Shown here: positions 1 to 61,904 of the stretch, one piece after another
Layout of the letters: each line of letters begins with the position of its first letter
Numbering within the stretch: position 1 is the first letter of the stretch
Source: a virus
Virus record (IMG/VR): IMGVR_UViG_3300042556_002563
Span: 1-61,904 of that record
Length of the DNA: 61,904 nucleotides
Direction: 5' to 3' (one strand)
Notes under the pieces: model-generated
The model's database searches: none
What the model saw: the letters and a program-made list of their open reading frames with translations, nothing else
What the model was told of the DNA's origin: nothing
Translations under genes and position numbers: made by a program

Positions 1-101
1 CCGTCAATGTAGACAACGCACGGCATCACATTGTGAATGTCGTAACCGCGCTCTTCACAGCGCTCGACAAGGTGGGAAAACAAACAACGTACAATACTCA
101 T
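1..101 (-). CDS. small conserved-looking protein, partial (runs off the left edge)
   Basis: The first 33 codons of a minus-strand gene begin with ATG at 101-99. The start overlaps the TGA stop of the cysteine-rich gene (98-100) as ATGA, a usual coupled start in this genome. The visible residues include ERCEERGYDIHNVMPCVVYID. I associate the pattern 'C..RGY....V..CVV..DG' with short uncharacterised proteins of phages and environmental bacteria, but that link is from memory. The 3' end is outside the window. Function unknown. Confidence 0.6.
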   Translation of the reverse strand, partial: MSIVRCLFSHLVERCEERGYDIHNVMPCVVYID

Positions 102-3100
102 GGTAGTGGATTTGCCGTAAATGGCTGTGGGCAGCCGGTCATATTGTCATCGAACACTCTGCCGTCCGCGAGATTACCGCCGGGAAGTGCGCACGCCTTT
201 TGCCACGGATGCGTGATGTTGTCGTCAAGGCCGTAAGATCGTGTTACAGAAACAAGCCGGCAGCACTTTGCGGGAATCAAAAATCCGTTATTTCCGATTG
301 TATCTTGCAGTCCCGCGCCGTCATCAGCCCAGTCGACCGACTCTTTAGCGAAAGATATTGAATTGAACGCGTCCTGTATTGTAGTTTGAATGTTTTGGCC
401 GCTGGTCGGCGGCGGTACTATTGTTTGCGGACATGTGCAAATATCAGTTCGTGCTTGCGAGTACCACTGATAAATGTATCGCGCGCTGCCGGCTTCCGCG
501 TAGCCGCATGTCTCCGCCATTGGCGGAACTGCAACGCCGTTGCGCTGATCCGCTAGGATATCGTCAAGATGGCGACAACGCAGAAACGCCGAACATTTGT
601 TTTGTGGCCCGCAAAAGCTGTAGCGGCCGCCATATTTCCACCCGGTGCCAAACCCAAGCGGCGTTAAATCAACGTTCGGCTGCCCATCAAAATCACAGGG
701 GAAATTAATCGCAGCGCAGTCGCACGTCTCGATAATTAGGACTTCCGTACGACAACGCGTTTCAAATCTTTTCGATTCCTCATAGATACACGCGGGCACC
801 GGCAGCATGGTCATAATTTTGTCGGAAATGTCTACGAGTTTTTTTCCGCGACAAACATAAAAAGACACACGCGAATGCCCTGAAAATTTATAGGTGTCGT
901 AGCCAACTGGCGCTTCTTCCGCGCTGTTCGCCCAGTTGTACGCGCCAGAGCGGTGCGTTCTGAATACATAGATATTTTCGTTTTGAATTAGGTCTGGATA
1001 GCACTCGTTCCAGCTAAACGTCGGTACTTTTCTGGCAGGATCTGGCGCACACGGAGTTTCGTACGTCGGAGTATAATCCCAGCGATTGACGCTGCCGTTG
1101 CCCGGGCCAATGCCACTGTTAGGAATGTTAAATAAAAATTCCCCGCCCGGAAATGACAAATTGCCGGGCCCGCCGATTGCAGCGAGCCGCGAGAAACACC
1201 GGTCCTGCAAGACCGATTGGCCGGACGGCGGCTGGTTGTAATAGATCGAATAGGTGTTGTTTATCAAGTTTGCGGCTTCATTGGGCGAGCCGCACTGACA
1301 CGGCGCAAATACGTCGTCGTCACAGCACGGGACAAATACTTTTGGATTGTCTTGCGGACAATTGGGTGTTTCCGCGCAGTTTTCATTGCCAGCGCCGCAA
1401 CAGGCGACGCGCATACTGCACTCTGGCACAGCGCCGGGAGCAATTGAGTGCGCGCCAGTGTTTGGATCAACTACAGCGTCGTAGCACAGCCCCTCGCACT
1501 TCGTGCAGGGATCGCTCACGTCGACAGTCGCGCAGCCAAAAACACCGGGACACACTTCTTTGCAGCATTTTTTAGCCCGGCAGATAACAGTGGCGCACGT
1601 GTCCCACGGTTTCCACTCCAGCGTCTCGTTTGCGGCTAAAGTCGCCAGCGCAACAAGATACTGCGCATATGTACTGATTCCGGGCTGGCAAACGCTCGCC
1701 ACGATAGTTGTGCCATCAGTCCCGAGCGTGGTCTTACAGGCGACGCCGCATTTGATCGCGTTTTCGGGACATGTCGGCGCCCACCGTTTGCCGGGGCTGC
1801 ATTCATTTTGGCATACGTTAATTCCGCCCTGTATGCAGCAGGCTGCTTTTGTGGCGCAGGTCGCGGGCTGCGTCAGATCTTCGTTTCCGGCGGCATCGAC
1901 TGTGTAACAGCGCCCGTTACAGGGCTGTAGACATTGTGCCGGGGGTACAACATCAAGACACTTGATTGAGCCGTCGGGGCACGAGCCGCAACAACGCTCT
2001 ACAGTGCAGTCGCGGGCCGTGCCGAACGGAATCCATATGGCCGTATTACCGAGACCGCCGCCCGCGGTATTTAACGCTTCGCACGCTGCGCGGCCAATGT
2101 TTTCTTGTGGCGGGCCGGGCACAGGGCCGGCGCCAATGTTGTTAGTGATGCAGCACACGCCGCACTGCTCTGGATCAATACACGCTTGGGACCATGCGTG
2201 CGTTGACGCTGTGCCGCAGCCATCGCCGCACCGAATGTTGTTCGGTCCGCAGCAATCCGACTTTGTTTTGCACGTTTTTGATTCATACGGTCTGGCAACA
2301 GTGCTGAACTCTGTGCAAATGCCTTTGCAGTTTGTTTGATTTGGCGCTACTGGTTTACAAGCGGCATGCGAGTATATTTGTTCAACGGGCTGGCCGTTTA
2401 TGTTAATTATTTTTTTGCATCTGGCCTCAACGCACGCTTGTTTTGTGTCGCCGCATACCGCACACGTAGCAAACTCGTGCCACACGCCATAATTTGCGGC
2501 CGTGCAATCTGCTCGATTATTTTTCGTGTCGTCACAGCTAAAGCTAATCGCGCCGCCGGGACCAACGTTTCTTTTACAGCAGACTCCGCATAAGTCTGGA
2601 TCTGCGCAATAGTGATCGGGTATGTCCTGCCAATGATATGTCGGTACAGTCGGGCTGGAGTCAGGACAGAAACCCGGCACTGGAATGCACTGTTCGTTTG
2701 ACGGCCCGCAGCAGTCGAATTTTGTCGCGCAAAACGAGTCAGATATTTGATCCCCTGTGGCGTCAATAGCGTAACATTCGTCGCGGCAAAAATCTGGGCA
2801 AACGCCGTTTTGTTTATCTACAGCAATACAGATTGTTTGGCCGGGGCACTCTACATCGTTGCAGCACGCCCGCGGAATACAGACTGCCGAAGCGCACGTT
2901 TCAAACGCTTTCCAGCTGGCGTTTGGGCGCGCAATACACTCTTCGTAGGTTATATTGTCAAGACACTCGGAGCTAACAGCGACGTTGGCGGCGTTTAACG
3001 TAAGCTGACAACACACGCCGCATTTAAATCCGTTTTCAAAACAGCCGCTCCACTCAAATGCTGGGCCCGGGCCCGGCGCCGGACAACCGCGGCACAGCGC

Positions 3101-5011
3101 GCCATCTACGCCACAACAGTCTTGTTTGGTTTTGCACAGTTTTTCGCCGGTCGTTTTATTGGCGCAGCGACCCTTACACGGATCGCATTCCGCTTCGATA
3201 TTTATATCAATACAGCCGACATCTTGCGGACAAGTTTCGCCGCAACATTTTTTTGTCCGACAATTAAACCCCTCACACGACAGCGCGAAAGCGTGCCAGT
3301 CATAAACAGCTCTAAACGTCGGGCTAAGAAAATCTGCTTCGGCTTCAGTTAAAACGCACGTTTGCCGCGTAACGTTGTTGTCAAAACATTGATGCGAAAA
3401 GTAAGACTCGGATCCGTTCGTTTGATTTATGCTGAATAACGTGCGGCAGCAAACGCCACATTCGTACGGATTTGCGCAACCGACTGCCCAGCGATGCGTA
3501 GGCAGAAGCCCGCAACCACTAGTGCAGTTGATGTCGTCCGGGCCGCAGCATGTGAAACGAGTAGCGCAAAATTCATTGCCGGTTGCTATCTCGGTACACG
3601 TGCCGTTACAGACATCGCAATCTTCAGGCGCAACGTTTACGCAAGTTGTGCTTGTGGCGCCGCTGGAACACACAACTTCGCGACAACACGGGACTGACTT
3701 ACAGGCAGCACACGTACCAAATGGCGTCCAAAACCCATATGCGCGATTTACACCGCTGGGTAACGTTATAAAACGCTCGCATACGGCTTTTGTTTCCGTA
3801 GTTCTATCGCAGACGATGTCGAGGTAGTTATTAATCGGGCTGTTTGGCGCGCCGGTTGTATCGTCCCAAATATACCGACAGCATATTCCGCACTTGTCGC
3901 CGTCTGATGCGCAGACGGGTTCCCACCTGTATCTTGCTGTCTGCTCGCCACACTGCGGCGTGCATTTTTCATTACCGTCGCCGCAGCAACCCTGTTTTGT
4001 TTTGCACTCAGAAACAGGGCAGAGCGTGGTGCTGGTTTCGCGCTTGACGTCGGTACAGCGGCCAAGACATGGGTCGCACGTTCTTTCCGAAGTAGGCGCG
4101 CACTCAATTTCTTTTTTGTCGCCGTACGTTCTGTTTTGGCAGCACGACGGGTTGCAGATATTTAGATTATCAGTCCCGGGGTGCCAAACACCCACGGGCA
4201 GCGGCGCAGGGTTGGGGAAAAACACTACCGTCAGCGCTTCGCACTCTTCTTTTGTTAAAGCGCGGGTGCCGGTTTTACTTAATGATTGCCGAAATGTCGG
4301 ACTTGCCGGGTCAGAATCATAATTATGAACGCAGCACACTGCACAATTTGTACACGGCATGGAGTCCCATTGGTTCGCCGGCGGAATGTCTGCTCTAGCC
4401 GAACCGGGGCCCGTTGGGTTTTCAACACACGTATAGGCGCAAGTAGTGTTATCTTCGGCGCAGCACTGCGTTTTTGTTGCGCAGATCATCGTCCGATCAT
4501 CAAAAATCTCATTGCCGGCGGCGTCGTACGTTCTGATAACACAGCGGCCTCTGCACTTGTCGTCATCTGTCGGTTGATGCGTCGGATAACACCGCACCTG
4601 TTCGCAGTCTGGTACTTGCTTGCACACGCATTCGTCGCCGCAGCAACACTGCTCGGGTTCCGCGTTCGGTGATCGACTGAGCCGTACTTTATTGTTCGAG
4701 TCGACGTTTCTTACAAGCCGGCCGTTTGACACAACGAGCGCAAGCGGTGGCGGATTGCAGTCGCGGCAGCATTCTTGAATTTCACCATACGGTACGTTTA
4801 CCGCAGCGCCTACGGCTGTGTAATACGTTACCGTACCGGTGCATTCGCCCGCCGTGATTGTTTCATCCTGCCCGCCCTGATTATCACCAATCGGTGTGCA
4901 CGTTCTTGTACCGACAATTGGTCCGCCATGTTCATCGTACCTAAAAACGCAGCACACCTTCGGCTGATCAGGCAGCACGAGCTGGGGCGGAATTTGACTG
5001 CAGCTAACCAT
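98..5011 (-). CDS. giant cysteine-rich repeat protein (1637 aa), probable virion or extracellular protein
   Basis: I do not recognise a named family. Residues about 30-1260 consist of roughly eight diverged repeats. Each carries a TK..CCG marker (near residues 180, 342, 487, 632, 765, 917, 1055 and 1203), a Trp-containing segment (RWEPVC, HRWAVGC, HAWSQAC, KRWAPTC), a CGVCC pair and a W..F..C segment (FWTPFGTC, VWHEFATC). The repeat starting near residue 342 has about 20 cysteines in roughly 145 residues. Residues about 1290-1637 form a different, less cysteine-rich C-terminal domain with aromatic, beta-type sequence. No signal peptide or membrane segment is seen at the N-terminus. The gene lies just downstream of the fibre cassette and cytidine deaminase, so a virion appendage or secreted product is my inference. 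The cysteines could form disulfides once outside the cell, or bind metal inside it. The reading frame is intact across 4.9 kb, which argues for function. Confidence 0.9.
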   Translation of the reverse strand: MVSCSQIPPQLVLPDQPKVCCVFRYDEHGGPIVGTRTCTPIGDNQGGQDETITAGECTGTVTYYTAVGAAVNVPYGEIQECCRDCNPPPLALVVSNGRLVRNVDSNNKVRLSRSPNAEPEQCCCGDECVCKQVPDCEQVRCYPTHQPTDDDKCRGRCVIRTYDAAGNEIFDDRTMICATKTQCCAEDNTTCAYTCVENPTGPGSARADIPPANQWDSMPCTNCAVCCVHNYDSDPASPTFRQSLSKTGTRALTKEECEALTVVFFPNPAPLPVGVWHPGTDNLNICNPSCCQNRTYGDKKEIECAPTSERTCDPCLGRCTDVKRETSTTLCPVSECKTKQGCCGDGNEKCTPQCGEQTARYRWEPVCASDGDKCGICCRYIWDDTTGAPNSPINNYLDIVCDRTTETKAVCERFITLPSGVNRAYGFWTPFGTCAACKSVPCCREVVCSSGATSTTCVNVAPEDCDVCNGTCTEIATGNEFCATRFTCCGPDDINCTSGCGLLPTHRWAVGCANPYECGVCCRTLFSINQTNGSESYFSHQCFDNNVTRQTCVLTEAEADFLSPTFRAVYDWHAFALSCEGFNCRTKKCCGETCPQDVGCIDINIEAECDPCKGRCANKTTGEKLCKTKQDCCGVDGALCRGCPAPGPGPAFEWSGCFENGFKCGVCCQLTLNAANVAVSSECLDNITYEECIARPNASWKAFETCASAVCIPRACCNDVECPGQTICIAVDKQNGVCPDFCRDECYAIDATGDQISDSFCATKFDCCGPSNEQCIPVPGFCPDSSPTVPTYHWQDIPDHYCADPDLCGVCCKRNVGPGGAISFSCDDTKNNRADCTAANYGVWHEFATCAVCGDTKQACVEARCKKIININGQPVEQIYSHAACKPVAPNQTNCKGICTEFSTVARPYESKTCKTKSDCCGPNNIRCGDGCGTASTHAWSQACIDPEQCGVCCITNNIGAGPVPGPPQENIGRAACEALNTAGGGLGNTAIWIPFGTARDCTVERCCGSCPDGSIKCLDVVPPAQCLQPCNGRCYTVDAAGNEDLTQPATCATKAACCIQGGINVCQNECSPGKRWAPTCPENAIKCGVACKTTLGTDGTTIVASVCQPGISTYAQYLVALATLAANETLEWKPWDTCATVICRAKKCCKEVCPGVFGCATVDVSDPCTKCEGLCYDAVVDPNTGAHSIAPGAVPECSMRVACCGAGNENCAETPNCPQDNPKVFVPCCDDDVFAPCQCGSPNEAANLINNTYSIYYNQPPSGQSVLQDRCFSRLAAIGGPGNLSFPGGEFLFNIPNSGIGPGNGSVNRWDYTPTYETPCAPDPARKVPTFSWNECYPDLIQNENIYVFRTHRSGAYNWANSAEEAPVGYDTYKFSGHSRVSFYVCRGKKLVDISDKIMTMLPVPACIYEESKRFETRCRTEVLIIETCDCAAINFPCDFDGQPNVDLTPLGFGTGWKYGGRYSFCGPQNKCSAFLRCRHLDDILADQRNGVAVPPMAETCGYAEAGSARYIYQWYSQARTDICTCPQTIVPPPTSGQNIQTTIQDAFNSISFAKESVDWADDGAGLQDTIGNNGFLIPAKCCRLVSVTRSYGLDDNITHPWQKACALPGGNLADGRVFDDNMTGCPQPFTANPLP
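1230..4920 (-). repeat. about eight diverged ~145-codon cysteine-rich repeats inside one gene
   Basis: The TK..CCG markers fall about 133-162 codons apart along the gene. Between markers the order is always CCG, then C...CG, a Trp segment, CGVCC, a W..F..C segment, paired CC, and C..C.G.C before the next marker. The DNA repeats are too diverged to look like recent tandem duplication, and the protein pattern is conserved mainly at Cys, Trp and Gly. The last unit (KVFVPCC region) is shortened. Confidence 0.75.
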
Positions 5012-5019
5012 ATCAGCAC

Positions 5020-5412
5020 CTAGAACGGGCGCGGCAGCAGTTCTTGTAGTTTAAACGCGCCAACACCGTCGACAATAATATCAGAATCGCCAGTGCTGAA
5101 TTCTTGCATAAACTGCAGGCACGCGCCACACGGCATAAAGCTTTTTACGGGCATGTCGTGCGCATCAACTACGGCTATTGCTATTTTTACAAGCTGCCGG
5201 CAATTTTCGCTAGCAGCTTTACAAATAGCTACTCTTTCGGCGCAGATAGTTAAGCCAAAAGACGCGTTTTCGACGTTACAGCCTGTATAAATCTCGGCTG
5301 ATTCTGCAAAAAGCGCCGCGGCCCCAACCCGGAATTTAGAGTACGGCGAATAGGCCGCGAGAGCTGCTTTACGCGCTACGTCGACGAGAATGTCAGCGGC
5401 AATGTCGCGCAT
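5020..5412 (-). CDS. cdd: cytidine deaminase
   Basis: This enzyme hydrolyses cytidine or deoxycytidine to uridine or deoxyuridine in the salvage pathway. The 130-residue length fits the homotetrameric, zinc-dependent Cdd class. Visible motifs are the substrate-binding CNVENASFG (45-53), the catalytic CAE (C57, E59) and the zinc ligands in PCGAC (C95, C98). All catalytic residues are present. ATG at 5412 follows the stop of the preceding gene by 6 nt. It sits at the end of the fibre cassette, away from thymidylate kinase, the only other nucleotide gene in the window. The likely role is feeding deoxyuridine toward dTMP synthesis. Family assignment is secure; the exact substrate (C, dC or dCMP) is inferred. 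Confidence 0.93.
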   Translation of the reverse strand: MRDIAADILVDVARKAALAAYSPYSKFRVGAAALFAESAEIYTGCNVENASFGLTICAERVAICKAASENCRQLVKIAIAVVDAHDMPVKSFMPCGACLQFMQEFSTGDSDIIVDGVGAFKLQELLPRPF

Positions 5413-5418
5413 AATACA

Positions 5419-5694
5419 TTACAAATTCTCTGGCGCTCCCAGCGGCATAAAGGCGCCTTCCGGGGCGTTAATATCTTCCCGGAAAACATACCCAATACCA
5501 GCGTAATTTACACGGTAAGGAGTGCCGCCATGCCTGTGCGCACCGTTCTGGGTGTTATAGCTCGTACGACGGCATTTCTGCCCGCGGAACTCGCCGTAGT
5601 GTTGTTCCCAGTCAATGCCGCCTTCGCCCTCGTCCTTGCCGACGATGACTTCTGTGACAATGTTGTTCTCGTCCAAAAATGCGTAGTGCGCCAT
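5419..5694 (-). CDS. small tail-associated protein of the MAHFA..DENN type (91 aa)
   Basis: The N-terminus MAHYAFLDENNIVTEVIVG closely matches that of the gene at 13139-13501 (MAHFAQLDENNIVTQVIVV), so the two are paralogs. Both also share a central Tyr/Gly-rich section ending in GIGYVF or GVGFVY. Small proteins with this opening are common next to fibre genes in marine and freshwater phages, and their function is unknown to me. I place the start at ATG 5694, behind a good ribosome site (TTGGAGCTAACC). The longer open frame upstream overlaps the glycine-rich gene and is not needed. It is likely a minor structural or fibre-assembly protein. Confidence 0.8.
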   Translation of the reverse strand: MAHYAFLDENNIVTEVIVGKDEGEGGIDWEQHYGEFRGQKCRRTSYNTQNGAHRHGGTPYRVNYAGIGYVFREDINAPEGAFMPLGAPENL

Positions 5695-5696
5695 GG

Positions 5697-6578
5697 TTAG
5701 CTCCAAGTAACGGTGCCGGTGCCTGCGGTGATGGTCAGCACCGCGTCTGTGCCAACTGTGGTGCGCGTGGCAGTCAATCCAGCTGAGAGCTTGGCGACTG
5801 CCTGCGAGGCGTTCCATCGCAGGATGACTATGCCCGAGCCTCCGTTGCCACCTGTGCTGCTCGCCGTGCCGTTGCTCGCGCCGCCACCGCCACCGCCGCC
5901 AGTGCCTGCTGTACCTGCTGTGCCTGCTGTCGCAACAGCGGACGACCCTGCGCCGCCGCCGGTTAGCCCGCCAGAGCCAGCCGTTGACGTGCCGACATAC
6001 GCCCCGCCGCCTCCGCCGCCACCGTAGAAAATAGTCACGCCCGTGATTGCGGACGCTCTGCCGATTCCGCCGTTGCCAGCCACCGACGCTGTGGCGTCTG
6101 AACCAGCGGCACCGGCACCGCCGCCGCCACCGGGAGACGTTGCGTTGTTAACGCCCTGACCTCCGGTGTTGCCTTGGAGCGATATGAGGGATGCCATACG
6201 AGTCAGAAACGCATTACCGGCACCAGAGGCACCTGTGGCCCCGATGCTGCCTCCAGTATTGCTCGCGCTGCCGCCGAGCGCGACGATTGAGCCGAACACA
6301 GATATGACTCCGTTTGTCGATGACGAACCCCCTGCGCCACCAGCACCGATCTGTACAGAATAGTTCGTCCCAAGCGTGACACCGATGTTTTGCTCAACGA
6401 CGCCCCCGCCTCCACCACCGCCGGGGGCGCGGTCATTGCGGAGGCCAGCCGCCCCACCACCACCGGCAATAATCAATGCTTGCACTGCGAGCAACTTCCG
6501 CGCGTCTGCCACGCCGCTAAACGGCCCTTGCACGGGCGTGACAATCTGCCCGCCTAATCCATAGATGCCGGGGTTCAT
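5697..6578 (-). CDS. glycine-rich tail fibre tip / adhesin (293 aa)
   Basis: Residues about 35-245 are very rich in Gly with Ala and Ser, in runs such as GGGGGGG, spaced by short hydrophobic segments (LIIAGGGG, VSVFGSIVALGG). This resembles the polyglycine-rich distal adhesins of T-even-like phages, where glycine helices present variable recognition loops. The end contains IVILRWN, which also closes the glycine-rich region of the 863-residue fibre (VVIIKSQ) at 13504-16095. A short C-terminal beta-rich segment follows. The start ATG overlaps the upstream stop as TAATG at 6578, so translation is probably coupled. Role inferred: receptor contact or fibre tip. Confidence 0.8.
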   Translation of the reverse strand: MNPGIYGLGGQIVTPVQGPFSGVADARKLLAVQALIIAGGGGAAGLRNDRAPGGGGGGGVVEQNIGVTLGTNYSVQIGAGGAGGSSSTNGVISVFGSIVALGGSASNTGGSIGATGASGAGNAFLTRMASLISLQGNTGGQGVNNATSPGGGGGAGAAGSDATASVAGNGGIGRASAITGVTIFYGGGGGGGAYVGTSTAGSGGLTGGGAGSSAVATAGTAGTAGTGGGGGGGASNGTASSTGGNGGSGIVILRWNASQAVAKLSAGLTATRTTVGTDAVLTITAGTGTVTWS

Positions 6579-6961
6579 TACAGGTCAGCCCCCAAGGCAG
6601 TCACATGCGTGGCCTGCGAGACTGACGTTGTGACTCGCACCGACCAAGCGGCAGACGGCAGAATCAGGTTGTTGTAGGTGTTTGATACGCGAGTCTGCTG
6701 CACAGTCGCCGAGCCAGTTGCGGCAGCCACGGTGATCTCATCAAAGTGCCAGTGCGTGCTGCCGTCATAAAGAAAAATACGCACAATAGCCGCAGCACTT
6801 GTTGCGGCGCACTTTACGACGATTTCAGCAATACGTGTGCCAGTAGCGGCGCCAGTGATTAAAGTGCCCGCGCTAGTTGGCGCCGTATAGCTACCGTCAG
6901 CTGTAGCAATAGAAACAGCGCCAATTCTGGGGGTTACTGCAAATTGCGGGGCTGTTGCCAT
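6578..6961 (-). CDS. small beta-rich virion protein (127 aa)
   Basis: The sequence is Ala/Thr/Ser-rich with alternating hydrophobic residues, as in a beta-sandwich: GSYTAPTSAGTLITGA, then IAEIVVKC and IVRIFLYDGS. The paralog-like gene at 8521-8892 shares the layout (start, TLL.GA-like segment, variable strand, VRLYN), with weak identity. I associate this fold pattern with small phage decoration or appendage proteins, but cannot name the family. ATG at 6961 follows AAGGAACAATC, a good ribosome site. It lies inside the fibre cassette and is translationally coupled to the glycine-rich gene downstream. Confidence 0.8.
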   Translation of the reverse strand: MATAPQFAVTPRIGAVSIATADGSYTAPTSAGTLITGAATGTRIAEIVVKCAATSAAAIVRIFLYDGSTHWHFDEITVAAATGSATVQQTRVSNTYNNLILPSAAWSVRVTTSVSQATHVTALGADL

Positions 6962-6970
6962 GATTGTTCC

Positions 6971-7261
6971 TTAACGAAAATTGGCCCAGAGATAAAGATT
7001 CATAGCAGCTTGTGCGTTGCCAGATAACCGCGCGTCAGCCACAGTGCCGCTAATGATATCTTCTCCCGCATGAGTATGCGAGCTAGCTGCGGCTCCAATA
7101 TCGCTGGCTGTAAGCGCGTCTACACCGCCAGTAGCGTGCGTCGAGGCGTGCGCCGCTACGCCGCTGGAAAAATCCCACGTTGTACCAGACCATGTATACA
7201 CACGCCCGTTTTGAGTGCTTTGCTGCCCTGTCGTTGGGCTGGACGGGAATGAAAGTGGCAT
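6971..7261 (-). CDS. short fibre module with 'MPLSFP' head (96 aa)
   Basis: The head MPLSFPSSPTTGQQSTQNGR is one of four copies of a module shared with the genes at 10216-10398, 10404-11591 and 12240-13127 (pattern P.SP..GQT.T.NGR.W.W.G..W). The rest, HATGGVDALTASDIGA and SHTHAGEDIISGTV, is typical of phage fibre shaft sequence (GGxDALT, ADIGA). The gene probably encodes a small fibre or a fibre adaptor. A 42-nt spacer with no visible gene separates it from the downstream gene. Confidence 0.78.
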   Translation of the reverse strand: MPLSFPSSPTTGQQSTQNGRVYTWSGTTWDFSSGVAAHASTHATGGVDALTASDIGAAASSHTHAGEDIISGTVADARLSGNAQAAMNLYLWANFR

Positions 7262-7303
7262 AGTTATTTCTCTGTAACTTTAAAACGCATGCAAGTCATA
7301 CCA

Positions 7304-7729
7304 TTAAATTCCAGCCGCTTCAACAAACGCCTGATCGACCTGCGACTCATCTAGGCCGAGCGCGGCCGCAAGCGGCACCAGCATTGGGTGTGACCGCTCC
7401 ACATACGGAGCGTACTCCCACTCCACTCGCGCAGAGTCTCGCTGTAGTTCGTCCGGGATTGCGTCGATAGCAGCATCGACTGCCGCCATCGGCACGCCAT
7501 GACGAATCAGCCAGAGGCGTATCTGGCGTGCTGACACTGTCGCAGGCGTAGGCTCTGGTGGCACGATGTCATCCTCTGGCGTCCGCTCGGTGACGACGAA
7601 TCCTGAAGCAGCGAGGGCTTCTGAATCGTGCGCCCATTGCTCTGGGTTGGTGCGCGTGCTGCCGTCAGGCAGGCGAACACGCCACGGGAGTGGTTCTATG
7701 CGGCCGGTCAAAGTGTTGCGGTAGATCAA
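7304..7729 (-). CDS. tail-fibre-associated protein, possible assembly chaperone (141 aa)
   Basis: The N-terminal half reads like a small fibre-associated protein (RIEPLPWRVRLPDGSTRT, then EALAASGFVVTERTP). The C-terminal half is helical (SARQIRLWLIRHG, DAAIDAIPDELQR, LAAALGLDESQVDQAF). Phage tail-assembly chaperones often show this order, hence the tentative call. The start appears to be TTG at 7729, right after the upstream TGA, with GGGGTGA a few bases upstream as ribosome site. Its position between two adhesin genes supports a fibre role. Confidence 0.7.
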   Translation of the reverse strand: MIYRNTLTGRIEPLPWRVRLPDGSTRTNPEQWAHDSEALAASGFVVTERTPEDDIVPPEPTPATVSARQIRLWLIRHGVPMAAVDAAIDAIPDELQRDSARVEWEYAPYVERSHPMLVPLAAALGLDESQVDQAFVEAAGI

Positions 7730-7732
7730 TCG

Positions 7733-8521
7733 TCACCCCGGAAAAGCGGTTGTTGGTGCTGTAAAGTTTGCGACGTAGCGCGCTGAACCGGAACCTTTTG
7801 TGATGCGCACATCGTCAATGTTTCCATTGACGCTCCACGCCGCGCCATCCTGCGAGGAGCCGCCGATATTCAGCGCACCCTGCGCGTAGTTGGTAGAGTT
7901 GCCGGTGACCGTTGAACCAATCTGAGTGCCATCGACAAATGCCCGAATTGATCCGCCGGACCGCGTGACGGCAAGGTGATACCACACGTTGGCAGACGGT
8001 GCCCACGATGCCGTGAGTTGATTTGACGAGCGATTGCTCAGAACGAGAGTATTGGCAGGTGTGCCAAAAAACGAGCCGGAAGAACCATTGATGTAAAGCG
8101 AGAATCCACCGCTTGCCGCGACATTAATAAACGTATGCTGCACGGTCGGCGCAGATGCAAAACGCACAAACATCTCAACCGTAAAATCGCCGGTGCCCAT
8201 TGACCACGCAGCGTCAGACGCGGCATCAATTCTGTCAGCGTTTCCGTCCAGCAAAAGCGATCCAGAGCCAAATTTTGTCTGTAGCGTGCTTGTCTGAGCG
8301 TTGCCAATGGCCGTAAATGCTTTTGGGGCGCTGCTGCTGTCGTTGAGATTTCCGTCTAGGTGGAGCAGCAAAACCACACTGCTAAAAAGCGAATCCATTC
8401 CGGGCCATGTGCCCGCGCGCCTTGCAGACTCCACTTCGCCCAGTTGCCACACGCCCGGCGCGGCGAGCGTTGTTGGCACAACTCGCTTGCCAATTACTCC
8501 TCCTGTTCTGCTCGCGGGCAT
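7733..8521 (-). CDS. LamG/concanavalin-like adhesin (262 aa)
   Basis: Residues about 50-260 carry the LamG-like jelly-roll pattern: VVLLLHLDGNLNDSS, FGSGSLLLDG, DFTVEMFVRF, WYHLAVTRSGG.IRAFVDGTQIG and a final NIDDVRITKG.ARY. Such domains bind sugars and often form phage receptor-binding heads. Homologous domains occur in the genes at 10404 and 13504. I choose ATG 8521, which overlaps the upstream stop as TAATG; the longer open frame would overlap the neighbour heavily. A basic N-terminal stretch (SRTGGVIGKRVV) may attach the head to the virion. Confidence 0.82.
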   Translation of the reverse strand: MPASRTGGVIGKRVVPTTLAAPGVWQLGEVESARRAGTWPGMDSLFSSVVLLLHLDGNLNDSSSAPKAFTAIGNAQTSTLQTKFGSGSLLLDGNADRIDAASDAAWSMGTGDFTVEMFVRFASAPTVQHTFINVAASGGFSLYINGSSGSFFGTPANTLVLSNRSSNQLTASWAPSANVWYHLAVTRSGGSIRAFVDGTQIGSTVTGNSTNYAQGALNIGGSSQDGAAWSVNGNIDDVRITKGSGSARYVANFTAPTTAFPG

Positions 8522-8892
8522 TACGCGACCTCCTCGTAGGAGCAGAACACGGTGAGGTCGTTTGCTGCCGATGCCTGCACGGTAATGCGACGGTCCTCCT
8601 CCAGCCACAGCGACGAGTCGCGGCCCAAGACAACGATGGCAGCGCCTGCGGGTACGGTCATGGTGCGGGCGATCTGAAACGCTGTGCCTGCACTGGCTGC
8701 GTTGTAAAGTCGCACAGTTGCGTCAACAGTGTTTGTGCCGTTGACGTTGGACAACAGGAGTGCCGTGAGCCGCAGCGCCCGGTTGCTGCTGGCGGCATTG
8801 GTCAACAGCGCGGTTTCGCTTGTGTTGGCGGGCGTGACATACACCGTCCTGCCGGTGATGCTTGTCGGTGCGGCGAGATTGGGTGCGGCCAT
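8521..8892 (-). CDS. small beta-rich virion protein (123 aa)
   Basis: The sequence shows alternating hydrophobic beta segments (RTVYVTPANTSETALLTNA, LRLTALLLSN, ATVRLYNAA, TMTVPAGAAIVVLG, ITVQASAANDLTVFCSYEEV). It resembles small phage proteins found beside fibres and looks distantly related to the 127-residue gene at 6578-6961. Its stop is fused to the ATG of the LamG gene (TAATG), so the two are probably made in step. Function unknown; structural role inferred from context. Confidence 0.78.
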   Translation of the reverse strand: MAAPNLAAPTSITGRTVYVTPANTSETALLTNAASSNRALRLTALLLSNVNGTNTVDATVRLYNAASAGTAFQIARTMTVPAGAAIVVLGRDSSLWLEEDRRITVQASAANDLTVFCSYEEVA

Positions 8893-8898
8893 TATTTG

Positions 8899-9753
<855 letters not shown>

Positions 9754-9782
9754 TACAAACTCGAAAAATCAATTGCCAGTGT

Positions 9783-9965
9783 TTACGTTACTTCTCCGCC
9801 GTCAGCAATCGAGTAGTCGAGCAAATTTACAACGGTATTTTCATCCGTTTTTACAAAAACGTTGCCGTCCGTAGTGTTGATTGCAATTTCGCCCACGACA
9901 AGTTGCGCCGGGGTTGGAGCCGCGCCCTGTGTGGTGTTTTTTTTCTGCAAAATGATATTGTACAT
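9783..9965 (-). CDS. short fibre bead protein, paralog 1 (60 aa)
   Basis: The sequence aligns with the proteins at 9993-10211 and 16101-16358: a charged opening (LQKKNTTQGAAPT), then QL..GEIA.N..DG..F.K and a final ADGGE. This looks like a stand-alone bead of the Mtd-N-like module without shaft or tip. I choose ATG 9965 because it aligns with the starts of the paralogs; an ATG six codons upstream is possible. Probably a small virion component. Confidence 0.72.
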   Translation of the reverse strand: MYNIILQKKNTTQGAAPTPAQLVVGEIAINTTDGNVFVKTDENTVVNLLDYSIADGGEVT

Positions 9966-9992
9966 GCTCGTTATCATCCGCAAAGTAATAAA

Positions 9993-10211
9993 TTACGGCA
10001 CTACTATTTCGCCACCGTCGGCCACCCGCGGCTGCCGTATTGATATGATAACCTGATTTTCCGTAGCTGTGCCGGCTGTTGGGTCATCCAAACTTTTCAG
10101 AAATACGTCGCCGTCTGCGCCGTTTACAGCAAATTCTCCAAACTGCAGCGCCGTTACCGTAGGCGCTGCGCCAGATGTTTCGTTGCGCCTGTGCACAATT
10201 TGTACAGCCAT
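9993..10211 (-). CDS. short fibre bead protein, paralog 2 (72 aa)
   Basis: MAVQIVHRRNETSGAAPT opens the protein, followed by ALQFGEFAVNGADGDVFLK and a final PRVADGGEIVVP. It is clearly the same family as the genes at 9783-9965 and 16101-16358. These appear to be isolated copies of the bead that is fused to collagen-like shafts in neighbouring genes. Spacing to both neighbours is short, so it is likely co-transcribed with the fibres. Confidence 0.75.
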   Translation of the reverse strand: MAVQIVHRRNETSGAAPTVTALQFGEFAVNGADGDVFLKSLDDPTAGTATENQVIISIRQPRVADGGEIVVP

Positions 10212-10215
10212 AATT

Positions 10216-10398
10216 TCACCAGAGTGTTATGCACACACGCTCAATACAACAGCGCATCGCGGCCTGCCCAGCCCGTGCCGCTACCACGCCAGCGGCGACG
10301 AGTTCCCAGACGTTGTTGCCTGCGTAAGCGTACTGCCTGCCGTTTTGCGTGGAGGTCTGGCCGACAGTGAGGTTAATTGTGGGAAAGCTGAATGGCAT
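10216..10398 (-). CDS. truncated 'MPFSFP' fibre head module (60 aa)
   Basis: The first ~35 residues (MPFSFPTINLTVGQTSTQNG, then YAGNNVWELVAA) match the head of the FN3 fibre at 12240-13127 almost word for word. The sequence then departs into a short cysteine-containing tail (RCCIERVCITLW) and stops, without the FN3, LamG or collagen parts found in the other copies. Another frame of the tail reads SGTGWAGRDALLY before a stop, so a frameshifted remnant is possible. It may be a minimal head protein or a broken copy left by recombination in the cassette. Confidence 0.55.
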   Translation of the reverse strand: MPFSFPTINLTVGQTSTQNGRQYAYAGNNVWELVAAGVVAARAGQAAMRCCIERVCITLW

Positions 10399-10403
10399 GC
10401 GTG

Positions 10404-11591
10404 TTACTCCGTGGGTGGCGTGAACGTGGTGCCGTCTGGGTAGCGGCAGGCGTTGGTGACGCGGAAGTCATCGATGTAGCCGTCAAACCACCTGCCGCCG
10501 CCAAAGCCGCCGACATACATTACGTTATCAACGGACGCAGCTATCTGTGACCTCGGCCCATACGGCAAGCTGTTGTGCGCCTCAACGCCGTCTACATAGA
10601 TGCGGTGCGTTGTGCCCTGCTTCACAAAAGCGATGTGATGCCACTCAGACCGCGACGGCATCGGAAAACTCAGGTTTGTACCATCGCTCACGGACATCGT
10701 AGGTGGATTCGAGCCTCCTTCAAGAATCATAAACTGACCTCCACCGGCTATTTCTGTCCTCCACAGGCACGAATCTGGCTTGATTAGAAATCCATAACAG
10801 CCAGACGTGCATGGGTTGAAATACGCCCAGCATTCGACGGTAAAGTCGCTGGAAAAGTTCGGCACGCCGTTGGCGATTGCGATGCCGCCGTAAGAAAAGT
10901 TTGTCGCACTGCCGGTGCCGTACTTTTTCACGCTTGTTGTGACGGCAGTTGCATTGAGCGTCGTGATGGTCTTGGGGCTTTGCGACGAGTCAGTGAACGT
11001 CTGCGAGCCGTTTGAGCCGTTCATTCGCAGATAGGCTACGACGCTGCTCGCAAAAGCGTCAGACACAGGCGTCGAGGTTGCGGTGCTGCTCCACGCACCT
11101 TGACCGACTCCGTTTACCGCTGCCACGCGAAACACATACGCCGTGCCGTTGTTCAAGGAAGTGACAGTCGCGCTTGTGGTCGCAGAAGTCTCATCACTGA
11201 ATGTCGTCCACGTCGACCCTGAGTCCGACGAATACTGGACGATGTAATCTGTGACCGGGGCTTGTGCAATCATGCCGGTCGGCGCTGTCCACGACACGGC
11301 AGCCTGCGCGTTGCCAGCCGTCGCTGTTACGCCGGTTGGTGCGGATGGCACAAACAAGGCCCGCAGCACAGCGTCGGCCCCGCCAGTCGCGGACAAGACG
11401 CCGTCAGCGATTGACAGGCCCGAGCCGACCTTCACTCCGCCTAGCGTTGACTCCGAAGCAGTCGGCAACTGGAACGAGCCGCCACCACTCGCCGCGACGA
11501 GTTCCCACGCCGCGCCGCTCCATGACCAAGTGCGTCCGTTGGCAGTGTAGGTCTGGCCTACAGTTGGTGATGCTGGTGGTGTCAGTGGCAT
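10404..11591 (-). CDS. fibre with head module, fibronectin III and LamG-like domains (395 aa)
   Basis: Domains in order: head (MPLTPPASPTVGQTYTANGR, 1-35); a short linker typical of fibres (ESTLGGVKVGSGLSI, about 42-65); fibronectin III (about 84-175: [33 protein letters not shown]); LamG-like jelly roll (about 178-395: VVAYLRMNG, DFTVECWAYF, WHHIAFVKQGTTHRIYVDG, YIDDFRVT). The FN3 domain is very close to that of the fibre at 13504-16095. ATG 11591 follows TAGGAG at a good distance. Likely a receptor-binding fibre. Confidence 0.85.
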   Translation of the reverse strand: MPLTPPASPTVGQTYTANGRTWSWSGAAWELVAASGGGSFQLPTASESTLGGVKVGSGLSIADGVLSATGGADAVLRALFVPSAPTGVTATAGNAQAAVSWTAPTGMIAQAPVTDYIVQYSSDSGSTWTTFSDETSATTSATVTSLNNGTAYVFRVAAVNGVGQGAWSSTATSTPVSDAFASSVVAYLRMNGSNGSQTFTDSSQSPKTITTLNATAVTTSVKKYGTGSATNFSYGGIAIANGVPNFSSDFTVECWAYFNPCTSGCYGFLIKPDSCLWRTEIAGGGQFMILEGGSNPPTMSVSDGTNLSFPMPSRSEWHHIAFVKQGTTHRIYVDGVEAHNSLPYGPRSQIAASVDNVMYVGGFGGGRWFDGYIDDFRVTNACRYPDGTTFTPPTE

Positions 11592-11701
11592 GTGCTAACT
11601 CCTACGCGATTCTCAGTGTGGCAGTTACGCGGGTCGCTTGCTGTATATGAGGGCAGGGTGCCGATTGTGCCGCAGATTAGGAATTCGATTAAGTGTTTCA
11701 C
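11582..11701 (-). CDS. possible small protein between fibre and oxygenase genes (39 aa)
   Basis: A short frame starts at GTG 11701, overlapping the oxygenase stop as GTGA, with GGAG seven bases upstream. It runs to TGA at 11584-11582, overlapping the next gene by 10 nt. The product opens VKHLIEFLICGTIGTLPSY. It would fill the otherwise empty 106-nt gap, and its coupled start matches local style. No homology is recognised and the frame is short, so it may be chance. Confidence 0.3.
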   Translation of the reverse strand: MKHLIEFLICGTIGTLPSYTASDPRNCHTENRVGVSTCH

Positions 11702-12240
11702 GTCGCACTCCAAGCAGCCGGATCGACCATGAATCGCCAAGACCAGACGACTCGCCTGACGTTGCCATTGACTTGGGAAACGCCGTGAATCTGTTCCGAC
11801 AGAAGATAGGCCAGCGCGTCTCCTTCCCGCTGCTCTCGCTCCACGCCGTCAACGCTCACTACGCCGCCTGACGCTGGAGCGGAAAGCAATGTGTTCACGC
11901 CGACACACACCAGACCATCCTGCCGGAAATGATGATCAACGTGTTCTGCAAACTCGCCGCCGGGGAGTAGAACACCAACCGTCATGCCGTCTAGGAATCG
12001 CGGCAGCGAGACCCCCAGCATCGGGAACCGCTCCCTGATACGGCTCTGCACCTGATAGGCGACTTCGGGGAATCCGCCAGCCTCCACCACCGCGTTGCTG
12101 TTGGAGATTTGACGCAACAAATACGACTCGCCGTCCGCAGTTCTTGCGTCTCCGAGGCACGCCGCATTGGTGTCGCACCACGCCAGCAGTGAGGCTCGTT
12201 CGCTCTCGCTAACAAAATTGCTTAGAAGAATAACGCTCAT
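11698..12240 (-). CDS. 2-oxoglutarate/Fe(II)-dependent oxygenase, prolyl-hydroxylase-like (180 aa)
   Basis: This family couples decarboxylation of 2-oxoglutarate to hydroxylation of a substrate, often a protein side chain. The Fe(II) ligands are visible as H-x-D in EHVDHHF (near residues 99-101) and the distal His in IHGVSQVNG. An Arg ten residues after that His (NVRR) can bind the 2-oxoglutarate carboxylate. The distal motif H.V..V..G.R....W is like the PKHD/YbiX and P4H branch. Such genes recur near structural genes of cyanophages and other aquatic phages. Here it sits inside a cassette of collagen-like and FN3 fibres, and its start is fused to the stop of an FN3 fibre (TAATG). Modification of fibre Pro, Lys or Thr is my inference; the substrate is not shown. 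Confidence 0.88.
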   Translation of the reverse strand: MSVILLSNFVSESERASLLAWCDTNAACLGDARTADGESYLLRQISNSNAVVEAGGFPEVAYQVQSRIRERFPMLGVSLPRFLDGMTVGVLLPGGEFAEHVDHHFRQDGLVCVGVNTLLSAPASGGVVSVDGVEREQREGDALAYLLSEQIHGVSQVNGNVRRVVWSWRFMVDPAAWSAT

Positions 12241-13127
12241 TAGTTGCAGTCCTGTTGCAGAGTGAATGACGCAAACGGCCCCGTCCCAACGGCATTGACG
12301 GCAGCAACTTGGAACGAGCCGGTGGGCGCGTGGCTGCTGACGAACCCGCCGGTATAAGAGCCTGCTGGTCGAGAGCCGCTAGACGGAGCAACACTGGTCG
12401 TCGCGCCGCTGCCGATTCGCCAAACGTATCCGGTGATTTCCGAACCGCCGTTAGAAGCCGGCGCGTTCCACATAGTTGAGTTAGTCGAACATCCCCAGTA
12501 GTTGTCGGCATTTCGCAGTGAAGTCGGAGCATCAGGAACGCTCGCCGAATTCGGCGTAACGGCACTGCTCGCCGCCGAGTAGCTGCCCGTTCCGATGGCA
12601 TTCGTTGCTGAGACGCGGAAGACATACGGCGTGCCGTTGGTGAGCGAAGTCACAACCACACCACTCGTCGCGGTCGATGCCGCCCGAGTGAACGTTGTCC
12701 ACGTTGAGCCGCTGTTGGAACTGAACTGAACGGTGTAGTCCGTTATTGGAGTGACAGAAAGAACGTTTGGCGCAGTCCACGCGAGCGACACCTGCGCGTT
12801 GCCCGCTGTGGGCGTCACACTCGTCGGCGCAGCCGGGGTGAACAACGCCCGCAACTCAGTGTCGGTGCCGCCGCCACTCACACCCGCCTCGATGTAGGCA
12901 CCCTGCCAGATGTAGGCGCGAGCCGTGTCCGTAGCGAGGTACAGCGTGCCCGACGATCCGGTCGCGGGAAATCCTGCGACCGTCGCTGCGGTGACGATGC
13001 TGCCCGAGCCCCCGCCGCCGCTCGCCGCGACGAGTTCCCAAGTGTTGTTGCCTGCGTAGCGGTACTCGCGCCCGTTTTGTGTGGACGTTGCGTTGAGTGC
13101 TGGGGATGCTGGAAAGGAAAATGGCAT
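12240..13127 (-). CDS. fibre with head module and two fibronectin III domains (295 aa)
   Basis: Order: head MPFSFPASPALNATSTQNGR (1-35); a bead segment FPATGSSGTLYLATDTARAY (about 48-68), also found in the 863-residue fibre; FN3 number 1 (about 85-180: APTSVTPTAGNAQVSLAW, GTPYVFRVSATNAIG); FN3 number 2 (about 182-290: ITGYVWRIGSG, SFQVAAVNAVG). The end LQQDCN has no LamG domain, unlike the relatives. I choose ATG 13127, preceded by AGGAAACTACGCC; a longer open frame upstream overlaps the neighbour. The TAATG overlap couples it to the 2OG oxygenase. Confidence 0.85.
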   Translation of the reverse strand: MPFSFPASPALNATSTQNGREYRYAGNNTWELVAASGGGGSGSIVTAATVAGFPATGSSGTLYLATDTARAYIWQGAYIEAGVSGGGTDTELRALFTPAAPTSVTPTAGNAQVSLAWTAPNVLSVTPITDYTVQFSSNSGSTWTTFTRAASTATSGVVVTSLTNGTPYVFRVSATNAIGTGSYSAASSAVTPNSASVPDAPTSLRNADNYWGCSTNSTMWNAPASNGGSEITGYVWRIGSGATTSVAPSSGSRPAGSYTGGFVSSHAPTGSFQVAAVNAVGTGPFASFTLQQDCN

Positions 13128-13138
13128 GGCGTAGTTTC

Positions 13139-13501
13139 CTAGTTCTGCGGCGTTACTTCGGCCCACGCCAGCGTCGTCTCGTCCCAGCGATACAGTTTGC
13201 CATCAGTCGGCATCGGCGTTGGCGGTTGCCAGTCGTGATTCGCGTCGCGCGACCACGACGGAAAAGGCGACGGCGATACAAACACATCCGCCGGCGATTC
13301 GTAAACAAAACCAACGCCCGCGAACTGCTTGCGAATTTTGCCGCTGTAGCTCGTTTGAATCCAGCGACCGCCAAACAGCGCCTGACAGAAAGCGATCCCC
13401 TTGGCCTCGCTCTCTGTGCCGTTGTCGAGCAGTTCGTCGTTGTTGACAACGATTACTTGCGTGACGATGTTGTTTTCATCCAGTTGTGCAAAGTGTGCCA
13501 T
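13139..13501 (-). CDS. small tail-associated protein of the MAHFA..DENN type (120 aa)
   Basis: MAHFAQLDENNIVTQVIVVNN opens the protein. FAGVGFVYESPADVFVSP in the middle and GKLYRWDETTLAWAEV at the end follow the pattern of phage proteins encoded next to tail fibres. It is a paralog of 5419-5694 but about 30 residues longer at the C-terminus. Function is not established; structural or assembly role inferred from position between two fibre genes. Confidence 0.82.
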   Translation of the reverse strand: MAHFAQLDENNIVTQVIVVNNDELLDNGTESEAKGIAFCQALFGGRWIQTSYSGKIRKQFAGVGFVYESPADVFVSPSPFPSWSRDANHDWQPPTPMPTDGKLYRWDETTLAWAEVTPQN

Positions 13502-13503
13502 GA

Positions 13504-16095
13504 TTAAAACGTGATGCTCCCTGAACCCGTGAACGTGTAGATGACGCTGCCGCCGCTGTTGGTTACCACGGGGCTTCCAGTTGTCGCAGTTGCAGCGGAC
13601 TGCGACTTGATGATCACCACGCCGCTTCCGCCAGCAGCACCGGAGTCGCCGCCTGCGCCCTGCCCAGAGTTTGCCGTGCCAGCAGCCCCAGCCGAGTTAG
13701 CGCCGTTAACTGGCGTGACCTGATCCGCCCCCACCGAGATGCCAGCACCGCCGCCGGAAAAATACCGCGTGCCAGAGTAGAGGACGCCGACGCTAGCCGC
13801 TGCCGCGAGCGTGCTGTACGAGCCAACACCGTCGCCGCCAGCGCCAGCGGTGCCGCCGGATGCGTTTCCGCCAGCACTCGCCGCACCACCGCCGCCGCCA
13901 GAGCCACCAGAGCCGAACGGCCCCGTACCGTTGCCACCGCTAAATCCTTGACCGCTTGTTCCGCTGCCGCCATACGATCTCTGGTCCGTGGTAAATCCGC
14001 AGCCGCCGCCGCCGCAGCCTCCGTCTTTGCCTTGATAGTTACCGCCAAACGATCCGCCGCCACCACCGCCAACGGCAGCGGCCAGAAGGCTGGCGAACGA
14101 GGAGTTTGTGCCGCTTGTGCCGGGAGAGTTTGAGTCAACGCTCGCGCCACCGCCGCCCACGGTCACGGTGTACTGCACGCCGGTCGAGTAGGCCACAGCA
14201 GATGAGTAGACCACGCCGCCGCCTCCGCCAGCGCCACCGACAGACGTGCCAGAGCCGCCTCCGCCAGCCACGACGAGAACCTCCAGACCGCTAACAGGCA
14301 TGACGGAACTACTCGCCGCCGAATACGCCCCCGTGCCCACGCCATTCACCGCCGCCACGCGAAAGGTGTACGCGGTGCCGTTGGTCAGGCCGGTGACAGT
14401 GGCGGAGGTAGACGTTGAAGTACTATCCGAGAACGTAGTCCAAGTTGACCCAGAGTTGCTCGAATACTGCACAACGTAATCGGTGACGGGAGCCTGTGCG
14501 ATCACGCCAGTAGGGGCAGTCCATGACAACACTGCCTGTTCGTTGCCGGGGGTCGCTGAGACGTTGGTCGGCGCGGCTGGCACAAGCAGCGCACGCAGTC
14601 CCGTGTCCTCACCAGCGCCGGCCGCGCCTCCGCCCGATACGCCAAGCTCGATGTAAACGTCGGACGCATCCCACCGATATAAACGACTTACATTAGTAGC
14701 GATATACAACGCGCCACTTTCACCGGTGGCAGGAAAGTTCGCCGCTGTAGCGTATTCGTAAACAGCGGCGGATGAGCCGGTGATGGTGACGGGCAGAGTC
14801 TGCGGCGATGGCTGGAGAAGCGTCGTCGGCAGCGCGGCAGTCGGCGGCGTGTGATTCGCGGTGTAGCGAGCCGCTTTCGTGACGCGGAGTTCTGCAATGC
14901 GGCCGTTCCAGTAGTTGGCGTCAAGCTCCGTATATGTGCGGCCGACAACCACGCTGGACTGACCGTGCGAGCCGGTTGCAGAGACACTGCCGACAGAAGT
15001 GCCGTTGACGTAGTAATTCACTGTGCCGCTGAGACGAACGGCGGCTAGATGAACCCACTGTCCTGTTGGCAGGAGCGCCGACCCCTGAATGTTCGCGCCG
15101 CCGGGGTGCATCAAAAACGGGTAGCCGGTGTTCGTCACGCCTATCGACACGCCGTAAGAAGAGCCGTCGCTGACATATGTCGAAAAGTACGAACCGTAGG
15201 TGCCGTAGGCAGTCAGCCATACCCACGCTTCAGCCGTCCAGTCGCTCGTTCCCCACGAAAAGTCACTGCTTGACAACGACAGGTAGTCGCCCGTCCCATC
15301 CAACGCAATAGAGTTGGTGCCATACTTGCCCGCCGCGTTCGCCGCTGCGTTACCGTGGGCCGTCAGTGTGCGACCGTACTTGGACGCGTCCGTGAGGTTG
15401 CCGTCGCCGCGCAGCAGCAGCAGCACGTTGTCCCAATAGGGATCGGTGCCCGGGATCGTCACGCTGCCCGAGAGCGAGCCGGAGCCGCCGCCACCCGAGC
15501 CACCTCCGCCTGTAGCCGCTAATACGCCGTCAGTGATAGTCAAGCCGGAGCCAATTTTAATACCGCCAAGCACTGTATCACTTGCAACTGGCAACGTATA
15601 GCTCGGGCCGGTCGCGCCTGTAACGCCTGCCGTACCCTGCGGGCCCGTTGCCCCCGTTACGCCATCAACCCCAGTAGCGCCTGTAACGCCAGCAACTCCG
15701 GTAGCGCCTGTAACGCCATCAACCCCAGTAGCGCCTGTAACGCCATCAACCCCAGTAGCGCCTGTTACACCAGCAATACCAGTTGCGCCTGTAACGCCAT
15801 CAACCCCAGTAGCGCCTGTTACACCAGCAATACCAGTTGCGCCTGTAACGCCAGCAACTCCGGTAGCGCCTGTAACGCCAGCAGCCCCCGCCGCGCCAGC
15901 AACACCAGTAGCGCCTGTAACGCCCGCAACACCAGTAGCCCCGGTTACCCCCGTGGCGCCTGAACCAGCCGACAACGCCGCAATATCCGCGAGCGTGACT
16001 TTATTTGTGGCCGTGCCGGCCGCATTACTTACCGGAACAACACTTGTGCCGACGGCTGCAGCACTCGGCAGTTCAGATATCTTAATGTCGGCCAT
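13504..16095 (-). CDS. large modular tail fibre: collagen-like, LamG, FN3 and glycine-rich domains (863 aa)
   Basis: Domains in order: an N-terminal fibre segment ([20 protein letters not shown], 1-45), close to the N-terminus of the fibre at 21279-21965; a collagen-like tract of GATGV.GVT units (about 46-165); a fibre linker ([20 protein letters not shown], about 170-192); a LamG-like domain (about 215-420: [36 protein letters not shown]); a bead ([20 protein letters not shown], about 445-475); FN3 (about 495-590); and a glycine-rich tip (about 592-830), ending in a beta segment ([16 protein letters not shown]). It combines the tips of four other genes in the cassette. Trimeric receptor-binding fibre is the likely role. 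Confidence 0.87.
15640..15960 (-). repeat. 27-nt tandem repeat coding for collagen-like [10 protein letters not shown]
   Basis: The DNA repeats a 27-nt unit about a dozen times, seen on the plus strand as variants of 'gcgcctgtaacgccatca' and 'accccagtagc'. Each unit encodes three Gly-X-Y triplets. Several neighbouring copies are identical over most of their length, which would favour copy-number change by slippage or recombination. The third Gly-X-Y triplet varies between G-V-D, G-V-A, G-I-A and G-A-A. Confidence 0.85.
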
Positions 16096-16100
16096 CGCGT

Positions 16101-16358
16101 TTACTCCACCGTAATGTATTCGCCAGTGTGCGTGACAATACTGTCGCCGGTATGCGTTTGTAGTTTAGCGCCCGGCGCAAGAATTTCACCGCCGTCGAGC
16201 ACTGTGATTTGGTTCAAACAGACAATTGCGCCGCTTGTTGTTTTTGTAAACCACTTCTTGTCGGCCAGATTAACGGCGATTTCACCTACCGTCAACTGCC
16301 CGGCCGAGGGTACTGCCCCCGGTACCGTGCTTTTTTTATGGACAAGCGTAATCGCCAT
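16101..16358 (-). CDS. short fibre bead protein, paralog 3 (85 aa)
   Basis: [20 protein letters not shown], then [19 protein letters not shown] and [10 protein letters not shown] match the two other stand-alone beads (9783-9965 and 9993-10211). A further repeat-like tail, [20 protein letters not shown], contains two copies of THTG[DE]. It sits between two large fibre genes with 5-nt spacers on both sides, so it is surely co-expressed with them. Confidence 0.8.
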
Positions 16359-16363
16359 TGTTA

Positions 16364-17869
16364 TTAAAACACGCCGCCGTCGATGACTACGTTATCAATA
16401 GTGCCGCCGGTAATCGAGACGTTATTCGAGTTTTGAGTGGCAATCGTGCCGAGTCCAAGCGTTGTGCGGGCGTCAGACGCAGTGGCGTCGTCTACAAGGC
16501 TGCGGCCGAACGACGTAAAGGTTGCAAGATCAGCGGCGCCAGAGCCGGTGAAGTACGGCAGCCGGTCAGCCGCCGACGACAAACCAGCCAGCGCGGCTAA
16601 CTCGGTGTCATAAGCCTGCACATCGGTGCCGATGACCAACCCGAGGTTCGTGCGTGCCGCGGAAGCACTTGTCGCGCCCGTACCGCCGTAGGAAACGCCT
16701 ACAGCTGTGCCCTGCCACGTACCGCTGGAAATCGTGCCGACTGTAACAATGCTGTCGTCGCCGCTGTAGGTGCCCGCAGCAACAGCAGCCAGTGTGCTGT
16801 TGTACGCCTGCACGTCTGTGCCAATCGCCAAACCTAGGTTCGTGCGCGCGTCGCTTGCCGTTGTGGCGCCAGTACCGCCGTAGGACACACCCACGGCTGT
16901 GCCCTGCCATGTGCCGCTGGAGATCGTGCCAACGCTTGTCAGCGACGACGCTGTGACGCCGGAACCGAGCGTGTTGCTCGAAAGCACCTGCGTGCCGCCG
17001 ATATAGACACCGTTGACTTCGATGTCGCCCGCCGAGCCGCTAAACACCTCAGACGAGTTCGACGCGTCCGGGATAAACGCGAACCGGCCGGCACTGGCGT
17101 CATAACCAAAAAAGCCGATCTTGGCCGCGGTGCCATTGTGCCAGCGGAATTCGACGCCGCGGTCTTTGTTATCATTACTCGTCGGAACTGTGTCGCCGCC
17201 GAGCGTAATGATCGGATCATCGAGCGTCGTGACGGAACTGTTGACTGCCGTCGTGGTGCCGTTGACCGTGATGTTGCCGCTGACAGTAAGATTACCACCC
17301 ACCGTTACGTTGGCAGAGCTATCAACCGTGAAGTTGTTGCTGGCCGCGTTCAGGCTCGTTCCGACACTCGCGCTGCCCGTCGTCGTGATCGTAGCCGCAG
17401 CGATGGCGCCGGCGTTGCTATAAATCACAGCCTTGCTATTAACGACTGTGTCGGCCACCGCGCCGTCGAGCAGATTGATCTCGTCGTACGACGCCGTAAC
17501 GCCGTCGAGAATGTTCAGCTCAGCAGCAGACGATGTAACTGCTGCGCCGCCGATCTGAAACGTGCCAGCCGCGTTAAGCGTGCCGCTGAACGTGTTCGTG
17601 TAGCTAGCCTCAAATGTGTTGCTAGCCGCAAGCTTGGCGTACTGCGAAAGATTTGAGTTTGACAGCGCGTTGTCAACATAGGTGGTCGTGGCAAACGCGC
17701 CGGAGCCGCCGATCTGGATAATGGTCGAAGCCGAACCGTCACCGGTATCGCCTTTTCCATAGTAAAGAATATTATCAATTTCGTTGTATGCTAACTCGGC
17801 ATTCTTTAAACCCGAGGGGGCGCCAGCAGCACCTGTAATACGACGTTTAATGCGTACCGTATTGGCCAT
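16364..17869 (-). CDS. long tail fibre of the cyanophage-like AELNILDG type (501 aa)
   Basis: The N-terminus (NTVRIKRRITGAAGAPSGLKNAELAYNE) is a fibre-anchor bead. The middle carries shaft repeats TSSAAELNILDGVT and SYDEINLLDGAV (about 110-140), beta-helix-like NVTVGGNLTVSGNITVNGTT (about 188-208), and a knob segment DDPIITLGGD plus GVEFRWHNG (about 218-250). The C-terminal half repeats GTISSGTWQGTAVGVSYGGTGAT twice (near 320 and 375). These motifs are characteristic of long fibres of marine myoviruses. The start ATG 17869 has GAGGTG at good spacing. Structural role in host attachment is well supported. Confidence 0.87.
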   Translation of the reverse strand: MANTVRIKRRITGAAGAPSGLKNAELAYNEIDNILYYGKGDTGDGSASTIIQIGGSGAFATTTYVDNALSNSNLSQYAKLAASNTFEASYTNTFSGTLNAAGTFQIGGAAVTSSAAELNILDGVTASYDEINLLDGAVADTVVNSKAVIYSNAGAIAAATITTTGSASVGTSLNAASNNFTVDSSANVTVGGNLTVSGNITVNGTTTAVNSSVTTLDDPIITLGGDTVPTSNDNKDRGVEFRWHNGTAAKIGFFGYDASAGRFAFIPDASNSSEVFSGSAGDIEVNGVYIGGTQVLSSNTLGSGVTASSLTSVGTISSGTWQGTAVGVSYGGTGATTASDARTNLGLAIGTDVQAYNSTLAAVAAGTYSGDDSIVTVGTISSGTWQGTAVGVSYGGTGATSASAARTNLGLVIGTDVQAYDTELAALAGLSSAADRLPYFTGSGAADLATFTSFGRSLVDDATASDARTTLGLGTIATQNSNNVSITGGTIDNVVIDGGVF

Positions 17870-17886
17870 GTGAGCACCTCAAAAGT

Positions 17887-18144
17887 TTAAAAATTACCGC
17901 CGTCTAAAACGTACTCAAGCCACGTGGTGAGATCGGCCGACAGCACCCATTCTTGTTTCGTTTCAAGCACCAATACTACCATGCCCGCGCGACGCCGAGC
18001 AACTGGAATAGCGTTTAAATCGGTCATGTTACTTACTGCCCGATAACCCCCGCTGCCGTATTTATCGATATGGGTGGGGAACTGGTCTTCCTCTGCGCCG
18101 GGAACAATAGGGGCGCCGACATTTGTGCCGCGAATAAATGTCAT
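17887..18144 (-). CDS. small fibre-associated protein (85 aa)
   Basis: The pattern EDQFPTHIDKYGSGGYRAVSN, then NAIPVARRRAGMVVLVLETKQEWVL and LTTWLEYVL is familiar as a short module in phage tail fibres, where it can be an N-terminal bead; here it stands alone. ATG 18144 overlaps the stop of the 1037-residue fibre as TAATG, so the two are coupled. It is likely a fibre adaptor. Confidence in the gene is high, in function moderate. Confidence 0.82.
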   Translation of the reverse strand: MTFIRGTNVGAPIVPGAEEDQFPTHIDKYGSGGYRAVSNMTDLNAIPVARRRAGMVVLVLETKQEWVLSADLTTWLEYVLDGGNF

Positions 18145-21100
18145 TATGCCACCTCTATAGCGATATTTGCGCCGTTTTGCTGATATTCGCTGCGGTAGAT
18201 GTGGTACGTTGCCGAGCCGCCGGACGCGTTTACAAAATCTCGTGTCGTCAGCAGCCACGCAGAACTGATAAGGCCATTAAACTTGAAACTGGTCGGAGTT
18301 CCAAACGCTGCCGGCCACGCAAAATAAATATACTGGTTTGCCGGGTTAAACAGCCGCGACTGCGTAAAATTAGTGGCAAACTCAGCCGCTAGCGAAATGA
18401 TATCCGCGTCTGTGGGCGTGTCTGTTGCTAATACGCCCCAGTACCGTTTGCGGCTGAAAGTTATGTTTGTGGTTGTTGCCCCCACGATCGTGCCTGTGAA
18501 TCCAAGGTATGTCAGCTCGTACGAAAGCGTATACGTTTTTGAACTTGTAATACTAAGCCCCGAAAGCGCGTAGCTGCGCAAGTTTGTCGAAAGCGCACCA
18601 ATATCAGTGAGCGACTGCGCCAATACAGTGCCGTGCGACAAACTCCAATTGAGCGTTACGTCAGTGATAGTTGCGCCCGCCTCAGCTTGTCCGACGTTGT
18701 TTGACAATGTTACGCGCGGCGGTGACGTGGGCGGCTGGCTTGTAGCGTTGTCAAGCAGCGCCCGCACGGCTTCGTCAATGTTTGTATAGTTGAGCGCCGT
18801 GTAGTTAAACACAACCCCCGTAGCGCTAATCGACCCAGAGAAATTTCCACCGCCACCGCCGCCACTTCCAGCCGGGCCAGTCGCGCCGGTGGCTCCAGTA
18901 ACACCTGTAGCGCCCCGTAGGCCTGTCGCGCCAGTCGTGCCAACGCCAGTCGCACCTGCTGGCCCTGCCGGACCAGTGGCGCCAATACCGCCGCCCGAAC
19001 CAGAAGAGAAATACGGCAGCGAATTCCACGCGCGAACGCCGTCGCCGATTTTGAACTTGCCTGTGTCGTATTCAAACCCCGGCTCGCCAATGACCAGCAA
19101 TGGATTTGCGGCCGTTAAATTTTCTGCCGTGCCGCGCTTAAACTGAATGACTGTTTTTGTCTGCGCGGCGAATGTTCCGGTCGAGAATGTGCCGCCATTA
19201 ATTGAATCGCCGTCTGCGTAGCCAGCGCCTGTGGCGCCGGTTTGACCGCGCGGGCCTGTTGCGCCTTGCGCTGCTGTAACAGCTACGCCACCGATTAAAA
19301 TAACACTGGGATTATTTGTTCCAACAACAGTCGGCGCCGGGCCAGTCGCGCCACTAATTCCTGTTGCGCCGGTGGCGCCGCGCGGGCCGATATCACCTGT
19401 CTCGCCGGTTAAACCAGTCGCGCCCGATATACCAATTGGGCCAGTTTCTCCGATCGGACCGGCAACACCTGTCGCGCCTGTAACACCAACAACACCAGTG
19501 GCGCCACGACTACCAGTCGCACCCTGCAGACCAGCAAAACCAGTTGCGCCCACAGGTCCGGTCGCACCGCGGACGCCAGTTGCGCCTGTGACGCCGAACC
19601 CCGTAGCGCCGACAGCGCCAGTTGCGCCTGTAATACCAGTAACGCCAGTTTCGCCAGTAGCGCCCGTAGCGCCAACTGCGCCGTCTGCACCCGTAGCACC
19701 AGTTGCACCAGTTGCGCCTTGATCGCCAGTTGCGCCTGTAACGCCAGTAAAACCAGCGGGGCCAGTAGCGCCTGTCGGGCCGGTCAAGCCGGTATTACCG
19801 CGATCACCCGTTAAGCCTGTAGCCCCCTGAACACCTGTTGCGCCACGCGGCCCAACTAAGCCCGTTACACCAGTCGCGCCCGTTGCGCCGGTATCACCAT
19901 TAGCGCCATTAGCGCCAGCCACGCCCGTAGCGCCGCGAGGGCCGGTTTCACCAGCAGTACCGGCTACGCCCGTTTCACCAGTAATACCGGTAGCGCCTTG
20001 CGGACCAATAGCGCCAGTAGCGCCGGTAGCGCCTATATCGCCAGTGGCGCCAACGTCGCCGGTTACGCCAGTAGCGCCCTGAATACCCTGCGGGCCGGTT
20101 TCACCTACCGCGCCCGGAGCGCCATCAAGACCGGCTACGCCAGTTGCACCGGTTTCACCATTTACGCCAGTTGCGCCTGTGGCGCCGTCGACGCCAGTCG
20201 CTCCCTGTGGTCCCGTAGTGCCCTGAATGCCTGTTGCGCCTACCGGACCAGATACGCCAGTTGCGCCCCGCGACCCTATGGCGCCAGCCGCGCCTGTAGC
20301 TCCTATAGCGCCAGTGGCGCCTGTAAGACCCGTTACACCCGGAACGCCAGTCGCCCCTACAACGCCAGTAGCGCCATGAGGACCTGTAGCGCCCGTTACG
20401 CCCGCATCACCCGCGACACCGGTTGCGCCAGTAGCGCCGGCGGCTCCAGCGGCGCCTGTTGCGCCACCGACGCCAGTTGCACCTTGCGCGCCTGTGGCGC
20501 CTGTAATACCGGTGGACCCAGTAGCGCCGGCGATGCCGGCCACGCCAGTAGCGCCACGAGGACCCGTAGTACCCTGTACGCCTGTGGAGCCCATCGCGCC
20601 GCGTAAACCAGTGGCTCCATCTGCGCCCGTGGCGCCTACAGCGCCCGTGGCGCCTACAGCGCCAGCGACGCCCGTAGAACCCTGAATACCAGTAGCGCCT
20701 GTGGCGCCCGATGCGCCGACCGCTCCGGCAGGACCTGTCGCGCCTTGAAGTCCGGTTGCGCCGGTGACGCCGCCTTCGGGTTCGCGGTTATTCATAAACC
20801 GCGCGAGAATGTCAGCCGCGAAGTACGCCGGGAACGCACCCGCTAAAGCATCCGGCAGCGGGTGCAGAATAGGCCAGCCGTTTTTGACCTCGAACAGTAT
20901 CCCTTCGCCGTCCGGGATTCCGCCGTCACCGCTTGTTGTCTCGTCAAGCAGCGTGTTTTCGCGATTTTCGTCTTCAACTACGCAATTAATTACGTTAACA
21001 GTTTGCGAAGTAATAGCGACAATCTTGAGAACACGACCCTGTCCGGCCGTCGCAATGTAATCACCGACGGCGACATCAAGGCCGGTGTAATAATACGGCG

Positions 21101-21257
21101 TCGGCGTATCGGGCGAGCCGTGTGCCTGCGAAACAACCGCTAGCGTTGTATGCCACTGATACGGGTAGCCCGGCCACGCATCATTTTGCGGCCCATACGC
21201 ATATGGCACGGTCTGTGCCATAGTGAACCGCAGTATTTTTGTCGGTTGAAAGGACAT
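18144..21257 (-). CDS. long collagen-like tail fibre (1037 aa)
   Basis: Domains in order: a globular head (1-160: [37 protein letters not shown]), as in large virion-attached fibres; a collagen-like shaft (about 164-638) of roughly 155 Gly-X-Y triplets, mostly G-A-T, G-V-T/A and G-P-x; an Mtd-N-like bead (about 690-755: [33 protein letters not shown]); a second short collagen tract (about 760-805); and a C-terminal beta-rich tip (about 810-1037) ending [19 protein letters not shown]. Proline falls mainly in the X position of the triplets. The shaft could be well over 100 nm if fully triple-helical (inference from collagen rise). A second ATG at codon 13 is a possible start. Confidence 0.87.
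19340..20770 (-). repeat. collagen-like Gly-X-Y coding tract (~155 triplets)
   Basis: The tract is a long run of GGx-coded triplets in which Thr dominates the Y position and Ala, Val, Pro, Ile or Leu the X position. At DNA level it is a degenerate 9-nt repeat, with GGCGCTACT-like units recurring throughout. Shorter tracts of the same kind are in 8899-9753, 13504-16095 and 21279-21965. No interruption longer than one or two residues is seen until about codon 638. Confidence 0.85.
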
Positions 21258-21278
21258 AGCACGACTTTACGGCGGTAA

Positions 21279-21965
21279 TTAGAAAAAGCATACGATTCGC
21301 GCGACGCCGCCCGAGTCACACCCGACCACGTTATTAGAGATGCGAATAGTGAATGCCGTAGTTTTTGTGCTACCAGCCAACGTAAGTTCGTTTGAAGATG
21401 TTGGATAGCGCGCCCGCCACGTGGCAGCACTTGCCGTAAAACCCCAATACGTTATGTTATTTAATTCCCTACCGACTGTATGCGTAATCGTGACGTCATT
21501 CGCCGCAATCGTATACGACCAACCGGTTGGTAAATTGTAAACGCTGGTGGGTGAAGCGCCCGTGTAACTTACATTAAAGGCGTATATGGCGTCAGACGCT
21601 GACGACCCCGGCGGTCCTGCCACGCCGGTAGCGCCTTGCGAGCCAGTGACGCCAGTAGCGCCACGAGGACCTGTAGCGCCCTGAACACCGGTGGCGCCAA
21701 GAGCGCCTGTTGCGCCGGTAACGCCAGAAGCACCCGTGACTCCGGCACCAGTTGGGCCGGTAGAGCCCGCAGGACCGGTTGCGCCTGTTAAACCGTTCGG
21801 CCCGGTGGCGCCGGTATTCGCCGCGTCAGCAATCAGCGAGGCTAACGCGGCCGCGGTCACCCGCTTAGACGTGTACGGGCTTGTTGCTGTGTCAACAATA
21901 GGCAGAAGGTCATTTGCGGAAGGCGTCGTTTTTGCCGGCAATTCAGAGATTTTTTTGTTCGCCAT
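21279..21965 (-). CDS. short collagen-like fibre (228 aa)
   Basis: The N-terminal segment [21 protein letters not shown] (1-50) is shared with the 863-residue fibre. A collagen-like tract (about 52-115: [19 protein letters not shown]...) follows, and then a C-terminal beta domain (about 118-228) containing [18 protein letters not shown] and NITYWGF. The tip ends in hydrophobic VARIVCFF. Together with the longer fibres it appears to make up a set of receptor-binding trimers using the same anchor. Co-transcribed with the 1037-residue fibre, with a 21-nt spacer. Confidence 0.85.
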
Positions 21966-21979
21966 AGTCCGCGCAGCCC

Positions 21980-22288
21980 CTAGTAATTATTGTCGTCGTC
22001 TTCGTCTTCGTAGTGCCGCTGCTTGTGCCCGGGTTTTTTATTCGCTTTCGGCCCTTCGAGTTCGTCGGCCGCTTTGTTAAGCCACTTAGCCAGTTTCCGG
22101 GCGTCAGCGGGTGTTAACAGTGGCGCCTGCGAGCCATAAACATCAACGACTACGCCTGATTCGGAATGCCCTCCGGCGTCCCAGCTACCAGCCTGAACAA
22201 CCACAGTTGGTGATTCTTTCGGATCCGCGCCCGCAAGAATGTTCTTAAATTCTATTAGATCGGGCGTATTTGCGACAACGGTAGCCAC
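21980..22288 (-). CDS. unknown protein with acidic tail (102 aa)
   Basis: I do not recognise it. The N-terminal half has alternating beta-type segments ([23 protein letters not shown]). It is followed by a helix [20 protein letters not shown] and a charged tail [18 protein letters not shown]. The helix motif '[17 protein letters not shown]' resembles small phage or actinobacterial proteins described only as hypothetical. It sits between the fibre cassette and the small-gene group ahead of thymidylate kinase. Confidence 0.75.
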
Positions 22289-22294
22289 GCGACG

Positions 22295-22561
22295 TTAATC
22301 CTTTTCTGTATCGTCCACAATTACCGGTGCTAGCGCGCCCCCGCAGCCGCTAACAAAACGCCCGGTGTAGTATTCCTTGGCGTCTTCTTCGGATAAACCG
22401 TCCGCCAGTAGTTTTTCGTACAGTTTTGTTTTGCTGTACACCGCTACCGGGTCCGCATTGCCAACGTACCCGAGTCCAATTAACGCACTGTCCATATTGT
22501 CAAACAAAAAGGCGTCTGGATTCAAATCGCTTAATTGCGCTAAAACGTGATGTGGTGACAT
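22295..22561 (-). CDS. unknown small protein (88 aa)
   Basis: The sequence fits a recurrent phage small-protein pattern: 'D.ALIGLGY..N.DPVAVYSKTKLYEKLLADGLSEEDAKEYY.. F..G', where a hydrophobic 'VAVY' strand precedes a helical acidic segment. The family has no assigned function that I know of. It ends VIVDDTEKD. Its start overlaps the stop of the upstream gene at 22561, indicating coupled translation. Confidence 0.75.
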   Translation of the reverse strand: MSPHHVLAQLSDLNPDAFLFDNMDSALIGLGYVGNADPVAVYSKTKLYEKLLADGLSEEDAKEYYTGRFVSGCGGALAPVIVDDTEKD

Positions 22562-23064
22562 TACGCAACTCCATTCTGGATATCTTCAAGAAACAAAATA
22601 GCCACGTCACTCGCGCGGCGGTAACCCTCTCGCACACCGTTTTGATAGTCTGCGTTGCCCGGCGGCGTATTTTTACCCGTGAAATCAGCTATTGTTGCCA
22701 ACGCTGCAATTGCTTTGTTGCGCAAATTACGGTAATCCGGCGAACTCAAAACAGCAGCATTGTCCGTAGACGCCGCAGCTGCGTTTATTTTTGCGGCCAG
22801 TGGTACCGTCACGCCCAACTGCTTCATCGCGTTTGTAATTTGGAGCAATGCGTCAAAATCAGAAAAAGCCTGCGGCGTATTCGGCACATATTTCTGCGCC
22901 AGTGTGTGTAACGAAATACACAAACTAGTCAGTTCTAACGACTTGCTTCTGCCAGTAGTTAGTACGGTTGATGTAATTGCGGCGCTATTTTTCGCCCCGC
23001 AAACAAACCGCTCGCGCAACAATTGTTGCGGATGCACATGAGTATCCATCACCAATGCCATCAT
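22561..23064 (-). CDS. unknown alpha-helical protein (167 aa)
   Basis: No family recognised. It is mostly predicted helical, with Ala/Leu-rich stretches (LCISLHTLAQKYVP, FDALLQITNAMKQLG, RNKAIAALATIADF) and a conserved-looking end REGYRRASDVAILFLEDI. ATG 23064 overlaps the stop of thymidylate kinase as ATGA; a second ATG follows directly. Context: between thymidylate kinase and the fibre cassette. Confidence 0.75.
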   Translation of the reverse strand: MMALVMDTHVHPQQLLRERFVCGAKNSAAITSTVLTTGRSKSLELTSLCISLHTLAQKYVPNTPQAFSDFDALLQITNAMKQLGVTVPLAAKINAAAASTDNAAVLSSPDYRNLRNKAIAALATIADFTGKNTPPGNADYQNGVREGYRRASDVAILFLEDIQNGVA

Positions 23065-23696
23065 AAATCCTTTAGAAATTGGGCTTTGTTATCAAAATAC
23101 TGCTGCCACAAACTATACACATGACCATGTGTTTCTTCTGGCGTCGCTGCGTTTGCCGAGATACAATGCACTTTACAGGCGACATCCGGTACGGTTGCCG
23201 CATAGCGCGCGTACGCGTCGCACATGCGGGTCTGGTCAGCTAAGCATCTGCGCTCATACCGATCACGTGGTTCGCCGATGCGCGCGCGACTTTCTTCCGG
23301 GCTGATATCTAAAAGAAAGCAGAGATCCGGGGAAACCCGCGACGTTTCCCTGAAAATCTGCAAAATCAAATCCGTAGAGATGCGGTTGATTTCGCCCTGA
23401 TACACCAGCGTCGACAGCAGCCATCGGTCACAAATAATCGTGACGCCGTCTTTAAGCTGCGCGCTGATATACGCGGCCAATTCCGCACGCGCAGCAGAGA
23501 ATAGCAGCATTTGTGCTGCCGGCGCGATTGGCGCCTCATTGTCGAGCAAAATTTCTCTGATGGCCTTACCGACACGCGTTGTGCCCGGGTCTGCCACAAG
23601 CTCAACAGGGATGTTTTGCGCCTGTAACCGCGCGTACAGCATCCGGGCTTGCGTACTTTTCCCGGCGCCGTCAATCCCCTCAAAACAAATAAACAC
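23061..23696 (-). CDS. tmk: thymidylate kinase (211 aa)
   Basis: This enzyme phosphorylates dTMP to dTDP for DNA synthesis. The P-loop FEGIDGAGKST lies at residues 5-15, directly after the start. Further motifs are the DR[WYH] site (ICDRWLLSTLVYQG), the substrate-binding region near LLFSAARAELAAY, and the DLCFLLDI beta strand followed by R.RIGEPRDRYE in the lid region. The length is typical. I choose GTG 23696, with AAAGGA five bases upstream. That makes the protein begin five residues before the P-loop strand like bacterial Tmk; an upstream TTG is the alternative. With cytidine deaminase it forms the nucleotide-salvage part of the window. Confidence 0.92.
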   Translation of the reverse strand: MFICFEGIDGAGKSTQARMLYARLQAQNIPVELVADPGTTRVGKAIREILLDNEAPIAPAAQMLLFSAARAELAAYISAQLKDGVTIICDRWLLSTLVYQGEINRISTDLILQIFRETSRVSPDLCFLLDISPEESRARIGEPRDRYERRCLADQTRMCDAYARYAATVPDVACKVHCISANAATPEETHGHVYSLWQQYFDNKAQFLKDL

Positions 23697-23721
23697 TGGA
23701 ATCCTTTCCAAGTTCAGCCGC

Positions 23722-24042
23722 TTAGCGGCCAGTAATATGCACGCTGGCAGAATCTCCGAGTACAGGCTTTACAATTTTGGTGCCAGCGTTTCCAGTGATA
23801 TTGACAGCCGGCGCGACAGTTTGGTCACCAACATCCTTGGGCGCTTCAAATAACAATAATTCCTCCCCGTCGGCGAACCGTAACGCCATTCCCGATTGCG
23901 CGAGCCCAAGACCAACGACGCCACGAGACGACAACCACTGCGCCGCGTAACCGCAAAACGACTGAAGTTCGGGCGTTAAGCGCGCTGCATCTTCATGCGC
24001 ATAGTCGTCAAGAATCTTGTTTAGAACTTCGCTTCTTTGCAT
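23722..24042 (-). CDS. unknown protein (106 aa)
   Basis: MQRSEVLNKILDDYAHEDAA opens the protein, then FCGYAAQWLSSRGVVGLGL and a beta-rich end with VAPAVNITGNAGTKIVKPV. No family recognised. I choose ATG 24042, preceded by AAAGGTG. It overlaps the 3' end of the HD gene by 35 nt; the longer upstream frame is lysine-rich and is the shadow of that overlap. Confidence 0.75.
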   Translation of the reverse strand: MQRSEVLNKILDDYAHEDAARLTPELQSFCGYAAQWLSSRGVVGLGLAQSGMALRFADGEELLLFEAPKDVGDQTVAPAVNITGNAGTKIVKPVLGDSASVHITGR

Positions 24043-24772
24043 AACGCACCTTTCGCTTTTTAGGTTCCGCCGCTGCTTTTTCTTTTTCTGCTGCCGCAAC
24101 ACGTTCCCGAAGCGCCTTTGTATTTTGTGCCACGCATTTGTCAAGCTTTGCTTTTTGCCGGCAGCTTTTTATCGTCTGGCTCACGTCAGATAGCATGTTC
24201 CGCGCTGCATGCACGTACAACCGCAAGACATAGAACCGGCTGGCAGCGTGAATCGCCAGAAGATCGCCGTCTAGCTGCGTGAGCACCTTTTTTGTTTTCG
24301 GAACAGCTGGCATTCCCGCAGAATTCAGCAATTTCAACGCAGCTTTAGCGGTACAAATAATGTCAGCCACAACGACAATTTGCGCGCCAACAGGACTCTG
24401 ACTCAGTCGGCCACGAAACTCCATGTCGCGCTTTGTCTCGACCAGCCTAAAGTCACGGCTAATGTCCGCCACCATCGCAGCAATCTGGACCGTAGTGGTC
24501 TCTGCGATATTTTCGAACGCGCAGGCGCTGACATTGAGTACATCATGCAGCAAAGCTGTCTGCACAATCGCGCTAATGCTGTCTTTGGTATCGTCGGGCA
24601 TAAAATCAGCCCGCACGTCCTGATACAACTTCTGCGCAATTGTCTCTGCCATATACGCTACGGCCACACAATGGTCGACGAGTGTTTCGCCGAATAATGC
24701 CTGCCGTGAGCCGTACTGCTGTTTTGCAAAAGTAAGCGTTCTTTGAACTGGTGTGTCTGCTGCTTTTTTCAT
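24008..24772 (-). CDS. HD-domain phosphohydrolase, RelA/SpoT-hydrolase-like (254 aa)
   Basis: HD enzymes are metal-dependent phosphohydrolases. The full ligand set is visible: H34 (LVDHCVAVA), H76-D77 (ALLHDVL) and D137 (IVVVADIICTAKAAL). The order and spacing, with an arginine-rich segment before the last Asp, resemble the (p)ppGpp-hydrolase domain of SpoT and small alarmone hydrolases more than dNTPase or phosphodiesterase types. The C-terminus is a charged helical tail with many Lys and Arg (KPKKRKVRYAKKR-like). I choose ATG 24772 because GGAGG lies five bases upstream. Substrate is inferred; an alternative is a nucleotide pyrophosphatase or phosphatase. Confidence 0.78.
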   Translation of the reverse strand: MKKAADTPVQRTLTFAKQQYGSRQALFGETLVDHCVAVAYMAETIAQKLYQDVRADFMPDDTKDSISAIVQTALLHDVLNVSACAFENIAETTTVQIAAMVADISRDFRLVETKRDMEFRGRLSQSPVGAQIVVVADIICTAKAALKLLNSAGMPAVPKTKKVLTQLDGDLLAIHAASRFYVLRLYVHAARNMLSDVSQTIKSCRQKAKLDKCVAQNTKALRERVAAAEKEKAAAEPKKRKVRYAKKRSSKQDS

Positions 24773-24789
24773 GGCACCTCCGTGTGCCG

Positions 24790-25833
24790 TCAGACGAGCC
24801 GCAATATTGTCTGCCATCCAAGATCAAATGCCTTGCGCCTCGCCGCTAAGTTGTAATTGATGCGTTTATTGAGATCGTCAATGTGCCACGGCTCGGCAAT
24901 GAGTGTCTGTAGCGCGGTTATCAGACCCTCGTAGTCTGGCGCCGCGTGCGGAACCCCATTGTCGTCGTAGTCTATCTGTGTTTTTACCAGTATTCCGTTT
25001 GTGTTCGGGTAGATGTAGTCGTTTTGTGGCGACAGATTGAACGCCAAAATTGGTGTACCGCAACTAATCGACGTTAAACCACAAATACCGTAGTTGTCAC
25101 ATTCTGCCGGGAAAATAGTTAGGTCGTGCTCGGTATATAGCGCCGGCCGGTTTTTAAGCGCCACATTCCGCAAAAGTTTAACGCGGCCATCCGTTTTTTG
25201 CCCGAGTTTCTGAAAAAATTTGGCTATGCCCGGGGCAAATCGGCAAGAAGTGATCGCGACGGTCAGCTGCGCGTCCGGCATTTTGGGCAGCAAATACCCC
25301 AGCAAACTGAGAAACTGACTATTCGCGCACCGGGCATTCCTGTCAAACCACGGTAAAAATATCTTAACCTGCCGCTCGTTTACCGCTTTGGTTTTTTTAA
25401 TTACCGGCATACCGGCATCAAACGGGATAAGCGTTACGTTTTTGAACTTGTAAACCGTGCTAAACAGCTCGCGGCACTCTGTAGTGAGCGCAATAACGTG
25501 ATCAACATTTTTCAGCACTTTTCGAAATGGCCGCGTAAGATCCTGCCACATTGGAACAACGACGGTAGCCGCGCCATAGCGTTTCGCATAATTCAGCTGT
25601 TCAATCTTCGGCGGCTGTGTCCAAATAATAGTAGAACAGCGCTGCGCCCAGTGCGTGTACTTACAAACACGTTTGTGCACAACGCTGTTGTCTTGCGCGG
25701 CAGATAATTTTGCCGGCGGACTATCCGAGTAAATTGTGTACTCGACGCCCTGTTTGCGTAGAAAATCCGCAAGGCGTAACGCGAGATAAGCCGCATCGCA
25801 ATGCGCGTAGTGGGTGTAGATGCCAATGCGCAT
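24790..25833 (-). CDS. GT-B fold glycosyltransferase (347 aa)
   Basis: The protein has the two-lobed look of retaining glycosyltransferases: an N-terminal Rossmann-like start RIGIYTHYAHCDAAYLALRL, a central hinge (KIFLPWFDRNARCANSQFLSLLGYLLPKMP), and a C-terminal donor-binding lobe with HDLTIFPAECDNYGICGLTSISCGTPILAF. The latter follows the E-x7-E-like pattern of GT4 enzymes (FPAECDNYGICGLTSISCG). The sugar donor and acceptor are unknown. Possible targets are virion proteins, phage DNA or host surface glycans. The gene lies immediately after the portal-like gene, with a 2-nt spacer. Confidence 0.8.
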   Translation of the reverse strand: MRIGIYTHYAHCDAAYLALRLADFLRKQGVEYTIYSDSPPAKLSAAQDNSVVHKRVCKYTHWAQRCSTIIWTQPPKIEQLNYAKRYGAATVVVPMWQDLTRPFRKVLKNVDHVIALTTECRELFSTVYKFKNVTLIPFDAGMPVIKKTKAVNERQVKIFLPWFDRNARCANSQFLSLLGYLLPKMPDAQLTVAITSCRFAPGIAKFFQKLGQKTDGRVKLLRNVALKNRPALYTEHDLTIFPAECDNYGICGLTSISCGTPILAFNLSPQNDYIYPNTNGILVKTQIDYDDNGVPHAAPDYEGLITALQTLIAEPWHIDDLNKRINYNLAARRKAFDLGWQTILRLV

Positions 25834-25835
25834 AT

Positions 25836-27791
25836 TTATTGTCCGGCTGGCGCTCCGCCTTGTCCGCCGCCAAATTGCTGCTGCATCAGCATCTGCCCGC
25901 CCTGCGACCGCGCCTGCTGTCGAATATCATCAATCATACTTGTAACAAGCGCGTGCATCGTCGGATCAGCATTCTTGAGCTTTGTAAGTTCAGCGTCTTT
26001 TTGCTGCTCGGGCATCGACAACAGCTGGTTCGCGATAAGTTGCGCCTGTGACTGGAGATCTTCTGGCGTGCGCGGAACATTCGGCGCGTTCTGCCGCTGC
26101 GACAGAAACTGATCAACCGGACTAGGCGGCGGCCCCATAGGCGCGCCCGGCTGCGGCTGCCCGCCACCGCCCTGACTCGGATCGCCGCCGCCTTGTGGCG
26201 GCATACCAGTGGCACTCGCGCCAGTGTCGCCGGCGCCCATCATCATCTGCGGCGACTGACTCATAGCCTGCATTTGCTGCGACTGCTGCATCTCTTCTTG
26301 CATACGCGCCTGTTCTTCGGCGTAGATGCGCTGCTCTTCCAGCATCCGCTTTGTTTCTTCCTCGTAATCCAAACCCACGCTCTTGAGGCCCGTGCTCTTG
26401 CTGATCTGCTGCCCCTGCATGAGTTGCAGCTTCGCCATCTGCCGGTTGAGGTCATCAGCGTGGGTGACGCGAACTAGTTTGGCGCTGACAGGTTCCCACG
26501 ACATAACGCGCGCGATATTGTTAACTAAATCCGACAAGAACACATTCAGGTTGTGAGGTAAATGGCTCCAGTTCGCCTCAAACAGGCGCAAAGCCGCCGG
26601 GGCGGCTTGGAACGTCAGAGTACCGTTAAACAGCTCTACGGGCATGCCAATACACTTCAGCAGCGTTTCCTGCCCTTGGTCTAAAAGCTCGCGCGGAGCC
26701 AGCTGTGTCGCGTCGCCGCCAAGCGCTTGGTAGTTCACTGGAAACGGCAATACGTTCCATCGCGCTGGGTCGGCTCTGCGGGCGCGGATCATAGACGATA
26801 CGCGCGCCGAAAAGCTGGATAAATTAATCGAGTGCACAGGGTCGCCGGACGACGGGTCGCCACCGCGCGGCGCCGGCGTAATGACGCGGAACGGAATAAC
26901 GTAATCTAGCGCTACAGCTTCGTTGTACCGCTGCAGAATCTGGACATACCACGCTTGGCGGAAGTTAGTGAGCACACGGGAAATACCCCAGCCGCGATTA
27001 CGCATGCCGGCCAGCGCGTCTTCCTTCAGATGGAAAATCACGCCCTTGTCGAACATTAAGTTCTTACCGTCTTTGACAGCCTGAATGATTTCCCAGCTAG
27101 CGCGCGAAATATGGTGAAGATGCCCCTGCCGAATCAAGTTGCGGTAGTCTTCAGGGATTTTCCAGACGTACGTGCATTCGCCGGTGTACGGGTCCCAAAG
27201 CAACTCAATCTCGTGCGGACTCCAGCGCTTTACCACCATCTGCGCGTTGTCGCCGCCGCGGCGATCGATGTGCTTCCACTTCCCAACGAACTTGCAATTA
27301 GGGCATGTGGCGTGGAACTGAAAATTCTGCCACGTAAAAGCACACTGCTCAGAGTTATATACGCGCTCCAGCGGCATTTCGAGGCCGCAATGTGGGCACG
27401 ATAAGTAGCGCCGAAACGGCACAATCAGGCTGGTGAACGAATTCCCGTAAGTCAAATAGTCGAGCGCTACGCTGTGCAGCACATTTTTAATACCCAGCGT
27501 CTCTTCCAAAAAGACACGAAACTTTTCCTTCTCTTCGCGCCCAACTGTACTCTCACCAATGTCTTTAACTTCAACATCTGTAATGAAGTAAGACACGACG
27601 CGGTCAATCGCCTGCCTGTACGGGCCGTTAGCGTTCAGGATGTACTCGCACCAACGCAATGCCGTCTGGATGCTCTCGGGCATCGACAAGCTAGCGACGT
27701 CGCAGAACGGGTCTGGAAACCGCTCGTCGGCTTGTACTCCGCGACCGAGCGAGTTATAGCCCATGCCCGATGATGGTTGTAATGCCGACAC
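25836..27791 (-). CDS. portal-like protein with zinc-ribbon insertion (651 aa)
   Basis: The central part (about 40-480) follows phage portal layout: a wing region with long helices, ILNANGPYRQAIDRVVSYF near residue 52, and later segments SNIRQGHLHHI-like, DKGVIFHLKEDALAGMRNRGWG and FRQAWYVQILQRYNEAVALDYV. A four-cysteine knuckle CPHCG...CPNC occurs at about residues 132-165. The C-terminus (about 500-651) is Gln/Met/Gly/Pro-rich and probably disordered or coiled. GTG 27791 is preceded by GAGG at good spacing. A large-phage portal is the best reading, but no terminase or capsid gene is nearby to confirm it. Confidence 0.7.
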   Translation of the reverse strand: MSALQPSSGMGYNSLGRGVQADERFPDPFCDVASLSMPESIQTALRWCEYILNANGPYRQAIDRVVSYFITDVEVKDIGESTVGREEKEKFRVFLEETLGIKNVLHSVALDYLTYGNSFTSLIVPFRRYLSCPHCGLEMPLERVYNSEQCAFTWQNFQFHATCPNCKFVGKWKHIDRRGGDNAQMVVKRWSPHEIELLWDPYTGECTYVWKIPEDYRNLIRQGHLHHISRASWEIIQAVKDGKNLMFDKGVIFHLKEDALAGMRNRGWGISRVLTNFRQAWYVQILQRYNEAVALDYVIPFRVITPAPRGGDPSSGDPVHSINLSSFSARVSSMIRARRADPARWNVLPFPVNYQALGGDATQLAPRELLDQGQETLLKCIGMPVELFNGTLTFQAAPAALRLFEANWSHLPHNLNVFLSDLVNNIARVMSWEPVSAKLVRVTHADDLNRQMAKLQLMQGQQISKSTGLKSVGLDYEEETKRMLEEQRIYAEEQARMQEEMQQSQQMQAMSQSPQMMMGAGDTGASATGMPPQGGGDPSQGGGGQPQPGAPMGPPPSPVDQFLSQRQNAPNVPRTPEDLQSQAQLIANQLLSMPEQQKDAELTKLKNADPTMHALVTSMIDDIRQQARSQGGQMLMQQQFGGGQGGAPAGQ

Positions 27792-27808
27792 AATTGCGCC
27801 TCTTGCGC

Positions 27809-27973
27809 CTAGTTAGTGGCTGTACGCGCTGCTTCAGCTGCGCGCTTGCGAAAGTCATTATCCAGCACAGCCACCGCGGGTGTTTGTGCCGGCACGTGCT
27901 GCGATTCTTTCGTATGCTCGGGCGGATCTTCGGACGGGGTTACACCCGGCGCAATAACGCCACGCTTTTCCAT
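27809..27973 (-). CDS. unknown small protein (54 aa)
   Basis: MEKRGVIAPGVTPSEDPPEH opens the protein, which ends FRKRAAEAARTATN. It is mostly charged or polar and looks unstructured. I choose ATG 27973, preceded by GAGGAATGAC, a strong ribosome site. It starts 2 nt after the stop of the 315-residue gene, so it is probably coupled. No family recognised. Confidence 0.65.
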   Translation of the reverse strand: MEKRGVIAPGVTPSEDPPEHTKESQHVPAQTPAVAVLDNDFRKRAAEAARTATN

Positions 27974-27974
27974 G

Positions 27975-28922
27975 TCATTCCTCGGCATATTGGGCCCGGA
28001 CTGCCCGCTCAACCATTAAAACGCAGTACTCGCGGTTATCATAAACATACTGAAATCCGGTCGTATGAACAAGGTATAACCGCGTATCATCGCTGATTTT
28101 GACAGCCCACGGGCGCTGATACGGGTCATTCGAGGGTGGAAACCAGCGTGCCGCATTCTGATCAAAGCGCAAGTCGTAGACAAGAACAATAAACCCGTTC
28201 TCTTCGGGGCTATCAGGTTCCGCGCGACCTACCGCCACAATTACGTCGTGAAAAAAGGCCGGGACAGTGCCAATGCCTTCTTTCTCAAAATACGTAAGTT
28301 TTTGTGGCGGGCCGATATGCGCAGTTTTTGTAATTACAGGCTGATGCGACGTTGTAATAGGCATTGGTGACTTTTTTAGCCCAAAAGCAGCCATGGGGCT
28401 GTAACCGCGATCAATTTTTTCTACGGGCACTGCCGCTGACCAGCCAGCACTATTTACAGCCTCAAGTGCTTTTGATTCTGCCGCCAGTTCCGCTAATACC
28501 ACTTCTTCTTCCACTACTGCTGGCGGCACAGGTGGCGGCTTTACAACCACGACGGCTTTTTTCACAGGCACGCGCTCCACGCCAGATTTTGCTAGCTTCG
28601 CCAGTTCTTCAAATGCCACAGCTGCGCGCTCCCGGATTGAATTGATATCATTACCGACAACCTGACTTTTGGCTACAGCCATTGCCTGTGCAACTCGCGA
28701 CGAAGTCATCTGATCTAGCGTAACGGCCTGACTATTTGGCCCGTCTGGTTCAATATTAATCTGTATGCTGCCGCGAGCATGCGGATCAAAGTTAATAGGT
28801 ACGCCGCCGGGAGTCGACGGCGCCACAATTACCCCGCGCAGACCTTTTACGCCGCCGCGCATTAATTCTGCCATTGAGCGCCCGTTGTTTAATCGCTCTG
28901 CTGCCGGATCACCGTACTGCAT
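27975..28922 (-). CDS. unknown virion-region protein (315 aa)
   Basis: No family recognised. The N-terminal third has SMAELMRGGVKGLRGVIVAP and HARGSIQINIEPDG, the middle is Pro/Val/Ala/Glu-rich (KPPPVPPAVVEEEVVLAELAAES) and likely flexible, and the C-terminal third is beta-rich and compact-looking (PAFFHDVIVAVGRAEPDS, GFIVLVYDLRFDQNAARWFPPSN, TRLYLVHTTGFQYVY). I choose ATG 28922, with GGAG six bases upstream, rather than the upstream TTG. The gene starts 19 nt after a transcription terminator, next to the portal-like gene. Confidence 0.78.
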   Translation of the reverse strand: MQYGDPAAERLNNGRSMAELMRGGVKGLRGVIVAPSTPGGVPINFDPHARGSIQINIEPDGPNSQAVTLDQMTSSRVAQAMAVAKSQVVGNDINSIRERAAVAFEELAKLAKSGVERVPVKKAVVVVKPPPVPPAVVEEEVVLAELAAESKALEAVNSAGWSAAVPVEKIDRGYSPMAAFGLKKSPMPITTSHQPVITKTAHIGPPQKLTYFEKEGIGTVPAFFHDVIVAVGRAEPDSPEENGFIVLVYDLRFDQNAARWFPPSNDPYQRPWAVKISDDTRLYLVHTTGFQYVYDNREYCVLMVERAVRAQYAEE

Positions 28923-28940
28923 TAAAAGCTCCAATAGCTA

Positions 28941-28975
28941 AAAAAAGGGGGGAGCAGCCTACGCTGCTTCCCCCC
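28941..28975 (-). terminator. rho-independent terminator on the minus strand
   Basis: On the minus strand the order is six G (28975-28970), a bulged A, AGCAGC, loop GTAG, GCTGCT, six C (28952-28947), then six T (28946-28941). The stem is 12 bp with one bulge, followed by a perfect T run. The loop contains the TAG stop of the gene at 28959-29249, so the coding end forms half of the stem. The plus strand has no T run after the hairpin, so termination is one-directional. Confidence 0.9.
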
Positions 28976-29249
28976 TGAACGATTCTGGACTCAGATCGGG
29001 GCACACGTTGTATAACCGATCCCGTGGGATTTGGAAATACAACCTACCCAAGGGAAGCCCACCGCCGCATGCCAAAGGCACTTGTTCTGGCGCGGGTAAC
29101 ACTTCTGCTATCACCGTGCCAGAAATCAAATGCGCTACCACCAAACCTAAACATGCGTCTTTCGAGAAGAACGGCAGCGTGCTCGGCTTAGCGTCTATTT
29201 CTAGAAGCCAAGTGAGCACATCTGTTTCAGGTTTGATGAAGTACCGCAT
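28959..29249 (-). CDS. unknown small protein (96 aa)
   Basis: The sequence has hydrophobic strands (DVLTWLLEID, LGLVVAHLISGTVIAEVL) and a Gly/Pro turn region (LACGGGLPLGRLYFQIPRD). No family recognised. ATG 29249 overlaps the stop of the upstream gene as TGATG. The last codons FRGEAA and the stop lie inside the terminator stem-loop at 28941-28975, so the transcript ends exactly at this gene. Confidence 0.75.
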   Translation of the reverse strand: MRYFIKPETDVLTWLLEIDAKPSTLPFFSKDACLGLVVAHLISGTVIAEVLPAPEQVPLACGGGLPLGRLYFQIPRDRLYNVCPDLSPESFRGEAA

Positions 29250-30442
29250 CAGGTTTCCATTTCCTCTTGCGCTGCCCGGTGCGCCGGCACCCAGTTCACA
29301 GGAGACAGAAAATCACCGGCGTACCATTCCGGCATCGACTCCTGCCACGCATCAGTCGTGTTGACCTGCGTCCGGCTAAGGCGATTCAACAACACAGGCT
29401 GCCCCGGGCTCAACGCTGCCGCCAACAACTCTTGGTCGGTGGCTTCGCGTTGGGCTCTGGCACTTGCCACACCACGCAGCTGTTCCGCCGCCGCTGTCGG
29501 CATGTGAAACAACGCGGTTTTAATATCAACAACTACAGTCGCCGGCGAGCCCGTATTAAGAAAAGCGTCACACACATTCTCTTCCGACAGCTCATACTCT
29601 GCCAACGCTGCACGAAACTCGGCTGTGATCTCGTCGAAAACAACCTGCGACACACGCTCAGCGTCCTCGATTCCGTGCCGCGCCAGAATCTTTGCGGCAG
29701 GATTTGGAACGCTGATCTCTATGTCCGAAACTTTACTCAGGTCCAATGGCCGATCTACTGCCCCAAGAACAGGGCTGTAGTCTTCGCGAGCCAGATTGTT
29801 ACTGATGCCGTCTGACAAAATCTCGTCGGGCAACACTTCAGCCGCAACCCAGACTGTCTTCCCGACCACCCGCACAAACTGCTGGTACAGCATGTTACGA
29901 TACTGCTCCGCCAACTCTGCCGGCGCCTTTGCTGCGGCCAGCGCCGCGAGCTTCTTGTTATCCACAACTTCTTGACCGGGCTGAAACGGCATTACCAGTT
30001 TCGGCCACACTGGCTCAGCCATGTGCGGCGTTTCGCCGCGCAAGACTGCATACCCGATGTCTGTAATCTTCCGCAGAATGTTGCAGCCAACTTTGCAGTT
30101 CATTCTGTGTTTCGGCCGGTCGAGATTCAGCTGACTACCACGGCCTCCCGAAATAATCGGCGCGTGAAAGTCAATTTTACCGCGAGTCTGGAACACCAAG
30201 CGACCACTCTTCGGATGCGACGACGCCCACGATAGCGTTAGCCCACCGTGCTGCGTCACTTCAAGATTTAACGCCATCGGGCGCGTACCGTCGCCCGGGG
30301 CCCGCATGGTCGTATTAAACGTCCGCATGGCTCCGGGAAGCCAGTCGGTGCCGAGCAGCCCAACGCAGATATCTGACACGCGGTTGAAATTACGCACGGT
30401 GTCAGCGTGAAAAGAACCCAGATCTGAAGATTTCTGCAACAT
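29249..30442 (-). CDS. unknown protein (397 aa)
   Basis: No family recognised. The N-terminus shows GSFHADTVRNFNRVSDICVGLLG, then a beta-rich central region (GLTLSWASSHPKSGRLVFQTR, HAPIISGGRGSQL) and a helical C-terminal half with RHGIEDAERVSQVVFDEITAEFRAALAEY and LRGVASARAQREATDQELLAAA. The protein ends QEEMET. The gene is in the block between portal-like and RecA genes where structural or morphogenetic proteins would be expected; no function can be assigned. Confidence 0.8.
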   Translation of the reverse strand: MLQKSSDLGSFHADTVRNFNRVSDICVGLLGTDWLPGAMRTFNTTMRAPGDGTRPMALNLEVTQHGGLTLSWASSHPKSGRLVFQTRGKIDFHAPIISGGRGSQLNLDRPKHRMNCKVGCNILRKITDIGYAVLRGETPHMAEPVWPKLVMPFQPGQEVVDNKKLAALAAAKAPAELAEQYRNMLYQQFVRVVGKTVWVAAEVLPDEILSDGISNNLAREDYSPVLGAVDRPLDLSKVSDIEISVPNPAAKILARHGIEDAERVSQVVFDEITAEFRAALAEYELSEENVCDAFLNTGSPATVVVDIKTALFHMPTAAAEQLRGVASARAQREATDQELLAAALSPGQPVLLNRLSRTQVNTTDAWQESMPEWYAGDFLSPVNWVPAHRAAQEEMET

Positions 30443-30674
30443 GACCTATTCCTACACAGGAGGTTGTATTCTTTACGACATCGCGACGTTGCGTGTCGTT
30501 TGTAAATTCTTGTTTTTGCGAATAACGCCGCCAGTCATCTTTAGTGACCACGAGGCGTTTATTCTTTTCTTGGTCGTTGCCGTCTTTTTCATATAAGACG
30601 ACCATCATGTGTTCGGCGTCCATTTCGTACTGGCGCCGAACGGGCTTACCCTTGTATGTCTGAAACTTGCCCAC
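30402..30674 (-). CDS. unknown small protein with GTG start (90 aa)
   Basis: I choose GTG 30674 because a perfect AGGAGG lies eight bases upstream. ATGs further upstream lack any ribosome site. The product opens VGKFQTYKGKPVRRQYEMDA and contains VVLYEKDGNDQEKNKRLVVTKDD, then a basic tail. It overlaps the start of the 397-residue gene by 41 nt. The ~100 nt upstream (30675-30774) contain a weak inverted repeat but no recognised promoter. Function unknown. Confidence 0.7.
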   Translation of the reverse strand: MGKFQTYKGKPVRRQYEMDAEHMMVVLYEKDGNDQEKNKRLVVTKDDWRRYSQKQEFTNDTQRRDVVKNTTSCVGIGHVAEIFRSGFFSR

Positions 30675-30774
30675 GCATCGTTCCTCCTTTGCAGCACTAC
30701 GGCTGCGCATATAAATTACGCCGACTGACACCATGACAGTCAGGCAATAAATATGCCCGGATACGACCGCTTAT

Positions 30775-31206
30775 TTAGCTATCAGGGTCGGGCAGTGCGT
30801 TGTCAAATACGTTCAACACGTTATCGTCGTCATCCTGAAAAAATTCGTCCGATTGCGCATTTCCTTTCGGGGATTGCGCCGCTTTTATTTCGGGCGGACC
30901 TTCTAGATGAATGGGGTCTAAGCCAAGATAGCCAGTCTCGTCTGGTTCCAGATTCTCTGCTGGCGGAGCAAACAAAGGCTGCGGACCCCAAGGCGTAAGC
31001 AAATGCCGAAACGGCGGTTTTGATATTTGTAGCCGTGTGCCCGCGAAACTAAACACTGACACGTCGTGATCAATGAGCGCTGTTACGCGGGCGACCAGTT
31101 GCGCCAGCTCAATAAATTCTTCTACGGTGTACGTGCCGTCTGCGTGCAGGATAGCCGCGTAAAATTTAATTTCATTGAGCTGCGGCTTTTGATCGTCGAT
31201 TGGCAT
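30775..31206 (-). CDS. unknown protein with acidic tail (143 aa)
   Basis: MPIDDQKPQLNEIKFYAAI opens the protein, then a helical segment VEEFIELAQLVARVTALID, a short beta part (VSVFSFAGTRLQISKPPF) and an acidic C-terminus (FFQDDDDNVLNVFDNALPDPDS). No family recognised. The acidic end could mediate protein contacts (inference). Start overlaps the upstream stop at 31206. Confidence 0.75.
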   Translation of the reverse strand: MPIDDQKPQLNEIKFYAAILHADGTYTVEEFIELAQLVARVTALIDHDVSVFSFAGTRLQISKPPFRHLLTPWGPQPLFAPPAENLEPDETGYLGLDPIHLEGPPEIKAAQSPKGNAQSDEFFQDDDDNVLNVFDNALPDPDS

Positions 31207-31850
31207 CAGTCATCTCGCATAGTAAGTGGATCTTCTCCAGTAAACCCGCTGCGCAAACCGGCGAGCAAGATATCTTTGGGGATTTCACGCTGCACTGGCA
31301 AGTGTATTTTTCGCACAACTGGCGGAATCGTTGCGTCTGCCATAAATACGGTGTAAGCGTTCGTCATCACGCCAAACACTGTGACAGACAATACAGATGC
31401 TAAACCCGAAGATGTGGGGTCGGCTATCGTTACTTCTTGCGAAAACGTCTGCGCGAATACGCCCGTTGTGGGGTTAGAAAACGCAATACCGCCCAGAAAC
31501 GAAAAGCACTCTTCGGCGCGGGATTGGTCAATACAGTACAACCGCTTGTCCCAATTTAACGGGCGTGTGGTTCCGGGCAGCGGCTTAACACCCATGCCGT
31601 GAAAAAAGAACTCGCTATCTTTGAAGAGTTCGACGCAAAATGGTCGCATGTCTGCGGTAGGCGCCGGAAACCGCGCATCGAATTCAATAACAGGATCTTT
31701 GTCAAAATCGCTGTGCGTGAACATAAGCGCTGGAGTGAACAACGCTACAGGTTTCTTACGCCGCCGAAGCGCATCAGATAGCGACAGCGTCTGGACCGCA
31801 TCGGCACCAGTGACCGCCTCAATTTCACGAAACGCGTCTGGCCGTTGCAT
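31206..31850 (-). CDS. unknown protein (214 aa)
   Basis: The sequence mixes beta segments and turns: PVALFTPALMFTHSDFDKDP, FFFHGMGVKPLPGTTRPL, then LASVLSVTVFGVMTNAYTVFMADATIPPVV. It resembles a compact soluble domain, possibly virion-associated. No family recognised. It lies between the RuvC-like gene and the acidic-tail gene, coupled on both sides. Confidence 0.78.
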   Translation of the reverse strand: MQRPDAFREIEAVTGADAVQTLSLSDALRRRKKPVALFTPALMFTHSDFDKDPVIEFDARFPAPTADMRPFCVELFKDSEFFFHGMGVKPLPGTTRPLNWDKRLYCIDQSRAEECFSFLGGIAFSNPTTGVFAQTFSQEVTIADPTSSGLASVLSVTVFGVMTNAYTVFMADATIPPVVRKIHLPVQREIPKDILLAGLRSGFTGEDPLTMRDD

Positions 31851-31855
31851 GATCG

Positions 31856-32488
31856 CTACTTCGCTTTCGGCAACCCCTGATCAACAGTCTGAATTAGCAA
31901 CAATAAAACAAATGCCGCGTCTACGACGTTATCGACGCCGGTAGATTTGTACTTATCCGCGTTAAACGCTGTACCCAGTTTATTTGCCGCCGCAATCATA
32001 TCTTCTTTACTGGCTTTGCCGTTGCCAGTAGCGTACTTTTTAATCGTACTGATAGCAAAACCTTGCGCCAGCAAATTCTCTTCCTCGGCCCATGTCGCTA
32101 CCGTGACCTTCATGCCGCCAAGCACTTCAGACGCGGTGGCGACACGCGACAATACCGCCGGAATGCCGAATTTCTTGTTCACGAAGAATTCGCGCGGTGG
32201 CGTGTATTTAACGTCTTCGTAACCAATGACGTCAGGCTGCACCGTGTTCAAGAAAGCGCGTAAGCGTACGAACCGGGCGGCGCCAGACTCAAGACCTTGC
32301 GTGGAAAGATCCCACTGAAATAACTGCAACTTTTCTTGCAGCAGTTTTTTGCCTTTTACAAAGTCGTAAACGGCTACGCCACAATTGCTGCCAAGATCAA
32401 GTCCGAGAAATCGAAGAGCGTCCGCGGGCTTCTTGTCCAATTTTGTCCCGAATTGATTCGGGTCTTTGTACATCCTGTACTTCGGCAT
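31856..32488 (-). CDS. RuvC-like Holliday junction resolvase (210 aa)
   Basis: RuvC-type endonucleases cut Holliday junctions during recombination. Visible residues of the RNase-H-like active site are D in LGLDLGSNCGVAVY (near 30), E in VIGYEDVKY (near 92) and the C-terminal acidic pair in DNVVDAAFVLLLL (near 187-190). The helix TIKKYATGNGKASKEDMIAAA matches the RuvC 'VKKAVTGNG.A.K..V' region. Length fits. It likely processes recombination intermediates made by RecA and SbcCD, encoded in the same direction upstream. Confidence 0.87.
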   Translation of the reverse strand: MPKYRMYKDPNQFGTKLDKKPADALRFLGLDLGSNCGVAVYDFVKGKKLLQEKLQLFQWDLSTQGLESGAARFVRLRAFLNTVQPDVIGYEDVKYTPPREFFVNKKFGIPAVLSRVATASEVLGGMKVTVATWAEEENLLAQGFAISTIKKYATGNGKASKEDMIAAANKLGTAFNADKYKSTGVDNVVDAAFVLLLLIQTVDQGLPKAK

Positions 32489-32498
32489 TATGTGCTTT

Positions 32499-33152
32499 CT
32501 AGCAGCTAGGCATAAATACTTCTCGGATCCGGTGCCAGAGCGGTTTTACTTGCGCATCTTTAACTACCGGCGATAGCGCCGCTGCAAGTTTTTCACGCGT
32601 GGCTTCAAGTTCTTTGTATAACGCATTTAGCCTTGTCTGCAATACGTCGTTGCGCATGCGCAAATGATCCGCGGCAAAATCCGCGTCGTATTTCGGCGCG
32701 CCGTGCCGCGCTGCAAACTCTTTTACAGTCGACGTAAACCGCGCCATATTTGTCTGCGCCGGCGACTCCTCGCCTACCACTGAGACTTCACGCACAGCCA
32801 AGAACCAAGCGGCACAGCATACCTCGCCGATCGCCGCGAACAATACCTGCCGCAACGGATAGCTGAATTCTACAAAGTTCCGGCGCGCCAAAGCCTGCTC
32901 AAAACTAGCCACAGGGTCTGACGCGTTTACAAAATCGCGCTGGGCTGTCGCAAGCGCTTCGGCAATTTTGTTTACGTCGTCATCTGTGATGTTGTTTTTG
33001 GCGTACCAGTCTAGGGCTTCTGCCGAAAGGGCGCCAATGTCCATATTCTCAATTGCCCGCGTCATCAACGTAGGCGTGATGTAAGCATAATCACGTTCGG
33101 GATTATACAGCGGACCGCTGTCACCTTTTTGACGATAACCAATACTGCCCAT
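32499..33152 (-). CDS. unknown helical protein (217 aa)
   Basis: Mostly alpha-helical: ALDWYAKNNITDDDVNKIAEALATAQRDF, then FAARHGAPKYDADFAADHLRMRNDV and a coiled-coil-like NALYKELEATREKLAAAL near the C-terminus. A hydrophobic stretch VLFAAIGEVCCAAWFLAV (near residue 105) could be a buried helix. Start ATG 33152 has AAAGGAT upstream. Function not recognised. Confidence 0.78.
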   Translation of the reverse strand: MGSIGYRQKGDSGPLYNPERDYAYITPTLMTRAIENMDIGALSAEALDWYAKNNITDDDVNKIAEALATAQRDFVNASDPVASFEQALARRNFVEFSYPLRQVLFAAIGEVCCAAWFLAVREVSVVGEESPAQTNMARFTSTVKEFAARHGAPKYDADFAADHLRMRNDVLQTRLNALYKELEATREKLAAALSPVVKDAQVKPLWHRIREVFMPSC

Positions 33153-33161
33153 AAAAATCCT

Positions 33162-34022
33162 TTACATGTCGGCGTTGCCGGCGCATTCTACGTGATTTTT
33201 AAGATACCGGCAACGTACGCACACGTCGCCATTGTCTACAGGATCGAAAAAACCTTCTGCGTTACACGCAGAACAATCTCGGGTTTCGTACGTTCTCGGA
33301 TGCGTCGCAAACTCGCACTGGTCGTAACCTAGCCAACAAAAAGCACAGCCGTGCTCGAATTGATCCGGGCATGGTTTTGCCCGACAACGAACTTCAATTA
33401 ACTTGCGGTTCACTTTCAGCATACTGCTGCTCGCGCTAACCGTCACAAACGAAGGAAACTCTCGGCTGCGGGCCGCCTCGATATGCGCAAAAAACAACAG
33501 GTTTACAAAATGCGCTGCCGTCGAATAAGGGTACGCGCCCCACGGCGCCGAAAAGCCGAGTGTGCGAGAAATAGCAGAACAACTGCTGCGCGAGAAAAAC
33601 TGCGTAAACACCATAGGGCACGGCGATCCCGCCAACGCCCGACAACTAAATATGAAACCCGGCGTGGTTTTTCGTTTAAACGGGCGCACGCTTTCAATAA
33701 CTACCGGCACAATCTCGTCGTCTAATTGACGCGTCCATTTCAAAACGGGCTGGCCGTCAATCAGTTTGTCCACGTTGCCCGCTAATCGCCACGCCAGATC
33801 CGCCGCGGCAGACTGCGTTAGTTTTGTTCCGGCCAAAACGCGCACAGAATCATAGACGGCAGTTTCCGCGACGGTTGCCGGCATTTCGGCCATGATATCT
33901 TTACAGATGTCATAGACTGTCTCGCCAACAACACTGACGTCGATATACGGCCGCAAAGCGCGCGAGCAGATCTTATCTCGGCGATCGCGCACCCTTGAAT
34001 AACTAAACGGGGTTTGCGTCAT
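33162..34022 (-). CDS. unknown protein with C-terminal zinc-finger-like cluster (286 aa)
   Basis: The N-terminal two thirds show no known domain. The last ~85 residues contain seven or more paired cysteines: CRAKPCPDQFEHGCAFCW, YDQCEFATHPRTYETRDCSAC and DVCVRCRYLKNHVEC. CxxC spacing suggests two or three zinc knuckles. Such clusters can bind nucleic acid or assemble complexes (inference). It lies between RuvC-like and unknown genes, with its start overlapping the upstream stop by 20 nt. Confidence 0.78.
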   Translation of the reverse strand: MTQTPFSYSRVRDRRDKICSRALRPYIDVSVVGETVYDICKDIMAEMPATVAETAVYDSVRVLAGTKLTQSAAADLAWRLAGNVDKLIDGQPVLKWTRQLDDEIVPVVIESVRPFKRKTTPGFIFSCRALAGSPCPMVFTQFFSRSSCSAISRTLGFSAPWGAYPYSTAAHFVNLLFFAHIEAARSREFPSFVTVSASSSMLKVNRKLIEVRCRAKPCPDQFEHGCAFCWLGYDQCEFATHPRTYETRDCSACNAEGFFDPVDNGDVCVRCRYLKNHVECAGNADM

Positions 34023-34626
34023 TGTTTTGCGCCGCCTCGGTTTGATCCGCTAGTGACACCTCGCCGGCATTGTTTAATGCCGTCGCGCCGACCGTCGTAA
34101 ATTTTCGGTCTGGATTGTTTTTCTCCCACGCGGCTCGCGCCTTACCGCTCGTTTCTTCCGTAAGCGTCGCGATATTCTTGACCCCGGCAGCTTCTTGTTC
34201 AAGCTGCACAATAAGCGAACCTAGTTCGCCTGACAAAAGACTAGCAATGTCCCCGACGCAAACCACGTTTTTAACGATTGCTGTTGTCAGCTCACCTACA
34301 TTGCCGTCCTTTGCAATACGAAACGTAAATACAATCTCGGAGAGTTGTACCGTTTCAGGCAGCGGATCAGAAATTGGTTTGCCGTTTAACTCATTGGCAA
34401 TAAGCTTCAACGCGTCAAAACGCTTGTAAATCTCTTCAATCTTAATCGCCGAATTTTTGATGAGTTCGCCGGCGTTTACGCGCGCGGTCGTTTGGTCGTT
34501 GGCGGCCTGCAGCGCTTTTGCTAACGCTGAAGCGTCGAGGCGCAATGGCACATTAACCATTTGTTGCGCATTCGGGTTTTCTGTTTTAATCGCGTCCACA
34601 ACTGTCTGTTTTGCTGGCCGAGCCAT
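34003..34626 (-). CDS. unknown protein (207 aa)
   Basis: The N-terminus is basic and polar (MARPAKQTVVDAIKTENPNA). It is followed by helical LRLDASALAKALQAANDQTT and a heptad-like stretch IKIEEIYKRFDALKLIANEL. The middle has a beta part (VQLSEIVFTFRIAKDG) and the end is disordered-looking. ATG 34626 follows GGAG at a normal distance. Possibly virion or DNA-associated; not recognised. Confidence 0.77.
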   Translation of the reverse strand: MARPAKQTVVDAIKTENPNAQQMVNVPLRLDASALAKALQAANDQTTARVNAGELIKNSAIKIEEIYKRFDALKLIANELNGKPISDPLPETVQLSEIVFTFRIAKDGNVGELTTAIVKNVVCVGDIASLLSGELGSLIVQLEQEAAGVKNIATLTEETSGKARAAWEKNNPDRKFTTVGATALNNAGEVSLADQTEAAQNNDANPV

Positions 34627-34641
34627 AATTACTCCTTTAAG

Positions 34642-35046
34642 TTACGCGGTTACTACTGCAAAACCAAACCAATACCGTAACCCAGTATTGATATCTGTAT
34701 CTGAATCGTACAAAAGCTCTACGGGCGTTCCCGTCACGACATAAAAGTCGGTTACCGATTTGGGCAAATGCCCGGCGCAAGATAGCCCAATCTGCAGCAT
34801 AAATGCAAGAGCTAAGTCGGCTGCCGGGTTCAAAGTGTACTGAAACAACGGAATACGCACGTAATCGTCGCTTTCGGCGTACGCCCACTCCGGCTCGTTA
34901 CCCGGCTCAAGCGGGGCGGAAAGAACGCACCAGCGCCCTTTATCCAGCTTTGATTTCGACTTGATTAGCGCCGGCGCAAACGGTTGCCCTGCCGGCCACC
35001 GAGCACGCGTTGTAGCCAGATCAATCTGATCGACAATAAGTTTCAC
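34642..35046 (-). CDS. unknown protein (134 aa)
   Basis: Starts at GTG 35046, overlapping the upstream stop as GTGA. The product has RWCVLSAPLEPGNEPEWAY, IPLFQYTLNPAADLALAFML and VTGTPVELLYDSDTDINTG, suggesting a compact beta-type domain. No family recognised. It is co-transcribed with the GT-A-like gene upstream. Confidence 0.75.
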   Translation of the reverse strand: MKLIVDQIDLATTRARWPAGQPFAPALIKSKSKLDKGRWCVLSAPLEPGNEPEWAYAESDDYVRIPLFQYTLNPAADLALAFMLQIGLSCAGHLPKSVTDFYVVTGTPVELLYDSDTDINTGLRYWFGFAVVTA

Positions 35047-35771
35047 GGTTGATACTCAAATCCAATAGGTGCTTCTTGCAGCCCACGCTTGGAGCCAGCA
35101 AACTCTAAACCTGCGTCGTTCGCGTTGATCCACACGCCGTCGCGAAAATGACATATAGCCAAATCGTGTTGTCGGCAAAGTTCGCCAAACATGGTGTCTA
35201 CGCCACGGTGTTTAAAACTCTGCGGCGGCCAGTCGAACCGCTGGAGCACAGCAGACTGCGCCGCCCACCAGCTACACAGCGGGTGCTGTACGTACGCTTG
35301 CGGCTCTTTGCCGTTATACCACGGCTGGGCTTTTATCCAGTCAGCTTGCTTACCTGTTAAACGTGTCCGGTAAATAGACCCCAGCATCGCATGCGATTCT
35401 AATTGTTTTTTGACGCGTGGCAACCACTTTGTCGGATCGGTATCGGGGGCGAAACACGAGTCGTCGTCGAACCAAATCGTAATCGGCGCCCGTATCGGCC
35501 TAGACGCAAACAACCGCCGCATCATCGGATATTTGTGCGTGTTTACCGCAGAATCAACAAGCACGGCATGCGGGAAGAACGCGCTTATCTGGTCCCGTAC
35601 AAACGCGCGCGTAGCCGCGCTTACGGCGTTGCACCCAAAACGGAACTCGACGTTCTCCCGCGCTAACTGCCGCATGGGTTCGTTTAGCACCCGCTGCGCC
35701 AGCTTAAAGCAGGCCTCGTCAGCCCCGTAGAAAAGTACGCACACACAGGCGTCAGCGGATCCTTCCGCCAT
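35043..35771 (-). CDS. GT-A fold glycosyltransferase (242 aa)
   Basis: The key feature is the metal-binding DxD-like motif WFDDDSCF (near residue 105), which follows a strand ITIWF and precedes a helical acceptor region. The flow (CVCVLFYGADEACFKLAQ near the start, KYPMMRRLFAS, DDD, WWAAQSAVLQRFDWPPQ with a later HRGVDTMFGE) matches GT2/GT-A enzymes. I choose ATG 35771, preceded by GGAG seven bases upstream. Target unknown: fibre protein, phage DNA or host glycan. It is a second glycosyltransferase, unrelated in fold to that at 24790. Confidence 0.78.
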   Translation of the reverse strand: MAEGSADACVCVLFYGADEACFKLAQRVLNEPMRQLARENVEFRFGCNAVSAATRAFVRDQISAFFPHAVLVDSAVNTHKYPMMRRLFASRPIRAPITIWFDDDSCFAPDTDPTKWLPRVKKQLESHAMLGSIYRTRLTGKQADWIKAQPWYNGKEPQAYVQHPLCSWWAAQSAVLQRFDWPPQSFKHRGVDTMFGELCRQHDLAICHFRDGVWINANDAGLEFAGSKRGLQEAPIGFEYQP

Positions 35772-35806
35772 CGTCGGCTCCATCCGGCATGTAGTTTAAT
35801 CGCCAA

Positions 35807-36352
35807 TCACAAAGCTACGTTTTTAAGCGACAGCTTGTCGACAGCCACCGGTAATACTACCGGCGCAACGCGTGACCGGCCGAGCAACGTTAAAGCACGA
35901 ACAACATCAGTATTGTCTAACGTGTCCTTAGCTTTAACCTGCCGCACCAATTTATCCGTCAGCGCCAAAAATTGGGCACGATCTTTCGTGGAGCTGAAAT
36001 TAAACCGTACAGAAAACTGAGTTACAGTTTTACCTGCGTGCTCTTCAGCTACGTCATTTCGTTCCCACGCTTTTTCTTTGGCGCTGCGTGTATACACAAT
36101 CGACAGTCTACCTCGCATGTCATAAATGACAAGTACGGTTGACTTGGTTAAATCAGGCAAAATCGAGAAGACATGCGGAAACTGCGTGCATGGCACAAAC
36201 GGCAACTGCGCCGCAATTGTATCTTCAAGATTAACGCGCCCTAGCTGTACCGGAAATTCTCTGTTGCCGGTGTCGCCAACAGATGTAAATTCCGCTTCAA
36301 GCGCTCCGACACCCGGCTCGATTACAACCGGCACATTACGAACTGAAAACAT
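35807..36352 (-). CDS. unknown protein (181 aa)
   Basis: Beta-rich: MFSVRNVPVVIEPGVGALEA, STVLVIYDMRGRLSIVYTRSA and FSVRFNFSSTKDRAQFLAL. The C-terminus is helical (LVRQVKAKDTLDNTDVVRAL). No family recognised. Position beside the DUF1016-like gene gives no clear functional hint. Start ATG 36352 follows GGAAGTTTTT. Confidence 0.75.
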   Translation of the reverse strand: MFSVRNVPVVIEPGVGALEAEFTSVGDTGNREFPVQLGRVNLEDTIAAQLPFVPCTQFPHVFSILPDLTKSTVLVIYDMRGRLSIVYTRSAKEKAWERNDVAEEHAGKTVTQFSVRFNFSSTKDRAQFLALTDKLVRQVKAKDTLDNTDVVRALTLLGRSRVAPVVLPVAVDKLSLKNVAL

Positions 36353-36361
36353 AAAAACTTC

Positions 36362-37258
36362 CTATCGTGTGATGTCGGACCGAGTTTTACGGGCCGGCTT
36401 ACGCTCCGCCACGGTGTCGTCCGCCTCTTCTTCGTCTTCACGGCTTTCCAGCTCCTGTCGCACCTTGGCGCACATAGCCTCGTGGTCCGACACGATATCT
36501 GAAAGCTTCTGAAAGTTTTCCATAACTTCAGTCAAGTAACCGCGCACTGTCGCATCTAGCTTTGTGGGCGACGCATTGACAATATCGTCATAGATGTTGT
36601 CTTTGTTTTCCGTCAACCACAGACTTTCCGAGCGCCCAATAAAGCGGCGTTGGTGCTGCAACAGATCGTAGACCTGCTGCTTCAGCCCCTTCGGCGCACT
36701 GTGCGTGCGGCCGCTATTCTTCTGCTTGCCGCGAATTTCTTGCAGTTCTGTTGCCAGTGTTCTCGCGGTATACGCCTCCTCAGCGCATTTCTCTTCTAAC
36801 ACGGCGCGCTGATTATCATCCGGCACCTGTGCCAACAGCTGCACATGCGATGTCGTCAGGCGCCATCGTGGGCGATCTGGACAACGCATACCAAGCAATC
36901 GCGTAATCTCGCCCTCGCTTGGATACTTCTCGAAGAAATTTACAGCACCGCGCAACTGCTCGACCGTATAGACAGGCGCAAAAATTGACATGAGCAGCGA
37001 CGCGCCATCAACATGCGACGCCTGTTGCTCCGCTGTCAAATAGCGCTCTGGGTCGTCGCGGACCTCGGTGATCAACCGCCCAACACGCCAGAATGCCGTC
37101 ATACTGGCGACCTGCACGTCACCAAACAAATTATCAATCTCTGACACAACATCTTGCAGTGCCGGCGTCAGATTGTTTTGCGCCGTTAATAGCGGCGAAT
37201 TACGCGAATCGACAAGTTCAGCCTGTATAGCCAACTCTGTTTTTGACTTCCGCCCCAT
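36362..37258 (-). CDS. DUF1016-N-terminal-like DNA-binding protein without nuclease domain (298 aa)
   Basis: The stretch from about residue 33 to 172 follows the pattern of the YhcG/DUF1016 N-terminal domain. It contains the opening AFWRVGRLITEV, a long helical middle (SLLMSIFAPVYTVEQLRGAVNFFEKYP) and the closing motif RWRLTTSHVQLLAQVPDDNQ... EEAYTARTLATELQEI. That motif parallels 'LSWSHI..LL.I.D...R.FY...A....WSVREL'. In bacteria this domain binds DNA and is normally followed by a PDDEXK nuclease. Here it is followed only by a helical and acidic-basic tail. ATG 37258 has a perfect AGGAGG. A DNA-binding or restriction-antagonising role is possible but inferred. Confidence 0.72.
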   Translation of the reverse strand: MGRKSKTELAIQAELVDSRNSPLLTAQNNLTPALQDVVSEIDNLFGDVQVASMTAFWRVGRLITEVRDDPERYLTAEQQASHVDGASLLMSIFAPVYTVEQLRGAVNFFEKYPSEGEITRLLGMRCPDRPRWRLTTSHVQLLAQVPDDNQRAVLEEKCAEEAYTARTLATELQEIRGKQKNSGRTHSAPKGLKQQVYDLLQHQRRFIGRSESLWLTENKDNIYDDIVNASPTKLDATVRGYLTEVMENFQKLSDIVSDHEAMCAKVRQELESREDEEEADDTVAERKPARKTRSDITR

Positions 37259-37284
37259 AGTTCCTCCTGAATAAATAACAAACC

Positions 37285-38481
37285 CTATTTGCGTTTCTGC
37301 TTTTTACTATCTGGTAACAATAACTGCATCGCGGCCGCTTGCAGCACATCCCGTTGCACGTGATACTGATTTTTAGCGTACCGCAAAATCGAACAAAACA
37401 AGTCGTACACAGTGCGCGCCCGCAGCGCTTCTTTTGTATACGCCTCTAACGCGACACGCGGCTCTAGATCCGCGCCGACCATAGAGGCGTTTTTAATCAC
37501 GCTCCGCGCGTCATCTCGGGCTACCTTGAAACGGGACAAATGCAGCATAAGCGCGTTTGTGGCCGCGTCAAGAGTCGCTTTGTCATCTGATAAGTTGAGC
37601 GACACACGGCTCATAGCGGCGACTTGTCGCGCTACAAGATCCATATCAATTTTCTTTTCAACCGTTCGCGACACTAGCAGTTGCGTGCGGCCGGCCAAAT
37701 CTGCGCCGGTATGCTTCACACGCGCGTTACTGCCGGCGGGCGTAACCGCTACACCAAATTTTGTGTATAAGCACGTTGATGCGCGAACAGCCAACCCGGT
37801 GTCTTCGCGATTAGAAAAATACCAGCCCGCTGCAAACGTGTGCCGCGGGTTGGTATAAATATCATTACGCCGAGAGGTCGGGTCGATGAAATACAACCGC
37901 AGCTCGCGTCCAATGATTTCCGCCCTAGAAAACTGAGCCGCTGGTTGTTTGTCCTGCAATTCGTTACAGATGATGTCCAAGAAAGCACTGTTGTCGAGCA
38001 GTCTATGGTCGAGCCCAAGGAACCCGTCAATTGTCTGTTCCCTGTGGTTCACCAATAAATTACGCTCACGTAATGCTTCAAACCGCACGCGCAGCACCAT
38101 GTTATAAATGCTGACCGCCGTCGCTACGTCACACTCGGCCACGCCTGCCGCCACCACTCGTTTATTTTCCCCGGACAACTCGTTAAACAACGGGTTTAAA
38201 CCGTGGGCCAAAGACGTGGCGAGAGCGCTAAAACCAAGCGAATTATACCTGTAGCCGCTTTCTGCCAGCCGACCATCAGCGTTCATAACCAGTTGCGCTT
38301 CGTCGACAACCGGCACGCACTCTGTATTAGCCGTGCGGGCAGCTAAAAAATTACGGCACTCGTCAAACTGCGCAGCTGAAAATGAAAACGCCGCAACTGG
38401 AGCAAAAATGCTCTTTGTGCCGGTATTGCTGGAAACAAATGCCACCACGCCACCCCGTGCTCGGTGTGTTATGCCGCCCAT
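37285..38481 (-). CDS. unknown protein, possibly DUF932-like (398 aa)
   Basis: Motifs YRYNSLGFSALATSLAHG (near 78), FDALRERNLLVNHREQTIDGFLG (near 135) and the section GWYFSNREDTGLAVRASTCLYTKFGVAVTP...RVKHTG (near 218-250) recall the DUF932/phage-plasmid-like protein layout ('.. SNSEVG..AL.I..F.YR..C.NG.....R..H.G'). The match is by eye and weak. The rest is helical. DUF932 proteins are often encoded near recombination or nuclease genes. Start overlaps the upstream stop by 13 nt. Confidence 0.65.
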   Translation of the reverse strand: MGGITHRARGGVVAFVSSNTGTKSIFAPVAAFSFSAAQFDECRNFLAARTANTECVPVVDEAQLVMNADGRLAESGYRYNSLGFSALATSLAHGLNPLFNELSGENKRVVAAGVAECDVATAVSIYNMVLRVRFEALRERNLLVNHREQTIDGFLGLDHRLLDNSAFLDIICNELQDKQPAAQFSRAEIIGRELRLYFIDPTSRRNDIYTNPRHTFAAGWYFSNREDTGLAVRASTCLYTKFGVAVTPAGSNARVKHTGADLAGRTQLLVSRTVEKKIDMDLVARQVAAMSRVSLNLSDDKATLDAATNALMLHLSRFKVARDDARSVIKNASMVGADLEPRVALEAYTKEALRARTVYDLFCSILRYAKNQYHVQRDVLQAAAMQLLLPDSKKQKRK

Positions 38482-39014
38482 TCCGCGCCGACGGCCTGAA
38501 ACACCGTCGCCGTTGTTTCAACCGTCATGGGCATTTTTTCAAACTGCAAGTTCCACGTGATTCGCGTTAAACCACTCGCATCTACGCTGAGATTGTGCGC
38601 GCAAAACATGGTGCGTACCACAGGAAAAACGAAAATAAAACTGCGCGTCGAATCCACTTCCTGCCGGTAAAGGTTTTTTGATATTGCCTGACACAACCTG
38701 TTTTTACCTGTAACCGGACTCTTAAATAGATCTTGAAGTGTAAGCTCATGCAGTTTCGGAATTCGCCGCCCGCACAACACCGCGGGAAAATCTGTATACG
38801 TGCTGTTGAACCAGCTGAAATTCAACTTGTCATGCCCCGTCATATCGCGGCACTCGTTCGCCAGCTTACCCCACCCCAGCCGTTTAATACCGCACTCGTT
38901 GAAAACGCGCTTGATAATGCGCTCTTCAAACGCCAGCTGCCGTTGAAGCCGGACAGCGTCGGCGTTCTCGCTGTTCTCGTTAAACAACTCGCCAAAAAAC
39001 TGATCGCGGTCCAT
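38469..39014 (-). CDS. unknown protein (181 aa)
   Basis: The N-terminal half is charged and helical (RLQRQLAFEERIIKRVFNECG) with a short SWFNSTYTDFP stretch. The C-terminal half has strands FIFVFPVVRTMFCAHN and a final MTVETTATVFQAVG. No family recognised. It lies between the small RecA-adjacent gene and the DUF932-like gene and is probably co-transcribed. Confidence 0.75.
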   Translation of the reverse strand: MDRDQFFGELFNENSENADAVRLQRQLAFEERIIKRVFNECGIKRLGWGKLANECRDMTGHDKLNFSWFNSTYTDFPAVLCGRRIPKLHELTLQDLFKSPVTGKNRLCQAISKNLYRQEVDSTRSFIFVFPVVRTMFCAHNLSVDASGLTRITWNLQFEKMPMTVETTATVFQAVGAEWAA

Positions 39015-39017
39015 GTG

Positions 39018-39230
39018 TTACTCAAGCGTAATGCCGTGCGAGTTACGAATCATGTCACGTATTTCTTGCAGGTGACGGTCGATCTCCGCTGGCAGATCAC
39101 CGTGCTTAATCAACCCGCGGCAATGCTGATCGATTTCCCAAATCAACATTTTCGCGGCCTGACCTTCGACCGCCGCAGTAAATTCAGACTGCTCTTCGGG
39201 CAACGTAAATGACAACGTGGCTTTAGGCAT
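39018..39230 (-). CDS. small protein of the 'LPEEQSEF' phage type (70 aa)
   Basis: Short phage proteins with the pattern 'P.ATLSFTLPEEQSEF..AVEG.....I..ID...R..IKHG' recur next to replication genes in many aquatic phages. Function is unknown. The start is ATG 39230, which overlaps the RecA stop as TGATG; the preceding TTG codon is in frame but not needed. Predicted as a strand followed by two helices. Confidence 0.78.
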   Translation of the reverse strand: MPKATLSFTLPEEQSEFTAAVEGQAAKMLIWEIDQHCRGLIKHGDLPAEIDRHLQEIRDMIRNSHGITLE

Positions 39231-40603
39231 CAATCTACCTGCCCCAGCGGGTCAAAGTCGGTCGGGATAATCTCGCTGACAGCGCTCGACGCAGCCATCA
39301 GCTCAGGAATGTCCGTCATTTCCTTGTTCTTCAGCTCGGCCATGACCTGCTCCCGGAACTTGCGGGCCGGATCACAGACGGGGTAGTCATTCACGCCCAG
39401 AATGCCGTGCAGAAGCCCCATGACCTTCTTGTTGCTCTCCAGCGCCATCGACGCCTCAACCTCTGACAGCGCGTCCTGCTTGGAGATACCCAGCGCATTG
39501 GAAAACACCAACGGCACGTCAGAGTTCTTGGTGCCGTGCTTGTATTCCAAATCGCACACCTGCCTGAGCAGCGCCGGCAGCTTGGGATCCGTGCCCGGCT
39601 GCGGTTTCTTGTCCGCGGCCTGCAAATCCATCAGCAACCGAATCGTGGCCGTGTGCCAATCCCAGTAGTGGTACTGCTTGTTGCTGTACGTCTCTTCGCC
39701 GTTGGCATCCCGGCCGGCAACAATGTCGTTGTACCACATGAGGTTAACAACGATCTTACGACCCGGAGCGCCAAGATTGTTCTTGGTCGCGGCAATCCGC
39801 ACAGACTGGCCCTCATACCGCCCGCCAGTGATGTTCTTAGCCGAAGCCTTGGACATATCCAGAATCAACGTCGGGTAATAGTCCAGCGAAGCGCCACCCG
39901 GAGCGTACTTCTTGGGCGGACCGAATCCCATGGAGTTGATTTCCTCCTTGAGATGATTCGTGGCTACCAACGCGATTGGATAGTGCCGCAGCGTGGGCAC
40001 CAGCGCCGTCCGCATGAAGTCAGACAGATTCCGCGCCAGATAAGGATGCCCAGCAGCCGCGTGCCCCTCGTCAGCCACCTTCTCGACGCGCCGGTCAACC
40101 TCGACCGCCGAGATCGAGTCCACGCCAATACAAATAGGAATAACCCTGTCAGGGGCATTCTCGGCGTCAATCTGCTTGTGAATAGCTTGGCAGAAGCCCA
40201 TGTACTTCTTCTGCCACTCTTCCACACTCGCCGCCGTCGTGACCTTGGTGCGGGCCATGTATTGCGGGTTGTGCCCAAAAATACCCGACATCATCGTCGG
40301 GCTGCCCTTGTTCTCTGTGTCAATCATGATCGCGCCGCCGCCATACAGGTGGAACCAGCGCATGATCTCAATCAAGAACGCAGACTTGCCGGCGCTGAAC
40401 TCGCCGCGAAGCTGCGTAAACCGGCTCAGCGGAAAGATATTCGCCTGCAACAGATATCGTGCAGCCAATGACGGCAGCGGCAGGCCGATCAGCGGATCAT
40501 TATCCTCCGCTGTGGCCTTGAGCACTTCCGTAAACATCGGGTGCTCGCCGTTGCGGGCTTGGATATCAACTGATTCGTTTGCTTCCTTACGTTTCCTGCC
40601 CAT
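39230..40603 (-). CDS. recA: RecA-family recombinase (457 aa)
   Basis: RecA-type proteins polymerise on single-stranded DNA and pair it with homologous duplex using ATP. The P-loop is GEFSAGKS (67-74) and Walker B is VIPICIGVDS (about 154-163). There is an additional Rossmann-like strand AIMIDTEN (91-98). The LALVATNHL segment with PGGASLDYYPTLIL (about 205-235) parallels the L2/subunit region. The length exceeds bacterial RecA (~350), with a ~100-residue C-terminal extension ending PTDFDPLGQVD. It sits next to SbcCD, RuvC and polymerase, consistent with recombination-dependent phage replication. A strong hairpin lies upstream. Confidence 0.9.
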   Translation of the reverse strand: MGRKRKEANESVDIQARNGEHPMFTEVLKATAEDNDPLIGLPLPSLAARYLLQANIFPLSRFTQLRGEFSAGKSAFLIEIMRWFHLYGGGAIMIDTENKGSPTMMSGIFGHNPQYMARTKVTTAASVEEWQKKYMGFCQAIHKQIDAENAPDRVIPICIGVDSISAVEVDRRVEKVADEGHAAAGHPYLARNLSDFMRTALVPTLRHYPIALVATNHLKEEINSMGFGPPKKYAPGGASLDYYPTLILDMSKASAKNITGGRYEGQSVRIAATKNNLGAPGRKIVVNLMWYNDIVAGRDANGEETYSNKQYHYWDWHTATIRLLMDLQAADKKPQPGTDPKLPALLRQVCDLEYKHGTKNSDVPLVFSNALGISKQDALSEVEASMALESNKKVMGLLHGILGVNDYPVCDPARKFREQVMAELKNKEMTDIPELMAASSAVSEIIPTDFDPLGQVD

Positions 40604-40637
40604 TTCAATCTTTCTTGTTTTGATATTAATTCATGCC

Positions 40638-40673
40638 ACCCCGGGCGGTAGCGACATTGCCACCGCCCGGGGT
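40638..40673 (-). terminator. perfect 12-bp inverted repeat between ParB-like and RecA genes
   Basis: Arms ACCCCGGGCGGT (40638-40649) and ACCGCCCGGGGT (40662-40673) with a 12-nt loop form a very stable hairpin in the short gap between the ParB-like stop and the RecA start. No T run follows on either strand, so termination would be weak or factor-dependent. The hairpin may instead stabilise mRNA ends or be a processing site. Confidence 0.6.
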
Positions 40674-40688
40674 AAACACTATTTACCG

Positions 40689-41978
40689 TTACCGCGTACG
40701 CAGCGACCGCGCATTGTCTGTGATATGCGACGGGAAGAACCCAGAAGTGCTCTCTGGGATCACCCAGATATGCGCAAGATCCGGGGCCAGATCGGCGAGC
40801 TTGTTGTGATAGAACTCAACACGATCCCGCTTGAACGAAGGCATTTTCTTCTCGTGCCAGATTTCGAGCATCGCTTTCAACTGCGTACCGCCAGCCGCCT
40901 TGTCCCGCGTCATAGTCTTGACGCGGTTGATGTACGTCGTCAGGAACGTCGTGCACAACGACAAGTGCCTGAAATACTGTGACACGTCAGAAGTTACCGT
41001 GACGTGAAGCATCTTCTCCACAGTCTGCGCGGTGTTCTTCGTGTTAAGCAAGATGTTCGGCGTGCAGTCATTGAACATCTGCTCGACAACAGTCGAGTTC
41101 ACAAAACCAGCGGCCTCAAACTTGTCGATAAACATGGCCAACCCGCGCAGCATGTCGCCGCCAAGGCTTTCGGCGCACCGCCAATGTGCAGAAGTTTGCG
41201 ATACAAGAAACAGCACCCGCTCCAGCACGCCCTTGCCGTACTTGTCGTAAATCTCCTCAAGCGCATACGGAACCTTGATGTTCGGATAAGCAGCTCGGCC
41301 GCGGCTGTCCGTAGACATCTCAAGCCCAACGGCCCGAACACTCTCCAAAATCTCGTCGATCTTCGGGTCGTTTGACGCCTTACGGGCCTTGTAAATATCT
41401 AACTGCGCGTGCGGCCGCGTTCTGTAATTGCACGTCGAGTAGATCGTGGCTTCTTCTTCCACAACCTCAACAATCGTAACCTCGCACAATACAGCCGCTT
41501 CGCCGTTTTCAATCGACGCCAAAACACGGTGTGCGCCGTCAGCCACGCGCGCAAAAACCGCAGTCACGACACCCTGCGCGTTGACTACTTTACGAATCGT
41601 AATCAGCGGCATGCGCCGCGCCTTTCGGACAGGAAAACAAACCATTTCCGCAACGTGTGGGTAATCGCAACGCTTGTTGCGGCACCACTCCTCGTCCAAC
41701 GTCATAGCGGTCGTCGGCACCGCCATAACTGCCCTGCCGTCGGGCGCGATGTTTTCCCGGCGGCAATAGTCATCTGTCGTGGCGATATTGATCTCGGCCT
41801 GCTGATAAAGCGCCAGCATCTGCTCCAACGACAACGATGCCGTCTGCAGAATTTCATCGTTCGCCGTACGCGGCAGATTCTTGAACGTGTACTCGACCTC
41901 CTTATTAAACTTGCAACGAACGGTGAACGGCTTTTCAGCCTTCGGCATTGCCGGCACAACCGCATTCGAATTGACCAT
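40689..41978 (-). CDS. ParB/sulfiredoxin-like (DUF6551-type) protein (429 aa)
   Basis: The core motif VVTAVFARVADGAHRVLASI (near residues 124-143) fits the ParB-like 'DG.HR..A' signature. It is preceded by a strand-rich stretch (RRMPLITIRKVVNAQG) and followed by AVLCEVTIVEV. Such domains bind DNA or nucleotides in partition proteins, nucleases and phage kinases. The long C-terminal part (about 190-429) is helical and not recognised. No CTPase motif is evident. It lies between RecA and a 464-residue unknown, so a role in replication or recombination is inferred. Confidence 0.68.
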   Translation of the reverse strand: MVNSNAVVPAMPKAEKPFTVRCKFNKEVEYTFKNLPRTANDEILQTASLSLEQMLALYQQAEINIATTDDYCRRENIAPDGRAVMAVPTTAMTLDEEWCRNKRCDYPHVAEMVCFPVRKARRMPLITIRKVVNAQGVVTAVFARVADGAHRVLASIENGEAAVLCEVTIVEVVEEEATIYSTCNYRTRPHAQLDIYKARKASNDPKIDEILESVRAVGLEMSTDSRGRAAYPNIKVPYALEEIYDKYGKGVLERVLFLVSQTSAHWRCAESLGGDMLRGLAMFIDKFEAAGFVNSTVVEQMFNDCTPNILLNTKNTAQTVEKMLHVTVTSDVSQYFRHLSLCTTFLTTYINRVKTMTRDKAAGGTQLKAMLEIWHEKKMPSFKRDRVEFYHNKLADLAPDLAHIWVIPESTSGFFPSHITDNARSLRTR

Positions 41979-42032
41979 AACTTTCGCTGTCCTTACGTGT
42001 GGGGGTACAAAAAGAATGAAAAAAGAAGAGAC

Positions 42033-42094
42033 CTCGCCGCGGGGCCCTCATAACTGCTTGCGACAGTTATGCAGGAAGTGGGCCCCGCGACGAG
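42033..42094 (-). terminator. large nested hairpin downstream of the 464-residue gene
   Basis: Outer arms pair 15 bp (42033-42047 with 42080-42094, containing GGGGCCC), and an inner arm pairs CATAACTG (42049-42056) with CAGTTATG (42064-42071). On the minus strand the structure is followed by TCTCTTCTTTTTTC, a pyrimidine-rich run. This makes it a probable terminator or attenuator between the 464-residue gene and the ParB-like gene. Confidence 0.7.
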
Positions 42095-42102
42095 GAGATC
42101 AA

Positions 42103-43497
42103 CTACTTCTTGCCAGCAGCGCGAGCGCGCGCCTTGGCGAGAATGTCCGCAGAATCCCGCTTAACAGCGGGCGCAGCTTGCGGAGCGACAACAGGCGGAG
42201 GGATGTCCGCAACGTCAGAAAACATGTTAGCAACCCCGGCCTCTTCCTCTGCCGAGATTTCAGCCGCCGGCGGATCCCACGGCGCAGGCGGGTCCATGCT
42301 GGCCGGAGCCCGCACAGACGCCGGCTTTACAACCGGGGCCGGCTGCCGTGTTACCGTCGACTTGTAGTGAGTCTCATCCAACTCCTCTACAGCAACGCTA
42401 GCCCCAGAGAACGTCGCCGTACCCTTGGGCAGCGCGCGCATGTACTCCGGGTACTCACGCCACGCGAAGTCCAATGCTTCCCGCGGGAACACCGGCGCCA
42501 GCATTTCAGCTTGCTCTTCGTACGTCGGCAGGCGCAGATAATCGTCCCACGAGCCAGTCTCCGCCACAATGCGGTCGGCATACGGCTCAAGGGAGATTTC
42601 CTGCCCGTTAAACGTGTCGTGAAGAATACCGAAATGCGTGTATTCACTACGCGAATTCGGGTACCCCACGACATATTTGGCCGCCGCAGGACCACGGGCA
42701 AACTTCGGGCACTGAAACGCAGCTACGCCTTCCGGGCCAGTCGCCGCCAGATTCGGGCTGCCGCTCTTAAACGACTCAGGAAGAATCGTAAACAGCTTTG
42801 CCGCCCCGAAAGACAACATGTCACCGCTCAGGTGTTCGCCAGTGCTTTCGTCGCGCACCTTGAGTGCCGACAGCATGGCTTCACCCGCGCTGGTCTTCAA
42901 GCCGATGATACGGGCGTTCCGCTTATTATCGTCCGAGAACGCACCCAGCGTGATCTTTCCGTGCTCATCAACGAACACGACACTTGCCGAAACGAGCAAC
43001 GTCTTCTCGGGTTTCTTGAGCGAACCAATGTGAGAGTTCCGAACAAACTCCCGCGACAAAAGCTCGCTGAACAGCCTGCCAAGCGTCGGATGCGGGTTGT
43101 CCTTGGAATTGTCGTAAGCCACCTTACGCAGAACATGCAGCGGGCTTTCGTACAGATTCAGGTCTGGGTTGCCATCGTGGACGATGAAACAGATACCCGG
43201 ATTACCGACCCAGTGCGCACAAGTCACAAGCCGCTGCCAGTCGCCGTACGCAACGTTGTCACGACCTTCACGGAAATTGGCAAACTGCCGATCTCCGCCG
43301 TTGCTCTCTTCGTACATGGGAAGAAGCCGCAGGCAAAGACCGTTTGCCATCAGCTCGCCGCCAGATGCAATCAGAATGTTATTCTGCTTGCCGTACGCGT
43401 AGCGGGATTTGTTATTTGAACCGCCCGTGCCAATGTTGTTGGCTTTGCGGTAATCAGGATCCAGCGCAGCCAAATTTGCCGCGTTATAGCGAGGCAT
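42103..43497 (-). CDS. unknown replication-region protein (464 aa)
   Basis: Not recognised. It lies between polymerase and ParB-like genes and is bounded on both sides by hairpins. The N-terminal part (1-320) is globular: YGKQNNILIASGGELMANGL, HVLRKVAYDNSKDNPHPTLGRL, SLKKPEKTLLVSASVVFVDEHG. The C-terminal ~120 residues are Pro/Ala-rich and likely flexible (PAPVVKPASVRAPASMDPPA) before a final basic helix (DILAKARARAAGKK). A single-stranded-DNA-binding or clamp-related role would suit its place but is speculation; the basic rather than acidic C-terminus does not favour a classical SSB tail. Confidence 0.8.
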   Translation of the reverse strand: MPRYNAANLAALDPDYRKANNIGTGGSNNKSRYAYGKQNNILIASGGELMANGLCLRLLPMYEESNGGDRQFANFREGRDNVAYGDWQRLVTCAHWVGNPGICFIVHDGNPDLNLYESPLHVLRKVAYDNSKDNPHPTLGRLFSELLSREFVRNSHIGSLKKPEKTLLVSASVVFVDEHGKITLGAFSDDNKRNARIIGLKTSAGEAMLSALKVRDESTGEHLSGDMLSFGAAKLFTILPESFKSGSPNLAATGPEGVAAFQCPKFARGPAAAKYVVGYPNSRSEYTHFGILHDTFNGQEISLEPYADRIVAETGSWDDYLRLPTYEEQAEMLAPVFPREALDFAWREYPEYMRALPKGTATFSGASVAVEELDETHYKSTVTRQPAPVVKPASVRAPASMDPPAPWDPPAAEISAEEEAGVANMFSDVADIPPPVVAPQAAPAVKRDSADILAKARARAAGKK

Positions 43498-43545
43498 ATC
43501 AACCTTCTCTTTCTTTGTAATTGAGGGCCCTATTGCCCTGTGTTA

Positions 43546-43569
43546 TCTGACCGCAGTGTAGCAGTCAGA
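43546..43569 (-). other. short inverted repeat between polymerase and 464-residue genes
   Basis: TCTGACCGC (43546-43554) pairs with GCAGTCAGA (43561-43569), with one G-U type pair and a 6-nt loop. No T run follows on the minus strand. It may be a weak terminator, an mRNA-processing hairpin, or a chance repeat. The region also contains the only longer non-coding gap in this block (43498-43585). Confidence 0.4.
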
Positions 43570-43585
43570 AATGGAAAGTCCAGAC

Positions 43586-46500
43586 CTACTCAGAAAAAAT
43601 CCACTCCATGCCCAAAGCCTTTGCGGCATCAGGCTTTAGCTTCTCCCCCCAATGCACAAAAACGTCTCTGTCCATGCCAAAGTGGTACGGACCAGCGCCC
43701 TTGATCAGAGTGCCGTCCAACCTCCGCGGCCAGAATTCAACGTCGTCAACCATGCACTTGGGAATTACGGATTTATAAACACGTTCAGCGTGCTCAAAAG
43801 GCACTATCAGCACAATGGCGTCGTGAATCTGCAGCGCGATCTTGTAATCAATGTCCGGGTTATCATTCCGGTACTGACAAAAATTCGCTAAAGCGATAGA
43901 CACAGCATCGGCTACCCCGCCTTGAATCGGGAAGTTCTGTGCCTGCCGTTCTTGTTCACCGCGGACAGACCGCTCACTAGACGACACGAACCGCCGAAAC
44001 CGCCCGTACGGGCCGACAATCCAGCCGGGGTCCTGCGACCGCGATCGGCACTCAGCCAGAAACTCTTTCGTGCCGGGGTAGGCTTTGAAGTAGGCGTCGA
44101 TCATGCGCTGGCAGTCATCAGCAGTAACGTCAACGCCCTCTTCTTTGCACTGCCGGGCGATGGCTTCCGGGCCGCGGCCATACGGAATACCAAAGTTCAC
44201 GTTTTTGGCCGCAATACGTAGGCCCTTCTTGCCCGCCGCAACCAGCCCGCTTTTTGTAGGTTCAACGCCTTGGAGATTGAACGTCTTAACCGCCTGCTGA
44301 CTGTGGATGTCGTAGTGGTCGGGATGGTTCTCCGGCAGAAGATTTCGCCGGACGTGCTCAATCATATCTTTATCCTGCGACAGCCACGCCAGCACCGCCA
44401 GCTCAGCGCCAGTCAAGTCCGTCTCAATTCCGACATGACCCTCGGGCACACGAAGAATCGACCGTACAGGATGTTTGTAGTGTTCCTTGCCAATTATTCT
44501 TTTGTAGTCGTCTTCTCGGCGGCTACTGAGATTTTGCAAAGGCGGACGGGAACTAGAGGCGCGGCCGGTTTCTTTCGTCTGGAATAAATGTGTGCGAACC
44601 TTGCCGTCGGAATGAACGCACCCAACGAGCCCTTTTTCATAAGCGAAATTTCCGTTTTCGTCTGTTTCAAAATCACCGTCCTCGTTTTCAGACGGTTTGC
44701 GTAATACCGACTGTAGCACCTGACTCGCGAACTTATAATCGCGAATCTTTGCTGCTGTCGCGTTGTCGTGGCCCAGAATACCGAGACTTTCCTTGTCTGT
44801 GCTGGGCGTTGCCGTATCTTGGTTAATTCCGCGCCAGCCCATCTCGTTCCACAACACAGGCCGTTTACCTGTTGTCTTAATCGGCCGAAGATTGAGCAGC
44901 CGCGCGTCTTCAGGGACAACCGGAGCATTGGTGTACCGATTAGCAAACGTGCGCCCAAACAACGCAATAGAAAGCTGTGGCTGCGACTTGGGGTTAAACG
45001 CCGGCCAGTTCAGCTCTGCCCGAATCTCAGCTAACAACCGGTCCTGCGTGTGCATAAACAGCGTTGTTAGCTCGTCGGCCCTATTTCTATCAATAACCAT
45101 GCCGGTCATTTCCATCTCTAGAAACGCCAGCGATGCGTTATGCGCTGTCCAATACGGCATCCAGCAATCGTGCCCGTACATGTCGTGACGCAACAAACCA
45201 TCTGCCCCGTTAGTGCCATAAAACTTCATGGCGATTCTGCGAGTCACGTCAGCGTCATAAGACGCGTACGGATGAAGCACGTGGGCCGGACATTCGCCGT
45301 AACCGCCGACTTCCCCGGCTTTAAGCTTATTTTCCGCCCGGTACTTCTTTTTCCACTTATCCAGCGGCTCCCAATATGTGGGCGCTGTCGTGAACTTCAT
45401 AGAACATTCGTCAAGGCCATAGCGGGCACACTCGTTAACCGCATGGTACATCAAGCTCGTGTCCCAGCCGCCGTGAAGTCTGTCATCTGGGTCATTTGCC
45501 GGCGCATATTCATCTCGGCAATCTACGCCAAATGCAATTAACCACGGAAGGTCAGCCCGGAGAAAGTGCCCGCCAACCCGCACATGGCGTTCTGGCGTGC
45601 TCTTGAGCAACCGCAGTAGCTCGCGCTGAACAACCTCAAGCCCCGGCTTAAATGCAATCGCGCCGCCCTGATGCCGTAAGACAATGGTCCGAGCCCATTT
45701 GTCCTTGTTCGACACCTGCACAGTCCGCAGATACGCGCCGGCCTCTGTCGGATACTCGCCGTGCCACTCACAGTCCACCGCGATAATATTTGCGTTTGGA
45801 TCTGGATCAGCCAGCATATCGTCAACCAGCTCGACCAGCGCGGCTTCAGTGTAAATATCGGCGTGGTCGACCTGTTCTTCTGTGTAAATCTGGTCGTCCA
45901 GCATCGCCTTGAACCGACCGATTTGCCCATTAAAGTCACCGGTCGCTTCTGGTTTGCGAACCACATAAGCCGGATGCATAACCGACATGACTTTGATTTC
46001 GCGTTTATTGCCGTCGGCGTCAAAAGCAGCCAGCGGTAATACACGACCAGCCAGTCCCGTTACGTTGCCTGCCGTACGCATAACCGCTTTGGCCGCGTCG
46101 TTACCAAGGCACAAAATGTAGTCAGGTTCAACGAGTCGAATTTCCTGCTCAAGCAAAATAGCGCAATCTTTAATCCACGCCGCCGGAACAGCTGTAATCT
46201 CTTCTGTGCCCGCTGAGAACTTACACGCCGAAGTTACATACCAATCGCGATAAGTTTCGTGCGGGACGCCTGCTTCGCGCAGTGTTTCCGCGAGCAGCAG
46301 CATGCCAGTACTGCCGACGTAATTTTGATTATTAAACTCAAACGTGCCCGGGATCTTGCCAATCACCATCACTTTGGCTTTTCGACGCGGGCCAAAGCGC
46401 GAAATCGGCTCTAAAAAATCTTCCGTCGTGTCACCCCATATGTGCCCCGGAAGAAACTGCGCTTCCACCTGCTTTGTCTTGAGCATCACGGGCATAGGAA

Positions 46501-46756
46501 ACAGCGGATGGTAGAGCGCGTCCCTATAAAGCTTGATTAACTGTTCCCCTACCGGAATGACTTTTTTCTTTTTAACCTCATTGACGTCAATTGCGTCGCC
46601 CATGTCGTTGGCGTGCGCAATAAAATCAGCGCCCGCTGGGGGCATGCCGGGTGCCGTCAGATCGACAAACCGAAACATTTCTTCCGTCAGCGCATCCCCC
46701 GTCTCGTCGTAGAGCGCCCGGGTCAGCCGGTGCGTCAACGCTACCTCAGACGACAT
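43586..46756 (-). CDS. fusion of uracil-DNA-glycosylase-like, 3'-5' exonuclease and DNA polymerase A (1056 aa)
   Basis: Three domains. N-terminal UDG-superfamily domain (about 85-290): VMVIGKIPGTFEF...NYVGSTG near 135 and HPAYVV near 260; the usual acidic residue of family 4 (GE.PG) is Lys here. DnaQ-type exonuclease (about 320-480): DCEW near 327, GHFLRADL and YDADVT retain D-E, D and D. Polymerase A (about 690-1040): motif A ETDLTGAELAVL near 780, motif B AAKNVNFGIPYG near 850 and motif C QIHDAIV near 978. In motif C the normal HDE reads HDA; the catalytic Asp is kept. UDG-polymerase fusions are known in SPO1-like phages. This is the phage replicative polymerase. ATG 46756 follows GAGGT. 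Confidence 0.93.
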   Translation of the reverse strand: MSSEVALTHRLTRALYDETGDALTEEMFRFVDLTAPGMPPAGADFIAHANDMGDAIDVNEVKKKKVIPVGEQLIKLYRDALYHPLFPMPVMLKTKQVEAQFLPGHIWGDTTEDFLEPISRFGPRRKAKVMVIGKIPGTFEFNNQNYVGSTGMLLLAETLREAGVPHETYRDWYVTSACKFSAGTEEITAVPAAWIKDCAILLEQEIRLVEPDYILCLGNDAAKAVMRTAGNVTGLAGRVLPLAAFDADGNKREIKVMSVMHPAYVVRKPEATGDFNGQIGRFKAMLDDQIYTEEQVDHADIYTEAALVELVDDMLADPDPNANIIAVDCEWHGEYPTEAGAYLRTVQVSNKDKWARTIVLRHQGGAIAFKPGLEVVQRELLRLLKSTPERHVRVGGHFLRADLPWLIAFGVDCRDEYAPANDPDDRLHGGWDTSLMYHAVNECARYGLDECSMKFTTAPTYWEPLDKWKKKYRAENKLKAGEVGGYGECPAHVLHPYASYDADVTRRIAMKFYGTNGADGLLRHDMYGHDCWMPYWTAHNASLAFLEMEMTGMVIDRNRADELTTLFMHTQDRLLAEIRAELNWPAFNPKSQPQLSIALFGRTFANRYTNAPVVPEDARLLNLRPIKTTGKRPVLWNEMGWRGINQDTATPSTDKESLGILGHDNATAAKIRDYKFASQVLQSVLRKPSENEDGDFETDENGNFAYEKGLVGCVHSDGKVRTHLFQTKETGRASSSRPPLQNLSSRREDDYKRIIGKEHYKHPVRSILRVPEGHVGIETDLTGAELAVLAWLSQDKDMIEHVRRNLLPENHPDHYDIHSQQAVKTFNLQGVEPTKSGLVAAGKKGLRIAAKNVNFGIPYGRGPEAIARQCKEEGVDVTADDCQRMIDAYFKAYPGTKEFLAECRSRSQDPGWIVGPYGRFRRFVSSSERSVRGEQERQAQNFPIQGGVADAVSIALANFCQYRNDNPDIDYKIALQIHDAIVLIVPFEHAERVYKSVIPKCMVDDVEFWPRRLDGTLIKGAGPYHFGMDRDVFVHWGEKLKPDAAKALGMEWIFSE

Positions 46757-46762
46757 ACGACC

Positions 46763-47833
46763 TCACTGTAAAAAGGACAAATCAGCTGCCACATCCACCG
46801 CGGCAGCCGCGGCTGATAACAGCGCAAACAATTCTGGGCGTGTATAATCCGCCGGATCACGCGCATCCGGCAGAATCACCGGCACAACGTTCATATTCCG
46901 GGCGCAGAGCTTTTGAGTAGTTTTCTCCAGCTCTTCCTGTGCGTCATTGTCGAGCACGATGAACACAGGCTTGTCTGCCCACGTTGTAGCCAATGCCGTC
47001 TCCTGCCACAAGGATAAAGATTTCCCAAAGCAGCAGACAGCCGCCGGCCACATCCGCCACACGCTCGGCGCGCCCTCGACCAGAATCACGACGGGCTGCT
47101 CACGCGCCACGTCATAGTTGTAGAGCATCTGGCTTTTCCGGCCCTGCGTGTAGTATTTAACCGCCACCGTGCGATTTCCGACGATGCGGCCCTGCCACGC
47201 CACAAGCTTGTTGTCCATGCGAGCTGGAATATAAATCCGCCCCTTCATAAGCCCGTAAGACGAGTACGAAGGATTTACGCACACGCCGATGTCAAACCGC
47301 TCGGCCAGCTCTTTGATATCGAAGTTGCGCGATACCAGATACTCAACCGCCGGATGGTAGTCGGGCAGCGTGTCAATGCGGACGATTTCGCCCGGCGGCT
47401 CAACGTCTTTGATAACATAATCAGTCGTGGGCGGTCGGATCGCAGCGCTCGTCTGCAGCTGCCGGCCGCCGCCAAAAATCAAGTCAGACAGCTGCTCTAG
47501 CCGCCCCTCTTGTTTCAGGCACCCGTCGTTGTAGCAAACGGCCAAGTGCGTATCCATGCGGCGCCCGTCAATGAAGTCCGCCCCGTACGTGTGGTTAATC
47601 CACAGCCGGTGGCGATCTTCCTTGCAAAACGGGCAACACACGCGGTAATACTCGCCCCAGCTCTGCGCCCGCTTAATGAACTTGCCGGGGCGCAGCGGAT
47701 CGTTGAAGCGCTGCACTTGCGCCGACGCTCCTGCATTTGCAATCAGCACGGAACCAAACCTGTGCTCAAGCAAAGAATACAGGAGCGGATTCATCGGATT
47801 AATTGTTGGTGCCTCGGGCGCAGCCATCGTCAT
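46763..47833 (-). CDS. DNA primase with TOPRIM fold (356 aa)
   Basis: Primases make RNA primers at the replication fork. The zinc-binding region CCPFCKEDRH...CYNDGC (about 66-105) is followed by the TOPRIM core: acidic VVILVEGAPSVW (near 250) and VFIVLDNDAQEE (near 293), with GRIYIPARMDNKLVAWQGR between. The acidic residues expected for catalysis (E in VEGA, D..D in LDND) are present. It is shorter than bacterial DnaG and lacks a helicase-binding C-terminus. The next gene is the DnaB-like helicase, matching a primase-helicase pair. Start ATG 47833, with AAGGAG upstream. Confidence 0.9.
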   Translation of the reverse strand: MTMAAPEAPTINPMNPLLYSLLEHRFGSVLIANAGASAQVQRFNDPLRPGKFIKRAQSWGEYYRVCCPFCKEDRHRLWINHTYGADFIDGRRMDTHLAVCYNDGCLKQEGRLEQLSDLIFGGGRQLQTSAAIRPPTTDYVIKDVEPPGEIVRIDTLPDYHPAVEYLVSRNFDIKELAERFDIGVCVNPSYSSYGLMKGRIYIPARMDNKLVAWQGRIVGNRTVAVKYYTQGRKSQMLYNYDVAREQPVVILVEGAPSVWRMWPAAVCCFGKSLSLWQETALATTWADKPVFIVLDNDAQEELEKTTQKLCARNMNVVPVILPDARDPADYTRPELFALLSAAAAAVDVAADLSFLQ

Positions 47834-47844
47834 ACAAACTCCTT

Positions 47845-49503
47845 TCAGGCAAGACCGTTGTCTTCAGCAAATCGATCTACCGGCATAATACGCCGGCGGG
47901 GCTCTCTCGCTGCTGTGGGAGCCACGGGCGCAATATCACCGCGCCGCAGAATCTTTCTGGCTGTTTCAGACGCTGTGTATTCTTCATTCACCAGATGCAC
48001 GTCTACGATGTTGTCGTCCATGCGGACAAGTCCGCGGCGGCTGACAGGCACGTAAGCCCGAATCTTAGAGTAGTGAATCGTTGAAACTTTTGTTTCCTGA
48101 TCGCGCGTATTGATGCACAGACACGCGTGAACATTCTCAGCAAACGACTTTGAACCGGCCGCGTCAAGATGCCCGGTGTACTTGTACGCCGGCTTGCTCT
48201 TAATATCCGCGCCGGCCAACTGATGGGCTAGCATAACAGTAGCGCCGTACGGCACCGCTATCTGAGTCCGCAGATCGTCGGGCACGTTCTTGATTGGCCG
48301 TGCGAGGTTCTCTACATACCGCCCGCGCTTATCGTTTGCCAACTCGCGCTCTACCAAAATGCTCGCATGGTCAACAAACACAGCGCCAATATCCATGTTG
48401 CGCGTTTCTGCCACCTTCTCGATCACAGCGGCAATCTCGGGGACACCGCCGTCACCGTGGTTACCAGTCTCGATGTTCTTAGAAAAGTCCAGAAACAAGA
48501 AATGCTGATTGAACCACTCCAGCATGGCGTTCCACCGATCCCGCTCACACAGCATGATCTCGCCGTTACGGTTCTCGGGCAATTCGCGCTCGTACGGCTT
48601 CAGCGTGTCACGCGTAGAAAAATGCTCCCAAAACCGGGCATTCTGCGTGAACAGATTCCGGTCGATATGCGACGCTGCAGACCAGAATAAACCGTTCATC
48701 TTCTCTGCGCCGTCTTCGTAGCAGATATACACAGAGAGTTTGTTTTCTCCGCGAACGAAAAACTGCTGGGCCATTCGCACCGCCGCAGATGCCATCATTG
48801 TCGTCTTGCCGCCCTCGAACGGACCCAAGATGCCAATCAGGTCGCCTTTGCGAAATCCGCCAAGATACTGGTCAATCCACGGAATCGTGGTCGGTTCGGG
48901 CGGCGGCGCCAGTGCGATTTCGGCGCCAAACTCGGGCGCGTGGGCGGCATTGACAATCTCGCGACCCAAATACTGGATCGACTTAGCTTTCTTTGCGAAG
49001 TCCTGCAGCCGGGCTTCGAAATCAACGACAACCGTATCTCTGGCCGAATTAACTGTGTGCTGCAGCTCGTGCTTCAGGATGCGGACATTTACAAAACGCC
49101 GCAGAATTGTTTCCTGATATTGCCGCTCCGCTCGTTTTGCTGCATTCTCAAGCGCTGGCGCCGCAAAAGAGTCTGCGATAAACGCAACCAGCTCTTCCAG
49201 CTCCTCAGCGCGCATCGTCGGAATCGCGTCATTCGCGTACCATGCCCGTAACTGCGTCACGAGCGCTATTTCATTTACTGCGCCATGCCGCTGGTACAGC
49301 CCGACAGCCGCGGCATACAAATAGATAAACGGCGATTCTTTGCCGCCGCCTAAAAAATGCGTTGGCGCCACACCAACGTTTTGGGCATCTTTCAGCAATC
49401 CGGGATTACACAGGAATCCGCGAACCATCTCTTTGATTTCGGCATAAGTCAGAACATCATCATGATGATTTTGTGTTTCGCGCGCTCCGTCGCCACTAGC
49501 CAT
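47845..49503 (-). CDS. DnaB-like replicative helicase (552 aa)
   Basis: The C-terminal RecA-like domain has Walker A GPFEGGKTT (near 229), Walker B DIGAVFVDHASI (near 374) and a downstream LAHQLAGAD ('H4'-like). The N-terminal ~180 residues hold a helical DnaB-like collar region. I choose ATG 49503, which has TTGGAGG upstream, rather than the more distal start. The gene forms the fork-helicase partner of the primase immediately downstream. Fusion to a primase domain is absent. Confidence 0.9.
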   Translation of the reverse strand: MASGDGARETQNHHDDVLTYAEIKEMVRGFLCNPGLLKDAQNVGVAPTHFLGGGKESPFIYLYAAAVGLYQRHGAVNEIALVTQLRAWYANDAIPTMRAEELEELVAFIADSFAAPALENAAKRAERQYQETILRRFVNVRILKHELQHTVNSARDTVVVDFEARLQDFAKKAKSIQYLGREIVNAAHAPEFGAEIALAPPPEPTTIPWIDQYLGGFRKGDLIGILGPFEGGKTTMMASAAVRMAQQFFVRGENKLSVYICYEDGAEKMNGLFWSAASHIDRNLFTQNARFWEHFSTRDTLKPYERELPENRNGEIMLCERDRWNAMLEWFNQHFLFLDFSKNIETGNHGDGGVPEIAAVIEKVAETRNMDIGAVFVDHASILVERELANDKRGRYVENLARPIKNVPDDLRTQIAVPYGATVMLAHQLAGADIKSKPAYKYTGHLDAAGSKSFAENVHACLCINTRDQETKVSTIHYSKIRAYVPVSRRGLVRMDDNIVDVHLVNEEYTASETARKILRRGDIAPVAPTAAREPRRRIMPVDRFAEDNGLA

Positions 49504-50257
49504 TGTAAGTCCTCCAATGCTCACGAATTAGGCGGACAGCGGCGCGTAATTCATCTGTGACCCACCATGCTGTGTCCTCATCTTTAATAACTTGATCGTA
49601 TAGCGGCTGATTAGCCTCATAATCTAACGACGCGCGCCACAGATAGCGCTCAATCGCGCTGTCGCAGTTGGCGGCGGCGGCCCACGCGTGCCGAAAAAAC
49701 GGCGGCGCGGACACGTAGCTCTCGTCGCAGAGCACGTAGAGCGTCTGGTCCTCTTTCGAGAACTTGAACACGTTCGTGCTTTTGTACCGCGAATTGATCG
49801 TATGCCCGGCCACAGTTGCTTTATGAGCAATCGTTCGGGGCGCTTCCGCGCAGTACAGGTTGTATATTTTTTGCGATGAGCCGCCGTATAACATGGAAGG
49901 CCGCATCGTCGGCATTTTGTCGAGCCCGCCGGCAAGCGTGATTTCTGCTGCCGGAGAGAAGTGAGCGTACACCCACATTCCGGGATTTGCGCTCACCATC
50001 TCGACGGCTCTGGCTGCTTTGGCCCACACAGACGAATGCCGTACGCCAAAGTTATCTTTCCCGCCGTCCCACGCTGGCCGTCTTAACGTGTGCGCCCGGG
50101 CATCCCAATCAACCGCGGCCTCGTTTAAATAAATAAACTGATACCGCATGTACGCGGCAAGTTGTTCCGTATTCAGCTGGGTGTGCCAATCATGCGCTAG
50201 CAACGCATCATGTGGCTCCACCGCCTCCGCTATTGCGCCAACTGCGTTGTGCGTCAT
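49496..50257 (-). CDS. unknown protein (253 aa)
   Basis: Not recognised. The N-terminal region contains NAVGAIAEAVEPHDALLAHDWHTQ and DVDWDARAHTLRRPAWDGG-like segments. The middle has NPGMWVYAHFSPAAEITLAGG and the C-terminal third SNVFKFSKEDQTLYVLCDESYVS, ending in an Arg-rich helix. Overlap with the SF2 helicase stop is 50 nt if the ATG at 50257 is used; no strong ribosome site is visible there, so the exact start is uncertain (GTG 50221 is an alternative). Confidence 0.6.
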   Translation of the reverse strand: MTHNAVGAIAEAVEPHDALLAHDWHTQLNTEQLAAYMRYQFIYLNEAAVDWDARAHTLRRPAWDGGKDNFGVRHSSVWAKAARAVEMVSANPGMWVYAHFSPAAEITLAGGLDKMPTMRPSMLYGGSSQKIYNLYCAEAPRTIAHKATVAGHTINSRYKSTNVFKFSKEDQTLYVLCDESYVSAPPFFRHAWAAAANCDSAIERYLWRASLDYEANQPLYDQVIKDEDTAWWVTDELRAAVRLIREHWRTYNG

Positions 50258-51746
50258 GCCAATTTTGTTCCCATCCAAGGAGTTTATAGCTGTTGCGCCG
50301 ACCCAAACTCTTGCGGTAAAAAGTCGGGTCGAATGTGTCCATGCAATCCAAAACTTCGCCAAACTCTTTACGTGTTCCGTCCGGCGCTGTGTAAATACGA
50401 CTCACGCGCCCCGGACCCTGCACGTCTACGATATCGCTATCTCGGTCATCAGCGCGAACCAGCACGCTTAACTGCTCAAAGTCCACGCCGGTTGCCCACA
50501 CGTCCGTAGCAATTACACGTTTTAATGTGCCGGCCTCAAACGCAGACCGCATATCATGTTTCTGAAACTCATTTAACGGCTTGTAGTCCTCCGGTAAGAG
50601 TTTCTTCTTTCTGTACGCCGAGCAGTCGTAAGGCGCCATGTTGCCGTATACAAGACTGAATTCAGGCAACAACGAGCCAAGGTGCACCGCGTGCTCAATC
50701 GTTTCTACAAGTATCAGAATCTGATGCGATTCAGGGTACTCGCGCACCGCGTCGGCTATGATGCCGTTTCGCTCACGGTTTGTCCAGATGCCGTATCGTT
50801 TTCTCGCGACACGGTTGCCGTAGCGCTCCGCTGGGTTCGAACGCAGCCGCATAGGCAGCCAATTCACCTTGACCGGCACGACCAGCCCAAGATCCACAGC
50901 GTTCTGGTAGGTCAGCTCAAACACCATTGGGCCAAACAGCGGCTCAAGCACGGCATGGGCGTTGTCCATACGCGCGTAGGGTGTGGCGCTCATGCCATAG
51001 TTCCTACTGTGCCTATACCGCGCAGCCAACGCTGTCGAAAAATTGACCGTGGCCAGCTGATGCACTTCGTCAGCAAACAGAAAGTCTGCGTCGCCATCGG
51101 AGTGCGCCAAACTGCCAGCGGTAATCACCGTGACGCGTTCCCACTGCTTCCATCCGTCGCCTACGCGACCGACCTTCGGCAGCAGCCGTTTAAGGCTGCG
51201 TACAATACGCTCGGCTACGTCTACGCTCTTTGTAACAACGTGGATTTTGGCTTCAGGAAACAAAAGCGCTGCTGCCCCAATCAAAGTCGTCTTACCGAAA
51301 CCGGTGACGGCTTTGATAATTCCGCACGGGGCGCGAGCAATCGTCTGTAAACATTCTTCCTGCCGCGGTCGAAATTCAATTCGGCCGGCAAGATTCTCCC
51401 ATTGCGGCACATAGCAGTTCGGCCGCTTGCGTTCGACTGTGTTTTCACGCAACGACGTTTGGCAACCAAGTTTGCGCAATCTGTTTACCATGCGTGCCAA
51501 GTAACCGCTCAGCACAATCACGTGACCATTTTCAACACGAAACAGTTTGTACTCTTTCGTCTGAAAAAACATGCGCTGGCCCGTGATCGGATCTCTACGC
51601 GCTTGCCCGTGCACCTGCTCGATATGCGAATAGCGCAAATCGTGTGTAAGCTTTTTAACCAGCTCGTCAGGTAAAGGTGCGTTAGCTGGCCCCGTCAGCG
51701 TTAATACATTGCCGGCACGATTAATTACTACAGGTTGCGGGGCCAT
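50208..51746 (-). CDS. SF2 DEVH-box helicase (512 aa)
   Basis: Superfamily-2 helicase motifs: I AVTGFGKTTL (near 150), II DEVH in FLFADEVHQL (near 226), III GMSATPYARMD, and VI in QGPGRVSRIYTAPDG near the C-terminus. The N-terminal ~130 residues lack a recognised extra domain. A UvsW-like role in branch migration or fork repair, working with RecA and RuvC, is plausible. I choose ATG 51746, one nucleotide beyond the stop of the previous gene. Confidence 0.9.
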   Translation of the reverse strand: MAPQPVVINRAGNVLTLTGPANAPLPDELVKKLTHDLRYSHIEQVHGQARRDPITGQRMFFQTKEYKLFRVENGHVIVLSGYLARMVNRLRKLGCQTSLRENTVERKRPNCYVPQWENLAGRIEFRPRQEECLQTIARAPCGIIKAVTGFGKTTLIGAAALLFPEAKIHVVTKSVDVAERIVRSLKRLLPKVGRVGDGWKQWERVTVITAGSLAHSDGDADFLFADEVHQLATVNFSTALAARYRHSRNYGMSATPYARMDNAHAVLEPLFGPMVFELTYQNAVDLGLVVPVKVNWLPMRLRSNPAERYGNRVARKRYGIWTNRERNGIIADAVREYPESHQILILVETIEHAVHLGSLLPEFSLVYGNMAPYDCSAYRKKKLLPEDYKPLNEFQKHDMRSAFEAGTLKRVIATDVWATGVDFEQLSVLVRADDRDSDIVDVQGPGRVSRIYTAPDGTRKEFGEVLDCMDTFDPTFYRKSLGRRNSYKLLGWEQNWHDAQRSWRNSGGGGAT

Positions 51747-51747
51747 G

Positions 51748-52242
51748 CTAGTTGTCGTCCCCGGGCCCGGCGACTGGTTCGACTGAAATGACTTCAAATG
51801 TCCCATACTTTTCCTGCGCGTTATTGAACGGGGAAAACCCGCGATACTTGCCAACGAGCGTCAGCAAGTGCACAAAGTCCGCTAATGGTATCTCATCCGG
51901 CAAGACAGCAGACAAGACCACCGTGTCGCCGGGCCGAAAAGCTTCGTGGAGCGCAAAATGACTACGCGTGTTTTCGCCCTGCGGCTGCACCACGGTCCGC
52001 CGCCAGTCATTGCGTGGCTCGCCGACTACTACCGGACACCAGTCAATTTTTTTGACTTCAGCGTGATGCTTATTCGCAATCTTTGCCGCGTACCGCATGC
52101 ACGACAGCCACGCTGAAGGCAAAAACATCACGCGCTGACTGGGGTCGCGATCAAAGCAGAAAATAACCTGTCCGTGTTTACGTTTTTTTGCCGCGCCCAT
52201 ACATACGCGGTTGAAACGCAGAGTAACCGTGATTTCTCGCAT
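51748..52242 (-). CDS. unknown protein with GKYRG-type motif (164 aa)
   Basis: The end 'GDTVVLSAVLPDEIPLADFVHLLTLVGKYRGFSPFNNAQEKYGTFEVISVEP' is reminiscent of a phage family with the pattern 'GKY.G.SP.....YG.FEV'. The N-terminal third is basic (GAAKKRKHGQVIFCFD). Function unknown. It is placed between the unknown 311-residue gene and the SF2 helicase, all overlapping or spaced by a few nt. Confidence 0.72.
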   Translation of the reverse strand: MREITVTLRFNRVCMGAAKKRKHGQVIFCFDRDPSQRVMFLPSAWLSCMRYAAKIANKHHAEVKKIDWCPVVVGEPRNDWRRTVVQPQGENTRSHFALHEAFRPGDTVVLSAVLPDEIPLADFVHLLTLVGKYRGFSPFNNAQEKYGTFEVISVEPVAGPGDDN

Positions 52243-52248
52243 ACTACA

Positions 52249-53184
52249 CTATTTTTTACTCATGTGCTCGTCGTACGCTGCGCATTCTGCCGGTGTTTTA
52301 AAAAACATGTTCGGTACAAATAGGCCGTCTTTTACACCAGCGCGTGTCTCCAACGCGGCCAGCCAGTTATACCGCAGATATCTTATAAACGCTTGCGACG
52401 CGCGCAAATCACCTTTGGCCCCGCCCCCAGCGGCGTTATACACACGATACAGAAAGTTCGCTGGCGCCTGCGCGTCCACGGCCTCTGGCAGTTGCGTTTT
52501 CCACGTAGACAACACCGTCTGACAACGAAACTCTCGGGCCTTTGTTACAAGACACGCCGGTTGCGACACACGCGCCTGTGTTTGCGGCGTAAGCCCCAGA
52601 TATAGCTCCAGTTTTGCCGCGCGATCAGGCGAACGGCGATCTACGTACCAGCGCGGATCAATTATCGTTGTTAGCAACTTGGCTGCGTCTGGCTCCGCCA
52701 CCGTAGGTATAAACAACAATGCTTTGCGCGCTGGGTGAATGTGAAAGTACGTTTCCGCGGCATCATCGAAAATGAACTGATTGCGCAACATTCGCGCCAG
52801 CATGGCGTACGTCGGATAATCGTGCAACGACAACGTGTGCCACCCGCCGGCTGCTGCCGCGATATCCACGCTGCGCATGCGTGACAGCACAATACTGGGC
52901 TCATGCAATTCAGCCGCTTCGTGCAGAATATTGGGCCCGGCAATTTCTACCGAGCGCAACTCCTTATTATTGCGCTTTAAATACAGCGCGCTAATAAGCT
53001 CTGCGTTTTGCGCCATACCGATAACGCGCACAACAGTGCCTGTGCCGTGAATTACTGGCGCCAGCAAAAACTCGTCAACCAACTGGTTAGAATTAACCGG
53101 CGGCCCAATACCAACCGAGTACCACACCCGTTTATCGGTGGCGGTATACAGTTTAATGATATTTTCATCGGGTGTGTTGACCAT
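52249..53184 (-). CDS. unknown protein (311 aa)
   Basis: Not recognised. The N-terminal part has VWYSVGIGPPVNSNQLVDEFL, the middle VLSRMRSVDIAAAAGGWHTLSLHDYP and AARKALLFIPTVAEPDAAKLL-like segments, and the end contains AFIRYLRYNWLAALE. I choose ATG 53184, with GGAG upstream. The 20-nt overlap with SbcC suggests a shared transcript with the recombination genes. Function unknown. Confidence 0.72.
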   Translation of the reverse strand: MVNTPDENIIKLYTATDKRVWYSVGIGPPVNSNQLVDEFLLAPVIHGTGTVVRVIGMAQNAELISALYLKRNNKELRSVEIAGPNILHEAAELHEPSIVLSRMRSVDIAAAAGGWHTLSLHDYPTYAMLARMLRNQFIFDDAAETYFHIHPARKALLFIPTVAEPDAAKLLTTIIDPRWYVDRRSPDRAAKLELYLGLTPQTQARVSQPACLVTKAREFRCQTVLSTWKTQLPEAVDAQAPANFLYRVYNAAGGGAKGDLRASQAFIRYLRYNWLAALETRAGVKDGLFVPNMFFKTPAECAAYDEHMSKK

Positions 53185-55321
53185 GTCGCAGCTCCGGCGC
53201 TTCAAGTTGTATGGTAGATTCGAACAAGTGCGACAAATTCGACGCGTGTGTGACTAACAAACACTGTAACCCCTTTGCGGTAGACAAGTCACGCAATTTC
53301 TCAAGGACTGGCGCTAACGCTTGAATACGCGGCTGATCCAAAGAAGCAGTCGGCTCGTCCAGCGCGAGCAATCCGATTTCTTCTGCAAACATGGCGTTGA
53401 CGGCGACGCGAAACGCAAGAGCCAAGACGGTCTTTTGCCCAATCGATAAACGCTGAGCGACTTGCCGTCGTCCGTCAAAGAATTCTGCGACGAACGTAGG
53501 TGTTCCATCCGTAGCCACCTTTACAACAAAATTTACGCAAAAAATCTGTAGCAACTCATTAATAGCTGACTCAAGCCGCTGAAGGTTTCGCTGCGCTACA
53601 AGCCGCGGGGCGTTTTTGAGCGCTTCCCTAGCTGACTCCGCAAGCCCGGTCCATTTACGCAGTTGTGCCGCCGTCTGCTCTTGCTGCTGTGCGAGATCAC
53701 GCTGCTCCTCGATACGCTTCATTTCAAACATCAGCTGCGTGCGCTGCTCTGACAACTCGTTCCGGTTCTTCAACAGCTGCTGCCGCGTCTGCAAGTTTGT
53801 CTGGGCTAAATGCGCGTCGGACTGGGTAACAACAGCAGTTTTGATACTTTCTTCCAGCTGCTCGCGCCGGTCTCGCAACCCGGACAGCACGCCCGCCAGT
53901 TTGGCTTTGTTCTCGCGGGCTTGTTGTGCCAGAGGCATGATTTCCTGCTTTACCTGCTGGAACTGCTCGTAGTCGCCCACGGCTTGTTGCAGCTCATCTT
54001 CAGACGCTGCCGGCGGCGCAACAACAGTCAAATCACGCTCAGAGTCATCCAACCGCTTTTCTTGGCCTGCCAGCTCTTCTTCTTTCTTCAACCACTGCGC
54101 ATGCGCCTGCTCGGCATCCTTCTTTTCCATCCAGCTCGCGTCCAGCAAGATGTGCTGCCCGCTGAGTTTTGTCAGAATATCGTGCTGTTCTTTAACCTGC
54201 GCTGTTAGCTGTGACGTTGGCGTATGACACGTCGGGCACTCGGCAATGCCTTCGGCTGTAAACAGCTTGACAAACTTCTCAGCTTCTTTGATCTGCCGCT
54301 CATTATTTTCTAGCTGCCGGTACAACTGCTCGGCTGTCTCGCCAGCCGGCTTTGGCGGTTCCGGGTTCTTCTCGCGCAACCCGGCAATATACGCCCGCTG
54401 CTCCTGAAGCTTTTCTTTCAGCTTGGCCACATGCTTGTAGCTTTCCCAGTGCCCTAGCGCCGTCCGGGCGGCAGCATACGCTTCTTCTTGCCCGTTAGCC
54501 GCTTCGGTTAACGCAACAAGATCCTCTTCATACTGCTTGCCGGCGGATACAGCCGCATCAAGCTGGGCCTGAGCGGCTGCTTCCTGCTGCGCAAGCTTCG
54601 CTAGCTCTTGCCCAGCCTTCTCGCGTTCCTCCCACTGCCGAATCGTCACTTGGTCGGCCTGCATGCTGGTAAGGAAGTCATCCAGCGTCGGGAGCTTGGC
54701 TATCTGCGCCGCTAGCTTCGCTGCGTCATGGTGCAGCTGCTCTAGCTGCGCCTGAAGCACACCCGGCGTCTGCACGACCTCCGGTATTGATATCTTTGCC
54801 AGCGCCTTGCCAATCACGTCCTGACACTTGTCCGCCTTGGCCGTGTTAAACAGCCGCTGGAAGAACTTGTCCGTGTCAGTCTGGTTGTCGTCGATAAACG
54901 AAAATATATCCGTCTGGCCAACGATGATAAACCGGCTGATAAACTTGGAGTCAACGCCCAAGAGTTTCTCAATGCCGGCCGTTACAGACTTGTCACCGCG
55001 GCCAACTTCTTTGCCGTCCACAGTCAGGATCGACTGCTCCTTCTCGGGGAGCAGATGGCGCGTCACGACAGCCATATGGCCGTTATGTTCAAACTCCAGC
55101 GTGGCGTACGACGGCTCACCCTCTTTGGCGTACTGGGACACATTGTCCGCTTTCACGCCGTAATTGGGATTCTCGCCCGTCAGCAACCATCGGATCGCGC
55201 CAAATAGACTGCTCTTCCCAGAACCGTTCTCACCCAGAATAGCAACGAGCCCGCGAGTAAACTCACATACTCGATACCTGTGGTGCACCCAGTTCTTCAC
55301 TTCCAGCCGCAAGAGCTGCAT
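53165..55321 (-). CDS. SbcC/Rad50-type ATPase, gp46-like (718 aa)
   Basis: SbcC works with SbcD to process DNA ends. Head halves: Walker A GENGSGKSS (near 33) and, at the C-terminal end, signature LSIGQK (near 626) and Walker B LLALDEPTASLD (near 657). Between them run two long heptad-type coiled-coil arms (about 170-340 and 380-560), with the zinc hook CPTC near 363. All landmarks of the family are intact. Start ATG 55321 (TTG two codons upstream also possible), overlapping the SbcD gene by 59 nt, which favours coupled production in one complex. Confidence 0.92.
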   Translation of the reverse strand: MQLLRLEVKNWVHHRYRVCEFTRGLVAILGENGSGKSSLFGAIRWLLTGENPNYGVKADNVSQYAKEGEPSYATLEFEHNGHMAVVTRHLLPEKEQSILTVDGKEVGRGDKSVTAGIEKLLGVDSKFISRFIIVGQTDIFSFIDDNQTDTDKFFQRLFNTAKADKCQDVIGKALAKISIPEVVQTPGVLQAQLEQLHHDAAKLAAQIAKLPTLDDFLTSMQADQVTIRQWEEREKAGQELAKLAQQEAAAQAQLDAAVSAGKQYEEDLVALTEAANGQEEAYAAARTALGHWESYKHVAKLKEKLQEQRAYIAGLREKNPEPPKPAGETAEQLYRQLENNERQIKEAEKFVKLFTAEGIAECPTCHTPTSQLTAQVKEQHDILTKLSGQHILLDASWMEKKDAEQAHAQWLKKEEELAGQEKRLDDSERDLTVVAPPAASEDELQQAVGDYEQFQQVKQEIMPLAQQARENKAKLAGVLSGLRDRREQLEESIKTAVVTQSDAHLAQTNLQTRQQLLKNRNELSEQRTQLMFEMKRIEEQRDLAQQQEQTAAQLRKWTGLAESAREALKNAPRLVAQRNLQRLESAINELLQIFCVNFVVKVATDGTPTFVAEFFDGRRQVAQRLSIGQKTVLALAFRVAVNAMFAEEIGLLALDEPTASLDQPRIQALAPVLEKLRDLSTAKGLQCLLVTHASNLSHLFESTIQLEAPELRHGQHTR

Positions 55322-56435
55322 CTTCAAGTTCTCCCGTCATGTACTTAGAAAACTGTACATCAAGCTCTTTACCCGCATCCTCCGCGACCAACAAGGCCGC
55401 GGCTAGTTTGTACGCCTCTGAATTTTCACCGACTAGATCCGCCAGCGCGCCCAGCAAGTCGTTCTTGGCACTGTCGCGGGTCGCTGTTTTGGAGGTACTG
55501 TATTTCTCGTTAATTGCTTCACACGCAATATTCGCGAAATCGCCTACCGCTGTCATCAGCCGTAAATACGCGTCCGGCAGCTGCTTATCGAACTTGATTC
55601 GAACCAGCGGCTTGTTGATGTTCGCCGGCAGCGTATCGTCCAGCTGGTCATTGATATCTTTGAGCAGCTGGCCGGCACACAGGGAGTCTAGCGTGTCTTG
55701 GTCTTTGACAACGTAGTTCAGGAACCTGCGCGTCCTAAGCTGAATCGGCGTAAAGACAATCTCACCAGTCGTGGGGATACGGCCAATTACGAAGAAGAAC
55801 TTATCAGGGCTCTCGCTCATGTCTTGCATGCAGGTCGAGCCGGGAGACAGCATCGTAACTGTTTTTCCTTGCGCGTTGGCGCTGGTAACTGTTTTGGTGA
55901 CATGAAAATCACCATTGAGCACAGTCGTCACGTGGTAAACATCTGTAAGCTCACAGTCAGTGCGGCCGAGATTCCCCATGAAGTCTTTCCAGACCTGATG
56001 GGTGATCAAGATATCTGTATCCTGCGGTACGCGCGTAAACGCGTCTTGAATGTCGCCGCGGGGCAGCCAGTCAAAGCCAGCAACCTTGACGCCATTAATA
56101 TCAAAACTGGCTTCGTGCATGTAAATTGGCCAGTCATGCGCGCTCAACCACGGGGCGTTACGGTCGAACTCGTGGTTACCCTGAATGTAGTACACGGGCA
56201 CACCGGCATCCCGCATTCGGGACAAACCTTCGAAGAGCCGGGCAATCGGGCGCGCAGAGTTGCTTTTCTTCTCTAATACGTCGCCGCCAAGTATGAGCGG
56301 CAGACGGCACGCGATGCAGTAATCGACAATCTGCTCAAAGCTGTAGTACGCGTCGCCGTAGATCCCCGGACGACTCGACCACGCGCCGTCCTCAAGATGA
56401 AGGTCGGCGCAGAAAACAAACAAGGGGGTCGACAC
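55263..56435 (-). CDS. SbcD/Mre11-type nuclease, gp47-like (390 aa)
   Basis: This is the nuclease partner of the SbcC gene it overlaps. Metallophosphatase motifs are D11-L-H13 (ADLHLE), G50GD52 (GGDVLE), N87H88E89 (GNHEFD), the later H in ITHQ, and GDFH in place of GHxH. The C-terminal half (about 250-390) likely docks SbcC. GTG 56435 has AGGAG eight bases upstream. The pair probably resects phage DNA ends to start RecA-dependent replication. The 59-nt overlap with SbcC supports a fixed ratio of products. Confidence 0.91.
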   Translation of the reverse strand: MSTPLFVFCADLHLEDGAWSSRPGIYGDAYYSFEQIVDYCIACRLPLILGGDVLEKKSNSARPIARLFEGLSRMRDAGVPVYYIQGNHEFDRNAPWLSAHDWPIYMHEASFDINGVKVAGFDWLPRGDIQDAFTRVPQDTDILITHQVWKDFMGNLGRTDCELTDVYHVTTVLNGDFHVTKTVTSANAQGKTVTMLSPGSTCMQDMSESPDKFFFVIGRIPTTGEIVFTPIQLRTRRFLNYVVKDQDTLDSLCAGQLLKDINDQLDDTLPANINKPLVRIKFDKQLPDAYLRLMTAVGDFANIACEAINEKYSTSKTATRDSAKNDLLGALADLVGENSEAYKLAAALLVAEDAGKELDVQFSKYMTGELEDAALAAGSEELGAPQVSSM

Positions 56436-56444
56436 AAATAACTC

Positions 56445-57101
56445 CTAGTCCTCGTCATCGTCGGTATCGTTGCCGTAAAACCAATTTAAGAAATCATCCT
56501 CGTCTTCTTCGTCGTCGTACGCATTCAACTCGTCGTCATACTGCCCGTCTAGCGACTGCGTAAAATAATCGGCAAAATCTTCTTTGTCATTTGGCGGTTG
56601 CCAAAACTTGTTTTTGATATCAAGCGTTGTTTCGTTCGACAGCAGTTTTTTCAGAGACTGCAAATACGTCGATAACACGTCTGGCAGTGCGCCGTGATTG
56701 AGATTAAACGCGCTTTTTATTGTTTTGCCCCACGTCGCCGGTTCGCCGCTAAACCAGCCGTCGTCTTTTTTGATTTGGCCCGCGCCCGTTGTTTTGACGA
56801 TCTTGAAAAACGACAAGGTGAACAAATCGGCAAGATCGTCAAGATTTGGAATTGGCGGCAGTTGTTTTTCCCTGAATTTATGCTCCGCCGCTAGCGCGTG
56901 CAATGTGCTGTCAAATTCCGCATGCATTTCACGCAAACTGCGCGCCATTCTTGCAGCCGTGACAACTGATTTGACATTAGCTTCAGTTGGTGCCATCAAG
57001 TGAAAAATCGATTGCAGCATGTCGTAGTCGCGATGCATTGCGGCTACGTAAACGCGGATGAAATGCTTTTCAACCGTCGACATGTTGTGCGGATCAAGCA
57101 T
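56445..57101 (-). CDS. unknown protein with strongly acidic tail (218 aa)
   Basis: Not recognised. Helical central region (RMARSLREMHAEFDSTLHALAAEHKFRE), a Pro-containing turn (LPPIPNLDDLADLF) and an acidic C-terminus of Asp/Glu (DDEEDEDDFLNWFYGNDTDDDED). The acidic tail is similar in style to the one in the protein at 30775-31206 and is a possible DNA-mimic or protein-contact surface (inference). The exact start (ATG 57101 versus TTG 57116) is unclear. Confidence 0.75.
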   Translation of the reverse strand: MLDPHNMSTVEKHFIRVYVAAMHRDYDMLQSIFHLMAPTEANVKSVVTAARMARSLREMHAEFDSTLHALAAEHKFREKQLPPIPNLDDLADLFTLSFFKIVKTTGAGQIKKDDGWFSGEPATWGKTIKSAFNLNHGALPDVLSTYLQSLKKLLSNETTLDIKNKFWQPPNDKEDFADYFTQSLDGQYDDELNAYDDEEDEDDFLNWFYGNDTDDDED

Positions 57102-57124
57102 GCGGCACCAACGCAAAAAGTTAC

Positions 57125-57331
57125 CTACAGTTTAGCAGCGTCACGACGATTAAACGCTGTTTCTGGCAGGGAAATAGTGTTTAACATTTCGTGATAACCT
57201 GCTTTTGCCCAGTCTACCCTGTAATGTGGTTTTTTGGCGCGCGCAACGCACTCAAGAATTGTAAGATGCAGCAACGGCCTGTCGCCAATTTGTAGCGTTA
57301 GCGTATCACCAACTTTATGCTTGTACATCAT
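57125..57331 (-). CDS. unknown small protein (68 aa)
   Basis: The N-terminus KHKVGDTLTLQIGDRPLLHL and VDWAKAGYHEMLNTISL indicate a small compact domain. No family recognised. Its start overlaps the end of the HNH gene by 17 nt, so it is probably made from the same transcript. Confidence 0.7.
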   Translation of the reverse strand: MMYKHKVGDTLTLQIGDRPLLHLTILECVARAKKPHYRVDWAKAGYHEMLNTISLPETAFNRRDAAKL

Positions 57332-57671
57332 CCTTGTTTTTTGATCGGCGGTTGTGCGTTCTTACGCGGTGACAGTTAGAACAGACAAGATCACACTTTG
57401 CAATTTCTGCAAACAACACGGGGCGGCTACAGCTTCTGTTTAAAATATCAGCAACGTTTGCTGTTTTTTCGCCCCGCACGTGGTCGAAATCCATAACGTA
57501 ATACGGATACGCCACGCCGCAATCCACGCACGATTTGGATTCTTTATAGGCTCTGACCTCTAAACGCAATTTGGACGTTGAAACCTTCGAACGGTTAATC
57601 TGCTCCTCGCGGTGGCGTTCATACCACCGCCGATTCGCTTCCTTGCGTTTTTCTGGATCAGAGTAAGGCAT
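57315..57671 (-). CDS. HNH-type nuclease-like protein (118 aa)
   Basis: The basic N-terminal helix (KRKEANRRWYERHREEQ) and the CVDCG / VMDFDHVRG / LVCSNCHRVRTHNR sequence match small phage HNH endonucleases: D-H in the first motif and C-x2-C...C-x2-C for zinc. I choose ATG 57671, with GGAGG upstream. Without a clear adjacent target it could be a homing-type enzyme or a DNA-packaging-associated nuclease. It lacks an intron context and stands among small unknown genes. Confidence 0.82.
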   Translation of the reverse strand: MPYSDPEKRKEANRRWYERHREEQINRSKVSTSKLRLEVRAYKESKSCVDCGVAYPYYVMDFDHVRGEKTANVADILNRSCSRPVLFAEIAKCDLVCSNCHRVRTHNRRSKNKDDVQA

Positions 57672-57713
57672 CCTTGCCTCCACCGTTATTGCGTGATTAT
57701 CGCTGGCTATACG

Positions 57714-58085
57714 CTATCGTGTGATTTTTTTACGCCGCTTGGGCAACAGTGCAAGCTGGTTGTACCACCAACGCGAGGCGGCGTACATATAAAAATCAGT
57801 CAATTCAGCGTCAAGATTGCCATTAGATCCGAGCGCGTCGTACACGTAAAACCAGTCTGTAATTGCGTCTAATTTCCACGCCTTAATCGCTTTGAGGTCG
57901 TCAGCGATTTCCTTTTTGAGTACGCCAACTTCAGGCGCGTACTCAGTCATGATGCGACAAATATGTTTAATCAGATGGTTACGAAGCGGCGCTCCGATTA
58001 AACGCAGATCTTTTTTCTGCGTAGCCGTCAGATTTTTTTCCTTAGCCGCCCGATAGGTTTGATGCACTAAATTGCGTTTTTGCAT
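57714..58085 (-). CDS. unknown helical protein (123 aa)
   Basis: Basic N-terminus (MQKRNLVHQTYRAAKEKN), a helical centre (LRNHLIKHICRIMTEYAPEVGVLKKEIADDLKAIKAWKL) and an aromatic end (ITDWFYVYDAL, MYAASRWWYNQLALL). No family recognised. I choose ATG 58085, behind GGAAAG. It lies just downstream of the tRNA gene. Confidence 0.73.
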   Translation of the reverse strand: MQKRNLVHQTYRAAKEKNLTATQKKDLRLIGAPLRNHLIKHICRIMTEYAPEVGVLKKEIADDLKAIKAWKLDAITDWFYVYDALGSNGNLDAELTDFYMYAASRWWYNQLALLPKRRKKITR

Positions 58086-58126
58086 ACAACTTTCCAAAAG
58101 TGAGATAAAACAAGTTAACGACCCAA

Positions 58127-58196
58127 TGCCCGACTAGGATTCGAACCTAGACAAAGAAAATCAAAATTTCTTGTGCTACCGTTACACCATCGGGCA
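58127..58196 (-). tRNA. tRNA-Gln (anticodon UUG)
   Basis: Read on the minus strand, the acceptor arms TGCCCGA and TCGGGCA pair over 7 bp. The D arm GTGT..GCAC, anticodon arm AGAAA-TTTTGAT-TTTCT and T arm CTAGG-TTCGAAT-CCTAG are all intact. The 7-nt anticodon loop has T33 before TTG and A37, giving anticodon UUG, which reads CAA. Variable region 4 nt. No CCA is encoded and the discriminator base appears to be T, which is unlike Escherichia coli Gln. The identity rests on the anticodon. Confidence 0.9.
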
Positions 58197-58386
58197 ACGC
58201 GCTGCATCCTTGCATATACGATTTCTGATACGCGGTTTAGGATCCGTCTTGAAACCCCTATCAGCTTCGCAGTTACAAACCCACTCGCGACTTGGGTGTC
58301 GGACCGCCGAATGATTGGCAGCGGCTTTTGGAGACCGGGAACAGGGGCGCCGACACGCCCGTCGTGAACGAACTTTGACCTGTTGA
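58197..58386 (-). ncRNA. possible structured non-coding RNA upstream of tRNA-Gln
   Basis: No convincing gene lies in this 190-nt gap. It contains several nested inverted repeats: CTGATA (58225-58230) with TATCAG (58259-58264), enclosing GGTTT (58234-58238) with AAACC (58252-58256); ACCCA (58279-58283) with TGGGT (58293-58297); and GTGTCGG (58296-58302) with CCGACAC (58350-58356). A GGGCG..CGCCC hairpin is also present. I tested the region as a tRNA, but no T arm is found. A regulatory, processing or degenerate tRNA-like element is possible. Confidence 0.4.
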
Positions 58387-58950
58387 CTACACCAGCGACA
58401 CAAATTTTTTGGCAAGCGCAATGGATGCAAGGTTATCGTTCTCAGCGTTGTGCGATACGCCAGTGTCGATATTGAATACCTTGCGTAAATTGTCGAGGTT
58501 GCAACCGCCCTGAAACTTGTTCGCGGCGGCAAACAACCGTGCAGATGCGCAGGTGTCCAGTGCTGGATTGGTGAAGTACTCACCCCATTTTTCTTCCGGC
58601 AGCAAGTAGTGCTGCAAGAATTTTACGTCAAAAGGCACATTGTGCCCCGCAGGTACAAGACGCCGATGGCCAGTGACCGTCAGCGCCTCTTTGATGAACA
58701 GCGTAAAAAGCTCAGCTGCTTCTTGAACTGAAAAGCCATTGGCGTCGTTATCCGACAAGTCAATCTGATTGACTTCCATGGCTTTTGGGTGGACCGTGTA
58801 ATTTGCGTGCTTTACCTTGACGTACATGCCCGGATCGAACTCGTGGATCCGAATGATATCAAAGTGCCTGTCGGTCAAAATTGCCGACACGGTGAGCAGA
58901 CTGTATTGCGGTGTTAGCCCACCCGTTTCAGTGTCAAAAAACAAATACAC
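58387..58950 (-). CDS. DnaQ-like 3'-5' exonuclease (187 aa)
   Basis: DEDD-family exonuclease with all four acidic residues: D6-x-E8 in FFDTETGG, D in GHNVPFDVKFL, and the C-terminal pair around HNAENDN. Predicted as stand-alone exonuclease domain; polymerase and ribonuclease activities cannot be separated by eye. The start appears to be GTG 58950. A proofreading or DNA-turnover role is plausible, since the polymerase in this phage already carries its own exonuclease domain. Confidence 0.88.
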   Translation of the reverse strand: MYLFFDTETGGLTPQYSLLTVSAILTDRHFDIIRIHEFDPGMYVKVKHANYTVHPKAMEVNQIDLSDNDANGFSVQEAAELFTLFIKEALTVTGHRRLVPAGHNVPFDVKFLQHYLLPEEKWGEYFTNPALDTCASARLFAAANKFQGGCNLDNLRKVFNIDTGVSHNAENDNLASIALAKKFVSLV

Positions 58951-58953
58951 GAT

Positions 58954-59217
58954 TTAGACATCCGTAGTTGTGTCGTGAAAGCTGACGAATTCTCCGCCGT
59001 CTTCGCTGAACAAGATCCCGGGTCTTCCGCCGTTCTCTTCCGTAGTCTCGTTTGCAATCTTTTCGAGCATGTCGTAGACCTTCCGGCCCTGTACTTTGCC
59101 CAGCTTCAGCTGGAGCAGCGCCTTGACCGACAAGTACTCCTCAAAACCATGCTCCGTCTCAAAGTCCGGGTTATCGTCGTCGATGAACCCACCAAAATCG
59201 AAATTGTTTGTGGCCAT
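58954..59217 (-). CDS. unknown small acidic protein (87 aa)
   Basis: FGGFIDDDNPDFETEHGFEEYLSVK is followed by a helix LLQLKLGKVQGRKVYDMLEKIANE and the end GILFSEDGGEFVSFHD. It is an acidic small protein with no recognised family. Upstream and downstream spacers are 3 nt, so it is cotranscribed with the DnaQ-like and 361-residue genes. Confidence 0.73.
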   Translation of the reverse strand: MATNNFDFGGFIDDDNPDFETEHGFEEYLSVKALLQLKLGKVQGRKVYDMLEKIANETTEENGGRPGILFSEDGGEFVSFHDTTTDV

Positions 59218-59220
59218 AAA

Positions 59221-60306
59221 TTAATACATCACAGTGAGCGCTACAGCGCAATGAGGCAGCGGGAAAAAGTACACGCCGCGTGCTGAAAAATATCGTGGGT
59301 GGTCCAACCGCATAAGTGTGGTTTCGCCGCGCATAAGCCGGGCGCCAACGTAGGGCCCGGTCTTGGACGGTAACGCATCCAATACAACCGTCATGTCTGT
59401 GTCTGGTACCGCAAAACGCACTGTTGCGCCAAGCGGGCCGGTCGTGTGCGCCGTAATATGCTCTTTGTCGCGAGCGTAGTCAAGCACTTGCGCAAGCGAT
59501 TTGACGTTTTCTTTATCCGCTCTGACATGATGCACAATTTGCGTATACACGCCCAGCGCGCCGCCCTGTGTAATTTGCTGCTCTAGCTCTTCAGCTAATA
59601 TGCCGGCCCATTTCAATTCTTCTGCTACACGCAATGTGTATAGCAACAGCGCCGGGCACACATTGGCGTAGTCGTCTGCGTCTTCTGTGACCTTGAGCGT
59701 AAATGCCGCGTCATTCTTGGGAATCGACACATACTCGCCAGTTTCGAGAATCGTGGACCATACGCTGATCCCGCTATCAAACGCTAAACCGCGCAACGCC
59801 GGCCCGGGCTCGCCAGAGGCCAGCGTGCCGCGAACCGTAACCAAACCAGCACCAAACGTGCTAGCTAGCTTGCTGGAAAACACAGCCGGCTTAAAAACTC
59901 GGCCAAGCATGCGTTCTGTGTAGATCTCAGGCGGTGCTGGTTTGGCCGCGACAGGCGCTTTACGCGACGCGACCTCGTCCAGAATACTATCGAGCAGCAC
60001 GTCAGAGGCGTGCGCCGGATCGCTCTCAACCAGCTCAGAAAATACCACCAAAGCTTCTAGCGCTACGTTTGGATCTTTGTACGCCAACAGCTTCTTGGTG
60101 AACGAAAAATCAACGTTTTGCCACTCGATATTCATAGCCGACTCGGCTATGTACTCCAACACGCTATACAGCATGTTGTCACCCAGCTGGCTGAATATGC
60201 GGAATGTCTCTAGTAGCGCAGCTGTTGCACGCAGTTTGTCTTTTGTCGTAGTTGTCTTGGGAAACTTATCAAGGAGTGTGGTCAAATCAACTTTGTTCGA
60301 TGTCAT
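59221..60306 (-). CDS. unknown protein (361 aa)
   Basis: No family recognised. The N-terminal ~100 residues are helical (TKDKLRATAALLETFRIFSQLG, DPNVALEALVVFSELV). The central and C-terminal parts alternate beta strands and turns (LVTVRGTLASGEPGPAL, GPLGATVRFAVPDTDMTVVLDALPS). Start overlaps the HTH-DHS gene by 20 nt. Confidence 0.77.
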   Translation of the reverse strand: MTSNKVDLTTLLDKFPKTTTTKDKLRATAALLETFRIFSQLGDNMLYSVLEYIAESAMNIEWQNVDFSFTKKLLAYKDPNVALEALVVFSELVESDPAHASDVLLDSILDEVASRKAPVAAKPAPPEIYTERMLGRVFKPAVFSSKLASTFGAGLVTVRGTLASGEPGPALRGLAFDSGISVWSTILETGEYVSIPKNDAAFTLKVTEDADDYANVCPALLLYTLRVAEELKWAGILAEELEQQITQGGALGVYTQIVHHVRADKENVKSLAQVLDYARDKEHITAHTTGPLGATVRFAVPDTDMTVVLDALPSKTGPYVGARLMRGETTLMRLDHPRYFSARGVYFFPLPHCAVALTVMY

Positions 60307-61507
60307 AAAATGTTTTTCCGCTAAATATTGCGTCGCATGCGTTGATTAAGTTGTAAACAGTGCCGCGGTACAGTCCGGGCAAAATATGCTTTTTAGCGCT
60401 AAGCAACCGCAAATCTTCGCATTCGTTGTCTGAATACTGCTGGGCCCGGGAATCAATCGAAACAAACGTGACGTCTGGTACCGACGCGTCGCCTGTTCCA
60501 GCATTAGCTGCTTGCCGCAGCAATACGCTACTGCGCCGAATAACGTCGCCAGTGGCTATGACTAACCCGCCACCCCGCGCACGCATAGTGTTCACGAGTT
60601 CGGTAAAAATAAGAAAATCAGCGTACGTTGCGGCGCCGACAGCCGCACCAATCTCTGCGCCACGGGCTACCGGGTGCAGATGATTCGGCAGCTCGCCGAT
60701 TTCGACATGCACCGTTGCCGGCACACCAAGCGAGTGCGCTGCGTAAAACAAACTACGGCCACGCTGGCTGTGTTTCGGGTCAAACCCCCAGCGCCCAACT
60801 GCTTCGCCGTACCCTATGCCTTGCTGCGCCGCTAACTGGGCAATTCGATTTAAATCAACCGTGGCAGCTGCCGCGGCAAAATCTTCAGCCAAACCACTGC
60901 CGGTTGTTGCTACAGCTTTGACGTACTTTTTTTGCAGCATTGTTCCAACAAGCAAACCCGCCCCAGCTGCAATGGCGTCCGGGCCAATAAAAAACAATAC
61001 CGGCATGTCGTGGCTACAGCAGCGATGAATAGCCGCTGCAACCTCCGTGTATTTATTTACAACACTGTCATTCTTTTTACGCGGCATTGTCAGCGGAATA
61101 AATTGCGCCACCTCAAACTCCTTTGCGGCGGGATGCGAGTGCATCGTATTAAATACAGGAAAAGCGCTGTGTATTTTATCTGGCAATACAAGCGTGCCCG
61201 GTTTTGGATCTGATGTGTCGCCGTAGTCGAGCATGGAGCCGTTGCCCCACAACAGCCAATCTGCGCGGACTGACGAGTTAGTCAGAATCTCCGCGACAAC
61301 TTTGACCGTGACTGTGGTGTCACCGTCAAAAATCTGACGCGCCCGTTTCAGGCGCAGATTGAACTGTTTCGCAAAACGACTAACGTCGCCGGCAAACAGA
61401 TGCTGACAAACAGCGTAAACTCTGAACCGCAATAGTTCGTCAGAGTACGTCAGAAACTGCCGGTAGTGCCGCAAGCGCTTTTTTGGCTTTTCTGGCTGCT
61501 TTGGCAT
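60287..61507 (-). CDS. HTH domain fused to deoxyhypusine-synthase-like domain (406 aa)
   Basis: Residues about 34-92 read like a CI/Xre-type HTH: FAKQFNLRLKRARQIFDGD, then an ILTNSSVRADWLLWGNGSM segment near the end, matching 'VS..WLL.GEG'. Residues about 150-345 follow the NAD-binding deoxyhypusine-synthase-like pattern: VLFFIGPDAIAAGAG, AVATTGSGLAED, GVPATVHVEIG...HLHP and GGGLVIATGDVIRRSS. The usual active-site Lys of true deoxyhypusine synthases is not evident, so this is more likely the poorly characterised bacterial branch of the family. A sensor-regulator or enzyme-linked repressor role is possible. Assignment from eye only; the fusion is my main claim. Confidence 0.7.
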   Translation of the reverse strand: MPKQPEKPKKRLRHYRQFLTYSDELLRFRVYAVCQHLFAGDVSRFAKQFNLRLKRARQIFDGDTTVTVKVVAEILTNSSVRADWLLWGNGSMLDYGDTSDPKPGTLVLPDKIHSAFPVFNTMHSHPAAKEFEVAQFIPLTMPRKKNDSVVNKYTEVAAAIHRCCSHDMPVLFFIGPDAIAAGAGLLVGTMLQKKYVKAVATTGSGLAEDFAAAAATVDLNRIAQLAAQQGIGYGEAVGRWGFDPKHSQRGRSLFYAAHSLGVPATVHVEIGELPNHLHPVARGAEIGAAVGAATYADFLIFTELVNTMRARGGGLVIATGDVIRRSSVLLRQAANAGTGDASVPDVTFVSIDSRAQQYSDNECEDLRLLSAKKHILPGLYRGTVYNLINACDAIFSGKTFYDIEQS

Positions 61508-61859
61508 CAGCGTCTTTCTTTTTGAAATACCCGCCCAACGACCGGCCAGTTTTGCGGCATAAACCTGTACCCGACAACAATCTCATATCATGACTTGCAT
61601 GTAAGTATGCCGCCACTAACTCTGTGTATCCAGTCAGCAATTCTTTTGGGTACTGGTTCATTGCCGCTAAAATAAAGAAAAATTCAGAGCTGGTTTCTGG
61701 CAATGCATAATCATCGCGCAGCCGGCTGCTTTTAAAGTACCGGACTTTTGCGCCAGAAATTCGCACCGCCGGAAGTTTCAAGTTGGGCTTGTGCAAAAAG
61801 AACTGCCGCGTTTCGATGTTCCAGCCGGTTTCTTGCGGAATAACAACCGTGCGGCACAT
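61440..61859 (-). CDS. unknown protein (139 aa)
   Basis: N-terminal part MCRTVVIPQETGWNIETRQF, a basic patch in KSSRLRDDY, a helical centre (SSEFFFILAAMNQYPKELLTGYTELVAAYLHASHDM) and a Lys/Ala-rich tail (DADAKAARKAKKALAALP). No family recognised. ATG 61859 is uncertain; an in-frame TTG at 61883 with AAGG upstream is an alternative. It overlaps the HTH-fusion gene by 68 nt. About 21 nt at the right end hold no recognised feature. Confidence 0.68.
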   Translation of the reverse strand: MCRTVVIPQETGWNIETRQFFLHKPNLKLPAVRISGAKVRYFKSSRLRDDYALPETSSEFFFILAAMNQYPKELLTGYTELVAAYLHASHDMRLLSGTGLCRKTGRSLGGYFKKKDADAKAARKAKKALAALPAVSDVL

Positions 61860-61904
61860 AGAACCCACGGTATGCCGCTGCAACCTTTTAGTGCATTTGT
61901 TATA

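Follow-up and report, generated by a model that had tools for sequence, protein, structure and literature searches.

A widespread phage gene pair around a giant cysteine-rich repeat protein, a candidate disulfide-stabilised tail adhesin with a small partner

Introduction

One end of the window, which is the entire 61,904-base virus record, carries a single long gene for an extremely cysteine-rich protein (P0001). The locus raises the question of what such a protein does for a phage, whether its cysteines form disulfides or hold metal, and whether it acts alone. The original prediction, made from this DNA only, had described a lone protein and had left a new kind of virion fibre, a surface coat and a secreted effector as candidates. 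In this study, the repeats, relatives, selection and gene neighbourhood of P0001 were investigated.

Results

Gene layout and internal repeats

The predicted frame of 1637 residues at 98 to 5011 is real, but it lies on the minus strand, running from an ATG at 5011 to 98 over 1637 codons. The internal repeats of the protein are far beyond chance; when it was compared with itself in chunks of 150 aa, matches elsewhere in the protein reached E values down to 4.6e-25. The repeat region spans aa 122 to 1228, and the expected set of about eight repeats resolves into seven complete units and a partial eighth. The complete units measure 127-168 aa and contain 20, 20, 20, 20, 20, 16 and 18 Cys, close to the 20 per unit that had been proposed, and the TK..CCG, Trp, CGVCC and W..F..C marks are present as described. 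Cys makes up 13.2% of the repeat part as against 6.6% and 5.6% outside it, that is, in aa 1-121 and aa 1229-1637, the latter being without self-match. This separate C-terminal domain, the NPLP end of the protein and an overlapping second gene had all escaped the original prediction. The features are as follows.

98..5011, minus strand: Cys-rich giant protein P0001, 1637 aa, 177 Cys (open reading frame; orthologues in contigs G018 and G019)
4649..5011, minus strand: N-terminal region, aa 1-121, 'LVVSNGRLVR...RLSRSP' and then CCC (alignment; conserved in both orthologues)
4145..4648, minus strand: repeat unit 1, aa 122-289 (self-comparison and Cys alignment, as for units 2 to 7)
3689..4144, minus strand: repeat unit 2, aa 290-441
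3248..3688, minus strand: repeat unit 3, aa 442-588 (within AlphaFold2 model ma1094742708c)
2867..3247, minus strand: repeat unit 4, aa 589-715 (within the same model)
2435..2866, minus strand: repeat unit 5, aa 716-859
1994..2434, minus strand: repeat unit 6, aa 860-1006
1568..1993, minus strand: repeat unit 7, aa 1007-1148
1328..1567, minus strand: partial repeat unit 8, aa 1149-1228 (self-comparison)
101..1327, minus strand: C-terminal non-repeat domain, aa 1229-1637, proposed variable tip (no self-match; counterpart unalignable between G018 and G019)
101..112, minus strand: C-terminal tetrapeptide NPLP (end alignment with the orthologues)
1..101, minus strand: beginning of the partner gene, MSIVRCLFSHLVERCEERGYDIHNVMPCVVYID..., truncated at the edge of the contig (match to P0012, the partner in G018)
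5020..5412, minus strand: cytidine deaminase immediately upstream of P0001, a neighbour outside the pair (Pfam PF00383, E 1.4e-17)
5419..21965, minus strand: tail-fibre cassette with collagen-like, LamG-like, Gly-rich and fibre proteins (PHROGs)

The second gene begins at 101 on the minus strand, shares an ATGA overlap with the stop codon of P0001 and runs for 33 codons to the contig end. The fragment aligns with P0012 over 28 aa at 54% (E 1.7e-5, obtained against a small set).

Searches for known relatives

No relatives of P0001 were detected in Pfam, PHROGs or PDB sequences, by tblastn against 50,697 cultured phage records, or by rare peptide patterns. EGF, VWC, metallothionein and other known Cys-rich families, a significant match to which would have placed the protein in a known family, gave no profile match in Pfam at E ≤ 1 and none among PDB sequences. 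The structure prediction that had been suggested as a check produced a fairly confident, beta-rich AlphaFold2 model of two units (pLDDT 87.5), for which Foldseek returned nothing significant in the PDB (E ≤ 0.001) or in BFVD. The view that P0001 belongs to no known phage family is thus supported by these searches. Among the DNA patterns tried, CKTKxxCCG retrieved from genome contigs bacterial proteins with 'EMKRCKTKGLCCGAGG', which look like CCG-domain Fe-S oxidoreductase subunits and are unrelated to P0001; CCG...CGVCC matches in viral contigs were mostly chance, with one contig real, and a further scan with CATKxxCCG brought no additional orthologue.

Lineage and orthologues

The P0001 lineage is one of uncultured phages of about 200 kb. 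A DNA polymerase search gave 17 related contigs, several of them of about 200 kb, and those that were read are colinear with the window as far as the fibre cassette. None of these 17 records holds a match to P0001, which marks it as an accessory gene; in G014, a near relative, the contig breaks off exactly within the deaminase gene, before the P0001 position. Orthologues were found by DNA motif scans in two genomes, G018 (193,815 bp, syntenic with the window throughout, DNA polymerase 73% identical) and G019 (199,845 bp), and the P0001-type repeat was seen in these three genomes only.

L287:3744-8966, minus strand: G018 orthologue, 1740 aa, 241 Cys (motif scan, alignment)
L301:3683-8896, minus strand: G019 orthologue, 1738 aa, 235 Cys (motif scan, alignment)

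Each orthologue has ten complete repeats and occupies the same position as in the window, with fibre genes ahead of it and the partner gene and then thymidine kinase downstream. In G018, a collagen-like fibre gene precedes the orthologue, in the position of the deaminase. Copies of the deaminase itself occur right at the edge of the G014 contig (94% identical, L019:2-211) and beside thymidine kinase in another relative, G009 (48%, L036:17316-17660). In several other relatives, which lack the giant gene, only short Cys-containing proteins of the form ..VINGLLRVAGCGGP...CCCPPCEC stand before thymidine kinase (L024:15798-16253, L030:15801-16256 and L027:15977-16477, all minus strand), and by eye these resemble aa 90-130 of the giant.

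Cysteine pattern

Alignment of 27 repeat units shows 19 conserved Cys columns, and a majority of the units contain 20 Cys. Columns C16 and C18 are lost jointly in all four units that have lost either, and C14 and C17 are jointly lost in one unit, unit 7. Since three of the four C16-C18 losses concern the orthologous first unit, they amount to about two independent events. Losses in pairs fit disulfides better than metal clusters, without proving them, and disulfides are favoured for these repeats on the indirect evidence of the alignment; of the "disulfide- or metal-rich" protein first envisaged, the former half has gained ground and the latter has lost it.

Selection and the variable C-terminal end

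Comparison of G018 with G019 gave 82-98% identity in each 150-codon block of the N-terminal and repeat parts, at pN/pS values of 0.03-0.15. Such ratios indicate strong purifying selection on the repeats and thus a protein that selection maintains, as its open 4.9-kb frame had suggested. Near aa 1520, identity drops to 40-45%, and pN/pS at the C-terminus is about 0.5. At the DNA level, L287:3645-4415 is the sole unalignable stretch in 11 kb; it covers the C-terminal ~225 aa and a short intergenic gap, and its flanks are 93.4% and 83.8% identical. We propose that these ~225 aa form a hypervariable tip; the picture of a conserved shaft with a hypervariable distal end comes from one orthologue pair. 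Despite this variability, the proteins of the window, G018 and G019 all end in NPLP.

Tail-block context

PHROGs confirm the predicted tail-fibre cassette, although the cytidine deaminase gene intervenes between it and P0001. It is in the cassette that the lineage varies: the core genes upstream are colinear in relatives, and matches of cassette genes there are mostly confined to low-complexity parts. Across the loci with a partner gene, the two genes that precede the Cys-rich one encode, where a PHROG function is known, tape measure, baseplate, fibre and other virion proteins, and downstream of the partner exonuclease or phosphoesterase genes predominate. The pair therefore closes the tail block. 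Other proteins found directly upstream of partners carry an FGE-sulfatase domain or PATR repeats. FGE-sulfatase is a fold that diversified phage adhesins use. The product of L540:7065-10730 (plus strand), which combines this domain (E 1.8e-19) with long Ser-Thr runs, is likely a phage adhesin, judging from its domain content. At L469 and L517, the upstream Cys-rich proteins have very long serine runs directly after the CCC motif.

The partner family

P0012, directly after the Cys-rich gene of G018, has no meaningful Pfam or PHROG match. Its motif IVGWL[RK]EEA occurs in at least 120 IMG/VR stretches, a sample which, being drawn by this single motif, favours conserved partners. After simple ORF calling, and with partners whose cores reached 90% identity treated as redundant, 41 non-redundant loci were obtained, of which 32 had an upstream gene that could be called. 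Cys reaches at least 5% in 29 of these 32 upstream genes versus 18 of 348 other genes (p 8e-28). What was first treated as a lone protein is thus, by the gene-linkage counts, a member of a wider pair. Length and sequence vary widely among the upstream Cys-rich proteins. Some share NGxLV..CCC-type starts similar to the N-terminus of P0001, and position, composition and tag are common to them and P0001, but they have no significant repeat homology, the P0001 repeat halves matching nothing above noise among them. The family was not found in the collection of cultured phages searched, nor in 149 Planctomycetota genomes or 8 bacterial genomes (a scan run without positive control), and literature searches gave no description of such a pair. 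It is apparently a widespread and undescribed phage gene pair of a Cys-rich protein and a small partner.

A confident model of the partner (m9b26725cdfdc, pLDDT 93) shows a small alpha/beta N domain, a proline-rich linker and a helical C domain. The N part is far less conserved than the C part (majority fraction 0.22 vs 0.74), and Foldseek with the whole chain found nothing in the PDB at E ≤ 0.001. In the helical domain, a CxC at the helix start is present in 51/51 sequences and a third Cys in 50/51 (A2 alignment columns of C105, C107 and C122 in the first row, the P0012 fragment); these cysteines also occur at loci whose upstream protein has only a modest Cys content.

The NPLP tag

An NP[LF]P end was recorded in 11 of the 32 upstream genes against 0 of 324 others (p 2.5e-13). 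Out of 13,257 ORFs across 4.9 Mb, 25 with distinct ends finish in NP[LF]P, and all but two of them, the window counted, are a Cys-rich gene beside a partner. The tag also follows the type of partner N domain, as it ends the upstream protein at 19 of 25 loci with an 'RC..RGY..DEV..C' N domain and at none of 36 loci with another N domain; the other six of the 25 end in the near-variants YPLP, NPFL, NTFP, SPLP (twice) and NELP. All four NPLP codons vary synonymously while the peptide is constant, and the tag is present without gene overlap (L287, genes 103 nt apart) and with other stop/start arrangements. Selection therefore acts on the peptide, and an origin of NPLP in an overlap constraint or a Shine-Dalgarno signal was rejected on the same grounds. 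On a tree built from the conserved domain of the partner, N type appears to have switched about 15 times and the tag about 14 times, with good support for only 3 of these switches; in a tree-corrected test nearly all switches are concordant, with p 0.25 on 3 supported switches.

Discussion

We consider that P0001 is probably a disulfide-stabilised virion tail adhesin with an exchangeable tip and an assembly partner that is Tfa-like, though not recognisably Tfa-related. Disulfide-cross-linked modules of ~145 aa would build a long shaft, with the disulfides present in the mature particle, and the shaft would end in a fast-changing, exchangeable C-terminal tip that would bind the host for recognition, followed by the conserved NPLP terminus. 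The small downstream gene would supply a dedicated assembly partner, acting, by analogy with fibre chaperones, through a variable N-terminal domain that recognises the C-terminal end of the fibre, NPLP included; beyond a linker, its conserved helical C-terminal domain would oligomerise.

Other explanations differ in where the protein works and in what its cysteines do. It is very improbable that P0001 is a soluble effector or toxin against the host or competing microbes: Cys-rich repeats broadly resemble the repeats of secreted toxins and the gene is accessory, but no signal peptide was seen, the gene stands at the end of the tail block, a long repeat shaft carries an exchangeable tip, and adhesin-type domains take the same position in other phages. 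Tail context, purifying selection, the hypervariable tip and the missing signal peptide speak for the virion fibre or surface protein originally suggested, and we infer a location in the virion; the secreted effector named with it has become less likely. A metal-loaded protein, cytoplasmic or virion, whose repeats bind zinc or iron-sulfur with no disulfides, would suit the apparent lack of a signal peptide, the reducing cytoplasm and the CxC, CC and CxxCC motifs. It is nonetheless quite improbable, as Cys losses come in pairs and not in fours, no His is found among the conserved columns, and no metallothionein or zinc-finger family was matched.

The role of the partner leaves more room. Tag and partner N-domain DNA are adjacent and may move together, so that physical recognition of NPLP is something we infer. 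Instead, the partner start and the last upstream codons could be a recombination block for adhesin swaps, with NPLP hitchhiking and no interaction taking place; contiguity in DNA and the mere three supported independent switches agree with this, yet the peptide stays while its four codons vary synonymously, near-variant ends keep its pattern, and it is retained where the genes are ~100 nt apart or differently arranged, which leaves hitchhiking rather unlikely. The partner might also be a virion component, a tip or adaptor, and not a transient chaperone, a somewhat unlikely possibility that the results fit no worse than a chaperone, given that some fibre chaperones remain in virions, in phages Mu and Ur-lambda (cited in PMC9608196). 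There is, finally, a slim chance that the partner reads NPLP via an exchangeable N domain and catalyses or proofreads disulfide formation in Cys-rich adhesins through its CxC and third Cys; if true, this would be a phage-encoded, tag-guided oxidative-folding system for virion proteins made in the reducing cytoplasm.

If P0001 is indeed a tail adhesin with an assembly partner, uncultured phages would gain a widespread class of unannotated proteins with a probable role in host recognition. Homology searches fail on proteins as diverse as these adhesins, but IVGWLREEA together with NPLP finds them; that the partner was not found in the cultured phages searched would explain why the pair was overlooked. 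It also raises the question of how ~20 Cys per 145 aa are folded in the bacterial cytoplasm, with or without help from the partner.

Comparison with known systems

Eukaryotic EGF, VWC and complement FIM modules likewise place many candidate disulfides in each small module and occur in tandem arrays, but P0001 has no Pfam or PDB match to them, nor a Foldseek PDB match at E ≤ 0.001. The collagen-like and Gly-rich fibres of the same cassette are neighbours with similarly long low-complexity shafts; unlike P0001, which has no PHROG, they contain few Cys and belong to known PHROGs. As with phage tail fibres, P0001 is encoded in the tail gene block.

The nearest likeness is to Tfa-type pairs (Mu Tfa, Pam3 gp24-gp25, T4 gp37-gp38), in which a fibre or adhesin gene closes the tail block, a small gene adjoins and the distal fibre end is variable. 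In Tfa chaperones, the variable N domain binds the fibre and the conserved helical domain oligomerises (PMC9608196). The partner is built in the same order, from a variable N domain through a linker to a conserved helical C domain, and it lies beside a candidate fibre or adhesin gene. A Pfam-A comparison of 51 partner sequences, with E values up to 0.5 admitted, listed 23 families, none of them a Tfa family, and whole-chain Foldseek at E ≤ 0.001 gave no PDB match to the Tfa N-domain fold (TfaMu 5YVQ, Pam3 gp25); we therefore term the partner Tfa-like in its working and not a Tfa. What distinguishes the present pair from Tfa-type systems is its Cys-rich shaft and the conserved C-terminal NPLP.
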